Shown here: positions 1 through 64,000 of the stretch, piece after piece
Numbering within the stretch: position 1 is the first letter of the stretch
How the letters are laid out: each line of letters starts with the position of its first letter
Source of the DNA: a virus
Virus record (IMG/VR): IMGVR_UViG_3300044800_000271
Span: 1-64,000 of that record
DNA length: 64,000 nucleotides
Direction: 5' to 3' (one strand)
Made by a program: the position numbers and the translations under genes
Notes under the pieces: generated by a model
The model's input: only the letters and a program-made list of their open reading frames with translations
What the model was told of the DNA's origin: nothing
The model's database searches: none

Positions 1-762
1 AGCGTGGTGTTCGTGAACCCCACGCAGTTGACCTGCGTGACCCCGGCGCACGCCATTGGCGCGGTGAATATCGTCGTCGCGAATCCCGATTCGCAGTTCG
101 GCACATTGGTGAACGGGTACACTTACAGCATCGTGCAGCCGACCATGACCACGGTCACAAGCAGTACGAACCCATCCGTGTTTACCGATCCGGTCACTTT
201 TACGATTAGTGTGGCGGGGACTTCGCCTCCCATACCCGCTACGGGAACGATTGCTATCTTGGACGGGATCAGTCCCCCAGTCCCCATCATCATGGGCTTG
301 CCGCTCACGGCGGGAAGCGTCCAGTACACCACGAGCAGCCTGAATACCGGAACCCGTGCCATCGTGGCAATTTACGTCCCCCAAGGGCTTTTTGCGTCAA
401 GCAGCGGTAGCGTGGTGCAAGTGGTGACGCCGCTTTCCGGCTTGTGGACCAACGCCCCGTTTCCCGGCAGGCTGGCGCTGTACTGTTCGCCCCTCGCTGG
501 GCCGTATACGTCTTCCGCCCTCGGGGCGTTCGATCCCCGGCGCGACATGCAAATCTACGTGGACGGCGACCTGCTCGACATCGTCTCGTTCTCGTTCGAT
601 CCCGTCAACAACAGGTACCTGATGTTCAGCTACAGCGCGTTCGACTTGCAGGGGGTCATACAAGCCACCTACCACATCCCGGACCCGCCCTTCAAGGATG
701 CCATGACTTCGACGGTGCCGCCAGCGGCCCTGATCGGAAAATACTCCATTTACGGGGCCTAA
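1..762 (+). CDS. Ig-like/IPT virion surface protein, 5' partial
   Basis: The reading frame is open at the left edge, so the true start lies outside the window and at least 253 residues are visible. The first visible stretch (TPAHAIGAVNIVVANP, then a GYTY ending) has the pattern of an IPT/TIG Ig-like repeat. It is followed by a Thr/Ser/Val-rich beta segment resembling bacterial Ig-like repeats, then a C-terminal domain rich in aromatic and Asp residues. Such stacked beta domains are usual in phage tail fibres, decoration proteins and adhesins. No enzyme motif is seen. Virion location is inferred from composition and from similar genes elsewhere in the window; the exact role is unknown. Confidence 0.6.
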   Translation, partial: SVVFVNPTQLTCVTPAHAIGAVNIVVANPDSQFGTLVNGYTYSIVQPTMTTVTSSTNPSVFTDPVTFTISVAGTSPPIPATGTIAILDGISPPVPIIMGLPLTAGSVQYTTSSLNTGTRAIVAIYVPQGLFASSSGSVVQVVTPLSGLWTNAPFPGRLALYCSPLAGPYTSSALGAFDPRRDMQIYVDGDLLDIVSFSFDPVNNRYLMFSYSAFDLQGVIQATYHIPDPPFKDAMTSTVPPAALIGKYSIYGA

Positions 763-848
763 GTCCTGCAAACCCAAGAAAAATCAGCTACCGTTTTCCC
801 TTGTAGGGCTCGCTTTTGAGCCTATCCCTAGCTAGGAGAACCAAGAAA

Positions 849-1082
849 ATGAGTAAGAAGATCGCAAAAATCGACAACGATGCAATGAACTCGCTTTACG
901 GCGTCGAGTTCGCCCGCCTCGCTGGCCGCAAGATCGCCGACAAGGTGCAAGAGAGCGAGGCCGGGCGCACGCTTGACCCCCAAGCCTTCGCGGATCACAG
1001 CGAGTATCTTTCGGTACTCAAGTCCGTGCTGGCCGAAGACGGATCAACTGATCATGACCCTAACGACCCTTTGAAAGATTAA
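849..1082 (+). CDS. small hypothetical protein, 77 aa
   Basis: A 77-residue charged protein with no recognisable family. The ATG at 849 is preferred because AGGAGAA lies about 8-14 bases upstream; an in-frame TTG further up has no such site. The middle (residues 12-35) looks helical and the C-terminal ten residues are acidic (DHDPNDPLKD). It sits between a virion protein and a homing endonuclease gene, so it may be a small virion or accessory protein whose downstream border was invaded. No function is assigned. Confidence 0.6.
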   Translation: MSKKIAKIDNDAMNSLYGVEFARLAGRKIADKVQESEAGRTLDPQAFADHSEYLSVLKSVLAEDGSTDHDPNDPLKD

Positions 1083-1128
1083 GTGCCTTAGTTTCAACAC
1101 TTTAGCCCTTGAATCTCTGGAGGAAGTT

Positions 1129-2043
1129 ATGCTGATTTACCGTGTGACAAATACGGTCAACAGCAAGGTCTATATCGGCAAGTGGAGTCATCCAACTGTT
1201 GATCAGCGTTGGCGGAATCATAAGTATTCCGCCAAGATGGGAAGTCCGTGTTATTTTCACAGAGCCATCCGCAAATACGGGCCAGATGCTTTCCGAATTG
1301 AAATAATTGACCGAGCTAAAACTGTTGAGGAGCTTTCCGAAAAGGAAAAACTCCACATTGCCTTGCATCAATCCAACGATCCCAAGAAGGGATACAACAT
1401 GACCGAGGGCGGCGACGGCATGTACGGATTCAAACATTCTGAAGCTTCTAAACTAAAAAATCGAAACGCGCATCTTGGTAAGAAAGCTTCTCCGGAAACA
1501 AGAGCTTTGTTATCCGAGTTGGGAAAGAAGGCAATCTTTAGTGCCGAGAGGAAAGAAAATATTCGTCTTTCCAAACTAGGAAATAAAAGACCTCCTCTTT
1601 CTTTGTCATGGAAATCCAAAATTTCCCTCGCTCTTCGGGGTAGAAAAGGCCGTAAAGCGTCCGAAGCTTGGAAACAGTGGAAATCCGGACATTCCAAAAA
1701 GTTTTGGGCTGACCCGGTGTATCGTGCGAAACAAACCCAAAGCCACAAGGAATGGTGGACTCCCGAACGCCGGAAAATATGGGCATTGCAGATGCGGAAT
1801 ACAAAGCATCATTTAGGTAAGAAGCATTCTGAACAGCAACGAAAAAACATAAGCGACGGAGTACAACGAGCATTGACGATCTCCCCGAAACCCGGCAAGT
1901 CCGTCCGCTGCATTGATACTGGAGAAGTGTTTCCGTCCCTGCTTCATGCGGTTGAAAAATTCGGTGGGTACGGATCAAACCTTTCGCGTTCAATCGGGAA
2001 AGGATACAAGTTTTTCGGAAGGCAATTCGAGTATGCGGGGTAA
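1129..2043 (+). CDS. GIY-YIG homing endonuclease with NUMOD-type DNA-binding tail
   Basis: Predicted site-specific DNA endonuclease of the GIY-YIG fold. Residues 2-18 carry the core strands (IYRVTNTVNSKVYIGKW, matching GIY...YIG), followed by a conserved Arg and by Tyr and Glu residues expected in the nuclease domain to about residue 95. The middle is Lys/Arg-rich with NUMOD3-like GxKH/HLGKKHSE elements. The C-terminus has a NUMOD1-like helix-turn-helix segment (CIDTGEVFPSLLHAVEKFGG). The gene is less GC-rich than its neighbours, which fits a mobile free-standing homing gene. It ends five bases before the methyltransferase gene. SD-like GGAGG lies six bases before the ATG. Confidence 0.88.
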   Translation: MLIYRVTNTVNSKVYIGKWSHPTVDQRWRNHKYSAKMGSPCYFHRAIRKYGPDAFRIEIIDRAKTVEELSEKEKLHIALHQSNDPKKGYNMTEGGDGMYGFKHSEASKLKNRNAHLGKKASPETRALLSELGKKAIFSAERKENIRLSKLGNKRPPLSLSWKSKISLALRGRKGRKASEAWKQWKSGHSKKFWADPVYRAKQTQSHKEWWTPERRKIWALQMRNTKHHLGKKHSEQQRKNISDGVQRALTISPKPGKSVRCIDTGEVFPSLLHAVEKFGGYGSNLSRSIGKGYKFFGRQFEYAG

Positions 2044-2048
2044 ATAGC

Positions 2049-3035
2049 GTGGCCTATCAAGTAGTCAACTCCAAATTTGTTGCGTGGTCACCGTCGTACA
2101 TGGGCGGAAAGTTCCACGCCATGCTCAGCGACCCCCCGTATGACTTGAACTTTATGGGCAAGGACTGGGACAAGTCCGCCGACTACAAAGTCTGGGGACA
2201 AGCGTTGCTTCCGCACCTGTATCCCGGCGCACTTTGCTTGATGTTCGGCGGAACCCGCACATGGCACCGGTTGGCGGCGGGGATGGAAGACGCGGGCTTC
2301 GAGATGATCGACACCCTGATGTGGCTCCACGGACAGGGATTCCCGAAAGCCAAGAGCATCAAGGCGGAGGGATTCGACGGCTGGAAGACGCCCTCCCTCA
2401 AACCAGCTTGGGAACCTGTCCTGATGTTCCGCGCCCCCCGGCAGGGATTGACCTATGATGCCTGCGCCCTGCGATTCGGCAGCGGAGCCTTGAACGTGGA
2501 TGCGGGACGAATCGCCATCGACTTGGAAATGGATGCGTCCCAACTACGGACAATAAATCGGAACCGAAGAACGGAGGATAGCTCGGGACAGAAGTGGGGA
2601 ATGACAAAATCCAATGGCGACACGCCGCAAGTGATCAAACCCGAAGGTCGCTATCCCGCAAATGCGATGCTGGATGAAGAGACCGGGGAAATGCTCGGCG
2701 AAAAATCCCGATTTTTCTACGTGGCCAAAGCAAGCATCCGTGAAAAAAATGCGGGACTTAGCGGGAATAACGACCACCCCACGATCAAGCCCATAGAACT
2801 CAATCGCTGGCTTGCTTCTTTGCTTTTGCCGCCCAACAGCGTAAAGCCTCGCCGCTTGCTTGTGCCCTTTTCGGGAGTGGCATCAGAGATGATAGGGGCG
2901 CTTTTGGCGGGATGGGATGAGGTTGTGGGTGTCGAAAAGGATGCCGAATATTGTAAGATCGCGGAAGAGCGAATCAAATACTGGCTCAGCAACGAGCAAG
3001 GAAAGCGGTTCAAATATGCCCAACAACAAGCTTAG
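2049..3035 (+). CDS. beta-class DNA N6-adenine/N4-cytosine methyltransferase
   Basis: Transfers methyl from S-adenosylmethionine to adenine N6 or cytosine N4 in DNA. Catalytic motif IV (SDPPYD) is near residue 27, and the SAM-binding motif I region (LVPFSGVASEMIGALLAGW, then VVGVEKD) is near residue 270. Motif IV preceding motif I is the beta-class order. The start is GTG. The 3' end overlaps the next gene by 20 bases, so the two are probably co-translated. No restriction endonuclease partner is adjacent; orphan methyltransferases of this kind usually protect phage DNA from host restriction or mark it. The recognition site cannot be read from sequence. Confidence 0.88.
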   Translation: MAYQVVNSKFVAWSPSYMGGKFHAMLSDPPYDLNFMGKDWDKSADYKVWGQALLPHLYPGALCLMFGGTRTWHRLAAGMEDAGFEMIDTLMWLHGQGFPKAKSIKAEGFDGWKTPSLKPAWEPVLMFRAPRQGLTYDACALRFGSGALNVDAGRIAIDLEMDASQLRTINRNRRTEDSSGQKWGMTKSNGDTPQVIKPEGRYPANAMLDEETGEMLGEKSRFFYVAKASIREKNAGLSGNNDHPTIKPIELNRWLASLLLPPNSVKPRRLLVPFSGVASEMIGALLAGWDEVVGVEKDAEYCKIAEERIKYWLSNEQGKRFKYAQQQA

Positions 3036-6000
3036 TTCCTACGAGCCGGGGCAAGTCGTCACCGACATCAGCGGCGTTCATTACAGAGTCGCATCCAAAG
3101 TCGCCGATTCCGATGGCACTGTCGTTCGCTTCGCCGACATGCAAGGCCGACCGGTCTCCGAGGTAGTTCCGGTAAGCCCCGCCTTTGCCCAGTTCGCAAG
3201 CCTGATCAGATTCCACCTCGCCTACAACAAGGACTTCAACCTCTATATCCTCGGATACATAGACCAATTTAACCAGCAACATTCCAAGCAACAACTCCCC
3301 TATCCGGTTGGAACCGATGGCAAGCCCTATGATTGGGCGGGTTTCTTAGAGAAGCAAGTAGCGCAAAAACTCCCAGGGAACATTGATCCGTCGGAGAAGG
3401 ACGAACTCATTCATGAGATGCTATTCACGTATTTGGGACAACGCCGCGTGCTGGAGCAATTCGAGGGCGTGCGCAACAAGGAGAGTTTTCCACACAAGGA
3501 AAAGGAACTGGCGCAGCAACTTACGCAGTTCCTTATTGATACTTTCAGTTGGGGCAAAAAAATGATCCGTGGCTGGATCAACGAGCGGCAGCCGAAGGAG
3601 ATCAGCATGTGGCAGCTGGGGGATGAGGGCGAGGAGTTAAACATCCTCGACACCAAAGAGCATGCTACCCAGCCGAAACTCTACGACGGTATCCCGAGAG
3701 ATATCCGCCAGTCGGAGCACGACATCCGCGAATTCCGCGACGGCTTCTACGGGTGGCTGAAGAAGCACCAGAGCGAAACGTCCGCCAAGTGGTTCATCAC
3801 CCTGTTCGACATCTACTGGGAGTGGGTGTCCGAGTCCACGGAGTCGCCGAACGAGGGGACGGGACGCCCCGGCTACATGCCAGCGCGCCGCCACCTCGAA
3901 CCGCTGTGGAAGGAAAGAACGCGATTGAGCAACGCCTCGCTCTACGAATACATCGGCCGCCTCGCGAAGCTGCTTGAGCAGTACATCCAGGAGAACCGCC
4001 GCACCCTGGGCGAAGACGACATCTTCGTGAAGCTGATCGACAACATCCACCACGAGAGGGAGAAGCTCCGCCGCCGTCGGCCGAAGGTCAAGGCGTCGCT
4101 GGCATCGCTGAATCTCGCGGCCGAAGAGCAACCCGAACCGGCGTCGGGACGCACGGCTTCCGCAAAAATCGCCAAGCAGCTTATCCACGGGACCAACTTG
4201 ACCCCCGAGATGCTCCGGCAGGTGAAGGACGCCTTCGTCCACCGCTGGACATCGGACAACCCGCGCCGTACTTCGATCTACCATTGCGACAAGTGCGACA
4301 TCAACAGGCCGTACGTCAACACGGAATCGTCCGAGGGGCACGACCACCCGACGATCCCGCTCCAGACCGACGCCGATTGGCTCGGGGACAAGGCTTTCTA
4401 TTTCACGAACGCCGGGCGCTTGCTTCCGGGGCACTTCGAGCCCGGCATCCTGGCGAATCCGGTGCTCGCGCCGGGTGCCCGTTCATTGACAGGCAGCGAA
4501 GACGACGACGCTCCCGAAGAACCTCCGGAAGGCAAGCTGAAATGCGAAACGTGCGGGAAGATCGGGGACACCAAGGTTTGCAACGGATGTCGCGAGCGCT
4601 ACACGAAAACCGCGGAGTTCGGCGAGAACGTCCTCCCGCCCAATGAAGCGGCGATGTGCAGCGCGTGCGGATACGAGGAAGCCGTTCCGGGGAAAGAGTA
4701 TTGCCAATATTGCTTGGCGGACGTGGAACACCTTGTTTGCCCCCGGTGCCTCGAATGCACCCAATGCAACCTCCGCCCATGCAAGAACGGCGGTCCCCAC
4801 ATGGAGGGCGTCGAACGCAGCGAAGCATGGCGCATGAACAAAGGGATGGCAAGGGCAGGAAAACTCGGTGCCGCCCAAGCAGAGAAAGCCATGACGCTCA
4901 ACGAAGCCAAGAAACAGCAGCTTGACGTGACGTTCTTGCGCGACGCCGAAGAAGCCGAAGGGTATGCTAAAAGTTTGACTGCTGCCGGGCGCGAAGTCGT
5001 CGCCATTTGGAACGAGACATTGCCCGGCGCAACCGAGGAACACTGGATGCTTGCCTGCCGCCCGGCCAAGTGCGTCCTTGGACCCCTGGGATTGGATACC
5101 CGGAAGGAAGGCTCGGAAGACGCCGACTATGAGAGCCTGCATCCCGGCCGCGAGGAAGAGGAGCGGGAAGCGCAAAGGGAAGAATTCGACAGGATGCGCG
5201 ACTACATGGATTCGCTGGGCTGGAAGGGAAGGAACCCGTGGTATCCCGAGAGGTACCCGCTCTTCGCCATGCGGCTTTACAGCGACGGGTGGAAGGCGTC
5301 CCAAAAGGACATGGCTGCCAACAGGGAGCCCACTGTCGCCGAGGGCACGACCTTGGACGAGATGAAGAAATACCTCTCCAAATACGACCTCAAAAAGCTG
5401 CGCACGATCTATGCGGAGCCGGAGGAACCGAAGACCGAGGGCTATTCCGAAGAGGACAAGGATATGTTGAAAAGCATGGGTATCAAGGCAAAGAAAGCGG
5501 GACTTGGACTTGGGAACAAGGAATTGCTCGAAGCCACGGCTAATCTCCTCGAAGCCCGCGGGGATGGCATGCTCACGGCGCAGGACTGGAAGATTTTGCA
5601 GGATGCGTTCGACTACGCCAGCGGCGACGAGCCCATTCCTTCCATATCGATAGCGTTGGCCAACTTGCTGGACACGCATCGCGTGCAGCCACCCATGGTC
5701 ACGTCCGAGCAATGGGAAGAAACGGCGAAGGCGTACGAGGATATCACCGGCAATCATATCGAGTGGCGCAAGCCCGACGAACTGTCCGACGAGGACTGGG
5801 AAAAGCAGTACGGCGAGAAGGAAGCCGGGATCGGGCACGATTTCTACGACGGCATCCGCCCGCAGATCACGCCGGGCGACACCGGACGCCTGCCGCACGC
5901 CCGCAAGGAAGGCGCTTCGACGCCGGACCTCGAAGCCCAAGTCCGCATCGAATGGAGCGGGATGTACGACAGCCGCCATCTGGAGCTCGACGGCTGGGAA

Positions 6001-7179
6001 GGCACGTGGGAATGGACGGACTACGGCGCTTCCAACGAACTGAACCTCGGCACGCAAGTCGGGCCGTGCGGTTCCGTGGAAGAGGCGAAACAGAAGTTGC
6101 AGGATTTCGTTTTCGGGCTCGGCGAGCCAGCAACGTATATTACCTATGGCGACAACGAGATTGTCAGGAAAGGAGACGATCCAGCCAAAGCGCGCAAAAC
6201 GGGCGCGGACGGCGATTTCGAAAGCACGCTGCTCGACCTGCTTGAGCAGGCCGCCCACAGCCTGCAAGAAGGCACGCCGGATACCGGGGAAGGCATGAAC
6301 AACCCCTTGGCGATGGAGATCGAGGACCTGCTCAATGCCAAGGGCCGCTCGATGCACGGACCGGAAGTCGCGAGCAGGCTGCCGAAGACCGCCGCACGGC
6401 CGGAGGATTTCGTGGCGGCGTTTCACAGGTGGCTGGAAAAAGGCAAGCGGATGCTGGAGGGCTTCGTCACCGACGACAAGTACCTTGCGCGCAGCGTGCA
6501 GGAAATCCACGTGCACCTGCAAAAGATCGACGGGGTTCTCGAAGAAATCCGCAAGGCCGAGCCCGACCCGGCGAAGAGGGACTGGAAGCCCGGCGAATGG
6601 GCCAATCGAAACCGAGTCGGCGCTGGTCCCGTCACCCCGCAGCAAATGCTGGTGAAAAACGTCCAGCGGTCGCAGGGCGTGCAGCCCGAGGCGCAACAGC
6701 CCCAGCCTGCTGTCCCCGCCCAGCCGAGCCAGCCCGCGGTCGCGATCACCCCGCAATCCGGCCGGGGCGAAGACGCGCCGATGAGGAAGACGATCCTGCC
6801 CGAGCTTGCCAATCCGAATTTCCACATGAGCAGCGATGAACCCGTTGATTACGAGGAGCCCCCGGCGGAGTTGACACAGCTAGTCAACACCAAGCTCCGC
6901 GGACATCGGGCTGTTGTCCCCATGTCATCCGGCGAATTGGACCCCGGCGATGCACCGTCCGACGATCTGTGGTTTGCGATGTGCGGTCAGTGCGGGGCGG
7001 TTTGGAGCTTTACGAACGGCGACTTGATGATGAAGGAAGTTGGCGACGGCTCGTGCCAAGTCGGGCTGCCCGAGAACACGACCATGAAAACTTCCGCCCG
7101 GCTTAAGAGCAGCGACGAGGACGGTATTTTTGCGGATAAGAAGGGGTTTTTTGAGTCTGTACGAACAAAGTATCGTTAA
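3016..7179 (+). CDS. giant multidomain zinc-ribbon protein, 1387 aa, function unknown
   Basis: A 1387-residue soluble protein. The ATG at 3016 follows an AAGGAAAG site inside the methyltransferase gene. Residues 1-400 are helical and include a segment (DELIHEMLFTYL, then an Arg/Trp-rich helix) faintly like sigma-70 region 2. Cys pairs form several zinc ribbons: CDKC near 422, CETCGK/CNGC near 510, CSACG/CQYC near 545-570, CPRC/CTQC near 575, and CGQCG near 1325. Segments are joined by Lys/Ala linkers such as GRTASAKIAK and PKTAARPED. The motif EEDKDMLKSMGIKAKKA near residue 815 recurs in the product at 43064. Possibly a virion-internal or RNA-polymerase-associated protein; no family is assigned. 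Confidence 0.75.
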   Translation: MPNNKLSSYEPGQVVTDISGVHYRVASKVADSDGTVVRFADMQGRPVSEVVPVSPAFAQFASLIRFHLAYNKDFNLYILGYIDQFNQQHSKQQLPYPVGTDGKPYDWAGFLEKQVAQKLPGNIDPSEKDELIHEMLFTYLGQRRVLEQFEGVRNKESFPHKEKELAQQLTQFLIDTFSWGKKMIRGWINERQPKEISMWQLGDEGEELNILDTKEHATQPKLYDGIPRDIRQSEHDIREFRDGFYGWLKKHQSETSAKWFITLFDIYWEWVSESTESPNEGTGRPGYMPARRHLEPLWKERTRLSNASLYEYIGRLAKLLEQYIQENRRTLGEDDIFVKLIDNIHHEREKLRRRRPKVKASLASLNLAAEEQPEPASGRTASAKIAKQLIHGTNLTPEMLRQVKDAFVHRWTSDNPRRTSIYHCDKCDINRPYVNTESSEGHDHPTIPLQTDADWLGDKAFYFTNAGRLLPGHFEPGILANPVLAPGARSLTGSEDDDAPEEPPEGKLKCETCGKIGDTKVCNGCRERYTKTAEFGENVLPPNEAAMCSACGYEEAVPGKEYCQYCLADVEHLVCPRCLECTQCNLRPCKNGGPHMEGVERSEAWRMNKGMARAGKLGAAQAEKAMTLNEAKKQQLDVTFLRDAEEAEGYAKSLTAAGREVVAIWNETLPGATEEHWMLACRPAKCVLGPLGLDTRKEGSEDADYESLHPGREEEEREAQREEFDRMRDYMDSLGWKGRNPWYPERYPLFAMRLYSDGWKASQKDMAANREPTVAEGTTLDEMKKYLSKYDLKKLRTIYAEPEEPKTEGYSEEDKDMLKSMGIKAKKAGLGLGNKELLEATANLLEARGDGMLTAQDWKILQDAFDYASGDEPIPSISIALANLLDTHRVQPPMVTSEQWEETAKAYEDITGNHIEWRKPDELSDEDWEKQYGEKEAGIGHDFYDGIRPQITPGDTGRLPHARKEGASTPDLEAQVRIEWSGMYDSRHLELDGWEGTWEWTDYGASNELNLGTQVGPCGSVEEAKQKLQDFVFGLGEPATYITYGDNEIVRKGDDPAKARKTGADGDFESTLLDLLEQAAHSLQEGTPDTGEGMNNPLAMEIEDLLNAKGRSMHGPEVASRLPKTAARPEDFVAAFHRWLEKGKRMLEGFVTDDKYLARSVQEIHVHLQKIDGVLEEIRKAEPDPAKRDWKPGEWANRNRVGAGPVTPQQMLVKNVQRSQGVQPEAQQPQPAVPAQPSQPAVAITPQSGRGEDAPMRKTILPELANPNFHMSSDEPVDYEEPPAELTQLVNTKLRGHRAVVPMSSGELDPGDAPSDDLWFAMCGQCGAVWSFTNGDLMMKEVGDGSCQVGLPENTTMKTSARLKSSDEDGIFADKKGFFESVRTKYR

Positions 7180-7661
7180 AGGTGCCCTTGGGTATTTTTG
7201 GCATGGTATTCGTGGTTTATGATTTTCTTGATGGCATTGTGGCAAGCGCACAATAGCTGATAGTTGCCGTCAGTATCCGCGAGAACTTTTTTGTAGAAAG
7301 CGACGGCACTATTTAGTTGTTTGCGCTCTGAGGTACCGCCCCCGTGTACGTGATCGATCTGCAAAGCTCTCGGGTCAGTCCAATAACAGCCTTCGGGCCA
7401 TACGCATTTTCCACCAAGTTTGACGATGCATGTTTGCCGCATTCTTTGTCTTCTATCCGAATCGGATTTTCGGTATCTATGAGTATTATCCTTTCGCCAG
7501 CGCTGGGCCTGCAATCTATGGGTTTCGCGAATACGACCTATGTTTTTCGCCCGCCAATTTTTGCTGCGTTTACTGATACAGGGCTTACAGTAGTGTGCAC
7601 CTTGATGAAAGTTTTCTGGGATGTCGTCTCCACAATCAGGACACGGTTTGTGTTTGTTCAT
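7176..7661 (-). CDS. HNH homing endonuclease
   Basis: A 161-residue HNH nuclease on the opposite strand to its neighbours. The N-terminus has a zinc pair (CPDCGDDI and CKPC), followed by a basic Arg/Lys helix. The catalytic beta-beta-alpha-metal core is LQIDHVHGGG with a later LLCACHNA segment, giving the His-Asn-His-type triad. Its stop overlaps the end of the giant zinc-ribbon gene by four bases, tail to tail, and its start lies just upstream of the next plus-strand gene. This is typical of a free-standing homing gene lodged in an intergenic gap. Lower GC than its neighbours supports acquisition. Confidence 0.88.
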   Translation of the reverse strand: MNKHKPCPDCGDDIPENFHQGAHYCKPCISKRSKNWRAKNIGRIRETHRLQAQRWRKDNTHRYRKSDSDRRQRMRQTCIVKLGGKCVWPEGCYWTDPRALQIDHVHGGGTSERKQLNSAVAFYKKVLADTDGNYQLLCACHNAIKKIINHEYHAKNTQGHL

Positions 7662-7752
7662 TTTGAATCCCTACAGATGGGGACTGTATTCAAAATACTT
7701 GAGTGCGAAGTCGTTTCTTAACTATAGCAGTCTTAAAACAGAGGGTATAATC

Positions 7753-8526
7753 ATGGCAAAGCAATCACCTAAGCAGCTTCGGGCAAAGATCGCGGCCCGC
7801 AAAGCCGAACGCAAGACCGAAAAAATCAGGAAATATGCCAAGATGCGCACGGTCGCCGCAAAGGCCCCCGAGAAGCTGGAGAAGCACCTGATCCGGCTCG
7901 CCGACAAGTACGCCAGCCATGCGGAAGGCATCGAGAACCTCCGCGAGAACCTCGGCTTGGTTCGTGCAGCCAGGGAAGCCCCGCTGAAGATACGGGTCGC
8001 CGCCGCCAAGGAATACGGCAAGAAGTTCCGCCAGATCGCCGAGGAGAGCCCGGAGAAGCTGGAAGAGGCCTTGGTTGAAGCGTATCAAGGGTTGAACGAC
8101 ATCGCCCAAGACATCGAGTTCGCGGCCGAGCAGATGGGCGTCAGCCTCGAAACCGCGCCCGCTGAGGCCGAAGGCATTGTTGAGGATTATACCGATCTTA
8201 AGGATGAAGTCAAGGAAGAGAACGTCGCCGATGACATCGTCGAGGAAGTCGACGCCGAAGGCGAGGCCCCCGAAGTCGAGATTTTCGAAAAGGCGGAAGG
8301 CGATGAACCGTTCGAAGAGAAGGAAGAAGTCGAAGAGAAAGAAGCTGCGGGCGGTGCTTCCGATGCTTGGGTCACCGACCGGGACGAGACCGGAAGTCCC
8401 AAAGTCCCAGAACAAGTAGATGTTCCCCGCGTGGCGGCAGGCGGCGGGTCCGACGCTTGGGTCACCGACCGGGACAAGTCCGGCCAGCCGGAAGCCCCGA
8501 AAGAAACGGAGATTCCGCAGTCGTAA
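7753..8526 (+). CDS. acidic helical protein with C-terminal tandem repeat
   Basis: A 257-residue protein. Residues 1-40 are very basic (MAKQSPKQLRAKIAARKAER), residues 40-150 are helical and probably coiled-coil, and residues 150-205 are strongly acidic (runs of Glu/Asp). The C-terminus carries two copies of a repeat (SDAWVTDRD-x-x-G-x-P) separated by PRVAAGG. A basic head with an acidic tail is seen in scaffolding and nucleoid-associated proteins, but no family is recognised. The ATG at 7753 starts the basic region; upstream in-frame starts lie under the HNH gene on the other strand. Likely expressed with the small gene that follows. Confidence 0.7.
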   Translation: MAKQSPKQLRAKIAARKAERKTEKIRKYAKMRTVAAKAPEKLEKHLIRLADKYASHAEGIENLRENLGLVRAAREAPLKIRVAAAKEYGKKFRQIAEESPEKLEEALVEAYQGLNDIAQDIEFAAEQMGVSLETAPAEAEGIVEDYTDLKDEVKEENVADDIVEEVDAEGEAPEVEIFEKAEGDEPFEEKEEVEEKEAAGGASDAWVTDRDETGSPKVPEQVDVPRVAAGGGSDAWVTDRDKSGQPEAPKETEIPQS

Positions 8527-8599
8527 GGCAAGGCTGCAAAAAAGGTCACCCCCACTGGCAAGTCCGCCATCGGGAGTCTTTGACAAAACAGCCGTGAGC

Positions 8600-8827
8600 A
8601 TGAGCACGCAGCATTTCGTCCTGATCGCCGATGCCCTGAGGACTTTCCGCATGCCTAATCAGCAGTGGGAAGACCTCGTCAAGCATTTTGCAAAGTACCT
8701 CCACAGCACCAACGAAAACTTCAAGGAAAAGCGCTTCGTCGATTACGCGATGGGGCGTGGCGGCCCGAGCGGCGGCTCCAAGTACAAGGGCACAGCCCCG
8801 AATGCGCCGGACACACTGTTCGCCTAA
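8600..8827 (+). CDS. small conserved-looking protein, 75 aa
   Basis: A 75-residue protein: a helical first half (FVLIADALRTFRMPNQQWEDL) and a Gly/Ser/Pro-rich tail ending GTAPNAPDTLFA. It resembles many short phage proteins of unknown role; no zinc or catalytic motif is visible. ATG 8600 or GTG 8594 could both serve. It lies 73 bases after the acidic repeat protein and is followed closely by a strong terminator, so it ends this transcription unit. No function is assigned. Confidence 0.6.
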   Translation: MSTQHFVLIADALRTFRMPNQQWEDLVKHFAKYLHSTNENFKEKRFVDYAMGRGGPSGGSKYKGTAPNAPDTLFA

Positions 8828-8855
8828 TACAGCCCCCTAAAACCGAAAATTGTCT

Positions 8856-8892
8856 GAATAGCGACTGGCAACAGCCGCTATTCTTTTGTTTT
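8856..8892 (+). terminator. rho-independent terminator
   Basis: A perfect eight-base-pair stem (GAATAGCG with CGCTATTC) encloses a 12-base loop and is followed directly by TTTTGTTTT. It lies 29 bases after the stop of the 75-residue gene and before the glycosyltransferase gene, separating two plus-strand transcription units. Confidence 0.85.
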
Positions 8893-8941
8893 CAACACCT
8901 TGCAGATAGCCAAAATTCCCCCGACGCTGTATACTAGGGAT

Positions 8942-10066
8942 ATGAACACCCCATCCAAGACAAGCATAATCAGTCTGGTGCTGGTCACTTTCATCGTTTC
9001 TTGGGGCCTGTTGCTGTTCAATCTGGGCAGCCAATCGATGATGTTCGATGAAAAGTACTACGTGTCGGCTGCCAAGGATTTCCTCGCCGGAACGCCGACG
9101 ACCAACCCCGAACATCCTCCGGTGGCGAAGTATTTCATCGCCGCTGGCATGCGGGTGCTCGGCGACAATCCGTGGGGCTGGCGCATCATGGGCACCCTAT
9201 TCGGTGCCGTCCTCGTGGTCGTGATACTGCTTTGGGTGCTGGAACTGACGGGCAGCAGAAGCACCGCCCTCATCGCCGCCGCCTTGCTCGTCCTCAACAA
9301 TTTCTGGTTCGTGATGTCCCGAGTGGCGATGCTGTCCATCTTCGGCTTGACCTTCTCTGCCATCGGGCTGTATCTCTACACTTTGTCACGCACGAGGGGA
9401 TTGTGGATCGGCTACTCCGGTCTGGCATTCGGACTCGCTGTCGGATGCAGGTGGAATGCGGGGGCAATGCTCTTCGTCATCGGCATCCTGTGCCTCGTCA
9501 CGGACAAGAGCGTGCGCAAGCCGATGGTGCTGTACGCCGCCGCCGCCAGCGCCTATGCGCTGAGTTTCATCCCCCTGATGGTACGTGAGCACGACGCCCC
9601 GAGTTCCTTCGTCGGGATGCAGGTGTTCATGCTGGGATTCCACAAGCACGCTGTCAGCGTTCCGGGATTCTCGGAGGCGTGGTATAACTGGATTTTCCGC
9701 ACGCATCCGCAGGATAGTTTGCCTTACTTGGTGGGCAATCCGGCGATTACGGTGTTCGGCATCCTTGCCCTCGCCTTCATCCTGTACCGCCGAGACAAGA
9801 TGATCGTCGCCATGCCGTATCTCGTCAACCTTGGATTCTGGGTGGTGACTCCCCGCCCCGCCACGTATTACTACTACTATCTGGATGCGTTCGTGTTCCT
9901 CGCTCCCGCGATAGCGGTGGCGTGCTGGCAGTTGGGCGAAAGCAAGAAGATGCCCTTCAAGCTGGCACCGGTCGCGGTTGCGTCGGCATTAGTTGGGTTC
10001 GTTTCCTACTACGGCGTGATGGCGGGATTGCCCGCGCCGTGGAACTGTATTCTTGGCTGTCATTGA
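8942..10066 (+). CDS. GT39-like (protein O-mannosyltransferase-type) membrane glycosyltransferase
   Basis: A 374-residue polytopic membrane protein with about nine to ten hydrophobic segments; the first is residues 8-28. The first external loop has the GT39/PMT signature: an acidic pair in MMFDEKYYV and, near residue 58, EHPPVAKYFI followed by GDNPWGWR. Family members take a lipid-linked sugar (polyprenyl-phosphate mannose in known cases) and glycosylate proteins or lipid A outside the membrane. It is shorter than cellular PMTs and seems to lack their C-terminal MIR region. Start ATG 8942 lies after a strong terminator, so it probably has its own promoter. Sugar and acceptor are unknown. Confidence 0.75.
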   Translation: MNTPSKTSIISLVLVTFIVSWGLLLFNLGSQSMMFDEKYYVSAAKDFLAGTPTTNPEHPPVAKYFIAAGMRVLGDNPWGWRIMGTLFGAVLVVVILLWVLELTGSRSTALIAAALLVLNNFWFVMSRVAMLSIFGLTFSAIGLYLYTLSRTRGLWIGYSGLAFGLAVGCRWNAGAMLFVIGILCLVTDKSVRKPMVLYAAAASAYALSFIPLMVREHDAPSSFVGMQVFMLGFHKHAVSVPGFSEAWYNWIFRTHPQDSLPYLVGNPAITVFGILALAFILYRRDKMIVAMPYLVNLGFWVVTPRPATYYYYYLDAFVFLAPAIAVACWQLGESKKMPFKLAPVAVASALVGFVSYYGVMAGLPAPWNCILGCH

Positions 10067-10097
10067 TTTTCAGGGAGAAGTGATCGAGGAGGCATCT

Positions 10098-10385
10098 ATG
10101 CAAATCGGGATGGCAACGACAACGCCGACTACGGTGGTGCAGAAGACAAAGCTGCTCTCCCTCGCCATGACCCTCGCCGAGGCGGCGAAGCAGGCTGAAA
10201 ATCTCAAGAAGGGATTCGGGAGCGAGTCCGAGGTCGTCACGGTCGAGGGGCGTCCCCTCGAAGCGCTGCTCGCCGCGGTTGCGAAGCAGCTTATCGAAGT
10301 GGTGCAGGGGCATCCCGACCGGGAGAAAAAGTTGGAGAAACTGATCGCCAACGAAGCCGCGAAAAAGCGGGAGCAAACGGCATAA
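10098..10385 (+). CDS. small helical protein, 95 aa
   Basis: A 95-residue, Ala/Lys/Glu-rich, mostly helical protein with no recognised motif. ATG 10098 is chosen over an earlier in-frame start because GAGGAGG lies five to eleven bases upstream. Its stop overlaps the next start (TAATGG arrangement), beginning a tight chain of four tiny genes. Function unknown; it could be a small regulatory or anti-host protein. Confidence 0.65.
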   Translation: MQIGMATTTPTTVVQKTKLLSLAMTLAEAAKQAENLKKGFGSESEVVTVEGRPLEALLAAVAKQLIEVVQGHPDREKKLEKLIANEAAKKREQTA

Positions 10386-10693
10386 TGGAATACTGCTGCG
10401 CCATCTGCGGGTGCAAGAGGACGGCGGACGCCAAGTCCCCGAGAATTTGCCACTACCTCTGCTACTGGATTCTCGAAGGCTGGATCGGATTCAACGCACG
10501 GGACAACAAGGTGGCTATAAGGGACACCCGTGCGGTGAGCCTCTTCCCCGATGTCCTGTCATACCCCAAGACGATCCGCGCCGCCCGTGCGATGGGCTGG
10601 GCGGGACGGGAAGACATCCGCAGCACGTTCGTGCAGGTGCAGCCGAAGCCCGTGGCGCAACTCAAGGCCGCGGCGAAGGGAGCCGGGGCATGA
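10385..10693 (+). CDS. small cysteine-rich protein, possible zinc binding
   Basis: A 102-residue protein. The N-terminus has CCAICGC followed by a CHYLCYW segment, giving two Cys/His pairs that could hold one zinc ion. The remainder is mixed alpha/beta without known motifs. It overlaps both neighbours by one to four bases, indicating translational coupling in the small-gene chain. No function is assigned. Confidence 0.6.
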   Translation: MEYCCAICGCKRTADAKSPRICHYLCYWILEGWIGFNARDNKVAIRDTRAVSLFPDVLSYPKTIRAARAMGWAGREDIRSTFVQVQPKPVAQLKAAAKGAGA

Positions 10694-10848
10694 CCCTCAT
10701 CGCCTACAACAAGGACCGTCGCAGGACGATGGAATGCGACAAATGCGGCAAGGCATTGACCCGCAAACCGGGATGGGGCGGCTTGAAGTGGGCGACCGCC
10801 GTGATCAGATTCAGCAATAAACACTCGAACTGTGGAGCGAAAGCATGA
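10690..10848 (+). CDS. tiny zinc-ribbon protein, 52 aa
   Basis: A 52-residue protein with CDKCGKAL in the middle and a C-terminal HSNCGAKA. It probably forms a small zinc-binding knuckle. ATG 10690 overlaps the stop of the preceding gene by four bases, and the stop overlaps the next ATG by four bases, so position alone argues that it is translated. Role unknown. Confidence 0.55.
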   Translation: MTLIAYNKDRRRTMECDKCGKALTRKPGWGGLKWATAVIRFSNKHSNCGAKA

Positions 10849-11087
10849 GCGCCTATTACGGCACGCCGGAAGGCGACGAGGTCGCAGCCGAATTGTCCAG
10901 AATCAAGCCGCAGGCGGATGTGGAGCCCGTGGACGACCCCGATCTTTTCTGCGCCACCTCGATGCCGGAGCGGGATTTCAGCTATGCCAAGGCCTACAAG
11001 GAACCGGAGCGCCGCAACTGGACCCGCGGTACCCTAGACGTTGAGGCAGCCCAAAACTCGCGGGCCTGGACACCCAATGAATCCTGA
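10845..11087 (+). CDS. small hypothetical protein, 80 aa
   Basis: An 80-residue acidic protein (YYGTPEGDEV start; ERDFSYAKAYKEPERRNW in the middle) with no recognised domain. It begins inside the last four bases of the preceding gene and its end overlaps the next gene by 11 bases. It is part of the chain of small plus-strand genes that ends at 11397. Confidence 0.55.
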   Translation: MSAYYGTPEGDEVAAELSRIKPQADVEPVDDPDLFCATSMPERDFSYAKAYKEPERRNWTRGTLDVEAAQNSRAWTPNES

Positions 11088-11397
11088 CGTATTGGCGCAA
11101 GTTTGCGATGCGGTAAGCCCGAAGCCGTACCCGGCGTGCGAGCCGAAGCCCGCGGGGTCCGTCTGGGAGCGGACGCTGTCGTGGCTGTTCCCGCCGCACG
11201 AGCTTCGCGAGATCGGTCCCGTCGACAGCTCGTCCTTGGGCTACGCGTACCGCCTGTCCCGCACCGAGGGCTACGAGCGCAACCTTGCGGAAATCAACAT
11301 GGCCGTGAAGATCGGATGCACTACCGAGGGGGAGCCAGCGCCCGTGTACCGGCCGGGCACGCGGGAGTCCCGCATGGCGGGGCTTCAAAACTCGTAG
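11077..11397 (+). CDS. small hypothetical protein, 106 aa
   Basis: A 106-residue protein with a Trp/Pro-rich middle (VWERTLSWLFPPHELREI) and no recognised family. ATG 11077 lies within the end of the preceding gene. This is the last gene of the small plus-strand chain, and it meets a minus-strand gene tail to tail at about 11390. A minus-strand frame runs antisense through it, but the plus frame fits the overlapping-gene pattern better. Confidence 0.55.
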   Translation: MNPDVLAQVCDAVSPKPYPACEPKPAGSVWERTLSWLFPPHELREIGPVDSSSLGYAYRLSRTEGYERNLAEINMAVKIGCTTEGEPAPVYRPGTRESRMAGLQNS

Positions 11398-11580
11398 GTT
11401 GCCCCCATAACCATTCCACCAAATCTGCGCTTCCTCGATGCAGCCGCCGCAGACCCATGGCGAATGCATCAGTTCGCCCGACTCGTCACGCATGTAGAAA
11501 TCGACCTTGTGCGCGGACGGGTTCCCGCATATCTCGCCGGGGTGCCCAAGTTGCATCTGGCAGGTGTGGCGGTTGTCCAT
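11385..11580 (-). CDS. small Cys/His-rich protein with probable frameshift near its end
   Basis: The minus-strand frame from ATG 11580 begins DNRHTCQMQLGHPGEICG and continues with a C-x-x-C pair (CGGC), a plausible zinc-binding protein. AGGTGA lies seven bases before the ATG. In the sequence as given the frame runs on antisense through the plus-strand gene as an Arg-rich tail. Removing one base from the five-C run at 11402-11406 would instead end the protein after YGATYEF at 11385, where the opposing gene also ends. I therefore infer a frameshift, natural or from sequencing. Function unknown. Confidence 0.5.
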
Positions 11581-11587
11581 TAGCGGT

Positions 11588-12370
11588 TCACCTGTTTGCG
11601 CGCGAAACGAACCAATGTTTTTCAAAGTCTGGATCGGTTACTTTCACTCTGAACTCTCCCAAAATCGGGGAATCTGAACGGTAGATATGTCCTTGTTTTT
11701 GCTGTTTGCGCTTTGAATACCCGGTTCCGCTTGGCGAAGCTTTGTCTATGAGCGAGTGGGTATATGCTCCGAGGGCGTGTGCGTGGGCGTTTTTAGATTC
11801 CATAAGCTGCTTGGACGCACGGGACATCGCCCTGCGGATATCAGGCCTATGGATGTGGTATATTTCGGCTATACGCTGGAACGAGCGTACCTTGGAATAC
11901 AGAGCAATTGCCCTAGATAGCGGCAGCGTGTCGCCCAAGCTATGTTCCAGTCCCTCTTCTTCCAAAATTGCCCGCATGTTTTCCTCCGTAGGGAGGCCCA
12001 TCATGATGAACGCGCACAGCGTCTTGACCGCCATGCGGATGCGGAAGCTGCACACCGTCTGCGTGGATTTGTGGATGAGCGCCAGCGTGTTCTGGGTCTT
12101 GGACAGGAGGTAGTAGCTGAGGAGGAGCTCCTGGTCCTCCTTCTTCAGGTAGCGCAGCGTCTTCAGGAACTCGCCGAAGTTCTCCTGGATGTACGTGAGC
12201 ACATCCGCCTCTTGCTGGAGGTCCTCGCAGGTTTCGAGCGAGATCGTCGTCGTGCCCTCAAGCTGGTCCTGCTCGGAAAGCAATATCGACCTGGCGGCCG
12301 TGACGCTGTCCATGTAAGGCGTTGTTTCCACGATTAGTCCCCTGGGCCCGATCGGCCCGCCGATGCACAC
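11588..12370 (-). CDS. helix-turn-helix protein with two sigma-region-4-like segments
   Basis: A protein of up to 260 residues. Two segments have the spacing of sigma-70 region 4-type helix-turn-helix motifs: LKKEDQELLLSYYLLSKTQN onward (about residues 95-140) and YSKVRSFQRIAEIYHIHRPD onward (about 175-210). It may direct RNA polymerase or bind DNA. The C-terminus (about 230-260) is a separate beta-like piece ending KHWFVSRANR. The start is uncertain: GTG 12370 gives the longest form, and ATG 12313 gives one 19 residues shorter. It lies eight bases upstream of the next minus-strand gene, so the two are probably co-transcribed. Confidence 0.6.
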   Translation of the reverse strand: MCIGGPIGPRGLIVETTPYMDSVTAARSILLSEQDQLEGTTTISLETCEDLQQEADVLTYIQENFGEFLKTLRYLKKEDQELLLSYYLLSKTQNTLALIHKSTQTVCSFRIRMAVKTLCAFIMMGLPTEENMRAILEEEGLEHSLGDTLPLSRAIALYSKVRSFQRIAEIYHIHRPDIRRAMSRASKQLMESKNAHAHALGAYTHSLIDKASPSGTGYSKRKQQKQGHIYRSDSPILGEFRVKVTDPDFEKHWFVSRANR

Positions 12371-12474
12371 CCTGCGTGAAATTTTCTCATCAAAACTGAA
12401 ATTTTTGAGTATTCAGGTATCAAGGGGTGGTGTGCCCAAAGGGCGGAACCCGGCAGAACCTTACCTCTTAATAC

Positions 12475-12508
12475 TGCAAAAACGAAAAGGGCGGCTATAA
12501 GCCGCCCT
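12475..12508 (-). terminator. rho-independent terminator for the virion protein gene
   Basis: Read on the minus strand, an eight-base-pair stem (AGGGCGGC with GCCGCCCT) and a five-base loop are followed by TTTCGTTTTTGC. It lies 32 bases beyond the stop of the 484-residue virion protein gene and separates it from the helix-turn-helix gene downstream. Confidence 0.85.
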
Positions 12509-12539
12509 CTTGGATTCGGGAGCCATCTCCCGAGGCTGA

Positions 12540-13994
12540 TTACGAGGATGCGATTGCGATGGAGGCGACGACCATCTCGTACCCGAGGGGGTTCGAGAAG
12601 TTGGGGTCGTAGGTGCCAGCCGTGTTCGGCCCTGTGAGGGCATACTCGACCATGTAGTGTGCTGCGGAGCCGACCAGCTTGCCGTTCGAGATGCTGGTCA
12701 TTGCGGCTCCGGCTACCGGCGGCGAGCCGATTCCGGCTTCCCCGACAGTTCCGGCGCTGAAGACGTTCCCGCTCTTCTGGAGGCCGACTGAAAGGAGCAA
12801 GTCGCCGTTGGCGGCGGTCGTGGTGAGCGTCGCCGGGGCGGTTGCCGGATCGGTCGTGGATGTTCCAATGTTTTTGAGGGAGGAAGTCTCCACCGCTCCA
12901 GACAAGGCAGCGCCAGCGAAGCAGAAGACTTGGAAGTTCACGCCTCCGTCGAAGATCGGCTTGCCAGCCGCGAGGTCTTGCGGCGGATCGATGCCGTCCT
13001 GGTACATGGAGTTCAGGTTGACGCTGTAGGTGCCCGCCCTGACGTTCTGGGCGACCCAAACATAGATGCTCGGGTAGTAGCCGTCGAGGTTCCATGCGCT
13101 GGACGGCCATGGGTTCGGCGCTGTCGGGGGCGTGGCAACCACGGTGTAGTCCGAGTCCACGATGTTGAGGTTCGTCACGAGCGTCCAGATGTTGCCCCCG
13201 GTGGAGGCTGATCCGGTGTCGGACGCGTTGGTGACGTTTACGGTCCATGCCGGGTAGTTCGCTGTGAACAATGCCCCGGTTGCGGAGACGACGGTCACGG
13301 CCGTCCCGTTCAAATATGTCTCTGCCGTTCCCGATAGGGTCACGACTTCGCCCGCGGCGAAGCTGTTGCTGGCGGTGACGGTCAAGACGTAGTCGGTCGC
13401 GGTCGCCCCGACGACGGAGAGATGCACGCCGTTCGGGTTGGCCAGCGTAAGCTGGGTAGCGGAAGACGCCGTGCACAGGTAGGTGCCGTTGTTGTCATCC
13501 CCGGCGACAGGCGGCGAGGCTTCGCTGCTGAAGCCCGCGACGGTGAAGTAGTAGCCCGCGAGGCCGGTGGCGAAGGTGCCGTTGTACACCGTGGTGGTGC
13601 CATTGGAAGCCATGGCCGAGGTCACGGCGTACGCGGTGGCCGCGATAGTCACTCCCGTGATCGTCGCCGAGGGGCCTGCGCTGGTGTCGGTGATGGTCGG
13701 GTTGGCGTTGAAGTCGTTCAGCCCCTGGAAGAAGCCGAACTCGGTGGTATTGCCGTGGAGCAGGTCGAAGGGCTGGTAGCTCTTCAGGCCGATGGCGACG
13801 GCGACGAGCAGGTCGCCAGCGTAAGCCGGGGGGCTGTTCACATAGTCTGTCGTAGCGACGGGCGTCACGACGACGTTGTCGCCCTGCTGGTTGCACATCA
13901 GGTTTTCGATCTTTGAAGCGTATTGGGCCGGAAAGCCCGTGCTCGGCCCCGTGGCGGGTGTGTCCGCGCCACGCAGGAAGATGTTGTTGCCCAT
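12540..13994 (-). CDS. Ig-like/beta-rich virion surface protein, 484 aa
   Basis: A 484-residue protein very rich in Thr, Ala, Gly, Val and Ser, with repeated short beta segments (for example VTVTASNSFAAGEVVTLSG) and few charged residues. It has no catalytic motif and no signal peptide. This composition is typical of phage head-decoration or tail-fibre proteins. ATG 13994 is chosen because AAGGAC precedes it; the longer frame to 14060 adds a segment lacking a ribosome site. A strong terminator follows. Together with the genes at 32651 (minus) and 58866 it forms a group of scattered single virion-type genes. Confidence 0.65.
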   Translation of the reverse strand: MGNNIFLRGADTPATGPSTGFPAQYASKIENLMCNQQGDNVVVTPVATTDYVNSPPAYAGDLLVAVAIGLKSYQPFDLLHGNTTEFGFFQGLNDFNANPTITDTSAGPSATITGVTIAATAYAVTSAMASNGTTTVYNGTFATGLAGYYFTVAGFSSEASPPVAGDDNNGTYLCTASSATQLTLANPNGVHLSVVGATATDYVLTVTASNSFAAGEVVTLSGTAETYLNGTAVTVVSATGALFTANYPAWTVNVTNASDTGSASTGGNIWTLVTNLNIVDSDYTVVATPPTAPNPWPSSAWNLDGYYPSIYVWVAQNVRAGTYSVNLNSMYQDGIDPPQDLAAGKPIFDGGVNFQVFCFAGAALSGAVETSSLKNIGTSTTDPATAPATLTTTAANGDLLLSVGLQKSGNVFSAGTVGEAGIGSPPVAGAAMTSISNGKLVGSAAHYMVEYALTGPNTAGTYDPNFSNPLGYEMVVASIAIASS

Positions 13995-14144
13995 AATTTG
14001 TGTCCTTGGAGGAAATATCCTCTTACAACCATGCGTTTGGTAGCGAGAAATTTCATTCATTACCCATTTTCTATAGGAGTATTGGAAGTTTATCGTTGAT
14101 TAAAAAATCAATGAACTACGAAAGTTCTATTGTTGGGGGGCTTT

Positions 14145-14639
14145 ATGGCGCTATTAAGGGGGTACTTGTACATCATCGCAGACAAAACACGGCAGTTTGC
14201 CAAAATCGGCATGGCGAGAAATGTGCGTTCTCGGTTACAGACTATAAAAACCTTCTGCCCCCTTGAGCTTGAACTGGTGGATTCCTACCCCTGTACCTAT
14301 GTTCGGCTTCGGGAAGCTCGGGTGCATCGATTATTAAACGATCTGCGTGTGCAGAATGAATGGTTTTGTTGGGATGAGGCCCGGATCAAGGCAGCTATTA
14401 ATGAGGTGTTGTTGGTTCCGGATGAAGTTTTAAGGGGCAAACTGGAAAAACGCTGGTCCGAACCGAGCTTCCACGGAGACCGCCCAGTCAGACGGTTGGA
14501 TACCGGAGAGGTTTTTCAGACCATACGAGAGGCCGCAAAGGCAGAGTTCGGTGCGGATGAGACGCTTGTTTGCCTCGCCATCAAGAAAGCCATCCGCAGA
14601 AAAGTTCGGTGCGGAAGCACACTTTGGGAGAATGCTTAA
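14145..14639 (+). CDS. T5orf172/GIY-YIG-superfamily homing endonuclease
   Basis: A 164-residue protein. Residues 5-90 match the T5orf172 branch of the GIY-YIG fold: GYLYIIADKTRQFAKIGMAR, then RSRL, and later REARVHRLL with a conserved Glu and a WFCWD motif. The C-terminal 45 residues resemble NUMOD1 (RRLDTGEVFQTIREAAKAEFG), as in the endonuclease at 1129. ATG 14145 follows a GGGGGG run. First of three adjacent nuclease genes that precede the glycan cluster; all are probably mobile. Confidence 0.8.
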   Translation: MALLRGYLYIIADKTRQFAKIGMARNVRSRLQTIKTFCPLELELVDSYPCTYVRLREARVHRLLNDLRVQNEWFCWDEARIKAAINEVLLVPDEVLRGKLEKRWSEPSFHGDRPVRRLDTGEVFQTIREAAKAEFGADETLVCLAIKKAIRRKVRCGSTLWENA

Positions 14640-15068
14640 ATGGGGCGCAAGAGACTCTTCAACGACAAAGAAAAGTGGTGCGCAAAGTGTGAACGCTGGC
14701 TGATTTTGGATGCCTTCGGGAAGAACAAGCGCACTGTCAGCGGGCGCTCCCACTATTGCAAAACATGTCATAACACATATTGCAAAACTTTCTGGACGAA
14801 AGTGCATGCTTTCGACGCCTTCCTTGAGCGCGAATGCCACATGAAGCCGGGGGACTACCTCGAACTCTGGCGGAAGCAGGACAAGAAATGCCCGATTTGC
14901 GACACGGCCTTGGTGCTGTACAACAGGAAGACTGTTGTGGATTACCGCGACGGGCAGGCGAAGGGCCTGCTTTGCGCCGACTGCACGGAGGGGCTGAAGA
15001 GGATGAAGTTTTCGCCCGAAGTGCTCGGCAGGGCGATCCGGTATTTAGAATGGACGCCGAATGAATAA
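14640..15068 (+). CDS. endonuclease VII-like HNH-family protein, active site altered
   Basis: A 142-residue protein with the layout of phage recombination endonuclease VII relatives: N-terminal zinc pairs (CAKCERW, CKTCHN), then LWRKQDKKCPICDTAL and GLLCADCTEGLKRMK. In this family the segment between the Cys pairs normally reads DHDH-x-T-G with catalytic His. Here it is VVDYRDGQAK, so the usual His is missing. The protein may be an inactive or diverged nuclease. The gene starts directly after the preceding stop and overlaps the next gene by eight bases. Confidence 0.7.
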   Translation: MGRKRLFNDKEKWCAKCERWLILDAFGKNKRTVSGRSHYCKTCHNTYCKTFWTKVHAFDAFLERECHMKPGDYLELWRKQDKKCPICDTALVLYNRKTVVDYRDGQAKGLLCADCTEGLKRMKFSPEVLGRAIRYLEWTPNE

Positions 15069-15597
15069 GACACACGCTTGGCGTTGGGTAGACGATGACT
15101 ACGCAGGTCCAGAATACTCCGCTTATGCTGGAGCTAGACAACGATGTACCAATCCTAAAGACCCTGAGTGGGGTCATTATGGTGGACGAGGCATTAAGTT
15201 CCAATTTGTCTGTTTTAAGCAATTCCTTGCTGAAATCGGCTGCCGTCCCGTGGGCACAATGCTTGACCGCAAAAACAATGATGGCCACTACGAACCCGGA
15301 AATGTCCGCTGGGTCACCCCGAAAGTTTCCGCCAACAATCGCCGTCAGAGCTTTGGCAAGGGGCGTCATGGAAAAGCCAATGGGATGTTTGGAAAAAAAC
15401 GTCCTGATTTAGCTGAATGGAATCGGCAGAACCTCAGAAATAAACCGCACGCTCCCTTCTCTGAGGAACACAAGAAAAACATTAGCGAAGCAAAGTGCCG
15501 CTGGTGGGCGACTAAAACAGCCGAGCAGCGCCGTCAAATAACCCAAAAAGGAACTGAAGCTTCACAGTTGGGAAGGAAGAATGCATCCACTAGTTAG
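15061..15597 (+). CDS. HNH/AP2-like homing endonuclease with NUMOD3 motifs
   Basis: A 178-residue protein. The N-terminal half (YAGARQRCTNPKDPEWGHYG, then LDRKNNDGHYEPGNVRWVT) is the pattern of phage HNH-type endonucleases of the His-Me finger class. The second half has NUMOD3-like elements (NGMFGKKRPD and PFSEEHKKNISEAK), short DNA-binding helices common in homing enzymes. Lower GC than neighbouring genes. Its end overlaps the first glycosyltransferase gene by 17 bases, so it sits exactly at the border of the glycan cluster. Confidence 0.78.
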   Translation: MNKTHAWRWVDDDYAGPEYSAYAGARQRCTNPKDPEWGHYGGRGIKFQFVCFKQFLAEIGCRPVGTMLDRKNNDGHYEPGNVRWVTPKVSANNRRQSFGKGRHGKANGMFGKKRPDLAEWNRQNLRNKPHAPFSEEHKKNISEAKCRWWATKTAEQRRQITQKGTEASQLGRKNASTS

Positions 15598-16240
15598 CGC
15601 TGTAACCCCCACTTACAACCGCCGTGAGTTTTTTCCGCGGGCGATAAGGTGTTTCCTTTCGCAGGACTACCCCAATATTGAGTGGATAATCGCTGACAAT
15701 GGAACAGACCAAATTCGTGACTTGCTGCCCGAAGACCCAAGGATCAAGCATTTTCCCCTGTTGGGAACGAAACTAAACCACGGGCAACTAATGAACATTT
15801 GTTGTGAACGTGCAGCAGGAACTTTTTGTATAGTTGAAGATGATGACGATTTTTATACGTCCAGCAGGGTCTCCCGGCAAATCCAGCCGATGCTCAATAG
15901 CCCGCAAATTACGATAACGGGTACAAGTCAACTGTACTACGCCTTGCAAGGGACGCAGAGGGCGTTTCATTATGTAAACAAGACCAACCTGGCTTGGATC
16001 GGTGCGATCGCGTTCCGCAAGTCCGCTTGGGAGGCGCATCGGTTCAACGACAAGCCCCACGGAGCGGACTACGACTTCCTGACCCAAGTGCCCCGCGACC
16101 GGTGGTGCGACTTGGCGGACACAAGCTTGCTGGTGGCGGCGTCACATTCCACGAACGCCGCCCGGAAATCCATGCCTTCGTCGTCCTTCGTGGAGGTGCC
16201 GTGGGCGGCCGTGCAGGCGATCGCCAAGGGGGAGTTGTGA
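15581..16240 (+). CDS. GT2 glycosyltransferase
   Basis: A 219-residue GT-A-fold family 2 enzyme. The nucleotide-sugar-binding start is SAVTPTYNRREFF with the ADNG element near residue 38. The metal-binding acidic cluster is EDDDDFY near residue 86. Later YDFLTQVPRD resembles the catalytic acidic region. Family members transfer a sugar from a nucleotide donor, with inversion, to a growing glycan at the cytoplasmic side of the membrane. It is short for GT2, so it may be a minimal catalytic domain. First glycan gene of the cluster; the next gene overlaps its stop by four bases. Confidence 0.82.
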   Translation: MHPLVSAVTPTYNRREFFPRAIRCFLSQDYPNIEWIIADNGTDQIRDLLPEDPRIKHFPLLGTKLNHGQLMNICCERAAGTFCIVEDDDDFYTSSRVSRQIQPMLNSPQITITGTSQLYYALQGTQRAFHYVNKTNLAWIGAIAFRKSAWEAHRFNDKPHGADYDFLTQVPRDRWCDLADTSLLVAASHSTNAARKSMPSSSFVEVPWAAVQAIAKGEL

Positions 16241-17082
16241 GTGGTATTGAAGAACATATGGGTTTTTATACCTACATGTGGCTACGAGAAGACGGGACAC
16301 CTTACTATGTAGGAAAGGGTCAAAAACGTAGAGCTTTCATTAGTTCTGCCCATGCAGTTCATCGTCCAAAAGACCGCTCTCGCATTGTTGTTTTTCCCAT
16401 GTTAAACGAGGCTGAAGCTTTTGAGTCTGAAATAGTTATGATTGAACTTTTTGGTCGCAAAGATAAAGGAACTGGCATTCTTCACAACATGACAGATGGC
16501 GGAGACGGATCGTCTGGAACGCTGATACTAACTGAGGAAGTCCGGGAGGCAAAGCGCAGAGCAGGCCGCATTGGTGGCAAGAAGGGCGGCAAAACGCAAG
16601 GGCGCATCGAAGCGTTGACAGGACACGGCGTTAAGAATTTGACTCGTGAAGTCTGCGCTAGGGGTGGTCATACTCAGGGACTTATCCAAGGAAAAAAGAA
16701 CGTAGAAAGCGGCTTGCTGGCCCGCATTCGAACCCCAGAACATCAGAAAATCGCAGGAATCGCTGCTGGAAAGAAAGCCGTTGAAAGCGGACGAATACAA
16801 GCATTGGGACATATACAAGGGCGCAAAAACGTCGAGAGCGGCCAAATACAAAAGCTGGGCAAAACTTACGGTCCCATCAATGGGCGTATCAACGGACGCA
16901 AAAATGCTGAAAACGGACGAATACAAGCATTAGGAAGAATTCAGGGTAAGCTCAACGCTTCACGACCAGAGGTCAAAGAAGCGCAGGTAAGGGGTCGGCA
17001 TACTCGCTGGCATGCTAGCAGGAACATCATTGATCCAGATTGTTCTTATTGTCATAACGGAGAACCCAATGCCGCTGTCTGA
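16237..17082 (+). CDS. GIY-YIG homing endonuclease with repeat tail, inside the glycan cluster
   Basis: A 281-residue protein. The GIY-YIG core is GFYTYMWLREDGTPYYVGKG, starting at residue 8, with a later Glu (EAEAFESEIVMIELFG). From about residue 100 the protein consists of short Gly/Lys/Arg-rich repeats related to VESG-x-L/I-x-x-I/L, which continue to a C-terminal CSYCH. The same repeats form the tail of the endonuclease at 31651, so the two genes are paralogues. GTG 16237 follows AAGGGGGAG and overlaps the previous stop; ATG 16258 is the alternative. The only non-glycan gene inside the cluster. Confidence 0.85.
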   Translation: MSGIEEHMGFYTYMWLREDGTPYYVGKGQKRRAFISSAHAVHRPKDRSRIVVFPMLNEAEAFESEIVMIELFGRKDKGTGILHNMTDGGDGSSGTLILTEEVREAKRRAGRIGGKKGGKTQGRIEALTGHGVKNLTREVCARGGHTQGLIQGKKNVESGLLARIRTPEHQKIAGIAAGKKAVESGRIQALGHIQGRKNVESGQIQKLGKTYGPINGRINGRKNAENGRIQALGRIQGKLNASRPEVKEAQVRGRHTRWHASRNIIDPDCSYCHNGEPNAAV

Positions 17083-17806
17083 TATTACAGTCGCAATTTC
17101 GAGCTTCTGTCGCTGGGGCTATCTCGTTGAATGCCTCAAGCAGATCAAGGAACACCTACCAGAATGTCCAGTCATCGTGGCGGATGATTCCTTCGATGAT
17201 CGATGCGCCACCATAGCTGGTCCAAGCTGTATACGCCTTGCGCCGGATTCGGGGCTCACAGTCAAACGCTGCCGCATAGTCGAGGCGACAACGACACCCT
17301 ACATGCTTCTATTCTGCGATGACTTTGCTGCGAACACCAAGGGATACAGGGACAAATTGACCGAAGCTGTGGATTTGCTGGACACGCACTCAGAGATTGA
17401 TTTGGTGGGTGGTCGCGTAGACAACAATCCCTATGAAGCCAATCTTGTGCACGACGCAGAAAAAAATGTGATCCGCGAAATTCGCTTGGTGCCTGACGGA
17501 TCGCCATATCAACGATGTGACCTCGTAGTGAATCATTTCATAGCACGGGTATCCGTGCTGTTGGAGGTGCCCTGGGATACCGACGTTGTGAAAATCGGGG
17601 GAGAACATGGGCAATTCTTCTGGCATCGCAAGAAAGCTGACAAGGTCACGGTTTGGCTTCCGGGCTGGAACATCAATACGCTCTCTCTTGGTTACGGACC
17701 TGAGGTGCAAGACCCAAGATACAACGGCTTCCGCAGGCGTGCTTTCACCATGGGGCACACGATTATGCTGAGAAAAGAAGGAATCAAGGATTGGATAGGA
17801 GCCTAA
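17069..17806 (+). CDS. GT-A glycosyltransferase (GT2/GT12-like)
   Basis: A 245-residue GT-A-fold enzyme: N-terminal VAISSFCRWGYLVECLKQI, the SGLTVKRCRIVEATTTPY segment, then LLFCDDF as the DxD-like metal site near residue 88. GGEHGQFFWHRKKA near residue 175 corresponds to the acidic catalytic region. The arrangement recalls beta-1,4-N-acetylgalactosaminyltransferases (GT12), but donor and linkage cannot be read. ATG 17069 follows CGGAGAA and lies within the end of the endonuclease gene, restoring coupling across that insertion. The next gene starts immediately after its stop. Confidence 0.75.
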   Translation: MPLSDITVAISSFCRWGYLVECLKQIKEHLPECPVIVADDSFDDRCATIAGPSCIRLAPDSGLTVKRCRIVEATTTPYMLLFCDDFAANTKGYRDKLTEAVDLLDTHSEIDLVGGRVDNNPYEANLVHDAEKNVIREIRLVPDGSPYQRCDLVVNHFIARVSVLLEVPWDTDVVKIGGEHGQFFWHRKKADKVTVWLPGWNINTLSLGYGPEVQDPRYNGFRRRAFTMGHTIMLRKEGIKDWIGA

Positions 17807-18511
17807 ATGAAAGCGCTTATCGGAGTCATGTCCTGCGAACGAGACTCGGCCAACGGCTGCCACGATGCCATCCGGCGCACGTGGGTGACCCGCATGGTAC
17901 CGGGGGAACTTGACTACAAGATTTTCGTCGGGCAGGGCGACCGTGCTCTTGCCCCGGATGAGGAGCGGGTGGACGTTCCGGACGGCCAGCCATGGCTGCC
18001 TGAAAAGGTGCAGGAGATGCGAAAATGGGCGCTTGAACACGGGTACGAGTTCATGTTCAAGGCTGACCGCGATACATACCTCTCGCCGAGGCGATTGATC
18101 GCCAGCGGCTTCGAGAAATTCGACTACGTCGGGCACTTCCCGATGCACCCGCAGGAGGGCTTCATACCCGTGGTGGGGGATTGCCGGGGCTTCTACACGT
18201 ACGCCTCCGGGGGCTGCGGGTACTGGCAGAGCAAGCGGGCGATGGAGGCCATGCTCGCCGCGCCGCTCGATGAAAAGCGGCTCGACAACAAGGGCATCCC
18301 GGCCGAGGACCTCTGGGTTCCCAACGTGCTCTTTCCGCTCGGCATCCTCGGCTACCACAATCCGAGATACCACTTCAAGGGGGATCGGCTGCAACTGTAC
18401 GGCTATGACGGCATAACGGTGCATCTCTCCAAACGGACCGGCTCCTACGAGCCAAGCTGGATGGATGCGGCCCATGCAATTTCACTGCGAGACTGCGGCG
18501 ACACGCTATGA
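17807..18511 (+). CDS. GT31-like glycosyltransferase, copy 1
   Basis: A 234-residue protein with the GT31 (Galactosyl_T) pattern: N-terminal strand ALIGVMSCERD, RRTWV near residue 25, the DxD metal motif in KADRDTYLSP near residue 86, the acceptor loop GGCGYWQSKRAME near 140 and AEDLWVPNVLF with the catalytic acidic pair near 166. GT31 enzymes are inverting beta-1,3-galactosyl- or N-acetylglucosaminyltransferases, mostly known from eukaryotes; here it acts presumably in the cytosol since no membrane anchor is present. One of five paralogues in this cluster. Its stop overlaps the start of copy 2 by four bases. Confidence 0.75.
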   Translation: MKALIGVMSCERDSANGCHDAIRRTWVTRMVPGELDYKIFVGQGDRALAPDEERVDVPDGQPWLPEKVQEMRKWALEHGYEFMFKADRDTYLSPRRLIASGFEKFDYVGHFPMHPQEGFIPVVGDCRGFYTYASGGCGYWQSKRAMEAMLAAPLDEKRLDNKGIPAEDLWVPNVLFPLGILGYHNPRYHFKGDRLQLYGYDGITVHLSKRTGSYEPSWMDAAHAISLRDCGDTL

Positions 18512-19191
18512 GGCTCCTGATCGCAATCAAAAGCTGCGAACGCGACATGCTGAACGGCTGCCACACGGCTATCCGCGAGACATGGGGAAAGGATTTTCCC
18601 CCCAATGTTGACGTGCGATTTTTTGTCGGCAACGGGAGCGCGTCATTAAAAAGCGACGAGGTCCGGCTTGCCGTTGGAGATGACCTAACGGCCCTTCCCT
18701 CGAAAGCCCGTGAAATGGCGGGATGGACGGTTGAAAACGGATATGACCCCGCATTCTTTTGCGATGTGGACACATTTGTCAAGCCCGAGCGACTCCTCTC
18801 GTGCGGTTTTGAGGGTTACGACTATTTCGGATATTTCGGGAATGGGTTCCCTCCGGGTGTTCAAATCCCGACATTTGGCGACCACAGGCTCGGCGACATA
18901 GCGGTTTGGGCTTACGCTTCGGGAGGGGCGGGCTATTTCCTGTCCCGCCGTGCGGCCGAAGTGATTTCCAAGATGGTGCCAGCGCACTATGCGGAAGATG
19001 TTAGCGTGGGCCACGCTCTCGGACCGCTTATCGCGGCGGGCCAACTGACGGGATTCGCCTCCCAGCAATTCGACAATTATGTGGTTTGGCACCACTGCAC
19101 TTGGGGCAAGACACGCTATACATGGCCGAACAGCGTGGGATTCAATCCGGCTTGGATGTACGAAAGCTACAGGAAAGGACAGGGGGTCTAA
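18508..19191 (+). CDS. GT31-like glycosyltransferase, copy 2
   Basis: A 227-residue paralogue of copy 1. The same landmarks are visible: LLIAIKSCERDMLNGCHTAI, RETWG, a metal motif CDVDTFVKPERLL near residue 88, ASGGAGYFLSRRAAE near 145 and YAEDVSVGHALGPL near 165. The acceptor-side C-terminal half differs from copy 1, suggesting a different acceptor. It overlaps copy 1 by four bases and ends one base into the fucosyltransferase start, so the three genes form one coupled unit. Confidence 0.75.
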   Translation: MRLLIAIKSCERDMLNGCHTAIRETWGKDFPPNVDVRFFVGNGSASLKSDEVRLAVGDDLTALPSKAREMAGWTVENGYDPAFFCDVDTFVKPERLLSCGFEGYDYFGYFGNGFPPGVQIPTFGDHRLGDIAVWAYASGGAGYFLSRRAAEVISKMVPAHYAEDVSVGHALGPLIAAGQLTGFASQQFDNYVVWHHCTWGKTRYTWPNSVGFNPAWMYESYRKGQGV

Positions 19192-19973
19192 TGGTTGTGC
19201 GGCTCCATGGTGGCTTGGCAAACCAGATGTTTCAATACGCTTTTGGTGAGTCGGTCGGCGCTGTCCGGAAGGAAGAGGTTTTCTATAATCGCATCGGCCC
19301 GGAAAGGCTTGACGTTTTCAACATAAAGCCCATCAAGTTTGCTCCGGAATCGGGTCCTCTTTTCGGGGACATCAGTTGCTATGATGAAAAAGTCTACAGC
19401 GCTCCGAACGGCACGTCGTTCGTCGGATGCTGGCAGACCGAGAAGTATTTTGACGAGAACATGGTTCGCCGGGAATTGTCGTTTAAGAACAAGCCGTCTG
19501 AGGAATCCCAAAAAACGGCGGACACCATCGTGGCTGCTGGTGCGACGAGCGCGTTCCTTCATGTCCGCAGGGGAGACTATGTCTTTGACTACAATCAAAG
19601 GTTTCACGGCATGCCAACGATGCGTTATTACAACGAGGCCGTCGAACGCATCCGCGCACGCCACAAAGATGCGCGTTTCTGGGTCTTTTCTGACGATCCC
19701 GATTGGTGCCTTGCCAATTTTCCGAGCGATTTCACGGTCGTGGGCCACAATAAGATCATCAGCCGGGACATCCCCGGACGGGAACACGAGGACATCTGGC
19801 TCATGAGCCTGTGCCATCACGGCACTATAGCGAATAGCTCATTCTCGTGGTGGGGCGCTTGGTTTGGCACGCAACCGGACAAACTTATATTTGCCCCCAA
19901 GCAATGGTTTATAGCCACCCATGTAGGCAGCAGTGACATCGTTCCTGAAAGGTGGACCAAACTTGACAACTGA
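19191..19973 (+). CDS. GT11 alpha-1,2-fucosyltransferase family enzyme
   Basis: A 260-residue GT11 enzyme. Motifs in order: GGLANQMFQYAFG at residues 6-18, the donor-binding HVRRGDY near 124 and SSFSWWGAWFG near 216, all hallmarks of inverting alpha-1,2-fucosyltransferases that use GDP-fucose. The length is near that of bacterial relatives. A Gmd/Fcl pair capable of making GDP-fucose lies 3.5-7 kb downstream in the same cluster. Given the GDP-heptose genes nearby, a GDP-6-deoxyheptose donor is also possible. ATG 19191 abuts the previous stop; longer in-frame starts lie inside the GT31 gene. Confidence 0.87.
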   Translation: MVVRLHGGLANQMFQYAFGESVGAVRKEEVFYNRIGPERLDVFNIKPIKFAPESGPLFGDISCYDEKVYSAPNGTSFVGCWQTEKYFDENMVRRELSFKNKPSEESQKTADTIVAAGATSAFLHVRRGDYVFDYNQRFHGMPTMRYYNEAVERIRARHKDARFWVFSDDPDWCLANFPSDFTVVGHNKIISRDIPGREHEDIWLMSLCHHGTIANSSFSWWGAWFGTQPDKLIFAPKQWFIATHVGSSDIVPERWTKLDN

Positions 19974-20835
19974 TCTCATCATCGGAATGGCATCCGGGTA
20001 CAACTGGGATATGCTGTACCCGTTTGTAGTGTCCCTGCGAAGAACGGGCTATACTGGGCGCTGCGTTCTAGTTTTTGGCACCGCAACCGTAGCTGAAAAT
20101 AACCCAAAACACAAAGCAGCCAACGAAGACCCCTCCCTGTTGCTGGAAAAACTAGCCGAATATGGTATTGAGACGCTAGACATCGGATCATTCGATGAAC
20201 ATCCGAATGTGTTTCGCTTCAAAGTTATATCGGAGTATATCAAGGGCGCAAAAGACCTGCGCTACGTTCTAACCGCCGACACGAGAGACATCGTATTCCA
20301 GTCTAATCCGTTCGATTGGCTAGCACGGAACCTCGGCAGCAGCAAATTGGTAGTCGTGTCCGAAGCCATACAACTCAAACGCTGTTGGCCGTGGAGGGCT
20401 ATTACTCTTGAGGCTTTCGGTCATGACGTTTACTACTCCATGGAAGAAACTGAAATCTGTAATGCTGGAGTCATCGCAGGTACTCCTGAAGACGTAAGCG
20501 AACTACTTCTTGGGGTTTACAAAATGTCCAACACAGATATGCGGCTCAAACGCTTCAAGGTCAGCTATGATGACATGCCGTCTGACCAAGCGGCTATGAA
20601 CATCATCATCCGAAAGGAGCCTTGGGCGTCTAAAACAAAAATTGCCACTGTCTGGGATGGCTTTGTTTTCGGGGCTCACCATCTCAACAACATATCGGGC
20701 TTGTCGTACAGGATGGAGGGTTCGTCTAACTACTGCTTTCAACTTCATGAAGCATCAAGTCCGGTTACAATTCTCCATCAGTACGACGGAGTAAAAGAGT
20801 GGCAAGAAGCTATACGGAAAAAATTCAATGGATAA
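19963..20835 (+). CDS. glycosyltransferase-like protein, GT-A fold (GT8-like)
   Basis: A 290-residue protein. IIGMASGYNWDMLYPFVVSL opens like a GT-A transferase. LTADTRDIVFQSNPF near residue 103 carries a D-x-x-D metal site as in GT8-related enzymes, NAGVIAG near 167 and SDQAAMN near 207 match the second half of that fold. TTG 19963 is preferred over GTG 19933 because AAAGGTGG precedes it at good spacing; it overlaps the fucosyltransferase end by 11 bases. Donor and acceptor unknown. It is less GC-rich than the GT31 genes, hinting at a separate origin within the cluster. Confidence 0.65.
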   Translation: MTTDLIIGMASGYNWDMLYPFVVSLRRTGYTGRCVLVFGTATVAENNPKHKAANEDPSLLLEKLAEYGIETLDIGSFDEHPNVFRFKVISEYIKGAKDLRYVLTADTRDIVFQSNPFDWLARNLGSSKLVVVSEAIQLKRCWPWRAITLEAFGHDVYYSMEETEICNAGVIAGTPEDVSELLLGVYKMSNTDMRLKRFKVSYDDMPSDQAAMNIIIRKEPWASKTKIATVWDGFVFGAHHLNNISGLSYRMEGSSNYCFQLHEASSPVTILHQYDGVKEWQEAIRKKFNG

Positions 20836-21559
20836 GTCCACAGAAAAGATACTGAAACTCGTCTCGGAAAAAGACTGGACCGACTACTGTGTGATGAGGC
20901 AAAGGTGGTATGACGACGGTCGAGAAGACACACTCAGGATAGACTATCTCCTCGACGCTGACAGCGTTGTATTTGACGTTGGCGCGTACCAAGGGGGGTG
21001 GACAGCAGACCTATTGAAACGATGCGGCGTCATCCCCGCTGCCGTGTACTTGTTTGAGCCGGTTTTTGAGTTTCATCAGACGGCGAGCAAAAGATTTGAG
21101 AACACGCCGCAAATTAAGGTATTGAATTTTGCTCTTTCTGACAGAGACGGTGAGGCTTTTATAGACGTTGACGGGGGGAGTTCAAGCCTTCATCTTTCAG
21201 GTGAAACTCTTACAAAAACTCAGGATATTGTGGGGTTTATTCAACAGGAGAGGTTGGCAAAGATTGATCTAATCGTAGATGATGGCTCTCATAACCCTGT
21301 TCATCAAGTCCTGACAATTAAAATGTTGTTTCCGTTGCTCGGTCCAAAAGGCATTTATATCTGCGAAGACATCCGTCAGGATGGGGGATGCGATCCCGCC
21401 TCTATCCGAAACAGTCTCACAGAATCCGGTTACAAGTTTGAGATGAAGGAATTCCGAGCCAAACCAGAATTTGCAGATTTAAGCAAACCAGCCGACACTA
21501 TGTGGATAGTGCTCCGGGCGGAAGAAAACGTCAAAAAGTTTAGGGGGGACAAATGTTAA
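20828..21559 (+). CDS. FkbM-type SAM methyltransferase, apparently chimeric
   Basis: A 243-residue class I methyltransferase. The first part (VVFDVGAYQGGWTADLLKRC, YLFEPVFEFHQ, LNFALSDRDGEAF) is the FkbM pattern, usually sugar O-methylation. Where FkbM proteins continue with KID-x-I-K-I-D-x-E-G, this one reads KIDLIVDDGSHNPVHQVLTI, then LFPLLGPKGIYICEDIR. That ending is typical of a different methyltransferase branch in which DGSH binds metal or substrate. The two halves look spliced by recombination. It probably methylates a glycan made by neighbouring enzymes. It overlaps both neighbours by seven to eight bases. Confidence 0.72.
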   Translation: MDKSTEKILKLVSEKDWTDYCVMRQRWYDDGREDTLRIDYLLDADSVVFDVGAYQGGWTADLLKRCGVIPAAVYLFEPVFEFHQTASKRFENTPQIKVLNFALSDRDGEAFIDVDGGSSSLHLSGETLTKTQDIVGFIQQERLAKIDLIVDDGSHNPVHQVLTIKMLFPLLGPKGIYICEDIRQDGGCDPASIRNSLTESGYKFEMKEFRAKPEFADLSKPADTMWIVLRAEENVKKFRGDKC

Positions 21560-22146
21560 CTGATGCTCAAATTAGTGAAATCTTGAAGGGCGAAGCGCCA
21601 CCAGAGGCTTACAAGCATGCGACGCTTATAGAGTATGGCAAACGGTTTCAGTTGGATTTACTCATTGAAACCGGGACGCACTTAGGCGACGGGGTCGAGG
21701 CAACGAAGAGGCACTTCTCTGAGGTGTACTCTATCGAGGTCGGCCCGACTTACTTCAAGAACGCAGAGAAGAGATTTGAAAACGACACCAATGTTCACAT
21801 CTTGTTGGGTCACAGCATAGATGTCCTGAGACGACTCCTGCCGACCCTCACCAAGAAGCCGTTGTTTTACCTTGACGCACATTTCCGATGGGACTTGACC
21901 ACCCCAGCCAATTTGGATTGTGATCACAGCCCGGTCAAGGGGGAGCTAAACACAATCTTCACTCTGTGCCCTGACAGCGTCATCATTATAGACGACGCTC
22001 GGCTATTCAACGGCGGGAATGTCGGATGTGCTTGCTCGCCAGCACTTGGAGAATTGGAGCGTCTCGTTGCGGAAAAGAAGCCCGATTGGGTATTCGAAAT
22101 TGAGCGTGACATGATGCGCCTTCATCCGCGACAAGAGGGCAAGTGA
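21553..22146 (+). CDS. class I SAM-dependent methyltransferase-like protein
   Basis: A 197-residue Rossmann methyltransferase-like protein. LLIETGTHLGDGVEATKRHF holds the glycine-rich SAM site near residue 36, VYSIEVG gives the acidic residue that binds the ribose, and FYLDAHFRWD and SVIIIDDARLF are later strands. The pattern is common in sugar-cluster methyltransferases. Second of three consecutive methyltransferase genes; it overlaps the preceding gene by seven bases and the next by four. Substrate inferred to be a glycan residue. Confidence 0.7.
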   Translation: MLTDAQISEILKGEAPPEAYKHATLIEYGKRFQLDLLIETGTHLGDGVEATKRHFSEVYSIEVGPTYFKNAEKRFENDTNVHILLGHSIDVLRRLLPTLTKKPLFYLDAHFRWDLTTPANLDCDHSPVKGELNTIFTLCPDSVIIIDDARLFNGGNVGCACSPALGELERLVAEKKPDWVFEIERDMMRLHPRQEGK

Positions 22147-22721
22147 TGGATTTCATTTCATATAGTCAAATAGGGCAAGACACATTCGTTTATGACCAGT
22201 TGGTGAAGCCCTTCAACAACCTGTTGGGAACTTTTCTTGACATCGGGTGTAGCGACGGCGTTGCGATCAACAACACTCTAGCGTTGGAGAGGTTGGGGTG
22301 GCGGGGACTTCTCGTTGATATTGATCCCGAGGCGATCAAGAAGTGCAAAATCAACCGGACGAGCCCCGCTATCTTGGGCGACGCAATGACAATGGATTGG
22401 TCTGCGGTCTGCGAAGAGTACTGCCTCGGAAAATCCATTGACTACCTGTCGCTGGACATCGACGACTTAGCCATTCCGGGTACAGATTGGGCTGTCCATG
22501 CCCCCCGCTGGGCCGCTATGGTTTTATCCGTGCTGGAGAATCTTCTGGCTTCGGGATTCTCGTTCCACGCCATAACTTGCGAGCATAACGGATATCTAGA
22601 CGGCGGCGAGGGTAAAGCAGCCATGCAGGAGCTTCTGAAAGCGAATTCTTACAGGTTGTTTGCGGAAGGCACATATCCCCCTTCTGGGTGGTCACAAGAT
22701 GATTTCTGGCTCAAATTATAG
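22143..22721 (+). CDS. FkbM-like methyltransferase
   Basis: A 192-residue protein with the N-terminal [10 protein letters not shown] box typical of the FkbM branch, then [17 protein letters not shown] as the SAM-binding loop, [12 protein letters not shown], and YLSLDIDD at the position of the catalytic/ribose strand. FkbM enzymes O-methylate sugars or polyketides. Third of the methyltransferase set, followed after 19 bases by the nucleotide-sugar dehydratase gene. Length is short but all core strands appear present. Confidence 0.75.
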
Positions 22722-22740
22722 CCACTCAAGAGTGGAAAAA

Positions 22741-23727
22741 ATGAAAAAAGCACTCATCACAGGTATCACCGGGCAGGACGGATCGTATCTGGCGGAACTC
22801 CTGCTGGAGAAGGGCTACGAGGTCCACGGCATCATCCGCCGCTCCAGCAGCTTCAACACAGGCCGGATAAACCACATCTTCGACCGCCTGCACCTGCACC
22901 ACAACGACTTGACCGATGGCAGCGCCCTAAGCCGCCTCATGGGGGAGGTCAAACCAGACGAGGTTTACAACTTGGGGGCGCAGAGCCACGTGCGCGTCAG
23001 CTTCGACATTCCCGAGTACACCGCCGACGCGGACGCCCTCGGGACGCTCAGGCTCCTTGAGGCGGTCAAGGCGCAGTGCCCGGAGTCCAAGTTTTACCAA
23101 GCGTCGTCCAGCGAGATGTACGGAAAGGTGCTGGAAATCCCCCAGACCGAAAAGACGCCGTTCTACCCCCGGAGCCCCTATGGCATAGCCAAGCTCTTTT
23201 CGTACTGGACGGTGGTGAATTACCGCGAGATGGGCATGTTCGCCTGCAACGGCATCCTGTTCAACCATGAGTCTCCCCGCAGGGGCGAGACTTTCGTGTC
23301 GCGCAAGATCACCAAGGCCGCCACTAGGATACGGCTGGGGCTGCAAGACGAACTCCTGCTCGGCAATCTGGACGCCAAGCGCGACTGGGGATACGCCAAG
23401 GAGTACGTGGAGGCCATGTGGCTCATGCTCCAACAGGGCACCCCGGAGGACTTTGTCATCGCCACGGGCGAGACGCACACCATACGGGAGTTCTTGGATG
23501 AGGCGTTCGGATACCTCGAAATGGACTGGACAAAATATGTGGGGATCGACCCCAAGTACTACCGCCCCACGGAGGTAGACCTCCTGCTGGGCGACGCAAT
23601 GAAGGCAAAGACAGTATTGGGTTGGGTGCCCCAAACCAAATTCCGCAGCCTAGTGCGCTTGATGGTGGACTCGGATTTGGTCGATGCCCGCGGGGAGAGG
23701 AACCATGAAAATTCTATTCGCCGTTAA
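22741..23727 (+). CDS. gmd: GDP-mannose 4,6-dehydratase family enzyme
   Basis: A 328-residue extended short-chain dehydrogenase/reductase. NAD(P)-binding [10 protein letters not shown] starts at residue 8, the catalytic SSSEMYG is near 122 and YGIAK (Tyr and Lys) near 147; [10 protein letters not shown] and [10 protein letters not shown] are hallmark Gmd strings. It converts GDP-mannose to GDP-4-keto-6-deoxymannose. The same sequence family includes GDP-heptose 4,6-dehydratases (WcbK/DmhA type), a real alternative because GDP-heptose genes lie in this cluster. ATG 22741 gives the exact family start. Its end overlaps the next gene by 23 bases. Confidence 0.9.
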
Positions 23728-24415
23728 TTCTTGGGATGTGGCCGCCAAACACGGTTTCCACCAAGTGATTCGCGATACTTGGGGCGGGGATGTCACCCCC
23801 GCCGACCTGCGTTTCTTCATGCCCCGAGTGTCGGATCAGCGGTCGCTGCCGGATGAAGTCTTCGTTGACGTGTCAAGAGACTACGATTGCATTTGTCGCG
23901 AAGTTCAAGAAGTCCTTCGTTGGTCCGTTCGGGAAGGATACGACTTCACCATTTTGCTTAGTACCGACTCGTTTCTGATCCCCCAGAAAGTCTTGGCGTG
24001 CGGCTTCGAGAAATATGACTACTCGGGCGACTTCGCGTTTAATGAGACTGTTCCTTTCGGCGAGGTTATGGGGGATACTGTAAACTGCACTTTCAATACA
24101 CAGGAAGGTTACAGGGTACATCGACACCTTTATAATTGGGCTGGTGCCGGGCCTGCGCGAATACTGTCCAGAAAAGCAACCGCCGTGGTTGCCGAAAGGA
24201 CGAAAGAGGCGGAGTACTGGTACGCCGCCGACGACATTATGATCGGACAAATACTAGGGCCGCTCATTAAAAAGGGTGAAATTACCGCTTGGCGCATTCC
24301 CAACTATAACGGCGAAATGGTTTGGCACTACAAGAACTATCCGGAGAACCAGAATACTCCTTACAGCCCATCCACGGGGTGGATGCAAAGGATGTACACA
24401 GAGCACCGGACTTAG
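23705..24415 (+). CDS. GT31-like glycosyltransferase, copy 3
   Basis: A 236-residue diverged paralogue: [42 protein letters not shown] near residue 145 and [15 protein letters not shown] near 173 follow the GT31 plan. At the metal site the usual D-x-D reads [10 protein letters not shown], keeping only one Asp, so activity or metal use may differ. ATG 23705 lies inside the end of the gmd gene. The C-terminus contains Tyr/Pro/Asn-rich sequence around [15 protein letters not shown]. Confidence 0.68.
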
Positions 24416-24428
24416 TGGGGGGTTTACT

Positions 24429-25100
24429 ATGATTTCGCTTTTACATACAACTGTTAGACCGAACGCTTGGAAGACCGCGGCCGACAATTGGTTTCAAAAC
24501 TGCGACCATTCAGGGAACGTAGAGTACGTGCTTGTGCCTGAGAAAAAGCAATTTCCAAGTTTGAGCAATCTGGGGGTTCCGTTCGAGCACCAAGTTGTTG
24601 AGTACAACGGAAACAATCCAACCCCCGTAGGAGGATACAATTTTGCTGCTCAAATTTCTCATGGGGAAGTCCTTGTTCTTGTTGCGGATGATTTCTATTC
24701 CGCACCCCACTGGGACACCAACCTTCTCAATTTGCTAAACGGTAAGCTCGATCAGGAAGTTGCTGTTTGGGCAAACACAAACATGCCTTCTTTTGATCCG
24801 TACTTCATTTCGTTTCCGATTATCACTCGACCGTATTACAAGCGGTATGGCTACTTGTTTTGCCCTGAATATACGTCTTGTTATGCCGACGTGGAATTCT
24901 ATGAAGTCACCGAACTAGATAAAATAGAGATCATTGATGCTCGTAACGTTTTGATGTTCCAACACCTTCGTGGGGGCATAGGCGGCGCATTTCGCGACGA
25001 CGAGGATTATATGAAGCACGGGGGACCCGGAGACCGTAGTGGAGACCTTTACTCTAAACGCAAAGCGGCTGGATTTCCGCGAGAAGTGTTACCACAATGA
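24429..25100 (+). CDS. GT2-like glycosyltransferase
   Basis: A 223-residue GT-A-like protein: ISLLHTTVRPNAWKTAADNW at the N-terminus, GGYNFAAQISHGEVLVLVAD near residue 68, where family 2 enzymes have N-x-A-x-x-x-A-x-G, and a metal site ADDFYS near 87. The C-terminal part (MFQHLRGGIGGAFRDDEDY) may correspond to the catalytic region. ATG 24429 follows a GGGGGG run. It overlaps the next gene by four bases. Sugar specificity unknown. Confidence 0.68.
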   Translation: MISLLHTTVRPNAWKTAADNWFQNCDHSGNVEYVLVPEKKQFPSLSNLGVPFEHQVVEYNGNNPTPVGGYNFAAQISHGEVLVLVADDFYSAPHWDTNLLNLLNGKLDQEVAVWANTNMPSFDPYFISFPIITRPYYKRYGYLFCPEYTSCYADVEFYEVTELDKIEIIDARNVLMFQHLRGGIGGAFRDDEDYMKHGGPGDRSGDLYSKRKAAGFPREVLPQ

Positions 25101-26203
25101 AAGCCACAATCGTTACCACCACCGTCAATATCCCGTCCTTTTTGGGGGGGTACCAGAAAAACGCCAACCAATTCGGGCAGGATGTGAACTTTATTGTTGT
25201 TGGAGATTACAAGAGCGCGGCGAGAACAGCGGAGTACTGCGCCACGATTCCAAACTGTCTATATCTCGATCTGCCAAGTCAGCGGGATTATCTGACACGA
25301 TTCCCGACGCTGCGAGAGCATTTGCCGATCAACTCCGTGGAACGTCGAAACGTGGGTATGATGTTGGCGTACACGACTGGCGCAGATGTAATTATTACGC
25401 TTGACGATGACAATTTAGCAACCGACCAAGACGCTATCGGTCACCACAGAATAGTGGGGACAACAGTGACGCTTCCAACGTACGGCTCTAGCTCCGGATG
25501 GTTCAATGTTTGTTCGTTCCTGAAAGAAGAGAGCGATGTCGAGTTTTATCACCGCGGGTACTCCCCCAAGAATCGGTGGGCAGATTCTTTCGTGACCATG
25601 CAACCCGAACGCCGTAAAGTTGTTGTCAACGCAGGTTTTTGGTTGGACGATCCGGACGTGGACGCCACAACTAGACTGGAAAGAAAAGTCCGGGTTACCG
25701 GATATAAATCAGGTTGGCCGGGTACTATCGCCTTGGCCCGCGGGACTTGGACGCCGTTTGATTGTCAGAACACCGCGTTGACCCGCGAGATCATCCCGGC
25801 TTACTTTTTGAGCCCGTATATTGGTCGGCACTCCGACATCTTCGCTAGCTATGTTATCAATCGGCTTGCAGAACACTTCAATCACGCCATCGCGTTCGGA
25901 GACCCTTGGGTTTTACATGACCGCCATTCACACAATCTATGGAAGGATTTGGATGTAGAACGCGAAGGCATGCAATTGACGGACGGCTTCTGCGATGCCC
26001 TGCGAAAGATTGATATTGCCGCAGACGGCTACCACCAAGGATTCGGGGAAATAATATCCGGATTGAATGCTTGGGCGCGATCTGAAACTCAGCAGAGAAT
26101 CGTTGAAGGTATGCGTCTCTGGCACGGGGCATTCGAAGTATTGGAGGGCACGATGAAAGAGGCACCCATCACTGACATCATCAGCGGGGAGACCAAAGAA
26201 TGA
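25097..26203 (+). CDS. GT75/reversibly-glycosylated-polypeptide-like protein
   Basis: A 368-residue protein with a GT-A core: IVTTTVNIPSFLGG start, RRNVGMMLAYTTGADVIITL followed by DDDN as the metal site near residue 95, and NAGFWLDDPDVDATTRLER near 180. The last resembles the G-x-W-L-x-x-P-D-x-D-A signature of plant reversibly glycosylated polypeptides and related bacterial transferases. Known GT75 proteins interconvert UDP-arabinose ring forms or transfer sugars. The C-terminal 100 residues are helical. It overlaps the preceding and following genes by four bases each, in line with a coupled operon. Confidence 0.62.
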   Translation: MKATIVTTTVNIPSFLGGYQKNANQFGQDVNFIVVGDYKSAARTAEYCATIPNCLYLDLPSQRDYLTRFPTLREHLPINSVERRNVGMMLAYTTGADVIITLDDDNLATDQDAIGHHRIVGTTVTLPTYGSSSGWFNVCSFLKEESDVEFYHRGYSPKNRWADSFVTMQPERRKVVVNAGFWLDDPDVDATTRLERKVRVTGYKSGWPGTIALARGTWTPFDCQNTALTREIIPAYFLSPYIGRHSDIFASYVINRLAEHFNHAIAFGDPWVLHDRHSHNLWKDLDVEREGMQLTDGFCDALRKIDIAADGYHQGFGEIISGLNAWARSETQQRIVEGMRLWHGAFEVLEGTMKEAPITDIISGETKE

Positions 26204-27135
26204 AGAAACGAATCGCAGTAACGGGGGGTTCGGGATTCGTTGGCAAGCACCTAACGAAGAGGCTTGCGCAGAACGAAGGCTACGACGTGGTTTCCCTCAG
26301 CAGCAGTCAATACGATCTGCGCCGCAGAGACCGTGTGGAGGCGATGTTTGACGAGTTGCGGCCCGACATCGTAGTTCATTTGGCCGCTGTTTGCGGTGGA
26401 ATAGGAGCAAACCAGAAGAGTCCGGGAAAGTTCTTCTATGACAACCTGATCATGGGCGTGGAGATGATCGATGTCGCCAAGGAGCGGGGCGTAGAGAAAT
26501 TTGTCCAAGTCGGAACTGTCTGCGCTTACCCCAAGTTCACGCCGTCGCCGTTCACGGAGGACAATCTATGGAACGGCTATCCCGAAGAAACCAACGCGCC
26601 ATACGGAATCGCCAAGAAGGCCCTGCTGGTACAGTGCCAAGCGTACCGCCAGCAGTACGGGATGAACGCAATTTACCTCATTCCGGTAAACCTCTACGGT
26701 CCCGGAGACAACTTCAACCTTGAAAGCTCGCACGTCATCCCCGCGCTGATCCGGAAATGCCTTGAAGCCAAGAAAACCGGAGCCGAGAGCATAACTGTGT
26801 GGGGCACGGGTAGCGCGTACCGAGAGTTCCTGTATGTCGAGGATTGTGCCGAAGCAATCGTTTTGGCCGTGGAGAAGTACAATGGCCTGGAGCCAGTGAA
26901 CATCGGCACGGGATCGGAGATTTCCATGAAGGACCTTGTGGGGGTCATCAAAGAGGTCACGGGTTTCAACGGGGGAATTGTGTGGGATGCTACGAAACCC
27001 GATGGTCAGCCTCGCCGCCGTCTGGACACCTCGCGAGCCCTAGAGACGTTCGGCTTTAAGGCGCACACGACGCTTTCGGAGGGGCTTGGCAAAACCGTTG
27101 CATGGTATACCGAACAAATGCAGGGGACTGTATGA
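26200..27135 (+). CDS. fcl: GDP-L-fucose synthase family epimerase/reductase
   Basis: A 311-residue short-chain dehydrogenase/reductase: GGSGFVGKHL near residue 8, HLAAVCGGIGAN near 64, CAYPKF near 108, YGIAKKA (catalytic Tyr/Lys) near 134 and NLYGPGDNF near 166, all Fcl/WcaG hallmarks. It epimerises and reduces the keto-deoxy product of the Gmd-type enzyme, giving GDP-fucose, or a deoxyheptose if the substrate is GDP-heptose. The usual catalytic Ser before CAYP is replaced by Thr-Val (GTVCAYP), a small deviation. Overlaps the neighbours by four bases. Confidence 0.87.
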   Translation: MKKRIAVTGGSGFVGKHLTKRLAQNEGYDVVSLSSSQYDLRRRDRVEAMFDELRPDIVVHLAAVCGGIGANQKSPGKFFYDNLIMGVEMIDVAKERGVEKFVQVGTVCAYPKFTPSPFTEDNLWNGYPEETNAPYGIAKKALLVQCQAYRQQYGMNAIYLIPVNLYGPGDNFNLESSHVIPALIRKCLEAKKTGAESITVWGTGSAYREFLYVEDCAEAIVLAVEKYNGLEPVNIGTGSEISMKDLVGVIKEVTGFNGGIVWDATKPDGQPRRRLDTSRALETFGFKAHTTLSEGLGKTVAWYTEQMQGTV

Positions 27136-27875
27136 ACGAACTTCTTATCACTGGCGACAAGGGCTACATCGGGTCGCATCTGGTGCAGCTAATGAGCGGA
27201 GAAAGCTGCGACATGAAGGACGGTCAGGACTTCGGGAACATACGCGGCCGCATGTTCGACACTGTGATCCACCTAGCCGCCCACGCGTCCGTGACGCAGT
27301 CTTTGGAAGACCCAGACGAATGCTTGGACAACAATGCTTTCAAGCTGATCCCCTTCCTGACGTGTAACAGGATCGGCAGGCTGGTGTTTTCCTCCACCGG
27401 AGGCGCTATCTACGGCAACCGGCATTTTGCAAAGGAAGAAGAAGCTAGTTGGAACGGGTGCGTATCCCCCTACGGCCAATCCAAGTACCTAGCGGAGCAG
27501 ATCATCCGCCGACTGCATCCGAACCATGTCATCCTCAGGTTCGGAAACGTCTTCGGCGGCAACGACCGCGACAGGAAAGAAGCGGCAGCGCACGCGCACT
27601 TCCGGATGGATAACCCCATAGTGGTCTATGGCGGAACTCAGACACGGGACTTTGTTCACATTGATGTCATTTGCAAGGCGCTCATCAAGGCGACCGTTCT
27701 GGACATGGCGGGAACATTCAATATCGGAAGCGGCGTGGAGACGAGCGTGGCCAGCATAGCCGAAGAGTTTTCTGCAACGAGAAACGTTCCAATAGTTTAC
27801 GAACCCGCACGACTGGGAGAAATAGAGAACGTCTCCTTGGACATCACCCGTGCGCGGGACGCTGGATTGGTATGA
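27132..27875 (+). CDS. NAD-dependent sugar epimerase/dehydratase (GalE-like)
   Basis: A 247-residue short epimerase: ITGDKGYIGSHLV at the N-terminus, HLAAHASVTQSLEDP near residue 58, SSTGGAIYG near 93 and YGQSKYLAEQII (catalytic Tyr/Lys) near 117, then RFGNVFGG. It is shorter than UDP-glucose 4-epimerases (about 330) and has lost the long loops of the substrate domain. Its place between fcl and the heptose kinase gene suggests action on a GDP-sugar of this cluster, but the reaction cannot be assigned. ATGA overlaps on both sides. Confidence 0.78.
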   Translation: MNELLITGDKGYIGSHLVQLMSGESCDMKDGQDFGNIRGRMFDTVIHLAAHASVTQSLEDPDECLDNNAFKLIPFLTCNRIGRLVFSSTGGAIYGNRHFAKEEEASWNGCVSPYGQSKYLAEQIIRRLHPNHVILRFGNVFGGNDRDRKEAAAHAHFRMDNPIVVYGGTQTRDFVHIDVICKALIKATVLDMAGTFNIGSGVETSVASIAEEFSATRNVPIVYEPARLGEIENVSLDITRARDAGLV

Positions 27876-28837
27876 TCATCTCCAGAACACCACTTCGCAT
27901 GAGCTTTGTCGGTGGGGGCACTGATTTGCCCCTGTTCTATGAAAAGAGTCAGGGTGCGGTGATCAGCACGGCGATCAACAAGTACGTCTATATCACGGTG
28001 AACCACAGGTTTGACCACACGATTCGCATCAGCTATTCCCAGACAGAGATCGTGGAGCACATTTCCGATGTCCACCATGACCGATGCCGTGAAGTGATGC
28101 GGGAAGTAGGCGTAGACTCGGGAATCGAAATAACATCCATCGCCGACATCCCGGCAGGAACGGGAATGGGTTCGTCGAGCAGCTTTACAGTTGGGCTTTT
28201 CAATGCTCTTCACGGATTCTGCGGTCGTGTGCAGACAGCCCACCAGCTAGCCGAGCAGGCCTGCAAGCTTGAAATCGACACGCTCAAGGCACCGATAGGA
28301 AAGCAGGACCAGTATGCCGCTGCGTTTGGGGGATTGCATCGCTACCTATTCAACTCCGATGGGTCGGTATTCGTTGATCCCGTGCTGTGCTCACCCGGAA
28401 GACAACGCAGCTTTTTCAACCATCTTATGCTGTTCTACGTGGGGGGGACGCGGGATGCGTCACTGGTACTTGGGGAAATCAAGCCCTCGGAGGACAACCA
28501 CCTACATAGGCTACGCGAGCTTGTTGATGTTTTCTGGCTCGGCCTGACGGGAGATAAGGACATCCGCGAGTTGGGAGAGGTATTAGACTGCGGCTGGCAG
28601 TGCAAAAAGAAAATGTCAGGCGGTATCTCAAACCCGACTATTGACAATTACTATGAGGCGGCTAAGCGAGCGGGAGCCTTGGGCGGCAAGCTTTTGGGTG
28701 CTGGCGGGACAGGATTCCTCTTGTTTTTCTGCGAACCCGACAAGCAAGACGCTGTGCGGAACAGCTTAAACGGCCTTCGCCAGATTGAGTTTGCGCATGC
28801 GCCAGAAGGGAGCAAGATCATATATGTTGGCGGCTAA
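27872..28837 (+). CDS. hddA: D-glycero-alpha-D-manno-heptose-7-phosphate kinase (GHMP family)
   Basis: A 321-residue GHMP kinase. RTPLRMSFVGGGTDLP near residue 5 is the family N-terminal motif, GTGMGSSSSF near 96 is the phosphate-binding loop and GAGGTGFLLFF near 275 is the third motif. The RTPLR-x-S-x-x-GGGTD string is characteristic of HddA and related fucose kinases. It phosphorylates heptose 7-phosphate at C1, giving the 1,7-bisphosphate. Next to gmhA and hddC the assignment is strong. The stop overlaps gmhA by 14 bases. Confidence 0.87.
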   Translation: MIISRTPLRMSFVGGGTDLPLFYEKSQGAVISTAINKYVYITVNHRFDHTIRISYSQTEIVEHISDVHHDRCREVMREVGVDSGIEITSIADIPAGTGMGSSSSFTVGLFNALHGFCGRVQTAHQLAEQACKLEIDTLKAPIGKQDQYAAAFGGLHRYLFNSDGSVFVDPVLCSPGRQRSFFNHLMLFYVGGTRDASLVLGEIKPSEDNHLHRLRELVDVFWLGLTGDKDIRELGEVLDCGWQCKKKMSGGISNPTIDNYYEAAKRAGALGGKLLGAGGTGFLLFFCEPDKQDAVRNSLNGLRQIEFAHAPEGSKIIYVGG

Positions 28838-29402
28838 GCTGTCCGAGTACAGCAAAAACATTCAGGAGTGCTTCAACGAGGTTGATGTGGAAAAGGTGCA
28901 GCGGGCGGCAGAACGATTACTTGCTATCCGCAAGTGCGACGGCACACTTTTCATCATCGGCAATGGCGGAAGCGCAGCCACGGCCTCCCATATGGCTGTT
29001 GATTTCGAGAAAGTCGCCGGGATGCGGGTGGTAAGCCTGACCAATGTGCCGAACATAACCGCATGGGGAAATGATGTCGATTACGAATCGGTTTTCAGCG
29101 AACAATTAAAACGACAGCTTGGACGGCAAGGGCAGCCCGCTGACATCCTCATCGCCATCAGCGCATCCGGGAATTCGCCGAACATCCTGCATGCTGCGGA
29201 ATACGCACGCGGACGGAGCATCTATACGATAGGCTTTATCGGGTTCGGCGGCGGAAAACTGAAAGAGATGGTGGATATCGCTCTTATAATATCTTCCCGC
29301 AACTACGGAGTCGTAGAGGATTTCCACCTTTCTCTAAACCACATCCTGTCGCAATATCTCAAGGACGCCATAAATGAAAGCGTTTCTCCTAGCGGCAGGT
29401 AA
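28824..29402 (+). CDS. gmhA: phosphoheptose isomerase, SIS domain
   Basis: A 192-residue SIS-domain protein, the usual GmhA length. GNGGSAATASHMAVDFEK near residue 47 is the GmhA substrate loop, SASGNSPNIL near 110 the second sugar-phosphate site, and the C-terminal helix has EDFHLSLNHIL with the conserved His. It isomerises sedoheptulose 7-phosphate to D-glycero-D-manno-heptose 7-phosphate, the committed step of heptose synthesis. ATG 28824 fits the family start; an earlier in-frame ATG adds 13 residues. It overlaps hddA and hddC at its ends. Confidence 0.9.
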   Translation: MLAAKLSEYSKNIQECFNEVDVEKVQRAAERLLAIRKCDGTLFIIGNGGSAATASHMAVDFEKVAGMRVVSLTNVPNITAWGNDVDYESVFSEQLKRQLGRQGQPADILIAISASGNSPNILHAAEYARGRSIYTIGFIGFGGGKLKEMVDIALIISSRNYGVVEDFHLSLNHILSQYLKDAINESVSPSGR

Positions 29403-30411
29403 CGGAACCCGGCTCAGACCCCTTACCGACAACATCCCCAAATGCCTAGTTCCGATTCGGGGAACGCCGATGCTTGACATTTGGCTGGACATTTGCCGCC
29501 GAGCGGGCATCAATGAGATTCTGCTTAATTTGCACGCCCATGCGGAAGCCGTCCGCCCCGTGCTTAGCCAATATCACGGCATGAAAATCCGAGTTGTAGA
29601 GGAACCGACTTTGCTGGGCTCCGCCGGAACCATCGGCGCAAACCGAGAATGGATAGCGGGAGACGATTTTTGGGTATTCTATGCGGACGTGCTCACCACG
29701 GCAAATTTGGGCCGGATGCTCGCCTTCCACCGCCAAACGCATTCAACCGCAACAATCGGGGTCTACCAAGTGGGAGAACCCAGCCGATGCGGAATCGCAG
29801 TTTTTGACGATAATTTCGTCGTGCGGGAATTCGTGGAAAAACCCACTGAGCCAAGGAGCGACTGGGCTTTCTCGGGAATCATGGTTGCCACCCCCGAGTT
29901 GCTAAGGGACATTCCGCAACGCACTCCGGCAGACTTGGGATTCGATGTCTTACCTCGGCTTATAAACCGCATGTCGGCTTATCCCATTTCTGAATTCATC
30001 ATGGACATCGGCACTGTGCAAAACTACAGCCTTGCCCAAGATAGGTGGCCGGGGCTTGGCTGGATTGGCGTAGATTTCGACGGAACACTGGCAGTCAGCA
30101 TTTCCAAGCAATGGAACGGTCCCCTCGGGCCGCCAATACCACCGATGGTCGAACGGGTGAAGACGTGGCTTGCCCAAGGCACGGAAGTCCGCATCTTTAC
30201 CGCACGCGTATGTCCCAGAAACAAAGACGGCACGCTGCAATCCGAGTCCGAGATGGACGAACTCAAGAGCCGGATGGGCGATTGGTGCGAGAAGCATTTG
30301 GGAAAGCGGTTTGCTGTAACTTGCGAAAAGGACCACAATATGGCGCAACTATGGGACGACAAGGCGGTGCATGTCGTCCGGGACACAGGGGAAGCATGCG
30401 CATTCTCCTAG
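29374..30411 (+). CDS. hddC: heptose-1-phosphate guanylyltransferase fused to a HAD phosphatase-like domain
   Basis: A 345-residue two-domain protein. Residues 1-225 are a nucleotidyltransferase: LLAAGNGTRLRPLTD near residue 5, PKCLVPIRGTPML near 23, metal Asp in FYADVLT near 107 and EKPTEP near 155, fitting HddC, which makes GDP-heptose from heptose 1-phosphate and GTP. Residues 228-340 are a HAD-like domain: IGVDFDGTLA (nucleophile and acid Asp), FTARV (motif II Thr) and LWDDKAV (motif IV acids). Bacterial pathways use a separate HAD phosphatase, GmhB, just before HddC; this fused domain could supply that step (inferred). Confidence 0.83.
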   Translation: MKAFLLAAGNGTRLRPLTDNIPKCLVPIRGTPMLDIWLDICRRAGINEILLNLHAHAEAVRPVLSQYHGMKIRVVEEPTLLGSAGTIGANREWIAGDDFWVFYADVLTTANLGRMLAFHRQTHSTATIGVYQVGEPSRCGIAVFDDNFVVREFVEKPTEPRSDWAFSGIMVATPELLRDIPQRTPADLGFDVLPRLINRMSAYPISEFIMDIGTVQNYSLAQDRWPGLGWIGVDFDGTLAVSISKQWNGPLGPPIPPMVERVKTWLAQGTEVRIFTARVCPRNKDGTLQSESEMDELKSRMGDWCEKHLGKRFAVTCEKDHNMAQLWDDKAVHVVRDTGEACAFS

Positions 30412-31049
30412 CCATTCAAAGCTGCCACCGCGACCGGGGATGCCATGAACAGATTCGGGACACTTGGATGGGTCTGAATAACGGTGCTATTGATATTAAG
30501 TTCTTCTTAGGCAACCCCAAGGGAGAAGCCGCGGCGGATGAAATTTTTCTCGATGTTCCCGATGATTTGCACTCTCTCTCTTTGAAAACATTGGGGATGA
30601 TTGTTTGGACACTTGAACACGGTTACGACCACTCTTTTAAGGGCGACACAGACACCTATATTTGCATACCACGACTTCTCGCCTCGGGGTTCGAGAAACA
30701 CGACTATTCAGGCTGCGTACAGGGACTAGACCAAGGACGTATAGACGCCGTGTATGGGGGAACGGGGTATTGGCTCAGTCGTCGAGCCATGGAAGCGGTA
30801 GTGAGGGGAAAGGAAAGCAAAGTTGCCGCGGGTTACACCGAAGACTGGTGGGTATGCCAGATACTTGTTCCAGTGGGCATCATCCCGTTCAATGACCCTC
30901 GTTACCGCATCATCACAACCCTTATCGGGCCACAACCGAACAACGATACCATCACATGTCATAATGCCGCGCGCTTTCCTCAGATAAATTTACGGGATAA
31001 AACAAACTTGTACGCCATGCATGAAAAAGCAAAAGGCATACAATCGTGA
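30396..31049 (+). CDS. GT31-like glycosyltransferase, copy 4
   Basis: A 217-residue paralogue: ILLAIQSCHRDRGCHEQI, RDTWMG, the metal motif KGDTDTYICIPRLL near residue 82, YGGTGYWLSRRAME near 119 and YTEDWWVCQILVPVG near 143. All GT31 landmarks are intact, and the N-terminal half is closest to copy 1 by eye. ATG 30396 lies within the end of the hddC fusion gene after an AGGGGAA site. Its stop overlaps copy 5 in a GTGA arrangement. Confidence 0.75.
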   Translation: MRILLAIQSCHRDRGCHEQIRDTWMGLNNGAIDIKFFLGNPKGEAAADEIFLDVPDDLHSLSLKTLGMIVWTLEHGYDHSFKGDTDTYICIPRLLASGFEKHDYSGCVQGLDQGRIDAVYGGTGYWLSRRAMEAVVRGKESKVAAGYTEDWWVCQILVPVGIIPFNDPRYRIITTLIGPQPNNDTITCHNAARFPQINLRDKTNLYAMHEKAKGIQS

Positions 31050-31669
31050 AACTCCTCCTAGCCATCGTAACCTGCGAAAAATTCAAGGCACGAGCCGACG
31101 CCCAGCGGGCGACGTGGGTGCCGCTTGTCAAGGGCGCGGATGTCCGCTTTTTCCTCGCCAAACAAGAAAGGGAACCGCTTCCTGATGAGGTTTTTCTTGA
31201 CGGTTGTCCCGACGACTATCACAGCCTTCCCCTCAAGGTACGGCTGATGCTCCAATGGGCGCTGGCGAACGGATACCAGAAAGTCTGCAAGCTCGACGAT
31301 GATACATGCGTACACCCCCAACGCATGCTCGCTGCTTTGCCAACCAATTCCTATACAGGATTTGTTAATCAAACCCCCCCAAAACCATGGTGTAGCGGGT
31401 TTGCGTACTGGTTGGACGAACGTGCGATGAAGATAGTAGCTAACGCTGAGATTCCTACAGGAGAGTGGGCAGAGGATCGTTGGGTTGGAAGCGTGCTTCA
31501 CGATGCTGGGATTCAACCGTTATACGATAGGCGGCACTGCCTTATTATCCCCGGATGGTCCGTGCCCGATTTTAAGCGGGCTGTAGCTATATGCGATTGT
31601 ACTGGGGATAATGCACACCCGGTCGGACAATCAAAAACTATGTTGGAACTCTATACCATGATGGAGTAG
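31046..31669 (+). CDS. GT31-like glycosyltransferase, copy 5, last gene of the cluster
   Basis: A 207-residue paralogue with a GTG start: LLLAIVTCEKFKARADAQRA, ATWVP, metal motif KLDDDTCVHPQRML near residue 85, SGFAYWLDERAMK near 115 and WAEDRWVGSVLHDAG near 140. It is the shortest GT31 copy. It closes the run of glycan genes that begins at 15581; its end overlaps the minus-strand endonuclease gene by 19 bases, tail to tail. Confidence 0.73.
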   Translation: MKLLLAIVTCEKFKARADAQRATWVPLVKGADVRFFLAKQEREPLPDEVFLDGCPDDYHSLPLKVRLMLQWALANGYQKVCKLDDDTCVHPQRMLAALPTNSYTGFVNQTPPKPWCSGFAYWLDERAMKIVANAEIPTGEWAEDRWVGSVLHDAGIQPLYDRRHCLIIPGWSVPDFKRAVAICDCTGDNAHPVGQSKTMLELYTMME

Positions 31670-32529
31670 TTTCGATGCTGCCCGCAAGTGCAGGGCTTTC
31701 CACGATTGACGTTCCAACGTCTACAGCCACTAATTTGACCTCCACGGACTTTTGCTTCGCGGGGCATTTTACGAATAGAAACGGGTCCACCGATCCGACC
31801 ACCAATACAACCCGCTCTCCTTTGATGTTCTGAAGTATGATCAAGCGGCGCACGAATACGTGCTAGATGCCCCGATTCAACACTCTTGCGTCCGCCCTTA
31901 CGCCCCGCTTCTCGCTGATGTTCTACGGTGCGTACTTTGGCCAGATGCCCGCTCTCAACAGCTTTACGCCCGCCCTTACTACTAGCCTGTTTACGTTCTT
32001 CCGGCGTTAAGCTAAATATACCCGTACCGTTTTCTCTATGTTTCAGACCTTGCGTAAGGCCGCCCCGTACTTTTGCTTCCCGAGGCTGGTTTAGTGCACC
32101 GCGAACTTTTGCTTCACGTGACATCTTTTTAATGCCAATCTTACCCGCATTACTCGCACCGCGGAGCATCGCTTCTCGGGGCATTTTACGGATGCCGATA
32201 CGACCTCCAATTTTCCCCATCTCCTCTTCAAGGATAGATTTCCCATATGCCTGAATCAACGGGGAAATCTTGTTCAGTCCGCCGTGCTCTATGTAGGTCT
32301 TCTTGCGGGCGATGTCCATCGCCTCGCAAGCCTTGAGATAGAAATTGTAGTCCGAGTCGGAATAGTCCTCAGGACGAGGGATTTCGCGGATGAGACGAAG
32401 TTCAACGCCTTGACCAAAGCGTCTTGTGTAACCATTTACTCTTCGCTTAGCAAGTGTCCGTATGGTGCTCCCCACGAGCCCCACGGGCCTACCGCCCACA
32501 AAAACTTCGTACGTGCGTCCTGATCGCAT
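31651..32529 (-). CDS. GIY-YIG homing endonuclease with VESG repeat tail
   Basis: A 292-residue protein on the minus strand. The N-terminus GRTYEVFVGGRPVGLVGSTI is a GIY-YIG core variant, with Arg in the following helix (RRVNGYTRRFG). From about residue 110 come repeated K-x-x-R-E-A-x-V-R-G and VESGHLA-x-I/V-R units; the C-terminus ends with CTCGQH, possibly zinc-binding. Its tail is shared with the endonuclease at 16237, and its first 25 residues match the remnant at 59399-59459. It lies between a virion protein gene and the glycan cluster, converging on the latter. Confidence 0.82.
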   Translation of the reverse strand: MRSGRTYEVFVGGRPVGLVGSTIRTLAKRRVNGYTRRFGQGVELRLIREIPRPEDYSDSDYNFYLKACEAMDIARKKTYIEHGGLNKISPLIQAYGKSILEEEMGKIGGRIGIRKMPREAMLRGASNAGKIGIKKMSREAKVRGALNQPREAKVRGGLTQGLKHRENGTGIFSLTPEERKQASSKGGRKAVESGHLAKVRTVEHQREAGRKGGRKSVESGHLARIRAPLDHTSEHQRRAGCIGGRIGGPVSIRKMPREAKVRGGQISGCRRWNVNRGKPCTCGQHRNYSIMV

Positions 32530-32562
32530 GCCTATAAATACTCAATTTTTATGCTAATAACA

Positions 32563-32599
32563 GTGCCGGGACTTTTGTTTCATCCCCCAGCCCCGGCAC
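32563..32599 (-). terminator. possible hairpin terminator after the virion protein gene
   Basis: An eight-base-pair stem (GTGCCGGG with CCCGGCAC) encloses a 21-base loop, 52 bases beyond the stop of the minus-strand virion gene. No clear T-run follows, so it may be a weak terminator, a processing signal or part of the endonuclease leader. Confidence 0.4.
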
Positions 32600-32650
32600 C
32601 TTGATGCTTAGCCCGACACGAGTCGGGCATAGATTGGACGGGGGAAGCTC

Positions 32651-33475
32651 TTATCCGTTCTGCCCTGTCAGCCAAGCCACGGTGTCAAGCGAGCCCAGCG
32701 GGGTCTTGCGCACGCGGAGCCATTTCCACGTCATGCCCGCCGGAGACCAGACCACTTGGTTGTTGTTGGTGTCCTTGAAAATGGAGATCGCGGCGTCCGT
32801 CTGCGAGGCGGAACTGAGGTCGCCGCTCGTGCCCAACACGTTTGTTCCCACGCCGATGCCGCCAGCCGTGTTGGAAGCCGGGACCGCCACGCCCGTGCTG
32901 GCGTAGCCGTTCACCAGGCTCAGGCCGATGCCCAAGGGAAGGACGCCGTTGATGGCGAAATGGATGCCGGGGGTCGCGTCCACGGTATGCGCCGGGATGT
33001 AGGCCGGTCCGGTCTGAAGCACTTCCTTGCCGCTGGACTTGCCCACGTAGGCGTTCCAGCCCGCGGCCAACCCCGTCACGTCCGCGGGGGGCGGGGCGAT
33101 GAACAGGACATAGTTGTCACTGACGGCGAGGCTGGACTCCGGGCTTGCCGTGGTCTCGCCCCAAGGGGTGATGTACGTGACCTTGACGAAGTAGGTGCCT
33201 TGGTTGCTGAGGCCGCCGAACGCCGCCGGGCCTTGGCTCAGGGTCGGTCCAGAGACGGGTGCCGCCACGAGGTCGGTGCCCGAGGCCCCGCTGCCGTCGA
33301 TGTTGACGTAGGGGTCGTTGCTGACCTCGATCCACGTCTTGGATTCGACTCCCGTGATATGCACGGACAAAGAGACGAGGTTGCTGATGTCGATCCATGC
33401 CCCGGTTGCGGTGGCGGCCGGAGGCGAAGTGATTATGGCTGTCGAGTCGAAAATACCGATGTTTTTGATCTGCAT
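32651..33475 (-). CDS. beta-rich virion protein with fibronectin-like segment
   Basis: A 274-residue protein rich in Gly, Ala, Ser, Thr and Val. The middle (TYFVKVTYITPWGETTASPE, then AGWNAYVGKSSGKEVLQ) resembles a fibronectin type III or similar beta-sandwich repeat often found in phage tail and head-decoration proteins. The N-terminus MQIKNIGIFDSTAI and C-terminus WKWLRVRKTP read like the shell of a capsid-fibre protein. No signal peptide or enzyme motif. It diverges from the small gene at 33587; the space between holds the shared leader hairpin described at 33561. Confidence 0.62.
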   Translation of the reverse strand: MQIKNIGIFDSTAIITSPPAATATGAWIDISNLVSLSVHITGVESKTWIEVSNDPYVNIDGSGASGTDLVAAPVSGPTLSQGPAAFGGLSNQGTYFVKVTYITPWGETTASPESSLAVSDNYVLFIAPPPADVTGLAAGWNAYVGKSSGKEVLQTGPAYIPAHTVDATPGIHFAINGVLPLGIGLSLVNGYASTGVAVPASNTAGGIGVGTNVLGTSGDLSSASQTDAAISIFKDTNNNQVVWSPAGMTWKWLRVRKTPLGSLDTVAWLTGQNG

Positions 33476-33560
33476 GGTTTCCTCAATAAAGCGGGCGGAA
33501 GTCGGACTTTCAAGGCCCCTAATAGAGGGTCGAAAAAGCGGTATTTTGTGTGGAAACCTA

Positions 33561-33586
33561 CTTTCGCCCCTTTAAGTGAGGGCACT
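33561..33586 (+). promoter_or_regulatory. shared leader hairpin element, copy 1
   Basis: The segment CTTTCGCCCCTTTAAGTGAG, followed by GGC, ends five bases before ATG 33587. The same element recurs before 48932 and 61875. The CCC and GGG arms can pair around a CTTTAAGTGA loop, and the 3' arm supplies the purine-rich ribosome site. It may be a phage promoter core, a translation-control hairpin, or both. Confidence 0.5.
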
Positions 33587-33907
33587 ATGCGCAAAACTTA
33601 TCCCCAAAAGGTGTACGGCCTCGGCAGCGAAAAGGCCACGGAAACAGTATTTTCCAAGAACCACTTCGCCAGCTTGGCGGCCTATTCCGAGGAGGTCCGC
33701 CAGCAGATCGCCAGTTGGGGGCTGACTCGGGTAGCTGGGTCGATCTACGAATGCCCCGCATCCCACGATTTCTGGCAGGTCAAGGACGGAAAAATACGGA
33801 AATTAGTCGGCTCTGAGGTTGACGATGGGGACTCAATCCCCGGTGCCCCCGAGGATAAGCCAGCCACGTTTTTGGCTAACATTCTTGATGATTTGAGCTT
33901 CGATTAA
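33587..33907 (+). CDS. small hypothetical protein, 106 aa
   Basis: A 106-residue protein (MRKTYPQKVYGLGSEKATET start) with a helical middle, a segment YECPASHDFWQVKDGKIRKL that looks like a small beta hairpin, and an acidic tail. No family is recognised. ATG 33587 lies right after the shared leader hairpin, which marks it as a properly expressed gene. Its stop overlaps the next start by one base, and the downstream gene is a homing endonuclease. Confidence 0.65.
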   Translation: MRKTYPQKVYGLGSEKATETVFSKNHFASLAAYSEEVRQQIASWGLTRVAGSIYECPASHDFWQVKDGKIRKLVGSEVDDGDSIPGAPEDKPATFLANILDDLSFD

Positions 33908-34902
33908 TGACAGACTTTTTCAATTGCGGGGTCTATCGCTGGCTGAACACAATCACCCAGAAATCCTATATTGGGAGTTCTGCCAAAGTACGAGAACGAA
34001 AAGCTGCCCATCTAAGGCTTCTTAAGGCCAACGGGCACCACAGCATCCATTTTCAACGCGCTTGGAATAAATACGGACCCGCCGCCTTTGAATTTGAGAT
34101 GTTGGCGTTTTGCCCAAAGGAAGACCTGTTGTGGCACGAACAGATGGCGATAAACTCGTTCGACGCGGTTAAAAATGGGTACAACGTCATGCCGCTAGCG
34201 GGCAGGAATTCTGGAATCAAACTCTCACCCGCAAGGCGAAAACAACAAAGCGGGATTTCCAAGCGGTTGTGGTTATCAAAGGAATTCCGTGACAGACAGA
34301 GCGCGTCGCGCAAGGCAGCATGGCAATCCAACCACGAACGTAAAAAGCGCCACGGAGAGCGTTTTACTGCGTACAACAAGCAACGGGAATATCCGGCAGA
34401 CATAAAAACACGTATGAGTTTAATCTCTAAAGCTGCTTGGAATGATCCGATTTTTAGAAAAGAACAGCAAGAGCATTGGACCGCCACACGGCGTAAAGCT
34501 CAGGCAGATAGAATGCGTCAAGTACAACTTTTGAGTCCTCGTATTCATAGGGAGTGCGAGCCCTTTCGGGAGATTGTCACTTCATGGCTCCAACAAATGC
34601 CACAGCTAGACGGGGTTACAATTTGGGGGCGGTTACAAGCACTCGGGTATACCAAAGGCGTTCAAGGCGTATATCGTTTTGTGCGTACTTTGCGCAGCGA
34701 ATCGGTTCGAGAACGTCATAATCGTGAATGGAATGAATACCTTACCCATCCGAATGTGTGTTTAACGTGCGGTTCTTCGATTGTCTTGCGCAGGAGGGAT
34801 TTGTGTCTCGCGGGAGTAAGAAAATATTGTAGTTCCGCTTGCGCCAACAGAGCACAAGTTACATGTTTAAAGAAGGAGAAAGCAGCCTCGGCTGCCGCAT
34901 AA
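33907..34902 (+). CDS. GIY-YIG homing endonuclease with zinc-knuckle C-terminus
   Basis: A 331-residue protein. The GIY-YIG domain is CGVYRWLNTITQKSYIGSSA at residues 7-26, with the conserved Arg/Lys helix after it, Tyr in the AWNKYGPAAFEFE segment, and Glu in LLWHEQMAI near residue 78. The middle is basic with several short helices (NUMOD3-like). The C-terminus has CLTCGSS and CSSACANR, a likely zinc knuckle. GC content is below that of its neighbours. It is lodged between two genes that would otherwise be adjacent, starting one base within the preceding stop. Confidence 0.86.
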   Translation: MTDFFNCGVYRWLNTITQKSYIGSSAKVRERKAAHLRLLKANGHHSIHFQRAWNKYGPAAFEFEMLAFCPKEDLLWHEQMAINSFDAVKNGYNVMPLAGRNSGIKLSPARRKQQSGISKRLWLSKEFRDRQSASRKAAWQSNHERKKRHGERFTAYNKQREYPADIKTRMSLISKAAWNDPIFRKEQQEHWTATRRKAQADRMRQVQLLSPRIHRECEPFREIVTSWLQQMPQLDGVTIWGRLQALGYTKGVQGVYRFVRTLRSESVRERHNREWNEYLTHPNVCLTCGSSIVLRRRDLCLAGVRKYCSSACANRAQVTCLKKEKAASAAA

Positions 34903-34904
34903 CT

Positions 34905-36992
34905 ATGGCGAAAGAAAAACTGCCTTATACAAGTATTTTGGATGAAATTCTTGACTCCAGGGAACCCTCGTGGAAAGACCTCGATCTTGACGAGGCAAAA
35001 AAGTCCGGCGAGGAAACGCTCGACCGCACGCATTCCCTCATCGATCGGGACTTCATGGACGAAATCTCGGAATCGGCCTCGAAGCACACCCCCATCCCGC
35101 CGTCGAAGAGCGCCACCCTCACGGATCGCCTTCGCGAGAAGGAGAAAGCGTCTCCTCGGGTCTCCGCCGTGCAGGAGAATTGGCACAAGGACGCCTACTC
35201 CCGAGAAGATGAGTACCGCAACGCTTACGGCGACAGCGATTCGCTGTTCAACGAAGTCACGATGAGCTTGGAACAGGCCGCGTCCGGGGGAAACCTGAAG
35301 GAGAACACCGCCGACAAGAAGGAAGTCACCGATGCCGCGGTCCAGAAGTACATCCGCGGGCTGCTCAACCAAGGCACGTCCCCGGCGAAGGTCGCCCAGA
35401 AGCTCGAAAAGCTGGCCGAGCTTGAGCTTTTCAACCACACGACGGCGACCGATTATCTCCAGCGCAATGCCGGAATGCTGGGCATGGCCTACCTTGAGCC
35501 CAACACGTTTATGGATAAGCAGAATCCGAACTATCGCCACAACGCCGGGGCATTGAAGCACGATACCTGCGCATTGTGCCACAAGCCCGGCGACAGGTGC
35601 ACTTGCGAGCAGGACGAGCTTGCCTGGAACAAGGGCGTCGAGGAAGCGAAAAGCATGAGCTTCGGCGGGAAGCTGTATTGCACCGAGTGCAAAAAGGATG
35701 TCGTCCCCAAGGTTCTCCAAGGCAACAGCCTTTGCCCGCATTGCGACCGCATCATCTTCAGCACCAAGCCCTACGAAGTGACGGGCAGCAGCGGCTCCAA
35801 CGAGTGCGTCGCCTCCTTCGAGGGGATGAAGAGGGCTGGCATCAAGCCGCAGGCGAAGAGCGTCAAGCAGATCGGGGCGTGCCCCGGCTGTACGTTCTTC
35901 AAGAAGGACGCATCTGGCAAGCGGTGCAATCTGTACCACCTCCCGGTCGTGGCGAACGCTGGGGAACTCAGCCAGATCGTGAACAACCTTACGCCCGGCG
36001 TGCCGCTGAAGCAGAAACGCGCCGCCTTGGTGCAAATCGCCAACCGCACGGACGAGCATGTCCAGCCGTTCGACGCCGGAAAGACGGCGCAGACGCAGAT
36101 CGTCAAGACCGCCGACGCCAGTGTCTATAATCAGGCGGCCCGCACGCAGCCCGTGCGGCGGACATTCACTTCCGGGCACCTCGCGAAGCTCCATGACAAG
36201 GGCGTATCCCTCAAGGACGCCTACAAGTGGGCCGACAAGAAGTTCGGCTCGATCGAGACCAGCGTGGCATTCAGGGGCTTCGTCCAGTCGCTCCGCAAGA
36301 ACGACAGGGGCAGGATCGTGATAGCCGCGTCCGACCTCCAATTCCTGAACTCCATCGGCATCCGCAACGAGAAGTTCGAAGGCAGCGCGAAGTGCGCTTC
36401 CTGCCCGAGCCACTTTGGACGCCCGGCACGCCCGGTCGAGGAAGACCGCGGCGCGATGCGCGTGAGCGGCAACTTCGCCCAGCGCACGGCTTCCGTCGTG
36501 GCGGCGCAACAGAAGGAATCGGCCGAGGCGGCGATCACCGCGGCTGATGTCAGGCTGATGCACCAGAAGGGGCACAGCATCGAGCGCATTTTTGCCGTCG
36601 CCGCCAAGAAGATGGGCACGCCGGAAGCGAAGAGGGTCGTAGCCCAGTACCTCGCCAAACTGAAGAGGGTGCCGGGGCGGATTCAGGTCAACGCATCCGA
36701 CCAGTCCTTCCTCGCAAGGGTCGGGTTCAAGCCCGAGGCGCTTCGCACGCTCGAACAGGTGCGTCCTCCGGCGGACCGGGTGGTCGCCAGCAGCGGGGAT
36801 GCCCCGATTCTTGCCTATCCGGGCATGAACGACCCGAGCAAGAAGACGGCGTCGAAGAAGGCGGAAGACGGGCACTCTATCTTGAACGAGTACGATCTGT
36901 CCGGCCCGGCAGCGCAGCAGGATATTAGTGCTGACGAACCGGATCGGCTCGACGTGGAGTCGAACGCTTCATTCAAGGTGGATGTCGATTAA
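34905..36992 (+). CDS. large zinc-ribbon protein with repeated modules, 695 aa
   Basis: A 695-residue protein. Residues 1-190 are charged and helical; zinc ribbons follow (CALCHKPGDRCTC near 223, CTECKK/CPHC near 263-285, CPGCTFF near 328). Two related alpha-helical modules occupy about 420-490 (SGHLAKLHDKGVSLKDAYKW) and 545-615 (VRLMHQKGHSIERIFAVAAK). Both end with a phrase like GRIVIAASDLQFLNSIGI. Lys/Ala linkers (GKTAQTQIVKTADAS, KKTASKKAEDG) separate the modules, as in the giant proteins at 3016, 38075 and 43064. Possibly a virion-internal protein. ATG 34905 directly follows the endonuclease stop. Confidence 0.72.
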   Translation: MAKEKLPYTSILDEILDSREPSWKDLDLDEAKKSGEETLDRTHSLIDRDFMDEISESASKHTPIPPSKSATLTDRLREKEKASPRVSAVQENWHKDAYSREDEYRNAYGDSDSLFNEVTMSLEQAASGGNLKENTADKKEVTDAAVQKYIRGLLNQGTSPAKVAQKLEKLAELELFNHTTATDYLQRNAGMLGMAYLEPNTFMDKQNPNYRHNAGALKHDTCALCHKPGDRCTCEQDELAWNKGVEEAKSMSFGGKLYCTECKKDVVPKVLQGNSLCPHCDRIIFSTKPYEVTGSSGSNECVASFEGMKRAGIKPQAKSVKQIGACPGCTFFKKDASGKRCNLYHLPVVANAGELSQIVNNLTPGVPLKQKRAALVQIANRTDEHVQPFDAGKTAQTQIVKTADASVYNQAARTQPVRRTFTSGHLAKLHDKGVSLKDAYKWADKKFGSIETSVAFRGFVQSLRKNDRGRIVIAASDLQFLNSIGIRNEKFEGSAKCASCPSHFGRPARPVEEDRGAMRVSGNFAQRTASVVAAQQKESAEAAITAADVRLMHQKGHSIERIFAVAAKKMGTPEAKRVVAQYLAKLKRVPGRIQVNASDQSFLARVGFKPEALRTLEQVRPPADRVVASSGDAPILAYPGMNDPSKKTASKKAEDGHSILNEYDLSGPAAQQDISADEPDRLDVESNASFKVDVD

Positions 36993-37510
36993 TGAACGAG
37001 GAACTCAAGGTAGAAAAAAACGGGGAAGTCTCCCACACGCCCGTCATGAGCGAGCGGGAGCGGTTTTCCAAGATCAAGGAAATCCGCGAAATGATCGACG
37101 ACCCGGATGCCCCGCTGGCACCCATCAAGCGGAAAATAGCCGCCGAGATCGCCTCTGTCACGGCAGAGATGATGATTTGCAGCGAGGATGTGAGCACCAA
37201 CATGCTGGACGGGCTGAAGGTCAAGGTGCTGGAATCGCAAGTCAAGGCGTTCCGCGAACTCGGCAAGGAACTGATGGAGTCCGACGTGCTCAGCAAGAAG
37301 GATTTTTTGAACTTTGATGGTCCTCGTTTGGCTTTTGTGCTAGGAGAGTATCGCCAGGGAGCGGTTGATACCCTTAAGAAAATCGGTATCGACGAGAGTA
37401 CCGTTCAACAATTTCTCCGTCAGTGGAGGGATGAAATGGCCCAACGGGAACCGGGAATAAGAAAAGCTGTTGATAAGTTGGATTTTACTACGGAAACCAA
37501 ATGCGATTAA
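36992..37510 (+). CDS. helical protein, 172 aa, function unknown
   Basis: A 172-residue, mostly alpha-helical acidic protein (ERERFSKIKEIREMIDDPDA near residue 22; a long helix over 60-105). By size and position upstream of the terminase region it could be a small terminase subunit or structural accessory protein, but no helix-turn-helix is obvious. ATG 36992 overlaps the previous stop by one base. The last ten bases overlap the HNH gene, implying that the endonuclease gene entered at the 3' end of this one. Confidence 0.6.
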   Translation: MNEELKVEKNGEVSHTPVMSERERFSKIKEIREMIDDPDAPLAPIKRKIAAEIASVTAEMMICSEDVSTNMLDGLKVKVLESQVKAFRELGKELMESDVLSKKDFLNFDGPRLAFVLGEYRQGAVDTLKKIGIDESTVQQFLRQWRDEMAQREPGIRKAVDKLDFTTETKCD

Positions 37511-38073
37511 TTGACCTGACCGGAAAACGGTTTGAGCGTTTATTGGTTATCAAAAAAGTAGGTACCAATAAACATGGGCAGCCAACGTGGTTGTGCCAGT
37601 GCGATTGTGGGGCAACTCCAGTCGTTAACGGATGCGACTTGAGGTACGGGCATACAAGAAGTTGTGGTTGCTTACTTAAGGATTTCATGTCCGGAGTCGG
37701 AAAAGCCAACGGGCTTCCGAATAATGAAGCTAATAGAAACAAGGTACTGGAGTACTACAGGCGCAACGCTGGTAGGCGGAAATTATCTTGGGGATTGTCT
37801 GTTGAATGCTTCACTGAGTTGATTGCGGCAGACTGTTTTTACTGCGGAGATGTACCAACGAGAATTGTTCGGCACCAACACTGTGTGCAAGAGTTAATTT
37901 GCAACGGCATAGACAGGCTAAAAAGCACGGACGGGTATGTCGAGGGCAATGTTGTGCCTTGCTGCTGGGACTGCAATAGGATGAAGGCCGCTATGTCGGT
38001 TGAGAATTTCAAGCGGCACATTTCAAAGATTTACAGGCATTCGATTGGAGTGGCAATCGGAGCGGGAGAATAA
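37501..38073 (+). CDS. HNH homing endonuclease with N-terminal zinc finger
   Basis: A 190-residue nuclease of a common phage type. LTGKRFERLLVIKK followed by CQCDCG and SCGCLL is an N-terminal zinc-binding DNA-recognition element. The HNH core is in the second half: CFYCGD, NGIDRLKSTDGYVEGNVVPC and CWDCNRMKAAM, with Asp-Arg in place of the first His pair as in many relatives. The gene at 58259 encodes a clear paralogue. It is inserted between the helical 172-residue protein and the giant protein at 38075, overlapping the former by ten bases. Confidence 0.88.
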   Translation: MRLIDLTGKRFERLLVIKKVGTNKHGQPTWLCQCDCGATPVVNGCDLRYGHTRSCGCLLKDFMSGVGKANGLPNNEANRNKVLEYYRRNAGRRKLSWGLSVECFTELIAADCFYCGDVPTRIVRHQHCVQELICNGIDRLKSTDGYVEGNVVPCCWDCNRMKAAMSVENFKRHISKIYRHSIGVAIGAGE

Positions 38074-38074
38074 C

Positions 38075-41000
38075 ATGGGCGTAAGCGGAAATTCTAACGT
38101 TGGAAAAAGCTACAGTTCGTTTATCATCAGCGAAGACCTGCTGGCGAAAGTCACAGAGGCCGTACAAGCGGGGGAGAAACAGGCCCGCTCGTCCGGGAAC
38201 ATCCAGAGCTTCGAGGTGTTCTATCGCGGCTTTCGTGCCAACATCTGCATCGGGCGCATCTATGTCATTCCGGCGTCTATCTGCTCCGACCGCAAGGACT
38301 TCCCGACTGCGTTGCTCTACGGCTGCATCGTAAGGGAATTCGGCGGCGAGGAAGTCGGCGACATGATCGAGAAGAGGATCGGTATTAGCGATTGGGACGA
38401 ATACAGCCAAGCTGACTTCGACACAATCAAAGAGCGCTTGTTCGGCGTCGGAGACGGCAAGTTCGAGTCCCTCGTCCTGTTCGCCCCCAACTGGCTCAGC
38501 AAGCGCGAGTATATTGTCTTCAAGTTCACGAAGGACGAGACGCAACTCAAGAACAACTTGCGGCATCAGGTGTTCGCGGCGTACTACGATCCCCGTCTGT
38601 CGAGCGCATTCAACGCCATCATGACGAACGCCAACACGACCAAGATCGACGTTACGGACATCACCCCGAAGCTGAATTTCCCGTTCCTCGCCGAGAACTT
38701 GCTCACGCAGTATCCGGACCTCCAGAAGCAAGCCGGGAACAAGAAGAAGATTTTCCTGAACCACCGCACGGCCGACGCCGTGACCCAGGAAGTACTGGAC
38801 CCGCAGGAACTCGACGTGTTCGAGTCCCTCAATCAGGCGCTCAGCGAAGCTTTGGTACCCAGCACCGAGACGGCGGAGGAAGCCGGGGAAGAGCATCACG
38901 ACGACGGCGGATTCGACGTTCCCCGCGTGGCGTCCAAAGAAGCCATGTCGTACGAATCGATGAAGGGGCTTGCCAAGTCCCATGAATCCGAAAACTCTGT
39001 CGGGGGTCGCAAGCCCGACTGTGGTTGCAATTTCTGCAAGAACAAGAGCACCTCCGGCAAGAAAGACAAGGAAGACGCTCCAAAAACCGGAGCCGCCGAG
39101 GCATTTGGTGGAAGACAAGCCCCGCCGTTCGGCTCTGAAAAGAAGACAGACAAGCAAGAGGGGGAAGCGAAGTCAGCCGCCGATAAGAAATGCAAGACCT
39201 GCCATGCAACTCTCATGGGTGACGAAGCCCGTGGCGACCGTTGCAACAAGTGCTTGGACGAGGCTGCCAAGAGGCACAAGGACGCCCACGAAGACGATGA
39301 CCGGGGTGCTTACGTTTCCTTCAAGATTGATCCGCAAGGCAATTTGAATGTCGCCGCGACCGAACTCGGCTTGAAGGAAATCCCCGCTTACAAGGACAAG
39401 CCGACTGACAACGCTCTGATGGACATCTTTGAAGACCTACTTTCCAACGGCTGGGAATGGAAGAATCCGGAAGATGTCGGTGCTTTGACTTCTGCTCCAA
39501 TTCTTCTCAGCCCGAGCGGGAACGTCTACTGGCATGAACGTTATCAGATTGAAGACCCAATTGAAATGCTTGCCAATGGTGAAACCGTCCGCTTTGATGG
39601 TGCTGGCTTGCTGGAAGAAGGAAAAACATCTGGCAAGAAATGCGCTTGCATCGAGCCCGCCGCTCACGAGACCCCGATTACGAACGTCGGGCCGGGCACC
39701 GAGGCAGCCGCAGCCCAAGAAGGCACGGTCAAGGCCGTCAAGGAGCGTGTCGAAAAGCAGGAAGGCGAGCCGCCCATCGGCGTGGCCATCGACGAGACCG
39801 GGGTTCCCCGCCGCGAGGAAGAGGAAGCCAAGGTCGGCAGCAAGAAGACTTCCGCCATCGAGGACGACACGCCGATCCTGCCCACGGTCATTGCTGACAG
39901 CGTCATCCGCGAAGTCCAAATGTTCTTCGTTGGCAAGGGGCTGCAAGACTCCATTGGTGAGAACACCGAGCCTGTAGTGGACTACCTCACAAACTACGCG
40001 GAGAGGGTGTACGCCGCCAACACAGCCTTCCGCAAGAGAATCCGCTCCCGTGGCAACGCCGGGCGCGATTACCTGTATGCGTTCATGCGCCACTGGCTAG
40101 CTGGATGGCTGAAGGACCACAGCCCCGAGGCATTCCGTCAGCTTCCCAGCGGTTTCGCCAGTGGGGAGGAGCTTCCGAGAACGGTTTCGGAGAAGAAAGC
40201 CACTAACGGAGATTCGCAAAATGAGGAAAATCCGCTGCAAAACGCCGCGGAAGGTGTCGGCAGCGCGATCAGCACCGCTGTCAAGGTTCTTCCGGAAGTG
40301 CTCGCTTCTGACAAGGAAGCCGCTATTACCAAGAATCGTAGCCGCACGGGAAAGCGTTACCCCGGCACACATCCGGACGCTGGGCGACTCATGCCAGCAA
40401 GCTCGTCAAATTCCCTTGGCAGCGGATACTCCGCGGCATATGGCACGGGTGGATTCCACGACAAGCACAGCTTCCCGCCCAAGGATGTCCGCGCCTACCT
40501 CATCAAGACCACGACGCCCGATGCGCAGCCGCACCATGCCATGCTCGACCATGCAGCAGAGATCGATGCAGGGAAATGGGGACCAAACCCGACTCTTAAG
40601 ACAGCCGCCCAGCAAATCAAGGCGGATTTCATCGCCGAGCATATCGCCGCCGATTTCGACGAGGGCTATGAAGTGGCGTCCTTGAAGACCAAAAAGGCAT
40701 ATGACGAGCGCGAAGCAAAGCTGAACAAGCTCCGCCCCAAGCAGGCGGATGTCGCGCTCGACATCGACTCGATCTGGGAAGAAATTACCGAGGATATGGG
40801 ACCGGCACCATTGGTCGATATTGATGTTCCTGGTGAGACCGCGACGCAGCCGGAGGGCAGCACTGATGGCCGCCCGAACAAGAAAGATGTAGGCGAGTTG
40901 CCCGAGGCGTTCAAGAGCGACGAGCCGGAAGACGACAAGGCATTGTCCGAGCCCGAAGCCGAGGCGCAAGAAGATTCCATGCCGGAGGCGAAGCAGGAAC

Positions 41001-43063
41001 ATGACGAGCCGGAGTCCGACAAGCCGTGGCAGGTTTCGTCCAGCATGGAAGACTTCGTGAAGGAAGCAGCCGACGAACTGGAATCCGATGCGCCGAAGTT
41101 CGGGTGCGACCAGTGCGAGATGCTCAGCATCAACGGGATACCGTGCCACGAACTTGGCTGCCCCAACGGGAAGAAGACGTGGGTGCCGGAAAAGGGCTGG
41201 GTCCGCTACAACGAGTGCCCGATATGCGGCAGCGATGTGGAAGAGGGCGAGTCTTGCAACTGCCAAGAGCCTTCCGAGGAAGAAGAGCTTTACGAGAAGC
41301 CCGATCTGGACAAAAGTGGCGAGCCTCTTGAAGGGGACATCCACACGTCTGCCAAGAAGGTCAAGGCCGACAAGCCGAAGAGGGCGGACATTGCGGACAA
41401 CGCCGTGGACGCCGATAAGGGCGAAGCACCAACCAAGGAAACCGGGGAATCTTCGACCGTGCAGCACCACAAGGAATATGACAAGCAGCAGTCCAAGGGC
41501 GCTGGCGGTTTTGAAAAGCAGGTGCATTGCGAAAAGCATCCTGCTTGGGATGCAACTTGTCGTGGCTGTCAGGCAGCCTATCGTGCCGCACAATCGGATG
41601 AAAAACCGCGAGGCTATGAAGCAGAAAATCTGCGGCATCATCCGGATTTTAAATCCACACTCACATCACGCACGGGCGTATCCCAAAAGAAAGCCGATAC
41701 CGCCGACAACCCGTACAACTGGAAGGACGGCGACGGAGCGCCGGAAGACAAGAAGAACGCCGTCAAGGCGGACACCAGCGGGCCGAACGCGAGGAGCGCC
41801 TCCGCCTTGGGAACCATAACGACGCCAAAACCGAAGAAGCCCATCGACAACATAGGGCCGAGCGACGGTCCCACGGGCCAGAAGTTGGCGGACGGCATCC
41901 AGCAGGACTTGGCGAAAGCCAAGGCGGAATCCGTGAGCCCCTACGCCACGAACAGCAACACGAAGCCGGAAACCACTTCGGCCGAGGAACTGCGCAGCAA
42001 GACAGCGGCCGAGCCGACAGGCAAATTCGATGGTCTCTATGTGACCGCTGTTTATTCAAAGGGCGGCATCACACTGAAGCCGACTCCGGAGCTTCTCAAC
42101 GAAGTTGCTGAGAACAAGGCTGATGTGGGCAAGGGGTTTGTTGAATGGAACCCGCAGCTTCACGATTTGCTCGAAGACTTCACTGGCAACGGCTGGGAAT
42201 GGGTCAACCCCGAGGATATCGGTGCATTGACCTCTGGCGAGATCATTTCCGATCCGGGCGGGAACGTCTACTGGCACGAACGCTACCAGATCGAAGATAT
42301 GGTTGAGGAACTAGTGAGCGGAAAGAACGTATGGATGCAGTACGGCGGAAATCTGTACGATGAAGAGGAACCCGCATCCGAGCCCGACCCGAACCAGATG
42401 AGCTTGCCTCTGACTTCCAGCGATGTTAGTCGCGACGTGGCCGAGGCTAAGTCCGAGACCGTGAGCCCCGACACCGTGGACACAGATATCCATCAGGAAA
42501 CCGAGTCGGTACCGGAGGCGGCCAAGGTCGCTGCTCCTGTCTCCGGAGACGTGGCGGAAGCCAAGTCCGAGACTGTGAGCCCCGATACGGTTGACCCGAG
42601 CATCAAGCGGGAGACCAAGTCGGTCCCGGAAGCCGCCAAGGTTTCGGCGTCCGAAATCCCTGTGGCACAGGGCGAAACGGAAAGCGGCAAACAGCCTGTG
42701 TCCAACCTGGGCGGCGGAGCGCCGGAAGCTTTGGATGTTCCGGCGATCCTGGCGAGCGACAAGGAAGCCTCGGGGCTGTTCGAGAGCCAAGAGCAGAACC
42801 CCAGAATCGGCGGGGAAAGGGCGTCGAGGGGCGAATGCCCCCGCTGCTTCTCCCCCGACACGGAGACCTTCACAGTCGCGGAAGGCAAGAAGATGTTCTG
42901 CCATGAATGCAACCAGATCGTCTGGACCTTCGGGCAGATGGCGGCAGGCAAGGAAGCGGCGGCGGGCGACAATCTGCCGGAGGAAATCCCCATCGACCTC
43001 GGGGCCGGGGACTTGGCTGATGTAGTCATGGCGGAAGAACCCGAGGCGGGCGAGGATAAATAA
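38075..43063 (+). CDS. giant modular protein, 1662 aa, zinc ribbons and duplicated domain
   Basis: A 1662-residue protein. Residues 1-265 form a folded N-terminal domain (SYSSFIISEDLLAKVTEAVQ start). The rest is a chain of modules joined by acidic, Lys/Ala- and Pro-rich linkers (ASDKEAA, SKKTSAIEDD, RSKTAAEPTG). Zinc ribbons: CGCNFC near 310, CKTCH/CNKC near 375, CDQCEM and CPICGS near 1010-1050, CEKH/CRGC near 1155, CPRC/CHEC near 1590. A domain with NGWEW and GNVYWHERYQIED occurs twice (residues 442-512 and 1358-1428). No family is recognised. It might be a virion-internal protein processed at its linkers, which is speculative. GGGAG precedes ATG 38075. Confidence 0.72.
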   Translation: MGVSGNSNVGKSYSSFIISEDLLAKVTEAVQAGEKQARSSGNIQSFEVFYRGFRANICIGRIYVIPASICSDRKDFPTALLYGCIVREFGGEEVGDMIEKRIGISDWDEYSQADFDTIKERLFGVGDGKFESLVLFAPNWLSKREYIVFKFTKDETQLKNNLRHQVFAAYYDPRLSSAFNAIMTNANTTKIDVTDITPKLNFPFLAENLLTQYPDLQKQAGNKKKIFLNHRTADAVTQEVLDPQELDVFESLNQALSEALVPSTETAEEAGEEHHDDGGFDVPRVASKEAMSYESMKGLAKSHESENSVGGRKPDCGCNFCKNKSTSGKKDKEDAPKTGAAEAFGGRQAPPFGSEKKTDKQEGEAKSAADKKCKTCHATLMGDEARGDRCNKCLDEAAKRHKDAHEDDDRGAYVSFKIDPQGNLNVAATELGLKEIPAYKDKPTDNALMDIFEDLLSNGWEWKNPEDVGALTSAPILLSPSGNVYWHERYQIEDPIEMLANGETVRFDGAGLLEEGKTSGKKCACIEPAAHETPITNVGPGTEAAAAQEGTVKAVKERVEKQEGEPPIGVAIDETGVPRREEEEAKVGSKKTSAIEDDTPILPTVIADSVIREVQMFFVGKGLQDSIGENTEPVVDYLTNYAERVYAANTAFRKRIRSRGNAGRDYLYAFMRHWLAGWLKDHSPEAFRQLPSGFASGEELPRTVSEKKATNGDSQNEENPLQNAAEGVGSAISTAVKVLPEVLASDKEAAITKNRSRTGKRYPGTHPDAGRLMPASSSNSLGSGYSAAYGTGGFHDKHSFPPKDVRAYLIKTTTPDAQPHHAMLDHAAEIDAGKWGPNPTLKTAAQQIKADFIAEHIAADFDEGYEVASLKTKKAYDEREAKLNKLRPKQADVALDIDSIWEEITEDMGPAPLVDIDVPGETATQPEGSTDGRPNKKDVGELPEAFKSDEPEDDKALSEPEAEAQEDSMPEAKQEHDEPESDKPWQVSSSMEDFVKEAADELESDAPKFGCDQCEMLSINGIPCHELGCPNGKKTWVPEKGWVRYNECPICGSDVEEGESCNCQEPSEEEELYEKPDLDKSGEPLEGDIHTSAKKVKADKPKRADIADNAVDADKGEAPTKETGESSTVQHHKEYDKQQSKGAGGFEKQVHCEKHPAWDATCRGCQAAYRAAQSDEKPRGYEAENLRHHPDFKSTLTSRTGVSQKKADTADNPYNWKDGDGAPEDKKNAVKADTSGPNARSASALGTITTPKPKKPIDNIGPSDGPTGQKLADGIQQDLAKAKAESVSPYATNSNTKPETTSAEELRSKTAAEPTGKFDGLYVTAVYSKGGITLKPTPELLNEVAENKADVGKGFVEWNPQLHDLLEDFTGNGWEWVNPEDIGALTSGEIISDPGGNVYWHERYQIEDMVEELVSGKNVWMQYGGNLYDEEEPASEPDPNQMSLPLTSSDVSRDVAEAKSETVSPDTVDTDIHQETESVPEAAKVAAPVSGDVAEAKSETVSPDTVDPSIKRETKSVPEAAKVSASEIPVAQGETESGKQPVSNLGGGAPEALDVPAILASDKEASGLFESQEQNPRIGGERASRGECPRCFSPDTETFTVAEGKKMFCHECNQIVWTFGQMAAGKEAAAGDNLPEEIPIDLGAGDLADVVMAEEPEAGEDK
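39400..39609 (+). repeat. duplicated domain in giant protein, copy 1
   Basis: Encodes about 70 residues containing LLSNGWEWKNPEDVGALTSA and GNVYWHERYQIED. It is closely similar to the segment 42148-42357 of the same gene at both protein and DNA level. Confidence 0.8.
42148..42357 (+). repeat. duplicated domain in giant protein, copy 2
   Basis: Encodes FTGNGWEWVNPEDIGALTSG and GNVYWHERYQIED, a second copy of the domain at 39400. The shared Trp-rich core suggests an ancient internal duplication of one module. Confidence 0.8.
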
Positions 43064-46000
43064 ATGGCGAAATTGCTGGCGGGCTGGGGTTATTGGGACG
43101 TGACGAAGTATTCCTACGGCGGGGATTTCCGCCGTTCGGGAACGGACTTGGAGATCATCGAGAATCTGGGTCCGGCAGGAAAGTACCCCAATAAGGAAAC
43201 CAAGGTCCGCTTCGCGGACGGTTCCGTAGCTGTCATCCCGAATCAAGGAATATCCGACGACGGTCAGGTTACCGCCTCCAAGAAGGCAGCAGGGGAACAG
43301 AAATGCGGGCGGTGCGGCGACCCTATCACGAAAGAGCCTTATCGAGCCAACGGCAAGCTCTTATGTTCGCAGACGTGTTACGACTTTGAGCGTCGGGGCA
43401 TTCCGGTAGGCGGCAAGAAAGCAGCGGAAATGATCCATAGCGACAACGAACTGGGGCAGAAAATGGAGCCCGCGGTTCCCGGCCCCGAGGCAGGTCCGGC
43501 GAACGACGAGCTTCATGAGAACTCGCACTCGGAGAACGGGGCTTCCCCCGTGCTCGATGGCGACCTGCATTCTCCGGAGCGTGCGAACGTGAACGCCATC
43601 CGCGAGGCCATCGAGACGCAGTCCGAGATGGAAGTCGGTGTGCCGATTTCTGAGAAGCAGGAAGAAGTCAAAGCCGAGGAGGCTGGCAAATCGGTGGAGA
43701 TCGACGCCAAGCCCGGCAAGCAGATCATCATCAACATCGCTTCCAAGAATGACGAGGCAATTGGCGGCGAGGATCAAGGCAAGATTACATCAGGTCATGG
43801 AGGCGGCATGTTCGGCGGAACCGATCTGGAAGGTCCGGCCCTTGAGTCCTGGGATTACCCGGCGAAGAAGGCGGCGGCGCTCAGCAAGACCGCAGCAATT
43901 TCCATAAGGGATTTGAAGAAAGCGGGACGGGAATTCCTGGGCCGTATACGTACTGCCGCGATCTCCGTGTTGCAGGGCCGGGACGCCAGCGGTTTCCAGA
44001 TGGTCATCCTCATGGACGGGCGGGAGTACGTGTTGCGCGGCCAGGATGCGGAAGACTTCCGCCGCGAGTACGCGGGGATTTCCAGGCCGGAAAACAAGGT
44101 CAATGCCTTGGTTGAGAAGTATTTGTGGAAGCTCCAGCCCTACAAGCCGAAGACAACGCCGCAAGCACCGTCCCGGACCGTCCCCGAGCGGACTCAGGTC
44201 ATGAGCTCCAAGACCGCCGCCGACACGATGCGCTGCCCGTGGTGCGGCGCTGAGGCGAGGAAAGAGACCCACGACGGAACCTACAAGTGCACGAAATGCC
44301 CTTGGCAGGAGCAGCAGCGCAAGGCGGCGTCATCCAAGAAGGCGGACGAGGATGGAGGCTACGAGGGCTGGACGAACTGGAGCACATGGCACGTCGCCCT
44401 GCTGATCGACAACACGGAGTCCGTCTACAACACCAAGCGCAATTTGGCCGCCAACGCCCTGAAGAAGGGCATCGGGATAAAGCAGCTTGCCGGGCAGTTC
44501 AGCCGCCTGTTCCGCAAGCAAGCGGAGGAGACCGCGCAATTTCACGAGGATAACGCCCAGAATGCTCGCGATGACCGCGGGGAATTCGAGCGCAAGGAGC
44601 TTGAGGGCTACCAGCCCCAGACCAAGGAGGAGGGTTTCAAGCACAGGGTTGACAACCTCTTCTACGGCATCGGGGATGTCCAGAACAGTTGGGAGCAGCC
44701 CATGGGCGAGGTCAACTGGGAAGAGATAGCGGAGAGCGCCGTCGAAAGCGAGAAGGAAGAACTGAAGGCAGCGGGAAAACCGATTCCGGAGCCGAAGTCT
44801 AAGGACAAGCTGGACCTCACGGAAGAGGACCAGAAGCTCATGCAGGAAATGGGGATCAAAGGCGCTCTCAGCGTGCCCGACAGGCACCAGCTTCGCATCG
44901 CGATCGATACTCTCAAGGCACCCGATGCAATGGTGGGCGTCATGGGCGGGATGAACAAGGAGCAGGCGTTGCAGGTCTTGGCGAGGCACGGCCTTCGCTG
45001 GGACGATGCCGACTACATGGCGGGCGGCAAGGGCGTGAAGAAAGCGGCTGAGTACAAGGAAGCCATGGGCGATGTGATGCACGGGATGCAGCAGGGCGGC
45101 AAGATTTTGAGCATCTTGGAGCAGGGTCCGAAAACCACGGGCGAGGTTAACCGGTTGCTCGGCGGCGAGGAGCACTCGAATCTTGCGTACCCGTTTCTCA
45201 AGGAGCTTCAGGACCGCGGCATGGTGAAACAGAAGCAGATGCGCTGGTACATAGTGGCAAAGGACAAAACAATGGCAGACGACACAAAACCGAAGGGCGT
45301 GGTAAAGAGCCAAACGGAACTTGAAAAGGAAGCGGGCTTCAATTTCTTCTTCCCCGGTCAAGTCCTGAAGGAATTCTACCCGGAAATCCAGCACGAGATC
45401 GTGGACTACCCGAACGCCACCAACACGCCGCAAGGCGTGCAGGCACCGGAGATGGTCGGCGAGCCGGACCAGCAGAACCTCGACACCATGATCGACAACG
45501 CCATGGACAACATCGGCATCGTGGAGGCGATCCAGCTTCCGGGCGACGTGGGCGAGGTCGAAGAGGTCCACACCTCGGCGGACTATTCCTCAACCAGCCC
45601 CGCCGGGGCGATGGGGATCGGACGCGACGGCAAGCCCGAGGTGCTCGAAGGAGCACCGCTCCGCAAGGAGAATGATATCAGGGGGTTAATGTTTACTGAT
45701 GAGTTCTACGGAAATTACGACAGCGTTCCGGGCTCGTCGCTGCAAGTGGCATCGAAGAGCGCCGCAGGGTCCAACAGCGGCAACGACGACATCCGCGGCG
45801 CGGGCGACCTGTGGCGCGAGCAGTTCTACGGGCAGTATGAAGGTGGACCTTCGGCTGAGTCTATCTTGCAGAAGAAAGCAGCCGCAGGGACCGAGGTTGA
45901 ACAGTTCGGGATGTTCCTGAAGAAGGTGTGCGGAGAGATAGCCGCAACAATGACCAGCGCATTTAAGGTCACCAGCCGCCCGCTGCTGGACAAAGTTCCG

Positions 46001-46273
46001 GGCGTCGGCGAAGTACAGCTTGCCCAGATCGAGCAGCCGCAGGGCATGAGCAGCTACAACATTGTTAACACGGGCAGCCGCGTGAAGTATTTGCTAGACA
46101 AACTGAGCGACAGTCAAGTGCAGGACTGTATCAATGATAGTTGGAGCCAAGCGGCCGTTTGGAACGATAGCCCGAAGGGGGGCTATGTGTACGAGGTATT
46201 CGTGAGGGCCGAGTCTATCGACACTGACTCTATGATTATGCGCTATAAGTTTGTTTGTGGAACTCGTGAATAA
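43064..46273 (+). CDS. giant modular protein, 1069 aa, zinc ribbons and winged-helix-like segment
   Basis: A 1069-residue protein starting directly after the previous stop. N-terminal domain to about 80, zinc finger CGRCGDPITKEPY/CSQTC near 85-110, zinc ribbon CPWCGAE/CTKCPW near 390-410. EGWTNWSTWHVALLIDNTES near 430 resembles a small phage domain seen in many hypothetical proteins. LTEEDQKLMQEMGIKGA near 585 repeats a motif of the protein at 3016. A winged-helix-like segment (GKILSILEQGPKTTGEVNRL) is near 680. Linkers are Lys/Ala-rich (KKAAALSKTAAIS). Probably acts with the other two giant proteins; role unknown. Confidence 0.72.
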   Translation: MAKLLAGWGYWDVTKYSYGGDFRRSGTDLEIIENLGPAGKYPNKETKVRFADGSVAVIPNQGISDDGQVTASKKAAGEQKCGRCGDPITKEPYRANGKLLCSQTCYDFERRGIPVGGKKAAEMIHSDNELGQKMEPAVPGPEAGPANDELHENSHSENGASPVLDGDLHSPERANVNAIREAIETQSEMEVGVPISEKQEEVKAEEAGKSVEIDAKPGKQIIINIASKNDEAIGGEDQGKITSGHGGGMFGGTDLEGPALESWDYPAKKAAALSKTAAISIRDLKKAGREFLGRIRTAAISVLQGRDASGFQMVILMDGREYVLRGQDAEDFRREYAGISRPENKVNALVEKYLWKLQPYKPKTTPQAPSRTVPERTQVMSSKTAADTMRCPWCGAEARKETHDGTYKCTKCPWQEQQRKAASSKKADEDGGYEGWTNWSTWHVALLIDNTESVYNTKRNLAANALKKGIGIKQLAGQFSRLFRKQAEETAQFHEDNAQNARDDRGEFERKELEGYQPQTKEEGFKHRVDNLFYGIGDVQNSWEQPMGEVNWEEIAESAVESEKEELKAAGKPIPEPKSKDKLDLTEEDQKLMQEMGIKGALSVPDRHQLRIAIDTLKAPDAMVGVMGGMNKEQALQVLARHGLRWDDADYMAGGKGVKKAAEYKEAMGDVMHGMQQGGKILSILEQGPKTTGEVNRLLGGEEHSNLAYPFLKELQDRGMVKQKQMRWYIVAKDKTMADDTKPKGVVKSQTELEKEAGFNFFFPGQVLKEFYPEIQHEIVDYPNATNTPQGVQAPEMVGEPDQQNLDTMIDNAMDNIGIVEAIQLPGDVGEVEEVHTSADYSSTSPAGAMGIGRDGKPEVLEGAPLRKENDIRGLMFTDEFYGNYDSVPGSSLQVASKSAAGSNSGNDDIRGAGDLWREQFYGQYEGGPSAESILQKKAAAGTEVEQFGMFLKKVCGEIAATMTSAFKVTSRPLLDKVPGVGEVQLAQIEQPQGMSSYNIVNTGSRVKYLLDKLSDSQVQDCINDSWSQAAVWNDSPKGGYVYEVFVRAESIDTDSMIMRYKFVCGTRE

Positions 46274-46334
46274 TCAATAACTTACAGGATCAATGTAAGC
46301 GGATACAAATACGAACTTTTCAGTATTGGTGTAT

Positions 46335-48116
46335 ATGCTGAAAGATTATTGGCTGGGCCAATTGTGGGGTGGGGTTAGACTAGACCCCACTCAAAATCTA
46401 CTAGATGAGTGGGGGCCGGGCAGTCATCAAAAGCTTTCAGCGATCTGTTCTTGTGGTAGATCGTTCTCTCCTGTGTTCAAAAATCTAACTCGCGGGCAGG
46501 TCAAATCTTGTGGCAAATGTACCTGTAAGCCAGCCTCTTATTGGCTCGAACAGGCTTGGGGAAGTTTGAAACTATCAGCGGATCAACCTCTTCCTAAGGA
46601 GTTCCCGCCCAGCCACGCCAAATTTTTAATCTTCAACTGCATCTGTGGCAGTATTACACGCAAGTATTTGCCTGATGTTCAATCGGGACGAATCGCTTCC
46701 TGCGGTCATTGCAATGACCGTCCAAAAAACTACTGGCTGAGTCAGAAGTGGGGCAAATACTCTCTGCGTAAAACCCAACCTTTACCTGACGTATTCAATC
46801 TAATGTCAGCAAAGAAGTTTGAATTTCAATGCCAATGTGGCCGGAATTCTACGCTACGCGGATCGTGGGTTGTGTCAGGCAACTCCACCTCCTGCGGTAA
46901 GTGTAGCTGGAAGCCCAAGGCATATTGGTTAAAGCAGAGATGGGAAAAACTAGCGTTGGATGGGAACCAAGTCCTGCCGGACGAGTGGGGGGATGGGCGA
47001 TCAGCACCGCTACGTTTCATTTGTGATTGTGGCCGAAGTGTATCAACCAGCATTTACAATGTTGTAAATCAACGCGTTAGTTCCTGCGGTCGCTGCAATT
47101 GGAAGCCTAAATTTGAGTGGTTAGACCAATCGTGGGGCAGCCTTAAAATAGACCCCAACCAACCTCTCCCCGAGGAATGGGGGGTTACAAAGAAAGTACG
47201 CTTGCTTTGCGACTGCGGGGGTAAAATCGTTTCCAACCTATTCAATATAATTTCGGGGCGAACAATTTCCTGCGGCTGTAGCAAGGGGCAAGGTCCCGCT
47301 TCCCCCGAATCGGAAATCAGAAAGTTTGTGGCATCATTAGAGCCCAGTACGTACAACGGAACTTACCGAATATTGGGTACCCGCAAAAGTTATGACATCT
47401 ACATCCCGTCTAAGAAACTAGCTGTTGAGCATCACGGACTGATATGGCACTCGGAAAAATACAGTGGGACAAAAGCCGACTACGATAAGAGTTTGATCGC
47501 CGTGAACCGTGGAGACCGTCTGATCCAGATTTACGCTGATGAATGGAAAAACAAACGCAATATCATGGAACGTATGCTTTGTGATGCGATCAAACCGACA
47601 AGCAAAAAACGCATCAATCCAATTTTCACGGTTGAACGCGGAACTCCCAAGGATGCTAGAGGGTTTTTGGATGCCAATCATTATCTTGGGGCCGCCAGTG
47701 GATGTCTTACTGTTGTGGCGAAATACAAAGAAGAGATTGTAGGTTGCTGGGTGTTCATGAAACGCGAAGCTCATACCGTGCTGTGGCACCGAGCTTGCTG
47801 GGATTGCCGGTTTAAGGCTTGGAATCCCCATGAAAAGGCTTTAACCATGGCGAAGCCGTCGCTCAAGGCCATGGAGTTCACTCGCATGGTGACTTTTTCC
47901 GACAACCGCTTTCATACAGGAAGTCTGTATGAAAAGCTTGGATTTACATTTGAGAAGGAGCTTAGACCGGATTACGGATATACAAATGGGGTTAAACGAG
48001 TTTCTAAGTATGCATTCCGGGTCAAAGCCGGAGTTAATGAAAAGCAAGCAGCAAGGGTTGGGGGTTGGTATCGCATATGGGATTCTGGGAAAAGGCGCTA
48101 TTCAATGCCTTTATGA
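46335..48116 (+). CDS. homing endonuclease: five zinc-finger repeats plus Vsr-like (EDxHD) nuclease
   Basis: A 593-residue protein. Residues 1-330 hold five repeats of about 65 residues, each with YW/W-L-x-Q-x-W, a P-L-P-x-E/D segment and paired C-x-C-G ... S-C-G-x-C zinc ligands. Residues 335-430 match Vsr-like homing nucleases: ESEIRKFV, YDIYIPSKKLAVEHHGLIWH and later IQIYADEWKNK. The C-terminal 160 residues (GFLDANHYLGAASGCLTVVA, then SLYEKLGFTF) look like the GNAT-like domain often fused to such enzymes. Lower GC than neighbours. The repeats probably read the target DNA. ATG 46335 is chosen; GTG or TTG up to nine bases earlier are possible. Confidence 0.8.
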   Translation: MLKDYWLGQLWGGVRLDPTQNLLDEWGPGSHQKLSAICSCGRSFSPVFKNLTRGQVKSCGKCTCKPASYWLEQAWGSLKLSADQPLPKEFPPSHAKFLIFNCICGSITRKYLPDVQSGRIASCGHCNDRPKNYWLSQKWGKYSLRKTQPLPDVFNLMSAKKFEFQCQCGRNSTLRGSWVVSGNSTSCGKCSWKPKAYWLKQRWEKLALDGNQVLPDEWGDGRSAPLRFICDCGRSVSTSIYNVVNQRVSSCGRCNWKPKFEWLDQSWGSLKIDPNQPLPEEWGVTKKVRLLCDCGGKIVSNLFNIISGRTISCGCSKGQGPASPESEIRKFVASLEPSTYNGTYRILGTRKSYDIYIPSKKLAVEHHGLIWHSEKYSGTKADYDKSLIAVNRGDRLIQIYADEWKNKRNIMERMLCDAIKPTSKKRINPIFTVERGTPKDARGFLDANHYLGAASGCLTVVAKYKEEIVGCWVFMKREAHTVLWHRACWDCRFKAWNPHEKALTMAKPSLKAMEFTRMVTFSDNRFHTGSLYEKLGFTFEKELRPDYGYTNGVKRVSKYAFRVKAGVNEKQAARVGGWYRIWDSGKRRYSMPL

Positions 48117-48123
48117 GGTCACA

Positions 48124-48465
48124 ATGAAAGCCTGGCTCAGGAAGACGGCAGGAGCTGTGCAGTATAGATGGCGGGAGACGGTGGACGACTTCGACCGGAC
48201 GCTCGAAGCCGCCTGCAACGAAGAGACGGAAGAGGCTGTCGTGGACCTCTGGCTCGAATACCCCGAATCGTTCATGCGGGGGCTCGGAGCTTCCCCCGAG
48301 GGGGAAGTCCAGCTTTCGGCCATCCGCAGGGTCAAGACGGGCGGCACAGGCCTCCAGCGGCACGATCCGATGGCAAAGATCGCGTCGGCTTCCAATTGGG
48401 ACCAGGAATTCGCCGACGCGCAAAAGCATGCGGCCGACGTTTTGCAGCAGATGGGAAAAAGCTAA
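48124..48465 (+). CDS. small hypothetical protein, 113 aa
   Basis: A 113-residue, helical, acidic protein (RETVDDFDRTLEAACNEETE near residue 17; a helix DQEFADAQKHAADVLQQ at the end). No family is recognised. ATG 48124 is chosen because the longer frame runs back through the endonuclease gene. It is the last protein gene before the tRNA-like sequence and the terminase unit. A terminase or portal accessory role is possible but not supported by motifs. Confidence 0.6.
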   Translation: MKAWLRKTAGAVQYRWRETVDDFDRTLEAACNEETEEAVVDLWLEYPESFMRGLGASPEGEVQLSAIRRVKTGGTGLQRHDPMAKIASASNWDQEFADAQKHAADVLQQMGKS

Positions 48466-48480
48466 GCATTAAAAGACGAT

Positions 48481-48590
48481 ATGCGGGTAGCTCAGTCGAG
48501 AGGGGCAAGTCACCTCCTAAATGTTTTGCCCCACAGAGCACCGTCCATTTAAGACGGAGGTCGTGAGTTCAATTCTCACCCCGCGTTCCA
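48481..48590 (+). tRNA. tRNA-Lys(UUU)-like gene with hairpin insertion in the D-loop; possibly degenerate
   Basis: Acceptor ATGCGGG pairs with CCCGCGT (one G-T pair), followed by T and encoded CCA. TA precedes D-stem GCTC/GAGC. The anticodon stem is CCGTC/GACGG with loop CATTTAA. Variable AGGTC is followed by T-arm GTGAG-TTCAATT-CTCAC. Two oddities: the D-loop is about 42 bases long because of a hairpin (GGGGCAA with TTTGCCCC) bounded by AGAG direct repeats at 48499 and 48535; and position 33 is A instead of the near-invariant U. At 110 bases it is far longer than a normal class I tRNA. It may be a damaged or repurposed tRNA. Confidence 0.6.
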
Positions 48591-48600
48591 AGTTTGAGTT

Positions 48601-48857
48601 TGTGCTGCATCCAGAAATTCCCTATCGCACCGGGTAACGCCGCCATGTGGGTCAGCACGGGATGCAACCGGGGTGAATGCCCGGCAGCACAAAAAGTATA
48701 TGGGCTCGCCCGCGAAATCCCCTGAGAGATGCGAGCCGATCACAGGGATGTGAAATCCGACCAGCCACTTCCCGAGATATGGACTCCCGTTCTCAGCCGG
48801 GTCAAAGCCGGGGGAGTCGATAACAGGAGCCGGGAATCTACGCCCCGGCTCCACTCT
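48601..48857 (+). ncRNA. candidate structured RNA region with pseudoknot, between tRNA and terminase
   Basis: No protein gene is visible in this stretch, but complementary arms are dense. 48601-48607 pairs with 48685-48691, 48607-48612 with 48660-48665, and 48668-48672 with 48680-48684. 48703-48709 pairs with 48731-48737, and 48717-48721 lies inside that loop and pairs with 48745-48749, forming an H-type pseudoknot. 48782-48788 pairs with GGGAGTC at 48812-48818. Last comes a nine-pair hairpin GGAGCCGGG/CCCGGCTCC near 48826-48852 followed by ACTCTTTC. It may be a small phage RNA transcribed with the tRNA, or a packaging/regulatory site. Pairings were found by eye only. Confidence 0.45.
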
Positions 48858-48900
48858 TTCTGACGTGCGGTACCTAGCCTCCATGGAATCCGCATAACCC

Positions 48901-48931
48901 CGCTTTTCGCCCCTTTAAGTAGGGGTTAAGC
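48901..48931 (+). promoter_or_regulatory. shared leader hairpin element, copy 2, before terminase
   Basis: CGCTTTTCGCCCCTTTAAGT is followed by AGGGG; CCCC and GGGG can pair around TTTAAGTA. It ends seven bases before ATG 48932 and is nearly identical to the elements before 33587 and 61875. The AGGGG arm also serves as the ribosome site. Confidence 0.5.
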
Positions 48932-51900
48932 ATGCCGCCACGCAGGGTCTCGATATTCAACAAGGAAGCGCAGAGGAATTCCGCCTTCGGCAAGGCGATC
49001 AGCGCCGGGCTAACGGACATCAACCGCAAGTTGATGAACGCGGTCGAGTTCATCGAAGGCCCGCAGGGCACCGGCATAGTCCTGCGCCCCGTGCAGCGCG
49101 TCATCGCCAAGTGCATCTTCGGCGTGCCGCTGGATTGGCGTCCGGAGTGGGCCGACCGCATCCCGCTCTGGGGCCAGGTGCAGATGTGGGACGTGTTCCG
49201 CGAGAAGCTCATCCGCACGGTGTCGGAGGAAGAGTACCTCCACATAGCGTTCAACGAAAACCGCTGCAACATCGACGATTGGCGGGACATCCCGAACCTC
49301 GGCAAGACTTACGGCGGGTACAACGAAGCGGTCGTCTTTGCTGGCCGCCGTGGGGGGAAGGCCCTCGCTTTGGATGAGCCTATCCCCACCCCCAATGGGT
49401 TTGTTCGGAACGGTGACATCAAGGACGGGGACATGGTTTTATCTCCCAGCGGTAAGCCTACCAAGGTTGTTTACGCCCACGAGCCGTTTGTTTCAGAAGT
49501 ATATTGTGTCACATTCGACGACGGCACATCCGTGTTGGCCCATCCAGAGCATCGCTGGCTGACGTTTACTAGGGCTGACCGTATGGCCTCGTGTTATCGC
49601 ACACCAGAACACCGTAAAGCACGCAGAGAACAACGCAGGGTAAGGGCGGTTGCTGCTGGTTATGAGTATGCGCCACGCCCTGAAATAGTTGGTTTATGTA
49701 CTAAACTTCAACCGATGGGGTCTGTAAAAACAACCCAAGAAATTTTTCAGACACTTAAAGTCGGCAATTATTCTAATCATGCGATTCCGCTGCCTAGAGC
49801 GGTTGAACTACCGGATAAAGACCTTCCCCTTGACCCGTATTGCTTTGGGTGTTGGTTAGGCGATGGAGAAAGCGCTGGAGGAAATTATGCTGCGGAAGAG
49901 TCTGACGCCTTGGAAATTCTTAAATATTTTGTAAGTGCCGGGTTTAGCTGGAAAAAGTCTAAAAGAAAACATCGTTGGTCTATCCGCGGGTTAAAAGTTG
50001 TGTTGCGAAAAATGGGGGTTCTTGGAAACAAACATATTCCGAATGATTATCTTTGGGCTTCATCTTCTCAAAGAAAGGCGCTATTGCAGGGTTTGTTAGA
50101 TACAGATGGGGGATGCTCAAAAGGATTAGTGACATTCACCAACACGAGACGTAATCTTTCGGAGGGAGTGTATCATTTAGCAGCAAGTTTGGGGCTTAAG
50201 CCTTATTGGAAAGAGGTGCCCCCTCGTAACCCCAAGCACAAAGTGCAATATTGGGTAACATGGACAGGAGAATCTTCTGTTTTTCGTCTACAGAGGAAGC
50301 TTAATCTGCTCTCTGTGACTGTGCGTAAAACTCAAAAATACAGGTACGTTGTGTCTATAGAACCCGCTGGAAGGCGAATGGTGCGTTGTTTGACGGTCGA
50401 AGACCCGGACGGTTTGTTTTTGTTTGGCAAAAACTTCAATATCACGCACAATTCGGAACTTGTCGCCGCCATCACCTGTTTCAAGCTGTACCTCCTTCTG
50501 AACATCCGCTCGCCGCAGGAATTCTTCGGCTTGGTCCCCGGCTCCCCCATAGACATCACCTACTTGGCTCAAGATGACACCGGCGCTGACCGCCTGTTCA
50601 AGAAGCTCAGCGAGCGCGTGAACCATTGCAGTTTCTTCGAGCCCTTCGTCCGGGACAACAACAGCAAGAAACTGACCTTTGTCTGCGAAGCCGACCGCCA
50701 CAAGCGGGACATAACGCCGACCCTCACGGTGTGGTCGCTGCCCTGCTCCACGAACGCCGTCCGCGGACCTTCGTCCGTGTTCCTCGCCCTCGACGAATTC
50801 GCCCATTTCCGCGCCGAAAAAGGCAGCACATCGGAGGACATGTACGCCGCAGCCACTCCATCGACCGTGGACTTCCACCACACGGAACGCATTTATGCCG
50901 ATGGCACGACGGAAGCCATCCCTCCGGAAGCCGATCCCGACAACGAAGAGGAGGTTCTTGAGGAGGACATCTCGGCGCAGGTCTACGAAAAGAACATTCT
51001 GGCTCCCCGCCTCCCTGGGCAATTCGGCGTCCAGGACTCGATGATCTTCAGCATCTCCTCGCCCCTGAAGCGGGTCGGCAAGATGTACGAATTGCACAAG
51101 CTGGCTTTGTCCAAGGGTGCCGCCTCCTCGATTTTCACCTTGAACTGCTCGACCGCCGAGATGAACAACAAGGTCCTTTCCAAGACCCTGCGGGCCGACC
51201 ATGAAAAGAATCCCCTGACGTTCAGGGCCGAGTTCGGCGGGCAGTTCCTCGAATCGTCCGAGTCGTACGTCACGGAAGCCGCGGTCAAGTCCTGCGTGGA
51301 CTGCCATTGGGACGAGACGGGGCTGCCCACGGAGGGCAGCACCCGGCTGAACGTCGTGAGCTTCATCCCGCAGCTTCACCTCGGGCGCAACTACTTCTGG
51401 GGATTCGACCTCGGCATGATCTGCGACGCCAGCGCGCTCGCGATCGCGCACCTCGAATACGGCGGCGGGGGCGGCATCAGGCTGATCTATGACTACATCG
51501 ACCGCATGATGGTGGGGGAGCATTTCACGGGGCCGTTCATCCCGCAAGCGCCGGGGGAGAAGAGGTACGAAAATTACAAGGTGCTGCCGCTCGAAGACAT
51601 CCTCGTCTGGATGAAGGCCATCAACAGGATTCTGCCCTGCTTCCGCGGGGCGACCGACCAGCACGGAGGTCAGCAGCTTGCCCAGCTTCTCGAACTGAAC
51701 GGCATCTTCAACTTCGAGATGCTGAACATCACCCCGGCGATCAACTCGCAGATGGCGTACGCCCTCAGGGGCTACATCGAGAACAAGCTCTGCTCGTTCC
51801 CGTACGAGCCGAAGTTCATCAAGGAACTGAAATTGGTGGAACTGGAGGTGGCGTCCAAGTACAGGATTCGCGTCCAAGCGCCGATGGAGAAGGGAGCCCA

Positions 51901-52174
51901 CGACGACATGGCGGACGCCGCGATGCTTTGCGCCCTGCTCGCCCAGAACTGGCTCGTCAAGGAAGGCAACGTGCACATGGACCCCAAGGGCATCGGTCTC
52001 CTGATGCAACAGCAGCAATCCAGGCCCCCGGCACCGCTCTCGAACATCGATGGCGTCCCGCTTTCGACCCTCAAGGTCATGGAAAGGACCAAGAAACTCA
52101 CAACAAATCTGGGATATTCGAGCGGCACGGCCCCGAGGAGCCCGTGGAGCCGCAGGGGCGGCCGCCACAGATAA
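48932..52174 (+). CDS. terL: terminase large subunit, interrupted by an intein
   Basis: DNA-packaging motor ATPase/nuclease, 1080 residues as precursor and 716 after removal of a 364-residue intein. The P-loop is split: AVVFAGRRGGK (to residue 143) joins SELVAAITCF (from 508). Walker B and catalytic Glu are FLALDEFAHF near 617. The C-terminal RNase H-like nuclease has acidic residues in GFDLGMICDAS near 823, TDQHGG near 908 and HDDMADAA near 989. Packaging needs ATP binding, so the enzyme should be inactive until splicing. The leader hairpin and AGGGG lie just upstream. Its 3' end is followed by a holin-like gene. Confidence 0.93.
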   Translation: MPPRRVSIFNKEAQRNSAFGKAISAGLTDINRKLMNAVEFIEGPQGTGIVLRPVQRVIAKCIFGVPLDWRPEWADRIPLWGQVQMWDVFREKLIRTVSEEEYLHIAFNENRCNIDDWRDIPNLGKTYGGYNEAVVFAGRRGGKALALDEPIPTPNGFVRNGDIKDGDMVLSPSGKPTKVVYAHEPFVSEVYCVTFDDGTSVLAHPEHRWLTFTRADRMASCYRTPEHRKARREQRRVRAVAAGYEYAPRPEIVGLCTKLQPMGSVKTTQEIFQTLKVGNYSNHAIPLPRAVELPDKDLPLDPYCFGCWLGDGESAGGNYAAEESDALEILKYFVSAGFSWKKSKRKHRWSIRGLKVVLRKMGVLGNKHIPNDYLWASSSQRKALLQGLLDTDGGCSKGLVTFTNTRRNLSEGVYHLAASLGLKPYWKEVPPRNPKHKVQYWVTWTGESSVFRLQRKLNLLSVTVRKTQKYRYVVSIEPAGRRMVRCLTVEDPDGLFLFGKNFNITHNSELVAAITCFKLYLLLNIRSPQEFFGLVPGSPIDITYLAQDDTGADRLFKKLSERVNHCSFFEPFVRDNNSKKLTFVCEADRHKRDITPTLTVWSLPCSTNAVRGPSSVFLALDEFAHFRAEKGSTSEDMYAAATPSTVDFHHTERIYADGTTEAIPPEADPDNEEEVLEEDISAQVYEKNILAPRLPGQFGVQDSMIFSISSPLKRVGKMYELHKLALSKGAASSIFTLNCSTAEMNNKVLSKTLRADHEKNPLTFRAEFGGQFLESSESYVTEAAVKSCVDCHWDETGLPTEGSTRLNVVSFIPQLHLGRNYFWGFDLGMICDASALAIAHLEYGGGGGIRLIYDYIDRMMVGEHFTGPFIPQAPGEKRYENYKVLPLEDILVWMKAINRILPCFRGATDQHGGQQLAQLLELNGIFNFEMLNITPAINSQMAYALRGYIENKLCSFPYEPKFIKELKLVELEVASKYRIRVQAPMEKGAHDDMADAAMLCALLAQNWLVKEGNVHMDPKGIGLLMQQQQSRPPAPLSNIDGVPLSTLKVMERTKKLTTNLGYSSGTAPRSPWSRRGGRHR
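49361..50452 (+). mobile_element. class 3-type intein with LAGLIDADG homing endonuclease, in the terminase P-loop
   Basis: 364 residues inserted between Lys143 and Ser508 of the terminase precursor. Block A begins with Ala (ALALDEPIPTPNG), not Cys or Ser. Block B is AHPEHRWLTF with Trp66; block F has Cys343 (RCLTVEDPDG); block G ends Thr362-His363-Asn364, and the +1 residue is Ser. Trp, Cys and Thr at these places form the WCT set of class 3 inteins, which start splicing from the block F Cys. Two LAGLIDADG motifs (FGCWLGDGES near 162, LLQGLLDTDGG near 241) make it a probable active homing element. Lower GC than the exteins. Confidence 0.92.
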
Positions 52175-52232
52175 CTCTGTGGGAATTTTATGCCTATGGA
52201 AGCCTATTACAGAGAGATCGATAAGGCCAACA

Positions 52233-52676
52233 ATGCTCAACGAACCCACAGTTTTAGATTTCATTTCGAATCACATGCCCATCGTCGGCTGGGGGACGCT
52301 GAGTGCATGCACCATCCTAATCACGAAGTGGGTCTGGAAAGCACGCGGGGCGTTTGACAGTTTCGTGGCGAACCAGAAGACAGACCGGGACTTGGTGATG
52401 AAAACGCTTGCGGGCATCGAAATCGCCAAGGCGGACGCCCTGAAAGAAGTCGCAGAAGCAAGGGCACACGGGGAAAAATCCGTCGTTGAGTTACAGGAGC
52501 AAATCTCAGCAACCTCCTCCAAGATAGATACTTTGGACAAAAACCACCTGACGGGGATCGAGAAGGGAATCGAGTCCTTGAACCAGAAGACCGACAAGAT
52601 GGTGGACACCTTGACCGGGATGGCGGTGGACATCAAGATTCTCGTGGACCGTACCCCGCGACTGCCCACAAGCTAA
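52233..52676 (+). CDS. membrane-anchored coiled-coil protein, holin-like
   Basis: A 147-residue protein with one N-terminal hydrophobic segment (PIVGWGTLSACTILITKWVW, about residues 16-35) and a long coiled-coil from about 50 to 130 (ELQEQISATSSKIDTLDKNH). One transmembrane helix plus coiled-coil fits some phage holins, spanin-like or membrane-anchor proteins. ATG 52233 lies 59 bases after the terminase stop; longer frames overlap terminase without a ribosome site. Function is not established. Confidence 0.62.
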   Translation: MLNEPTVLDFISNHMPIVGWGTLSACTILITKWVWKARGAFDSFVANQKTDRDLVMKTLAGIEIAKADALKEVAEARAHGEKSVVELQEQISATSSKIDTLDKNHLTGIEKGIESLNQKTDKMVDTLTGMAVDIKILVDRTPRLPTS

Positions 52677-52817
52677 ATCGTCCGCCTCTAGCCAACAGGG
52701 CCCGATTCCGCCAGTATTAACGTCCGTGGAGACCGCGGTTCCAATCGCGGCTTAGAAAGTTCAACCCAAAAAATCACTTGCATTGGCCCCGTATCCGGGG
52801 TGTACCATCATAGTTGG
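52677..52817. other. intergenic gap with short hairpin, nothing coding seen
   Basis: The stretch contains a hairpin CCGCG-GTTCCAAT-CGCGG that mimics a tRNA T-arm, but no acceptor or anticodon arm accompanies it. CCCCGTATCCGGGG further on can also fold. A phrase CAGGGCCCGATTCC here resembles CAGGCCCGACTCC at 53051, so the two gaps may share a promoter-like element. No gene is supported. Confidence 0.4.
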
Positions 52818-52845
52818 AAGGAGACCCGGCTCGCCGGGTCAGACT
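52818..52845 (+). promoter_or_regulatory. ribosome site with a hairpin between Shine-Dalgarno and start codon
   Basis: AAGGAG (52818-52823) lies 22 bases from the ATG at 52846, too far for normal initiation. The bases between form a near-perfect stem GACCCGGC/GCCGGGTC with a two-base tip (52823-52840). Looping it out leaves about six bases, a normal spacing. Phage T4 gene 25 is a known case of such a hairpin improving translation. Confidence 0.65.
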
Positions 52846-53028
52846 ATGCAAAACGCGATTCCAACCGAGTTGAAAAACTCGCGGGGGCTCCGCAAGCTGA
52901 AGGATTTTTACGCCGAGCAGCTAGCTAAGCTGAACGGCGACAAAACAGCGCCGTCGCTGGGGCAACTGCGATCTGACATCCAATGCATCGAAAGCGAGCT
53001 CACGGTGTCAGCCGCCGCTCGGAAATAA
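52846..53028 (+). CDS. tiny helical protein, 60 aa
   Basis: A 60-residue protein: helix LRKLKDFYAEQLAKLNG, a short turn, then LGQLRSDIQCIESELT. It has the look of a two-helix hairpin or small coiled-coil. No family is recognised. The unusual hairpin-containing ribosome site just upstream supports real expression. It lies between the holin-like and sigma-like genes. Confidence 0.6.
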   Translation: MQNAIPTELKNSRGLRKLKDFYAEQLAKLNGDKTAPSLGQLRSDIQCIESELTVSAAARK

Positions 53029-53067
53029 TTTTGTTCGCCAACTAGGCACAATCAGGCCCGACTCCCT

Positions 53068-53110
53068 GAGGTGGCCCGTGTTGTCCGTAAACTGTGGCTC
53101 CCTCGCGGGC
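53068..53110. other. inverted repeat in the leader of the sigma-like gene
   Basis: GTGGCCCG pairs with CGGGCCAC over a 26- to 30-base interval in the gap before 53149. The loop holds TGTCCGTAAACTGTGG. It could be a leader fold or an operator; there is no T-run for a terminator. Confidence 0.35.
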
Positions 53111-53148
53111 CACAGCATCCCTAATTACCTCGTGGTTGTCGGAGGCCC

Positions 53149-54327
53149 ATGGCAGAAGATACAGTCGCACAGCCGCCAGCATCAATTGCAAAATTCAATC
53201 GTCTTATCACAGAAGCCTTGACCGAAGGTCCGAAACGGGTCAAGGAAATCTACCAGATCGCACTGGAGCGCCAGCCCCAGGACTGCCCGGATATTTTTTG
53301 CCCGCACCGCAAAAAGACGAGCAAGAGCTACGAGTGGCAGCACGAAATCCAGCGCCAGCTATCCCGGATCGCCGCCAACCACGAGGGGTCGTGGTGCCTG
53401 AAGACCGCCCAAGCGGCCATCAGTGCGCAGGCCGAGGAACCCGCCGCCGAGACGCCGGAGGACGGCATTCCTGTAGCGCCAGCGGCTCCGGACGTTCCCT
53501 ACACCGGCGACCCGTTCATCGTGACGGAGTCCGGGCATTTCATGGACGAGGACGAACTGAAAAAGCCCGCGGGGAAGCGGTTCATCGTCCCCAACAACTT
53601 CGACGAGTTCTACGCATGGAGGCCGGAGTACGTCCTGACATGGGTGAAGAAGCGCCTGAACCGGTTCCAGGTCGACGACGAGGTCGAGGACTGGACGCAA
53701 GACCTGCTCATCCACCTCCGCTACCTGCCGCAAAGCTCGAAGCACCGCCGTCCCGGCGCTAACGGCCGCCCGCGGGGATGCACCGACATTATCGAGACGT
53801 TCGATCCGCTCCAGCAGTACGGAGCGAGCGAGCGCCGCTTCCGCAACTACGTGAACAACATCCTCGGCAACAAATTCTTGACGGTGCAGAGCAAGCGCAG
53901 CAAGAACCCCGTGCTCCGCCCCGGCAACATCTCGTTCGGCTCCGACCCCGACGAGTCGAAGGAGCGCCGCGGGGGAACCAGCGACGAGTTCATACACGCC
54001 AGCAGCAACTATCTGGCAAGCCAGACCACCCGGCTCGCCAAGCAGCACGACGACCGCCTGTACACGAACGAGTTCAAGCAGTTCGTGGAGAATGTTGACC
54101 CGTCCGTTTATCCGGCTCTTGAAGCACTGGAATCCACGGGCACCATCGGCGATGCGGCCAAATTCATGGAAGTCAGCGGCGGCGAATTTTCGAGGTTCCG
54201 CAACCGCCTGAAGCAACTTGGCGAATGCTTCGAGAAGGGTCTGCCTGTGCCAAAGCAGCGCCGCCCATACAAGAAACGCACCAAGGCAGCAGCGGCAACA
54301 CCGACTGCATGGCCAACCTATAAGTAA
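53149..54327 (+). CDS. phage sigma-70-family-like factor
   Basis: A 392-residue protein. Residues 160-190 (EYVLTWVKKRLNRFQVDDEV, then EDWTQDLLIHL) match the region 2 pattern in which E-D-x-x-Q-D/E-x-x-x-x-L contacts the polymerase core. FRNYVNNILGNKFLTVQSKR near 240 resembles the rest of region 2. PALEALESTGTIGDAAKFME near 323 and the basic helix after it match region 4. The N-terminal 150 residues, including CPDIFCPH, are not part of the sigma fold, and a Lys/Arg tail follows. It probably redirects host RNA polymerase to phage promoters. GGAGG precedes ATG 53149. Confidence 0.68.
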   Translation: MAEDTVAQPPASIAKFNRLITEALTEGPKRVKEIYQIALERQPQDCPDIFCPHRKKTSKSYEWQHEIQRQLSRIAANHEGSWCLKTAQAAISAQAEEPAAETPEDGIPVAPAAPDVPYTGDPFIVTESGHFMDEDELKKPAGKRFIVPNNFDEFYAWRPEYVLTWVKKRLNRFQVDDEVEDWTQDLLIHLRYLPQSSKHRRPGANGRPRGCTDIIETFDPLQQYGASERRFRNYVNNILGNKFLTVQSKRSKNPVLRPGNISFGSDPDESKERRGGTSDEFIHASSNYLASQTTRLAKQHDDRLYTNEFKQFVENVDPSVYPALEALESTGTIGDAAKFMEVSGGEFSRFRNRLKQLGECFEKGLPVPKQRRPYKKRTKAAAATPTAWPTYK

Positions 54328-54331
54328 TTGA

Positions 54332-54697
54332 AAATACTGTAAGGCGGTCTTTGAGAAAAAGGAATGGAGATTACACAACGGACACAGCGGAGAATTCTGC
54401 TCTTTTGAATGTAAGACCGCTCATTGGCGGGAGTACTGTAGCGGAGAAAACTCTCCCGACTGGGTTGGCGGCCCTAAAACGTATCGCGGAAGGGGCTGGA
54501 AGGCCATTCGTCGTGTTGTGGTGACTGAACAGGGAGGAAAGTGTAGCCACTGTCCCGCCTACCTTGGGAGCAGCTTACCCGTTCACCGCATTAAGCCGTT
54601 TCGCTTATTTGAGACTGCGGCTGAAGCAAATAGCAGAGACAACCTTATCGGACTTTGTCAGCCTTGTCACATGAAGGCTGAGCATCAAGCTCGGTAG
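54332..54697 (+). pseudogene. 5'-truncated HNH homing endonuclease
   Basis: The frame from 54332 to the TAG at 54695 reads YCKAVFEKKEW, HNGHSGEFCSFECKTAHWRE, WVGGPKTYRGRGWKAIRR, KCSHCPAYL, PVHRIKPFRLFE and NLIGLCQPCHMKAEHQAR. This is the zinc knuckle and HNH core of a phage homing endonuclease. No ATG, GTG or TTG lies upstream of the conserved region, and a stop at 54329-54331 closes the frame, so the 5' end has been lost. It starts directly behind the sigma-like gene and is followed by methyltransferase fragments. Confidence 0.72.
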
Positions 54698-54938
54698 GCG
54701 ATTCATCGGGATCGACCTCTATCCGGATGTTGCGGAACGCATGAAAAAGCGATGCGCGGACGCTATTTTCCCCCCGATTGTCGTTTCCTCCCAGATTGGG
54801 AATGTTCGGGAATCGATATGCCAGCACCGCGTTCGGGAACGGCTCGATCTCGCTGAGCCACGCGGCCTTCCAGCCGAGGGGCTCCCAAGCGACCGTGGCC
54901 GCCTCTATCCCGCTGCATACGCTTCCGTAGACCATCAT
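54645..54938 (-). pseudogene. N-terminal fragment of a cytosine-C5 DNA methyltransferase
   Basis: From ATG 54938 the minus frame reads VYGSVCSGIEAATVAWEPLG, then WLSEIEPFPNAVLAYRFPNI. These are motifs I and II of C5-cytosine DNA methyltransferases (F/S-x-G-x-G-type SAM loop and the Glu after it). The likeness ends near 54782 after PNLG, and the catalytic Pro-Cys motif is missing, so the enzyme is not functional. The Vsr endonuclease gene lies 75 bases away in the opposite direction; Vsr normally accompanies C5 methylases. Confidence 0.7.
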
Positions 54939-55013
54939 CGGGTATTAATACTTGTCGCCTTGCCATTTAGCGGTTTTCGGAGTACACTATCGGGGAGATT
55001 CCTAGAAGCATAA
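54675..55013 (+). pseudogene. remnant of a DNA methyltransferase C-terminus
   Basis: The plus frame opens with KLGRRFIGIDLYPDVAERMK (54687 onward). This is the typical end of N6/N4 DNA methyltransferases, where SAM-binding motif I lies at the C-terminus (compare EVVGVEKDAEYCKIAEERI in the enzyme at 2049). The likeness stops near 54770; the rest of the frame is only the antisense of the cytosine-methyltransferase fragment. The 5' part with the catalytic DPPY motif is absent. Interpreted as a gene scrap left after deletion or homing-gene turnover. Confidence 0.5.
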
Positions 55014-55408
55014 TGGACTTCCTCACGAAAAAGCAGCGCAGCCGCCTCATGGCGAGGATACGCTCCGTGTCCAAGCTGGAGCTTTCCGCCAAGGCCGAGG
55101 CGGAGCGGATCGCCGGATGCAGGCTCCGCAGGGGCGAGTCCGGGCTCCCCGGCCGACCGGACTACTTCAACAAGCGCCGCAGGACCGCCGTGTTCGTCCA
55201 CGGGTGCTTCTGGCATGCCTGCCCCGAGCACGGCACCGTGCCGGAATCCAACGCGGGATTCTGGTCCGCCAAGCTTGCCCGCAACAAGGCCCGGGACGCC
55301 GAGGTTTTGGAGGAATACCGCAGGATGGGCTGGAACGCTATGGTGCTGTGGGAACATTCCCTGAAGGCCCGTTCCAAACGGGCCAAAGGCGTTGCGGCGC
55401 AGTATTAG
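55013..55408 (+). CDS. vsr: very short patch repair (Vsr) endonuclease
   Basis: A 131-residue protein of normal Vsr length. LTKKQRSRLMARIRS opens the family pattern. LPGRPDYFNKRRRTAVFVHG carries the catalytic Asp and DNA-contacting residues, GCFWHACPEH holds the zinc-site His/Cys, and WSAKLARNKARD and RMGWNAMVLWEHSL complete it. Vsr nicks at T-G mismatches formed when 5-methylcytosine deaminates. Beside it only a broken C5-methylase gene remains, so it may now act on host-methylated sites or be left over. ATG 55013 overlaps the preceding stop by one base. Confidence 0.92.
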   Translation: MDFLTKKQRSRLMARIRSVSKLELSAKAEAERIAGCRLRRGESGLPGRPDYFNKRRRTAVFVHGCFWHACPEHGTVPESNAGFWSAKLARNKARDAEVLEEYRRMGWNAMVLWEHSLKARSKRAKGVAAQY

Positions 55409-55438
55409 TCAGGCGAGTCCTGTTGGAGGGAGCCCCGC

Positions 55439-56461
55439 TTGGCGAAGAAATCTGCGTCTATCGCTACCGTTAAAAACTACCAGCCGTTCCGTTATCCGGG
55501 TGGCAAAAGCAAGCTCATAATCAACCCAGCCTTTTTGGCGTTGCTGTACCCGCTCGCCCAGAGTGGGGAGGTTTTCTACGAGGGATTCGTTGGCTCCGCC
55601 GCGGTCTCCCTCGCCGTCGCCATCCAGTTCCCCGAAAAGAGAATATTCGTCACCGATAAGGACCCAACCATCAGCGGGTTCTGGGAACTGATCGCCAACG
55701 GCACGGACGAGGAAGCCGCCGAACTCGAAAACCTAATACTGAATTTCCCGATGATCCAAGGAGGCCCATTGGACACCGAGGGGGAGGACCAGTACTGCGC
55801 GAAAGTACGGTACTTTCGCCAGCTTCGCACCAATCCCCCGGCGACACTGGTAGAACGTGCGTTCTACGCCATCTTTTTCAACCGTACTTGTTTTTCCGGT
55901 ATCGCTATGTCCCAGCCCATCGGCGGGTACTTCCAACGGTCGAAGTGGGTTATCGACTGCCGCTTCAACGCGCCGCTCCTGGTCGAGAAGGTGCGCAACC
56001 TCCGCACCCTCCTCCGCGGACGGATGACTGTCAGCGATGCCGACATCTGGGATTGGCTGCCCGGCATACCGAAAAACGCCCCGATGTATCTAGATGCCCC
56101 TTACTATGTTAAGGGAAAAGCTTTGTACCCCGTAGCGATGAAGGATTTTGAGCACGAACGTTTAGCGGCTGTGCTTGGCGCTCGAACCAACTGGATCATA
56201 TCGTACGACATCTGCAAACCAATCGAGAAGCTTTATGAGAACCAGAAAATGCTGGAAATTCCCTTTCGGTATTCGATCAACGGCTCGAAGGATGCCTGGA
56301 ACCACCAGCAGGAGTACCTGATCTGCTCCCCGGAGATCAACACGGAAGCTTTTGAGTCTGAATTGGTCAAGTGGCACGCCGATGTTGAGGCGCGGACGAA
56401 AGAAGCCAAGGAGCGGTCGGCGAAAAAGAAAGCCGCGGCGGCTGCGCCGGAAGCTGTATGA
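55439..56461 (+). CDS. Dam-type (D12 class) DNA N6-adenine methyltransferase
   Basis: A 340-residue alpha-class methyltransferase. FRYPGGKSKLI near residue 14 is the SAM-binding motif of the D12/Dam class, FYEGFVGSAAVSLA near 43 continues it, RTCFSGI near 152 matches the target-recognition side, and MYLDAPYYV near 218 is catalytic motif IV. That motif is normally D-P-P-Y; here it is D-A-P-Y, which keeps Asp and the aromatic. It starts with TTG after GGAGGG. Near Vsr and methylase fragments it forms a small DNA-modification island. The C-terminal 40 residues are Lys/Ala-rich. Confidence 0.85.
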   Translation: MAKKSASIATVKNYQPFRYPGGKSKLIINPAFLALLYPLAQSGEVFYEGFVGSAAVSLAVAIQFPEKRIFVTDKDPTISGFWELIANGTDEEAAELENLILNFPMIQGGPLDTEGEDQYCAKVRYFRQLRTNPPATLVERAFYAIFFNRTCFSGIAMSQPIGGYFQRSKWVIDCRFNAPLLVEKVRNLRTLLRGRMTVSDADIWDWLPGIPKNAPMYLDAPYYVKGKALYPVAMKDFEHERLAAVLGARTNWIISYDICKPIEKLYENQKMLEIPFRYSINGSKDAWNHQQEYLICSPEINTEAFESELVKWHADVEARTKEAKERSAKKKAAAAAPEAV

Positions 56462-57327
56462 GAAGACGGGATCAGGGTTTTGCGCGCACCAGTCCCGTAG
56501 AACCAGCCTTGGCTCAACGGGGACTTTCTTTCATTGGGCCGGATCATTACTATCTGATGTACTGCCCGCGCTGCTGGGAGGCCTTCAAGAAAGCGGTCTT
56601 TTTGCTGGGCATCGTGCGTCCCGATACTCCGCATCTTCCTATCATCCGGAAGACATTGGAGTCCCTCGGCATCGAAGCGTGGACATTCGACTGCGACGAG
56701 GAGGTCAAGCGCAAGTTGCTGGCTCCGGAACTCCCGGAGCTTTTGAGCGTGGAAGAGCTAATTAAGAGCCCGAAATGGCAAGAACTGTCCCTACGGAAGG
56801 CGATCACCATCGATGGCAAGAGGTTTGACACGTTTGAGTCGCAGACAAGGTTCATGCGGGTAATCGAGAAGCACCACGACATTTGCCACGGGCATAACAC
56901 CGGATGCGGATGGATTCACGAATCGGGAACCGACCGAGGATATGTTTCCGATCCGTTTGGTGGACCGGGCCGCGGCGCTGGTCCGGGCGACCCTAACCGC
57001 TGGCCATTTGGGCTTTGGCAGCGCAAGGTGGACTCGCGCAGGTTCAAGGGAATCGGCATCGACACCACCCTGCTTTCCGGGGGACGTTTCGCACTGCTTA
57101 TGGAAACCTGCCGCCCGCAGGATGATAAGCCAACCTACCTCATCGAGGGCCTTTCCGACCAGTTGAACATCGATGCGTGTTTGGTCGAATATTTCTCCTA
57201 CGACGATGAAGACACAGCCTATGTGCGGGTGAGCGGAGGCAGGAAAAAGCGCCTGTTGAACGATTTTGTCCAAACGCTGATCGACAAGTACTCGCCGGGC
57301 ATCAACCTTCCAGTCACGCGCCAATAA
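56458..57327 (+). CDS. hypothetical protein, 289 aa
   Basis: A 289-residue protein with no recognised family. A pair of Cys (YCPRCWEAF near residue 38) and a His/Cys-rich stretch (KHHDICHGHNTGCGWIHE near 138) could bind metal. A Gly-rich loop (DPFGGPGRGAGPGDPNRWPF near 166) follows. ATG 56458 overlaps the methyltransferase stop by four bases, so the two are probably translated together. A role in DNA modification is possible from context only. Confidence 0.65.
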   Translation: MRRRDQGFARTSPVEPALAQRGLSFIGPDHYYLMYCPRCWEAFKKAVFLLGIVRPDTPHLPIIRKTLESLGIEAWTFDCDEEVKRKLLAPELPELLSVEELIKSPKWQELSLRKAITIDGKRFDTFESQTRFMRVIEKHHDICHGHNTGCGWIHESGTDRGYVSDPFGGPGRGAGPGDPNRWPFGLWQRKVDSRRFKGIGIDTTLLSGGRFALLMETCRPQDDKPTYLIEGLSDQLNIDACLVEYFSYDDEDTAYVRVSGGRKKRLLNDFVQTLIDKYSPGINLPVTRQ

Positions 57328-57359
57328 CCCAGCTTCCCGCCTAATTGGTGAGAGGCAAA

Positions 57360-58091
57360 ATGAACCGATACCGTAGCGTTTGGACCTCCGACCACCACTT
57401 AGGCAACCCGCTTTCGCAGGACAGGGCGTTCCTTCGTTTTCTTCGTGACACCGACGCCGATGTATTCGGGCTCGTCGGCGATTTCATCGACGGCTGGTCC
57501 TTCAGGCGTCGGTTCTATTGGCCGCAATCCCACAATGACGTGATACAGAAAATTCTCCGCAAGGGACGCAAAGGGGCGCAAATCCTGCTGATACCCGGCA
57601 ACCACGACGAGTTCTTCGAATTCCTTCTCGGCACGGCGCTCGGGCAGGTCACCGTGCAGCACGAGTACATTTATACCGCGGCGGACGGCAAACGGTACCT
57701 TGTCATCCACGGGCACCAGTTCGATACGCATGTTCCGATCTGGATGATGAAGGTCGGAAGCTGGGCCTACGACATGACCATTGTCTTCAATCATATCGTC
57801 CACAAAGTCCGGGGCTGGCTGCATATGCCCCATTGGAGCCTCAGCGCCTACCTGAAAAAGCGGGTCAAGGAAGCGGTGACCTATATGCGGGAATTCGAGG
57901 AGATCGCCGTCGAGTACGCCCGGACCAAGGGCTGCGATGGGGTGATCTGCGGGCACATACACTCTCCCGTCATCAAGGAAATAAACGGATTGATTTATGT
58001 CAATGCGGGTGATTGGCTGGAGCACTGTTCGGCTGTTGTAGAGCACCCGGACGGCAGGTTCGAAATCGTCCACACCCCAAGAAACGTCTGA
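57360..58091 (+). CDS. calcineurin-like metallophosphoesterase, LpxH-like
   Basis: A 243-residue two-metal phosphoesterase: SDHHLG near residue 10, GDFIDGW near 40, GNHDEF near 79, HGHQFD near 117 and CGHIHSP near 200, the full set of metal ligands. Length and the FIDGW and GNHDEF contexts resemble UDP-2,3-diacylglucosamine diphosphatase (LpxH), a lipid A synthesis enzyme. The middle helices (WMMKVGSWAYDMTIVFNHIV) may form its membrane-facing lid. A phage copy could alter host lipid A or act on another diphosphate. ATG 57360 follows GGTGAGAGG. Confidence 0.82.
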   Translation: MNRYRSVWTSDHHLGNPLSQDRAFLRFLRDTDADVFGLVGDFIDGWSFRRRFYWPQSHNDVIQKILRKGRKGAQILLIPGNHDEFFEFLLGTALGQVTVQHEYIYTAADGKRYLVIHGHQFDTHVPIWMMKVGSWAYDMTIVFNHIVHKVRGWLHMPHWSLSAYLKKRVKEAVTYMREFEEIAVEYARTKGCDGVICGHIHSPVIKEINGLIYVNAGDWLEHCSAVVEHPDGRFEIVHTPRNV

Positions 58092-58122
58092 CTACCACCC
58101 TCTTTCATAGGGGTGATTTTAT

Positions 58123-58266
58123 ATGTTTGAGTTATTTAAAATTGTACTTGAGTTTGTCCTTGCAGTTGTTGTCTTTTTCGGTGGCATGTTCTTTGCCATC
58201 AAATACCCCGGCATTGCGGGTCGCATTGTCTCGGCGGTAGAGGCGTTATTTAGCAAAAGTGCCTAA
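58123..58266 (+). CDS. 47-residue single-span membrane protein
   Basis: Too short for usual ORF calling. ATG 58123 encodes a protein whose first half is one hydrophobic segment (IVLEFVLAVVVFFGGMFFAI), followed by an amphipathic C-terminus. TAGGGGTG lies nine or more bases upstream, within a CCCTCTTTCATAGGGG hairpin that faintly resembles the shared leader elements. The end overlaps the next HNH gene by eight bases. It could be a small holin or membrane regulator. Confidence 0.55.
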   Translation: MFELFKIVLEFVLAVVVFFGGMFFAIKYPGIAGRIVSAVEALFSKSA

Positions 58267-58816
58267 ATTTGTTGATCTTACGGGAAGAAAGTTTGGCAGA
58301 TTGACTGTCCTTCGGCGGGGTGTATCGGCGACTCGCTTTATCCATTGGGATTGCAGGTGTAGATGCGGCAAAGAAGTCACAGTTCAAGGCGGCAACCTCA
58401 CGAGCGGAAATAGCAAAAGCTGTGGCTGCTTGCAGCGGGAAATCCAACATGAACGCAGCGAGGCGAACAAACTTCGTCCTTTCGAAGCGGCCTACAACAA
58501 CCTGAAACGCATGGCAAAATTAATGAATGCCGACGTTCAAATTTCGTACGAAAAATTTCTAGGGTACACCAAAGTCACTGTTTGCCACTATTGCGGAGAA
58601 GTCATAACGTGGAAGCCCCAGGGAATTCAGGCTTATCGACTTGATCGTAAAGACCCCAAAGTTGGGTATCTGGAAGAAAATTTGGTCGTCTGCTGCGCCC
58701 GTTGCAACCTCTCAAAAACTAACCGCTATACTCATGACGAATGGCTGTGTATGGCTCAAGCTTTGCAGCAGCTTAAACTTAGAACTACGAAATTCAAAGT
58801 AGTGGGGGTCTCTTAA
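58259..58816 (+). CDS. HNH homing endonuclease with N-terminal zinc finger, paralogue of 37501
   Basis: A 185-residue nuclease with a GTG start. LTGRKFGRLTVLRRG, CRCRCG and SCGCLQ form the same N-terminal zinc element as in the gene at 37501. The HNH core is CHYCGE, YRLDRKDPKVGYLEENLVVC and CARCNLSKTNR. Lower GC than its neighbours. It overlaps the small membrane gene by eight bases and is followed by a virion-type gene. Confidence 0.88.
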   Translation: MPKFVDLTGRKFGRLTVLRRGVSATRFIHWDCRCRCGKEVTVQGGNLTSGNSKSCGCLQREIQHERSEANKLRPFEAAYNNLKRMAKLMNADVQISYEKFLGYTKVTVCHYCGEVITWKPQGIQAYRLDRKDPKVGYLEENLVVCCARCNLSKTNRYTHDEWLCMAQALQQLKLRTTKFKVVGVS

Positions 58817-58865
58817 TGCCCGTTCCGCCCATAGATTTGTACGACATAGAGGTTAGGGGGTTAAC

Positions 58866-59862
58866 ATGCCAAAAACAGCCGTATCCAATAGAGCATTGCT
58901 CACGCTTCAGCCCACGGGGGCGTCATCTCCCGCGCTGAACCCGGTCTTCGTCGCCTGCGACCCTCTCAACGGGAATTATTTCACCGCCACTGGGCGCGAC
59001 TTGGTGACGTTCTACAGCCTGCCAGCCGCCTCCGCCCCGGCATGGAGCGCTACTGTCAACTACACCGTGGGGCAGGTCGTCAACGTTGCTGGCAGCCCGC
59101 CGAATACTTACATCGCGACCGCTCCCAGCTTCGGTCAGGCTCCTCCGAACGCATCGTACTGGGCGGTGTACACGAGCTCTACGATCACCTTGTACTCGGC
59201 TCCGGACGCCTGCACGGGACGCAAGTCCGATGTCGTGAGCTATCCCGTTCCGGATATCACGGTCGCTCCCAGCAGCCCCAGCATTCCCGGAGGAGCGATC
59301 CAGTTTCAGGTTCTCCCGTCCTCGGTCTTCACGCAGACGGACGGCAGCGTGCAGTTCTTCGCCAGCAGCAATCTGGTGCAAGTAAGCGTAAATAGTTTAT
59401 GAATCACGGACGCACGTATGAGGTCTTTGTGGACGGCGAGCCTATAAGGCTCGTGGGGAGTACTACACGTGGCCCCAGCCCCAAAACGGCTACTGGCAGA
59501 ACGGGAACTGGACGACTACTCCGTACCAGCAGCCAACCACTACCACCCAAAACTTGAACACGGCCAGGAACGTCGTCCGCACTGGCAATGCCGGGAGCGT
59601 CAACGCTTCCAACCCGACCATCGGCACGTCGAATTTCGTGAACGATGCGGGCCTTACCTTCGCCAGCACCGCTTGCGGCAGCGGCTTGCCGGACGCCGCC
59701 ATCAGCGGGGCGAGCGTGAACGCCCTGACGGGCAACGTCACTTTCGCGAGCGCACCGGCCCGCAATTCCGCCGTCGCCTCTTTCGTGGTCGATCTGAGCA
59801 CGGGCGCGCCCGCGGAAGCCGGGGAAGTCTCAACTTCGGAAGCAAAGGGAGAAACAGCCTAA
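58866..59862 (+). pseudogene. virion protein gene interrupted by a 79-base scar
   Basis: The first part (58866-59380) encodes about 171 residues of beta-rich virion-type protein (VSYPVPDITVAPSSPSIPGG; QFFASSNLVQ). The frame then runs into a stop at 59400. A second open frame (59460-59862) continues with the same character: YYTWPQPQNGYWQNGNW, then Thr/Gln-rich and Ala/Ser/Val beta segments ending STSEAKGETA. Deleting 59381-59459 joins them as SSNLVQ-YYTWPQ in one frame of about 305 residues. The gene as written cannot make the full protein unless the insert is bypassed or removed from RNA. Confidence 0.7.
59381..59459 (+). mobile_element. 79-base remnant of a GIY-YIG homing endonuclease gene
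   Basis: ATG 59399 begins NHGRTYEVFVDGEPIRLVGS. This matches, in protein and largely in DNA, the first 20 or so codons of the intact endonuclease at 31651 (minus), which starts RSGRTYEVFVGGRPVGLVGS. The rest of the endonuclease gene is absent and host-gene sequence resumes at 59460. It is best explained as an insertion followed by internal deletion, or as a mis-joined mixture of alleles. Confidence 0.72.
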
Positions 59863-59871
59863 TCCGCGGTA

Positions 59872-60123
59872 TTGAGTCTCGTGGATTACAACTACTCGGC
59901 GGCGGGGGAGCATCTGTACGCATTCTACACTCGCTACCCTCGCCAAAACGACGGTAGCTGGCCCAAAGAAGCGGAAGACCTGACATGTCCCAAATGCGGC
60001 GCTCAGGAAATCATCTGTCCGGATGGCACAGGCATCGAATTGGGAAACCGGGCCCAGTGCTGGATATGCAAGCATGAGTTTATAATTACGGGGAGTTGCT
60101 GGAAATGGCGGAAGATCGACTAG
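59872..60123 (+). CDS. small zinc-ribbon protein, about 80 aa
   Basis: A protein of 80-83 residues; TTG 59872 or GTG 59881 could be the start. CPKCGAQEIICPDG and, 25 residues later, CWICKHEF form a classic four-Cys zinc ribbon. The N-terminus (YNYSAAGEHLYAFYTRYP) is aromatic. It overlaps the next small gene by 19 bases. The ribbon may bind nucleic acid or protein; no family is assigned. Confidence 0.62.
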   Translation: MSLVDYNYSAAGEHLYAFYTRYPRQNDGSWPKEAEDLTCPKCGAQEIICPDGTGIELGNRAQCWICKHEFIITGSCWKWRKID

Positions 60124-60245
60124 AAGAAAAGGACGAGCCAACGGAATCCTCGGTCGCTTGGCCGGAAGAGGGCTATTGCTCGTCCTCCGACCGGCCCATG
60201 TCGTCTTGGGAGTCTCCGCTTCAAAGCCCATTAGCATGGGCGTAA
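60105..60245 (+). CDS. tiny acidic protein, 46 aa
   Basis: ATG 60105 encodes a 46-residue acidic peptide (MAEDRLEEKDEPTESSVAWP start, WESPLQSPLAWA end). GGGAG lies about nine bases upstream. It bridges the zinc-ribbon gene and the HNH gene with overlaps of 19 and 10 bases. Chained overlaps of this kind are usual for real small phage genes, but support is positional only. Confidence 0.42.
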   Translation: MAEDRLEEKDEPTESSVAWPEEGYCSSSDRPMSSWESPLQSPLAWA

Positions 60246-60652
60246 AAAGGTCTGCGAATCAGCTTGCATGGGACGATTTCCCCGCGCGGAAAGAGGCCGA
60301 TGGCTGGCACTGCCGCTATTGCGGAAAGGCGCTCACGGGCCGCAGGACCGCCTGGTGCGACAAGAAATGCCTCAGGGAAGTCCTTCGCCGGGTCGAGTGG
60401 CGGTATATCCGGGCGAGCGTCCTCCGCCGCGACCGCCGCAAGTGCCAGATTTGCGGGAATTGGGCCTCCGATGTCGATCACATCGTCGAGTTGGCGGATG
60501 GCGGCAGCTTCTTTGAGCTATCAAATTTGAGGGCCCTATGCTATGAGCACCATCTGGCAAAGACCCTCTTGATGCGCCGGGCGAGGGCCGAGAAGAAAAA
60601 GGTGGAGAAACGGGGAAAAGCAGTATTAACCAGCGATGGCCCCACGGGCTAA
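60236..60652 (+). CDS. HNH endonuclease
   Basis: A 138-residue HNH protein: zinc pairs CRYCGKAL and CDKKCL, then RRDRRKCQICG, SDVDHIVELADGG (catalytic His and Asp) and NLRALCYEHHLAKT. GC content is as high as that of its neighbours, unlike the other homing genes here, so it might be a resident phage nuclease (HNH proteins can assist packaging) and not a recent mobile gene. ATG 60236 lies inside the preceding tiny gene. The last codons fall within the 52-base tandem duplication. Confidence 0.8.
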   Translation: MGVKRSANQLAWDDFPARKEADGWHCRYCGKALTGRRTAWCDKKCLREVLRRVEWRYIRASVLRRDRRKCQICGNWASDVDHIVELADGGSFFELSNLRALCYEHHLAKTLLMRRARAEKKKVEKRGKAVLTSDGPTG

Positions 60653-60716
60653 AGGACAAACTATGGGAAAAGCAGTATTAACCAGCGATGGCCCCACGGG
60701 CTAAAGGACAAACTAT
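60613..60716 (+). repeat. perfect 52-base tandem duplication
   Basis: Bases 60613-60664 are repeated exactly at 60665-60716. The unit starts GGGAAAAGCAGTATTAACCA and contains the HNH stop codon, an AAAGGA ribosome site and the start of the next ATG. GGGAAAA occurs again right after copy 2, so slippage between seven-base repeats explains it. The duplication creates a 13-codon mini-ORF (60663-60704) before the true start at 60715. Confidence 0.95.
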
Positions 60717-60975
60717 GGGAAAAAATTTCTCTGCGATCAAGGCCGGTACGTACTTCACTGCGGACGGCATGAGGTTCAAGAAAACCAGCGAATTGACCTA
60801 TGACGATTCGATAGGGCTGGAGCACTACATCGGCAGCGAACTGGGCTTCGACGAGAAGATCAACGCCCCGGACGCCCCGCCGAAGCCGGGCGTGGACACC
60901 AGCGCCCGCGTGGTGAAGAGCGACGAGACCACGGCCAAGCCCAAGAAGGCGAAGAAATCCAAAAAGGCGAAGTAA
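60715..60975 (+). CDS. small protein with Lys-rich tail, 86 aa
   Basis: An 86-residue protein: an N-terminal folded-looking part (SAIKAGTYFTADGMRFKKTS, then SIGLEHYIGSELGFDEKI) and a Lys/Ala-rich C-terminal tail (AKPKKAKKSKKAK) that could bind nucleic acid. ATG 60715 lies six bases after AAAGGA, itself in the second copy of the tandem duplication; ATG 60688 would add nine residues read from the duplicate. Function unknown. Confidence 0.65.
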   Translation: MGKNFSAIKAGTYFTADGMRFKKTSELTYDDSIGLEHYIGSELGFDEKINAPDAPPKPGVDTSARVVKSDETTAKPKKAKKSKKAK

Positions 60976-60976
60976 G

Positions 60977-61135
60977 TTGGGCGGAAGGCCCAAACAAGGC
61001 ACCATCAAATGCTCCTGCGGCAGGGTTGTCGTGAGGGGCTGCGGATGCTGGGGGGAGCCCCCGGTGCAGGTCATTCCCAATTTCTGCGCTGTGTGCAAGG
61101 CGAAAGGAAGATCAGATGGCCCAAAGAAAACCTAA
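60977..61135 (+). CDS. tiny zinc-ribbon protein, 52 aa, TTG start
   Basis: A frame missed by length filters. TTG 60977 follows the preceding stop by one base and encodes a 52-residue peptide with CSCG, CGCW and CAVC clusters, enough for one or two zinc sites (IKCSCGRVVVRGCGCWG). It overlaps the next gene by 20 bases. The Cys pattern and tight packing favour a real gene, but the start codon is weak. Confidence 0.45.
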   Translation: MGGRPKQGTIKCSCGRVVVRGCGCWGEPPVQVIPNFCAVCKAKGRSDGPKKT

Positions 61136-61748
61136 GAAGGGCACTCCGGGATACCTGCGGCAGAAAAACGCGATGAAGCGCCAGACCCTCACCCAAGCGG
61201 TCAAATATATCGACCAACTTGAGAAGGACAATGAGGCGATGCGGTTCGATCCCGGCACCATGATCGGGAAGTTCTTCACCCAGTACCGGGAACTATCCTC
61301 GCAGAACAGCCGCCTCTCCGTCCTCTGCGCCTGCCTGCTCAAGAAATCGGGCGACAAGGTAGTGCTCACCAAGGAGGAGACGGAATCCTTCAAGGATCAG
61401 CGCATCAACATCAAGTGGGAGCTTCCCGAGGGCGTGACGGAAGCGGCGGAGGCGGCGTCATTCGTCTTTACTTATGCGGTCCAGCCGATCCAGCAGCCCG
61501 GCCAGCCCATGACCGTCGTCCCGACCGAGACGCCGGGAGCCGAATCCCCTCAAGAACCGGAACCGGAATTAGCAGATACCCCTGATGAGGCGGCCGAAAC
61601 CACGGGGGGGTCGATATCCCGGCCCGAAGAATGCGATGCCACCATAGAAGCGGCCGACGAGGCAACCCGAGAAGCCGTGCACATCGCTGCCATTAGCGAC
61701 CAACGCTCCGAGGAAATAATCGCAGCCGGGGACGACGACCACAGCTAG
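61116..61748 (+). CDS. coiled-coil protein with acidic tail, 210 aa
   Basis: A 210-residue protein. Basic N-terminus (AQRKPKKGTPGYLRQKNAMK), a coiled-coil-like helix (QAVKYIDQLEKDNEAMRF), a central mixed part to about residue 130, then a Glu/Pro/Ala-rich, probably disordered acidic tail ending AAGDDDHS. The layout is like that of small scaffolding or virion-assembly proteins, but no family is recognised. A strong terminator follows 26 bases after the stop. Confidence 0.65.
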   Translation: MAQRKPKKGTPGYLRQKNAMKRQTLTQAVKYIDQLEKDNEAMRFDPGTMIGKFFTQYRELSSQNSRLSVLCACLLKKSGDKVVLTKEETESFKDQRINIKWELPEGVTEAAEAASFVFTYAVQPIQQPGQPMTVVPTETPGAESPQEPEPELADTPDEAAETTGGSISRPEECDATIEAADEATREAVHIAAISDQRSEEIIAAGDDDHS

Positions 61749-61773
61749 CAAAAACCCGCAAGCAGAAATTTTG

Positions 61774-61803
61774 AGCCTCTCTCTCCGGAGGGGCTTTTTT
61801 ATT
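61774..61803 (+). terminator. rho-independent terminator
   Basis: AGCCTCTCT pairs with GGAGGGGCT (two G-T pairs) around CTCC and is followed by TTTTTATT. It ends the unit of small genes and precedes the leader element and the pyruvyl transferase gene. Confidence 0.85.
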
Positions 61804-61841
61804 GGGCTTTTTCGCATTGCCAGTGAGATAATTTTCGCCCG

Positions 61842-61874
61842 ACTTTTTGCCCCTTTGAGTGAGGCGGCCGGGCG
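61842..61874 (+). promoter_or_regulatory. shared leader hairpin element, copy 3
   Basis: ACTTTTTGCCCCTTTGAGTG is followed by AGGC, ending before ATG 61875. It is the third instance of the element before 33587 and 48932. Its place directly after a terminator and before a new unit suggests promoter function as well as ribosome binding. Confidence 0.5.
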
Positions 61875-62660
61875 ATGAAGCTTGGATTCAAAAACCCTTT
61901 TAGGAAGCGTCCAGTTAAAGCTTATTGGTGGAACCAGGTTCCCAATTTCGGCGACGCCATAGCTCCGCTCCTGCTCGAACACTTTGCCGAGATCGAAGTC
62001 GAGTGGGACACGATTTCCCATTCCTCGATAGTCTCGGTGGGCTCGATCCTTGAGCACATCCCGCCGCTCTGGGACGGCTACATCCTCGGGTCCGGCAGGC
62101 TGATCGAAAACTCCCGTCTGCAATTGCAGCAGCTTAGGTCCGGCGTGACCGCCAAGATTCTCGCCATACGCGGGCCGCTGTCGGCGAGGGGAATACCGGG
62201 CAGCTTCGCCTTGGGCGATCCCGGCATACTGGCCGACGAGCTTGTCGGGCCGCAGGAAAAGCAATGGGACCTGGGGATCGTTCCCCATTGGCAGGACAAG
62301 GAATTGGCGGCAAGGTTTATCCCCCTGATTCAAAAGCCCTACATCACCAAGGTCATCAACCCGAGCGGAGACCCGCTGGAGGTGCTGCGCCAGATCGGCG
62401 CGTGCCGCAAGATCGTGACCTCTTCGCTGCACGGAATGATCGCCGCGGACGCTTTTGCCATCCCGCGCCGGGTAGAAATGTGCTCGGCAATGGAGAAAGA
62501 TGGGGGTTTGTATAAATTCAAAGACTATAGTGCGTCAATTCAAACTCCGCTCGAAATCGGCAAAGTAACCGCCCCATCTCGATTTCGGGTTGAAGATCGA
62601 AAATTCGAAATATATGACGCATACCGAGCTTTGAAGGATGCCATAAGGAAGGGGCAATGA
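61875..62660 (+). CDS. polysaccharide pyruvyl transferase family protein
   Basis: A 261-residue protein of the pyruvyl transferase (CsaB/GumL-like) family: NFGDAIAPLLLEHF near residue 24, SVGSILEHI near 54, GSGRLIE, AIRGPLSARG near 96, LGDPGILADE near 113 and TSSLHGMIAADAFAIP near 182. Relatives add pyruvate from phosphoenolpyruvate to sugars of cell-surface polymers. It is somewhat shorter than usual. It starts a second, smaller glycan locus with the GT2 gene at the right edge, split by an HNH gene. It overlaps the HNH gene by four bases. Confidence 0.82.
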   Translation: MKLGFKNPFRKRPVKAYWWNQVPNFGDAIAPLLLEHFAEIEVEWDTISHSSIVSVGSILEHIPPLWDGYILGSGRLIENSRLQLQQLRSGVTAKILAIRGPLSARGIPGSFALGDPGILADELVGPQEKQWDLGIVPHWQDKELAARFIPLIQKPYITKVINPSGDPLEVLRQIGACRKIVTSSLHGMIAADAFAIPRRVEMCSAMEKDGGLYKFKDYSASIQTPLEIGKVTAPSRFRVEDRKFEIYDAYRALKDAIRKGQ

Positions 62661-63388
62661 GAACGGGCTATAAATTCGCGTTAAAGCACGTGTGTGTTGG
62701 GACTGCGGGCAAAGAATGCACTGCTTCGGTGTCCCGCCTTAATGTTCGATGCAAGTTGTGCAACACACGGGAACAAATGAGAAAGCGAATAGCCTCTGGA
62801 AAAAATGTTGAAATCAACACCCGATATCGAAAGGCCCATTTGGAAGAGATCAAAAAACAGGATCATCAACGATATTTAACACATAGGAATGAAGTACGAG
62901 CGAGATCAAAGAAATATTGTGAAGATAACCCAGAAAAGGTGGCAGCTACCCTCGCCGAATACTACAAAGCCCATCAAGCGAAGATAAAAGATAGGTCTTT
63001 ACAATGGAGACACAACAATCCAGAACGGGCGTATGAAAACCACCGTAGATGGAAACGTAACAATTTGGCACGGTGTAATGAGTTGAACCGTAAGTGGAAA
63101 AAAGCCCACCCAGAAACCAGCCACGCATACTGTGCCCGTCGTAGAACTCGTGTAGCCGCTAATATGGACGCTTTTGATATAGAACTGTCAAAAGCCTATC
63201 GAAAAGCCATTGCCAACGACCCTTGTTTTTACTGCGGTGATCTCGGTGAACAGGACGACCACTATAACCCCCTAGCTAAAGGAGGTACCGACCATTGGTG
63301 GAACTTAGTTCGTGCTTGCATATCCTGTAACTATCATAAACATGATATGCATGGGGATGACTTTCTTAGCCTCTTAAGGGGGAACTAA
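62657..63388 (+). CDS. HNH homing endonuclease with long basic helical middle
   Basis: A 243-residue protein. An N-terminal Cys cluster (CKLCNTREQ) is followed by a long Arg/Lys/Tyr-rich helical region built of Y-x-K-A-H/N-P-E-type repeats (residues 50-165). The C-terminal HNH core is CFYCGDLGEQDDHYNPLAKG, then WNLVRACISCNYHKHD. It is AT-richer than its neighbours. Inserted between the pyruvyl transferase and GT2 genes with small overlaps, as expected of a homing gene. Confidence 0.87.
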   Translation: MRTGYKFALKHVCVGTAGKECTASVSRLNVRCKLCNTREQMRKRIASGKNVEINTRYRKAHLEEIKKQDHQRYLTHRNEVRARSKKYCEDNPEKVAATLAEYYKAHQAKIKDRSLQWRHNNPERAYENHRRWKRNNLARCNELNRKWKKAHPETSHAYCARRRTRVAANMDAFDIELSKAYRKAIANDPCFYCGDLGEQDDHYNPLAKGGTDHWWNLVRACISCNYHKHDMHGDDFLSLLRGN

Positions 63389-63389
63389 A

Positions 63390-64000
63390 ATGATAAACGT
63401 TTTGCTCACCGTGGTGGCGATCCTGTCGGCTGCGGCCGGGGCCGCATATGCAGCCGCCCCGCGTTTTCGCAAAGGTCACGGCGTCAGCATCCTAATCCCA
63501 TTCCGCTGCTCAGATAAATTTTCTTCCCGTGTAAGAAATGTTGAATGGCTTAAGAAGTACTGGGCCGCCCAGTTTCCGGGTGCCGAGATCATCCTGGGCG
63601 ATGACTCGGGTGAACCTTTCTCCAAGTCGGCCGCAGTGAACAACGCGGCGTCCAAGGCAAGCGGCGACGTGTTTGTGATCGTAGATGCAGACGGATACGT
63701 TCCCGCCAACGCAGTTCTCCACTGTGTCAGGGAGATTCGCCGCGCACGGAAGAGGGGCCGCAGGCTGTGGTTCGTCCCCTACCGCAAGTTTTATCGTCTG
63801 ACGGAGGAGGCGTCGTGTTTTCTGCTGGAATCCGACCCAGCATCGCCTTATGTGTTTCCCTCGCCTCCGGACGGGGACTCCATCTTGGGCGACACCGATC
63901 CCAACGTCGGGCATTGGTACGGGGCGATGATCCAGATCATGCCCCGCGAAGCATTCGAGCTTGTGGGAGGCTGGGACGAACGTTTTTGTGTTGATGATTC
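63390..64000 (+). CDS. membrane-anchored GT2 glycosyltransferase, 3' partial
   Basis: The frame from ATG 63390 stays open to the right edge (203 codons). Residues 3-24 are one hydrophobic segment (VLLTVVAILSAAAGAAYAAA), then a GT-A fold: VSILIPFRCSDKF, LGDDSGEPFSKSAAVNNAAS, the metal site VIVDADGYVP near residue 95 and ELVGGWDERFCVDD at the end. The last matches the GGWDE acceptor-side motif of GT2/GT27 and galactosyltransferases. Probably transfers a sugar at the cytoplasmic membrane face. It follows the HNH stop by one base. Confidence 0.8.
   Translation, partial: MINVLLTVVAILSAAAGAAYAAAPRFRKGHGVSILIPFRCSDKFSSRVRNVEWLKKYWAAQFPGAEIILGDDSGEPFSKSAAVNNAASKASGDVFVIVDADGYVPANAVLHCVREIRRARKRGRRLWFVPYRKFYRLTEEASCFLLESDPASPYVFPSPPDGDSILGDTDPNVGHWYGAMIQIMPREAFELVGGWDERFCVDD

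Follow-up and report, generated by a model that had tools for sequence, protein, structure and literature searches.

Does a tailed phage carry a membrane enzyme of the kind that, in bacteria, yeast and humans, acts outside the cytoplasm to attach sugars to proteins? This question is raised by the gene at positions 8942-10066 (+ strand) of the 64,000-nucleotide stretch of viral DNA analyzed here (the window), which is part of the linear 103,528-bp virus record IMGVR_UViG_3300044800_000271. Phage GT-C enzymes are known chiefly from O-antigen seroconversion. An initial annotation described the gene as phage-encoded, with about ten membrane spans and the fold of protein O-mannosyltransferases (PMTs) or ArnT, and proposed that the product may serve the phage to glycosylate envelope proteins or lipid A. 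Here, we find that the gene is real and uncommon and that its fold was named correctly. Beyond that annotation, we describe a sister phage, the accessory position of the gene, a serine (S132) at a catalytic position, the loss of the EL4 motif, a missing donor gene, and a nearby island of nucleotide-sugar and glycosyltransferase genes.

Gene, phage record and predicted fold

Based on ORF analysis of the window, the gene is an intact ORF of 374 codons with an ATG start. A longer version could start at a TTG codon at 8900; we prefer the ATG because a TATACT box at 8930-8935 (+), which ends 6 nt 5' of it and may be the gene's own leaderless promoter, argues for this start. Farther upstream, a terminator-like element at 8856-8883 (+) consists of a stable hairpin with a U-rich stretch on its 3' side; the segment 8845-8900 folds with −19.9 kcal/mol (z −5.1), and the hairpin is absent from the output of a consensus terminator scan. 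From the hairpin and the TATACT box together, we infer that the accessory gene is laid out as a self-contained unit, possibly with a leaderless transcript, and the gene probably has its own promoter.

The record represents a tailed phage because it contains genes for a terminase large subunit (48932-52174 of the record) and a head maturation protease (92217-92810 of the record); together with the syntenic phage relatives described below, these genes bear out that the gene is phage-encoded. The terminase large subunit contains a LAGLIDADG insert and is homologous to its counterpart in a related phage only from residue 508, a pattern as expected of an intein. A GT2-like protein encoded at 63390-64000 of the window, and on to 65384 of the record, is interrupted after residue ~199 compared with the related phage, with ends that read CVDDSTQILTQQG... 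and ...TYFTGNS, and looks like a glycosyltransferase with an intein. Homing-endonuclease-like genes (GIY-YIG, HNH) are scattered in the window at 1129-2043, 33907-34902 and 46326-48116.

The 374-aa protein matches the Pfam families PMT_2 (E 1e-12, 49 bits; curated cut-off 26.1) and PMT (E 5e-8, 33.2 bits; curated cut-off 22.7), and the resemblance to the PMT family is thus not due to chance. The NCBIfam protein O-mannosyltransferase model NF058602 matches residues 15-142 (E 4e-16); however, because the score is 58.8 bits versus a cut-off of 800, the protein is not an equivalog of that model. A hydropathy scan identified nine to 10 membrane segments, in line with the spans counted previously, and by manual count 11 long helices fitting membrane spans are present in an AlphaFold2 model (pLDDT 88.5, pTM 0.91), which was generated using an alignment of 56 bacterial relatives.

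With this predicted model as the query, Foldseek and VIA-align placed fungal Pmt4 and yeast Pmt1-Pmt2 on top (Z 32-35, with 35 for Pmt4; rmsd 2.7-3.1 over 362-363 residues), followed by ArnT (Z 27) and oligosaccharyltransferases (Z 22-26). The model thus has a GT-C fold with a PMT membrane domain. The yeast and fungal proteins are the best structural matches across the whole membrane domain of the model; the phage protein, however, has half the length of the yeast proteins and lacks the long segment of Pmt1 that separates its two matched halves. Among PDB sequences, a family profile matched only Pmt1 and Pmt4 (E 5e-22 to 6e-13) and did not reach ArnT at E 1, while a search with the single phage sequence gave no match. 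Weaker GT-C-like matches in BFVD came from a few phages and from Nitrosopumilus spindle-shaped viruses. Altogether, the profile matches and the predicted model identify the product as a GT-C membrane protein homologous to the GT39 PMTs; the PMT side of the initial annotation holds, while its ArnT side is disfavoured.

Catalytic residues and the EL4 loop

The FDE, EHPPVAKYF and GDNPWGWR strings highlighted by the initial annotation are present exactly as described, at residues 35-37, 57-65 and 74-81, respectively. All 101 distinct bacterial relatives are identical to the phage protein at F35, D36, E37, H58, P59, K63, D75, W80, R81, R127 and W171. D36-E37 (9047-9052; this and all following coordinates in this section are on the + strand) aligns with D74-E75, the first catalytic acid motif of the actinobacterial GT39 enzyme MtPMT, and H58-P59-P60-V-A-K63 (9113-9130) forms the HPPxxK signature of the first external loop. 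The phage protein therefore has both the DE motif and the HPPxxK signature of GT39. Activity of MtPMT requires D74, D176, R441 and Y444 (PMC12331936); the D74A/N variants are inactive, and of the D176 variants, D176A and D176N have almost no activity while D176E retains a little (PMC12331936). By alignment, D74 of MtPMT corresponds to D36 of the phage protein.

From the published description (PMC12331936) and an alignment with actinobacterial Pmt, we take the Rx4D motif to hold D176. At the corresponding site of the phage protein, R127-x4-S132 (9320-9337), the second catalytic acid is replaced by Ser; this position is Asp in 94 and Glu in seven of the 101 bacterial relatives and Glu in the sister phage protein. 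The S132 codon, TCC, is at least two base changes away from any Asp codon. Because Ser132 replaces the second catalytic acid, the activity of the phage protein is in doubt. R305 and the aromatic run Y309-Y313 (9854-9880) lie in the region of R441-x2-Y444 of MtPMT; position 305 is K/R in 100/101 relatives, and positions 309, 311 and 313 are aromatic in nearly all of the 101.

The EL4 region (residues 208-266; 9563-9739) lacks the HxYxS...RPxW motif of bacteria and yeast, and this motif is lost in both phage proteins; yeast Pmt1 retains HVYES...SWPFLLRG in EL4, and the two phage proteins instead share FHxHA and W..WI.RT.P in this region. The EL4 loop of MtPMT is believed to steer the acceptor peptide (PMC12331936). 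The phage protein shares with MtPMT the DE motif, HPPLGK (here HPPVAK), the Rx4 motif and the membrane topology, but differs in having S132 and a short EL4; MtPMT, in turn, carries D176, R441-x2-Y444 and a WW-like segment in EL4 (PMC12331936). At its C terminus, the phage protein has a CxxxC motif (C369, C373; 10046-10060) that is common to the sister phage protein and was not seen among bacterial relatives in the alignments shown. By a strict test of these features, the protein is a GT39 homologue, yet it cannot be filed as a working PMT. The phage copy is shortened and strongly diverged.

Relatives, sugar donor and genomic setting

By scanning 84,980 species genomes, we identified >500 bacterial relatives, chiefly from Sphingomonadales and Bradyrhizobium, with ~30% identity; a match at E 1e-6 was present in 21 of 398 Pseudomonadota genomes drawn evenly. 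The best 80 of these relatives are almost all from Sphingomonas, Novosphingobium, Erythrobacter-type bacteria and Bradyrhizobium, have lengths of 400-444 aa, and are ~30% identical to the phage protein across most of its length. In Sphingomonadales and Bradyrhizobium, these short PMT_2 proteins are annotated as phospholipid carrier-dependent glycosyltransferases. They are similar to the phage protein in length and in the FDE, HPxxxK, GDNPxGWR, RxAML, KW/RW, GNP and aromatic-run motifs; however, in addition to the low identity, the phage protein is 30-60 aa shorter, has S132 and the CxxxC tail, and lacks the HxYxS...RPxW motif in EL4 and an adjoining donor synthase. One relative clusters within the Sphingomonas clade although its contig bears the label Bacillus sp. 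2B10, which probably reflects contamination or is wrong.

A GT2-GtrA fusion, built like a polyprenyl-phosphate sugar synthase, adjoins the relative in 37 of the best 80 bacterial loci, chiefly in Sphingomonadales (counted using tblastn, since a strict DPM1 motif scan undercounted). Because this synthase adjoins in 37/80 loci, the bacterial family very likely uses a polyprenyl-phosphate sugar. In the phage record, which may be incomplete, neither a DPM1-like nor a GtrA-type donor synthase was found: tblastn with the GT2-GtrA synthase gave no match, and a domain search found no GtrA domain (PF04138). The GT2 matches in the record are neither of the GT2-GtrA nor of the two-helix GtrB type, and the phage GT2 encoded at 15581 resembles TuaG/SpsA-type enzymes. 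Because no synthase was found in the record, the donor for the PMT homologue would, on this evidence, have to come from the host.

Three scans of IMG/VR with the phage protein or with mixed profiles that included bacterial relatives detected no phage relatives; these scans were keyed on exact motif words, and more distant phage members may have escaped them. A search of IMG/VR with the gmd gene of the phage gave four records with copies that are 81-87% identical, and many more distant ones. By this route we reached record IMGVR_UViG_3300050011_000164 (84.7 kb; phage G405), in which an intact ORF (L198:1492-2577, − strand) encodes a 361-aa PMT homologue (E 2e-57), which was recovered again by a profile of the two phage proteins. 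The homologue is 35-38% identical over the whole protein and shares the short EL4, the CxxxC tail, the gene order and the promoter layout, with GGGTATAATAGAGACATG at the equivalent upstream spot; it differs in having E at 132, K at 170 and S at 245, the last of these in place of the acid E245. In total, 35 predicted genes of the phage have counterparts in G405, with their order largely conserved. In both phages, the PMT gene is followed by the genes at 11588 (with a weak resemblance to antitermination protein Q), 12540 and 14640, the sugar island, and structural genes. In the related phage G402, the flanking genes 7753 and 11588 are present with small genes between them, and the PMT gene is absent. 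Because the gene is syntenic in G405 but absent from this interval in G402, it belongs to the accessory cargo of a single phage lineage. In a tree, the two phage proteins form one group (SH-aLRT 97) with long branches. As a separate observation, several accessory genes in G405 (L198/L199) and G402 (L204) have a −10 box immediately 5' of their ATG as part of a repeated module, TTTTTGGGTATAATAGGGACATG, at least once immediately 3' of a terminator-like hairpin; this suggests that leaderless cassettes occur within this phage group.

We found no other PMT-type GT-C enzyme of phages in 50,697 phage records, PHROGs, and the open-access papers searched. In the INPHARED collection, only two unannotated contigs with bacterial features matched at E <0.01; both are deposited as 'Bacteriophage sp.' yet look bacterial, and we rejected both as sources of a phage PMT. 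In MT835582.1, the PMT lies beside rsmI-like and bacterial-type genes, and in MT836770.1 the match is part of a membrane glycosyltransferase that is 1066 aa long or longer.

Downstream of the PMT-like gene, a glycosylation island at 15581-31669 (+) contains genes for GT2, GT11, a GDP-mannose 4,6-dehydratase (gmd; TIGR01472, 509 bits versus a cut-off of 415), a GDP-fucose-synthase-like protein, an HddA-like kinase, a GmhA-like isomerase, a sugar nucleotidyltransferase, and several galactosyltransferase-like proteins, and a pyruvyltransferase-like gene and a GT2 are present at 61.9-65.4 kb. This content suggests that the phage could synthesize GDP-fucose and possibly GDP-heptose. Copies of gmd are present on hundreds of IMG/VR contigs, and a cyanophage is known to carry Gmd/Fcl/fucosyltransferase sets (PMC9602691). 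The island enzymes work in the cytoplasm, and their targets could be virion parts. Because the PMT homologue would work on the outer side of the membrane, we do not assume a common pathway.

Possible functions of the phage protein

What, then, might the protein do? From the evidence above, we infer its activity, donor, acceptor and purpose as follows, in an explanation for which we consider the scales to be evenly balanced: the phage encodes a GT39-type enzyme, of uncertain activity, that would use a host polyprenyl-phosphate sugar to modify an envelope protein or glycan. The protein would reside in the host inner membrane, take the sugar from the host-made polyprenyl-phosphate sugar at the outer face of the membrane and, with D36 as the catalytic base, transfer it to an exported envelope protein or glycan of the host (or phage); a likely use would be to alter the surface of the infected cell, e.g., by masking a receptor. 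Infection by phage phiC31 requires host Pmt and Ppm1 (PMC5882110), and modification of the protein O-mannosylation type therefore bears on phage entry. This explanation is weakened by S132, the loss of the EL4 motif, the failure to find a donor synthase in the record, and the low NF058602 score (58.8/800 bits).

The same residues are relevant to an alternative that we consider unlikely but worth weighing, i.e., that the protein is a catalytically dead PMT homologue that acts as a decoy or poison by occupying the lipid-phosphate-sugar or the acceptor, or by pairing with a host PMT (yeast PMTs are dimers), and thereby lowers host glycosylation. S132 at an essential position, the altered EL4 in both phage proteins, and their long branches would fit this idea; on the other hand, D36, E37, HPPxxK, R127 and R305 are all retained, although a dead protein would not require them, and the sister protein retains an acid at 132 and K170. 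We give a similarly small chance to an active GT-C enzyme with a surface polysaccharide (O-antigen, capsule) as acceptor, analogous to the type-specific Gtr proteins of seroconverting phages. Phage P22 provides a precedent in that its gtrABC cassette modifies the host O-antigen (PMC8787464), and the phage protein has a remodelled EL4, the loop believed to steer the peptide in PMTs (PMC12331936). However, a Gtr seroconversion cassette comprises a gtrA flippase, a gtrB lipid-phosphate-glucose synthase and a type-specific gene, and neither a gtrA domain nor a gtrB-like gene was found in the (possibly incomplete) record, and the nearest families by sequence and fold are PMTs. Equally speculative, and in our view improbable to the same degree, is that the two proteins form a phage-specific PMT branch without the EL4 motif, and here also without the second acid, that either performs one-acid transfer to an unusual acceptor or functions as a dominant-negative PMT, stripping host glycoprotein receptors and excluding other phages.

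Far less probable is an ArnT-type (GT83) transferase acting on lipid A, as the initial annotation had also proposed. ArnT shares the GT-C fold and is the next match to the predicted model, but its Z of 27 compares with 35 for Pmt4, and the profile misses ArnT in the PDB. ArnT has the first-loop motifs RYA and YFEKP (PMC5377068), while the phage protein has KYYVSA and PEHPPVAKYF; nor does it have the C-terminal periplasmic domain of ArnT, since its last long helix spans residues 341-360 of 374. The proposed second envelope-related gene, an LpxH-like gene at 57360, also fell away: the gene (57360-58091) scores 29.3 of the 134 bits required by the NCBIfam LpxH model and encodes a generic calcineurin-type metallophosphoesterase (Metallophos, PF00149, 1e-11, 46 bits) of a PHROGs group of DNA-repair/metallophosphoesterases. 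It lies near a DNA methyltransferase gene. We regard as least probable of all, and close to negligible, that a bacterial gene entered the record through a chimeric or mis-binned contig. While the sole INPHARED matches are the two bacterial-looking contigs, the presence of a syntenic homologue in another, independent record of a phage largely refutes this idea, and no bacterial relative is closer than ~30% over the full length.

Given that phiC31 needs host protein O-mannosylation, a PMT homologue carried by a phage makes it possible to test directly whether host glycoproteins are rewritten by phages. Moreover, the natural pair of Ser in this phage and Glu in the sister phage at an essential position makes the role of the second acid of GT39 enzymes testable without design.

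What the first reader, a model, noticed from the sequence alone, without database searches (positions are those of the whole stretch)
29374..30411. HddC fused to a HAD domain may close the GDP-heptose pathway
Seen: the nucleotidyltransferase is followed in the same frame by a domain with DFDGTLA, FTARV and DDKA, all HAD landmarks; gmhA and hddA are directly upstream; no separate gmhB is visible. Known: the pathway is GmhA, HddA, GmhB (a HAD phosphatase), HddC. Inference: the fused domain performs the missing GmhB step, so three phage genes would suffice from sedoheptulose 7-phosphate. Caveat: similar HAD domains of unknown role occur alone in other phages.
Basis: partly seen in the sequence, partly recalled or inferred. 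Interest (0 to 1): 0.8.

Follow-up and report, generated by a model that had tools for sequence, protein, structure and literature searches.

The report
Phage sugar transferase fused to phosphatase
A bacterial virus carries genes for making an activated seven-carbon sugar, and one of its enzymes is fused to a small phosphatase of a common phage type that may have taken over the one step for which the usual enzyme is missing.

Summary
ORF 29374-30411 (345 aa) is an HddC-like nucleotidyltransferase (residues 2-222) joined in frame to a short HAD domain (229-340) with every catalytic residue intact. gmhA and hddA overlap directly upstream, and no GmhB is recognisable in the whole 103.5-kb phage record. 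The HAD domain is not GmhB: it fails all GmhB models and belongs to a large phage family, mostly standalone, found near DNA and nucleotide-metabolism genes (0 of 51 such contigs carry gmhA). (1) Its closest relative (62%) lies in a second phage heptose cluster, also without GmhB, fused there to another enzyme of the cluster. (2) HddC is followed by, or fused to, true GmhB in Jannaschia, Rhizobium and four phage contigs, so this HAD sits in the GmhB slot. (3) GmhB is among its nearest solved structures, although at weak scores. Against it: the module also fuses to portal proteins and others, and many clusters lack gmhB (Campylobacter borrows it from elsewhere). Best reading: a phage HAD recruited in place of GmhB, about 50% likely and unproven. 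I rate it a new variant of a known kind (HddC-phosphatase fusion).

The parts
29374..30411 (+). Fusion protein P0001, 345 aa: HddC-like nucleotidyltransferase + short HAD phosphatase domain
29374..30051 (+). Nucleotidyltransferase domain (res 1-226), HddC-like; 42-43% identical to NTases in GmhA/GmhB/HddA clusters
   Evidence: PF00483 E 3e-34; L048, Jannaschia
30055..30408 (+). HAD domain (res 228-345) of a phage family: DFDGT, TAR, K319, DD
28824..29402 (+). GmhA-like sedoheptulose-7-phosphate isomerase
   Evidence: TIGR00441 best hit, E 2e-28, 99 bits, below the 209 cut-off
27872..28837 (+). HddA-like heptose-7-phosphate kinase (GHMP)
   Evidence: NF049969 best hit, E 1e-38, 133 bits, below the 600 cut-off
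27132..27875 (+). SDR, GalE-like nucleotide-sugar epimerase/reductase
   Evidence: PF01370, TIGR01179 best hit
26200..27135 (+). SDR, GDP-L-fucose-synthase-like; homologue of the HAD partner in L135
   Evidence: NF047922 E 3e-98; 61% to L135
22738..23727 (+). GDP-mannose 4,6-dehydratase-like (could act on GDP-heptose)
   Evidence: TIGR01472 over its cut-off
30396..31049 (+). Glycosyltransferase-like gene overlapping the end of P0001
   Evidence: Galactosyl_T near cut-off

Best explanation
[quoted passage not shown] A standalone phage HAD would have been captured by the cluster and taken over the GmhB step (non-orthologous replacement); three genes would then lead from sedoheptulose 7-phosphate to GDP-heptose, which the nearby GMD-like and GDP-fucose-synthase-like enzymes may convert further. 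Shown here: the fusion, intact catalytic residues, the gene company, absence of a recognisable GmhB in the record, and recurrence of the HAD subtype in a second heptose cluster. Inferred: the phosphatase activity, its substrate, and the identity of the nucleotide and sugar.
For: Catalytic residues intact. The closest HAD in IMG/VR (62%) is in L135, a second phage cluster with HddA, GmhA, transaldolase and GMD and no GmhB found, fused there to a GDP-fucose-synthase-like enzyme. Jannaschia HddC (42% identical) is followed by a GmhB gene overlapping 4 nt; Rhizobium and phage contigs L060, L061, L104 have NTase-GmhB fusions, L078 with one TAG. The HAD model (pLDDT 95) has E. coli and Burkholderia GmhB and KdsC among its nearest solved structures. 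Window and L135 share a changed loop after the nucleophile: S242 where 106 of 131 have Y. No other HAD of this family in the record.
Against: No match to GmhB models; hhalign to phage GmhBs 2%; no TNQ or GDxxxD motif. 0 of 51 contigs with standalone HADs carry gmhA. The module is also fused to portal, ATP-grasp and NUDIX/ADP-ribosyltransferase proteins, so fusion alone is weak evidence. Most phage HddA contigs have neither GmhB nor this HAD; Campylobacter uses a GmhB from another cluster (PMC10680097). The window+L135 clade has only 52% support. Window and L135 are related clusters, so they are not two independent recruitments.
Confidence: 0.5

Rival explanations
1. The HAD keeps the general role it has in other phages, probably a nucleotide or polynucleotide phosphatase, and its fusion to HddC is incidental; the host supplies GmhB.
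For: Standalone relatives lie next to thyX and beside an HD phosphohydrolase and DNA polymerase I; recurrent neighbours read by eye include thyX, thymidylate synthase, RNR and MazG. Weak matches to PNK/PNKP phosphatases. Fused to many unrelated proteins. Host GmhB precedent.
Against: It lies inside the sugar operon in both known cases and is fused to sugar enzymes in both; the loop after the nucleophile differs from standalone members.
Confidence: 0.25
2. The HAD is a sugar-pathway phosphatase for another step, for example clearing GDP/GMP released by the glycosyltransferases or another sugar phosphate in the cluster.
For: In L135 it is fused to a GDP-sugar reductase-like enzyme, not to HddC; short HADs called capsule biosynthesis phosphatases are among its nearest folds and profiles. 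Closest sister cluster L055 has HddA and GmhA but neither HAD nor HddC.
Against: Does not account for the position directly after HddC, where GmhB sits elsewhere.
Confidence: 0.15
3. The HAD is a non-catalytic assembly module, like the C-domain of vertebrate CMP-sialic acid synthetase.
For: That HAD-like C-domain on a nucleotidyltransferase showed no phosphatase activity and gives a tetramer interface (PMC8636478).
Against: All catalytic residues are kept in the window and L135.
Confidence: 0.05

Closest known systems
HddC-GmhB fusion (Rhizobium plasmid protein annotated 'HAD-IIIA family hydrolase'; phage contigs L060, L061, L104)
   Same: N-terminal sugar nucleotidyltransferase, C-terminal HAD phosphatase domain, HddA and GmhA genes nearby
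   Different: Their HAD is canonical GmhB-type (PRK08942/TIGR01656 matches, TNQ motif, GD..D); the window's is a short phage HAD with TAR and DD motifs
Phage short HAD family (phrog_1238, standalone about 110 aa)
   Same: Same sequence family: GWIGVDFDGT..TAR..K..DD, 41-62% identity
   Different: Usually standalone in phages without heptose genes; in the window it is fused to HddC and the loop after the nucleophile is altered
[quoted passage not shown]
   Same: GmhA-, HddA- and HddC-like genes, with a GDP-sugar dehydratase-like gene in the cluster
   Different: GmhB is a separate gene in another cluster (PMC10680097); here a different HAD is fused to HddC
Short HADs BT_0820 (PDB 2obb) and EcbF/BcbF-type capsule biosynthesis phosphatases (e.g. 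1xpj)
   Same: Small capless HAD fold; 2obb is the top structure hit and 1xpj the only convincing PDB profile hit
   Different: Profile scores weak; no function assigned in these records
CMP-sialic acid synthetase with HAD C-domain (vertebrates, some bacteria)
   Same: Nucleotidyltransferase plus C-terminal HAD sugar-phosphatase-like domain
   Different: Different sugar; its HAD domain showed no phosphatase activity (PMC8636478)

Membership tests
GmhB (D,D-heptose 1,7-bisphosphate 7-phosphatase) | Match to curated GmhB models (TIGR00213, NF006506, NF050049) | tested here: not met
   No hit; only TIGR01662 HAD-IIIA at E 0.02, far below cut-off; TIGR00213 none in the record
GmhB (D,D-heptose 1,7-bisphosphate 7-phosphatase) | Motif I DxDG(T/V) | tested here: met
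   DFDGT at 234-238, D234 and D236 invariant
GmhB (D,D-heptose 1,7-bisphosphate 7-phosphatase) | Motif II TNQ and motif IV GDxxxD as in cluster GmhBs | tested here: not met
   Window has TAR and WDDKA; phage cluster GmhBs have TNQ and GD...D
GmhB (D,D-heptose 1,7-bisphosphate 7-phosphatase) | Profile relationship to heptose-cluster GmhBs | tested here: not met
   hhalign probability 2.4%; small alignments, so a weak test
GmhB (D,D-heptose 1,7-bisphosphate 7-phosphatase) | Hydrolyses the 7-phosphate of heptose 1,7-bisphosphate | not testable with these tools
   Needs an assay
HddC (heptose-1-phosphate guanylyltransferase) | NTP_transferase fold with LAAGxGTRLxPLT..PK signature | tested here: met
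   PF00483 E 3e-34; sequence
HddC (heptose-1-phosphate guanylyltransferase) | NF049965 model above cut-off | tested here: inconclusive
   53 bits versus 300; the NTases in complete heptose clusters L060 and Jannaschia also miss the cut-off
HddC (heptose-1-phosphate guanylyltransferase) | Gene company of GmhA and HddA | tested here: met
   Overlapping genes 27872-29402; 42-43% relatives sit with GmhA, GmhB, HddA
HddC (heptose-1-phosphate guanylyltransferase) | Uses GTP and heptose 1-phosphate | not testable with these tools
   Mannose-1-phosphate guanylyltransferase model scores highest, so specificity is open
Phage short HAD family (phrog_1238) | Conserved GWIGVDFDGT, TAR, K, DD pattern over about 110 aa | tested here: met
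   Alignment of 40 and 131 members, phrog_1238 E 3e-6

The most novel reading that the evidence does not exclude
A phage HAD from the nucleotide-metabolism toolbox was recruited as a non-orthologous replacement for GmhB and fused to HddC, giving a three-gene GDP-heptose pathway with a phosphatase family not known to act on heptoses.
Probability: 0.45. Interest if true: 0.65.

Novelty: new variant of a known kind. Interest (0 to 1): 0.5.

Why it matters
It would assign a first substrate to one branch of a common phage HAD family (over 400 IMG/VR loci from two short patterns) that has no assigned function, and would show how a phage completes a nucleotide-heptose pathway without the host's GmhB. 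It makes a specific enzyme prediction that one coupled assay can settle.

Tried and rejected
Full-length structure of P0001: poor (pTM 0.47, residues 160-227 below pLDDT 50), probably because the mixed alignment failed; not used. IMG/VR scans for close relatives of GmhA and of the NTase domain alone: none. Scan of bacterial genomes with the window+L135 HAD profile: one distant standalone, no heptose fusion. Transaldolase in the own record: none. Tree of 132 HADs: too few columns; window+L135 are sisters but with support 52 only. Artefact of two overlapping genes: rejected, no start codon in the linker. A second HAD or GmhB elsewhere in the record: none. Literature for phage GDP-heptose clusters or HddC-GmhB fusions: nothing found in the held library.

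Full report
OBSERVATION. The ORF at 29374-30411 (+) encodes 345 aa exactly as described. Residues 2-222 match PF00483 (E 3e-34). The C-terminal part matches no Pfam family and only grazes TIGR01662 HAD-IIIA (E 0.02), but it matches phrog_1238 (E 3e-6) and phrog_415 polynucleotide kinase, and a profile built here from IMG/VR relatives. In 131 relatives D234, D236, R278, K319, D328 and D329 are invariant and T276 is 99%, so the active site is intact. The linker holds no in-frame start codon. gmhA-like (28824-29402) and hddA-like (27872-28837) genes overlap it and each other. The window lies in a 103,528-base virus record, in which TIGR00213 (GmhB), TIGR01656 and a second HAD of this family are all absent. 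The enzyme names rest on best hits and gene company; all scores are below NCBIfam cut-offs.

WHAT THE NTASE IS. The two nearest NTases found (43% and 42%) sit in full heptose clusters: L048 with a GmhB-GmhA fusion and HddA and a Jannaschia plasmid with an HddA-like kinase upstream, a GmhB gene overlapping the NTase by 4 nt, and a SIS gene nearby. That supports HddC. The mannose-1-phosphate guanylyltransferase model scores higher than the HddC model, and the window has a GMD and a GDP-fucose-synthase-like gene, so GDP-mannose/fucose chemistry is not excluded.

WHAT THE HAD IS. It belongs to a phage family of about 110 aa. IMG/VR scans gave 46 loci with P0001 and 434 with the family alignment, 80 kept. 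Where annotated, standalone members lie next to a helicase, endonuclease, HD phosphohydrolase and DNA polymerase I (BcepSauron), directly after thyX (Vibrio PVA7, Cronobacter Ss1) or near the terminase (Rhizobium phage). None of 51 contigs with such HADs carries gmhA. Some members are fused to portal proteins, an ATP-grasp/GARS-like protein or a NUDIX/ADP-ribosyltransferase polyvalent protein. It is therefore not GmhB by descent: no GmhB model hit in 40 members, hhalign 2% against phage GmhBs, different motifs II and IV.

WHY THE GmhB ROLE IS STILL LIKELY ENOUGH. First, the closest member (62%) is in L135, a different phage contig with SDR, HddA, GmhA, transaldolase (over cut-off), GMD and a protein in which the HAD is fused to a GDP-fucose-synthase-like enzyme; no GmhB was found in that 142-kb record. 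The HAD, both SDRs and the GMD share 61-73% with the window, HddA 42% and GmhA 35%, so the clusters are related and the HAD has been kept through rearrangement, with a different fusion partner in each. These are not independent recruitments. Second, true GmhB occupies the same place elsewhere: directly after HddC (Jannaschia), fused to it in Rhizobium (649 aa, GmhB at 253-423) and in phage contigs L060, L061, L104, and L078 with one TAG inside. Third, the AlphaFold2 model of the HAD (pLDDT 95.4) finds BT_0820 first (E 1e-3), then E. coli GmhB (E 9e-3, prob 0.99, TM 0.50), KdsC and Burkholderia GmhB; scores are weak and GmhB is one of several. Fourth, window and L135 share a changed loop after the nucleophile, S242 where 106 of 131 have Y.

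WHY IT IS NOT SHOWN. The module fuses readily to other things. Of 49 contigs with phage HddA (L135 included), only 13 hit TIGR00213, one of them marginally, and apart from L135 only three marginal partial hits to this HAD were seen, so many phage clusters manage without a recognisable phosphatase of their own, as does the Campylobacter capsule cluster, which uses GmhB from another cluster (PMC10680097). The closest sister cluster by HddA, L055 (62%), has neither HAD nor HddC in its 88 kb. A fused HAD can also be non-catalytic, as in vertebrate CMP-sialic acid synthetase (PMC8636478). The window+L135 branch has support 52. L135 ends at its contig edge just after the HAD fusion, so whether that phage has an HddC is unknown.

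VERDICT. Observation confirmed; interpretation plausible, partly supported, about even odds. The novelty is the phosphatase family in the slot and not the idea of an HddC-phosphatase fusion, which exists already.

Noticed in passing
phrog_1238; L051 3890-4594 (Vibrio phage PVA7): All 40 HAD family members match phrog_1238, named 'phosphoheptose isomerase', and a Vibrio phage gene carries that name, although the protein is a HAD and no SIS domain was found. Probably a database mislabel.
   Followed up: partly
L135 2654-3367: The sister phage cluster carries a transaldolase (TIGR02134 over cut-off) next to GmhA and HddA, which could supply sedoheptulose 7-phosphate.
   Followed up: yes
window 17807-31669: About 14 kb of sugar genes: GMD, GDP-fucose-synthase-like SDR, GT11-type and Galactosyl_T-like glycosyltransferases and methyltransferase-like genes; suggests the phage builds its own glycan, perhaps on a GDP-(6-deoxy)heptose or fucose.
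   Followed up: partly
L060, L061, L104, L078: NTase-GmhB fusions in phage contigs; L061 and L078 read through one TAG and HddA in L059-L061 is broken into two frames, so stop-codon recoding is possible.
   Followed up: no
L195, L281: The phage HAD domain is fused to the C-terminal side of portal proteins in two contigs.
   Followed up: partly
window 33907-34902: Protein begins with a GIY-YIG-like pattern (GVYRWLN...SYIGSS), probably a homing endonuclease; judged from sequence only.
   Followed up: no
L048 (MT835644.1): Recorded as 'Bacteriophage sp.', but the stretch reads like a bacterial polysaccharide locus with GmhB-GmhA fusion, HddC and HddA; may not be phage.
   Followed up: partly
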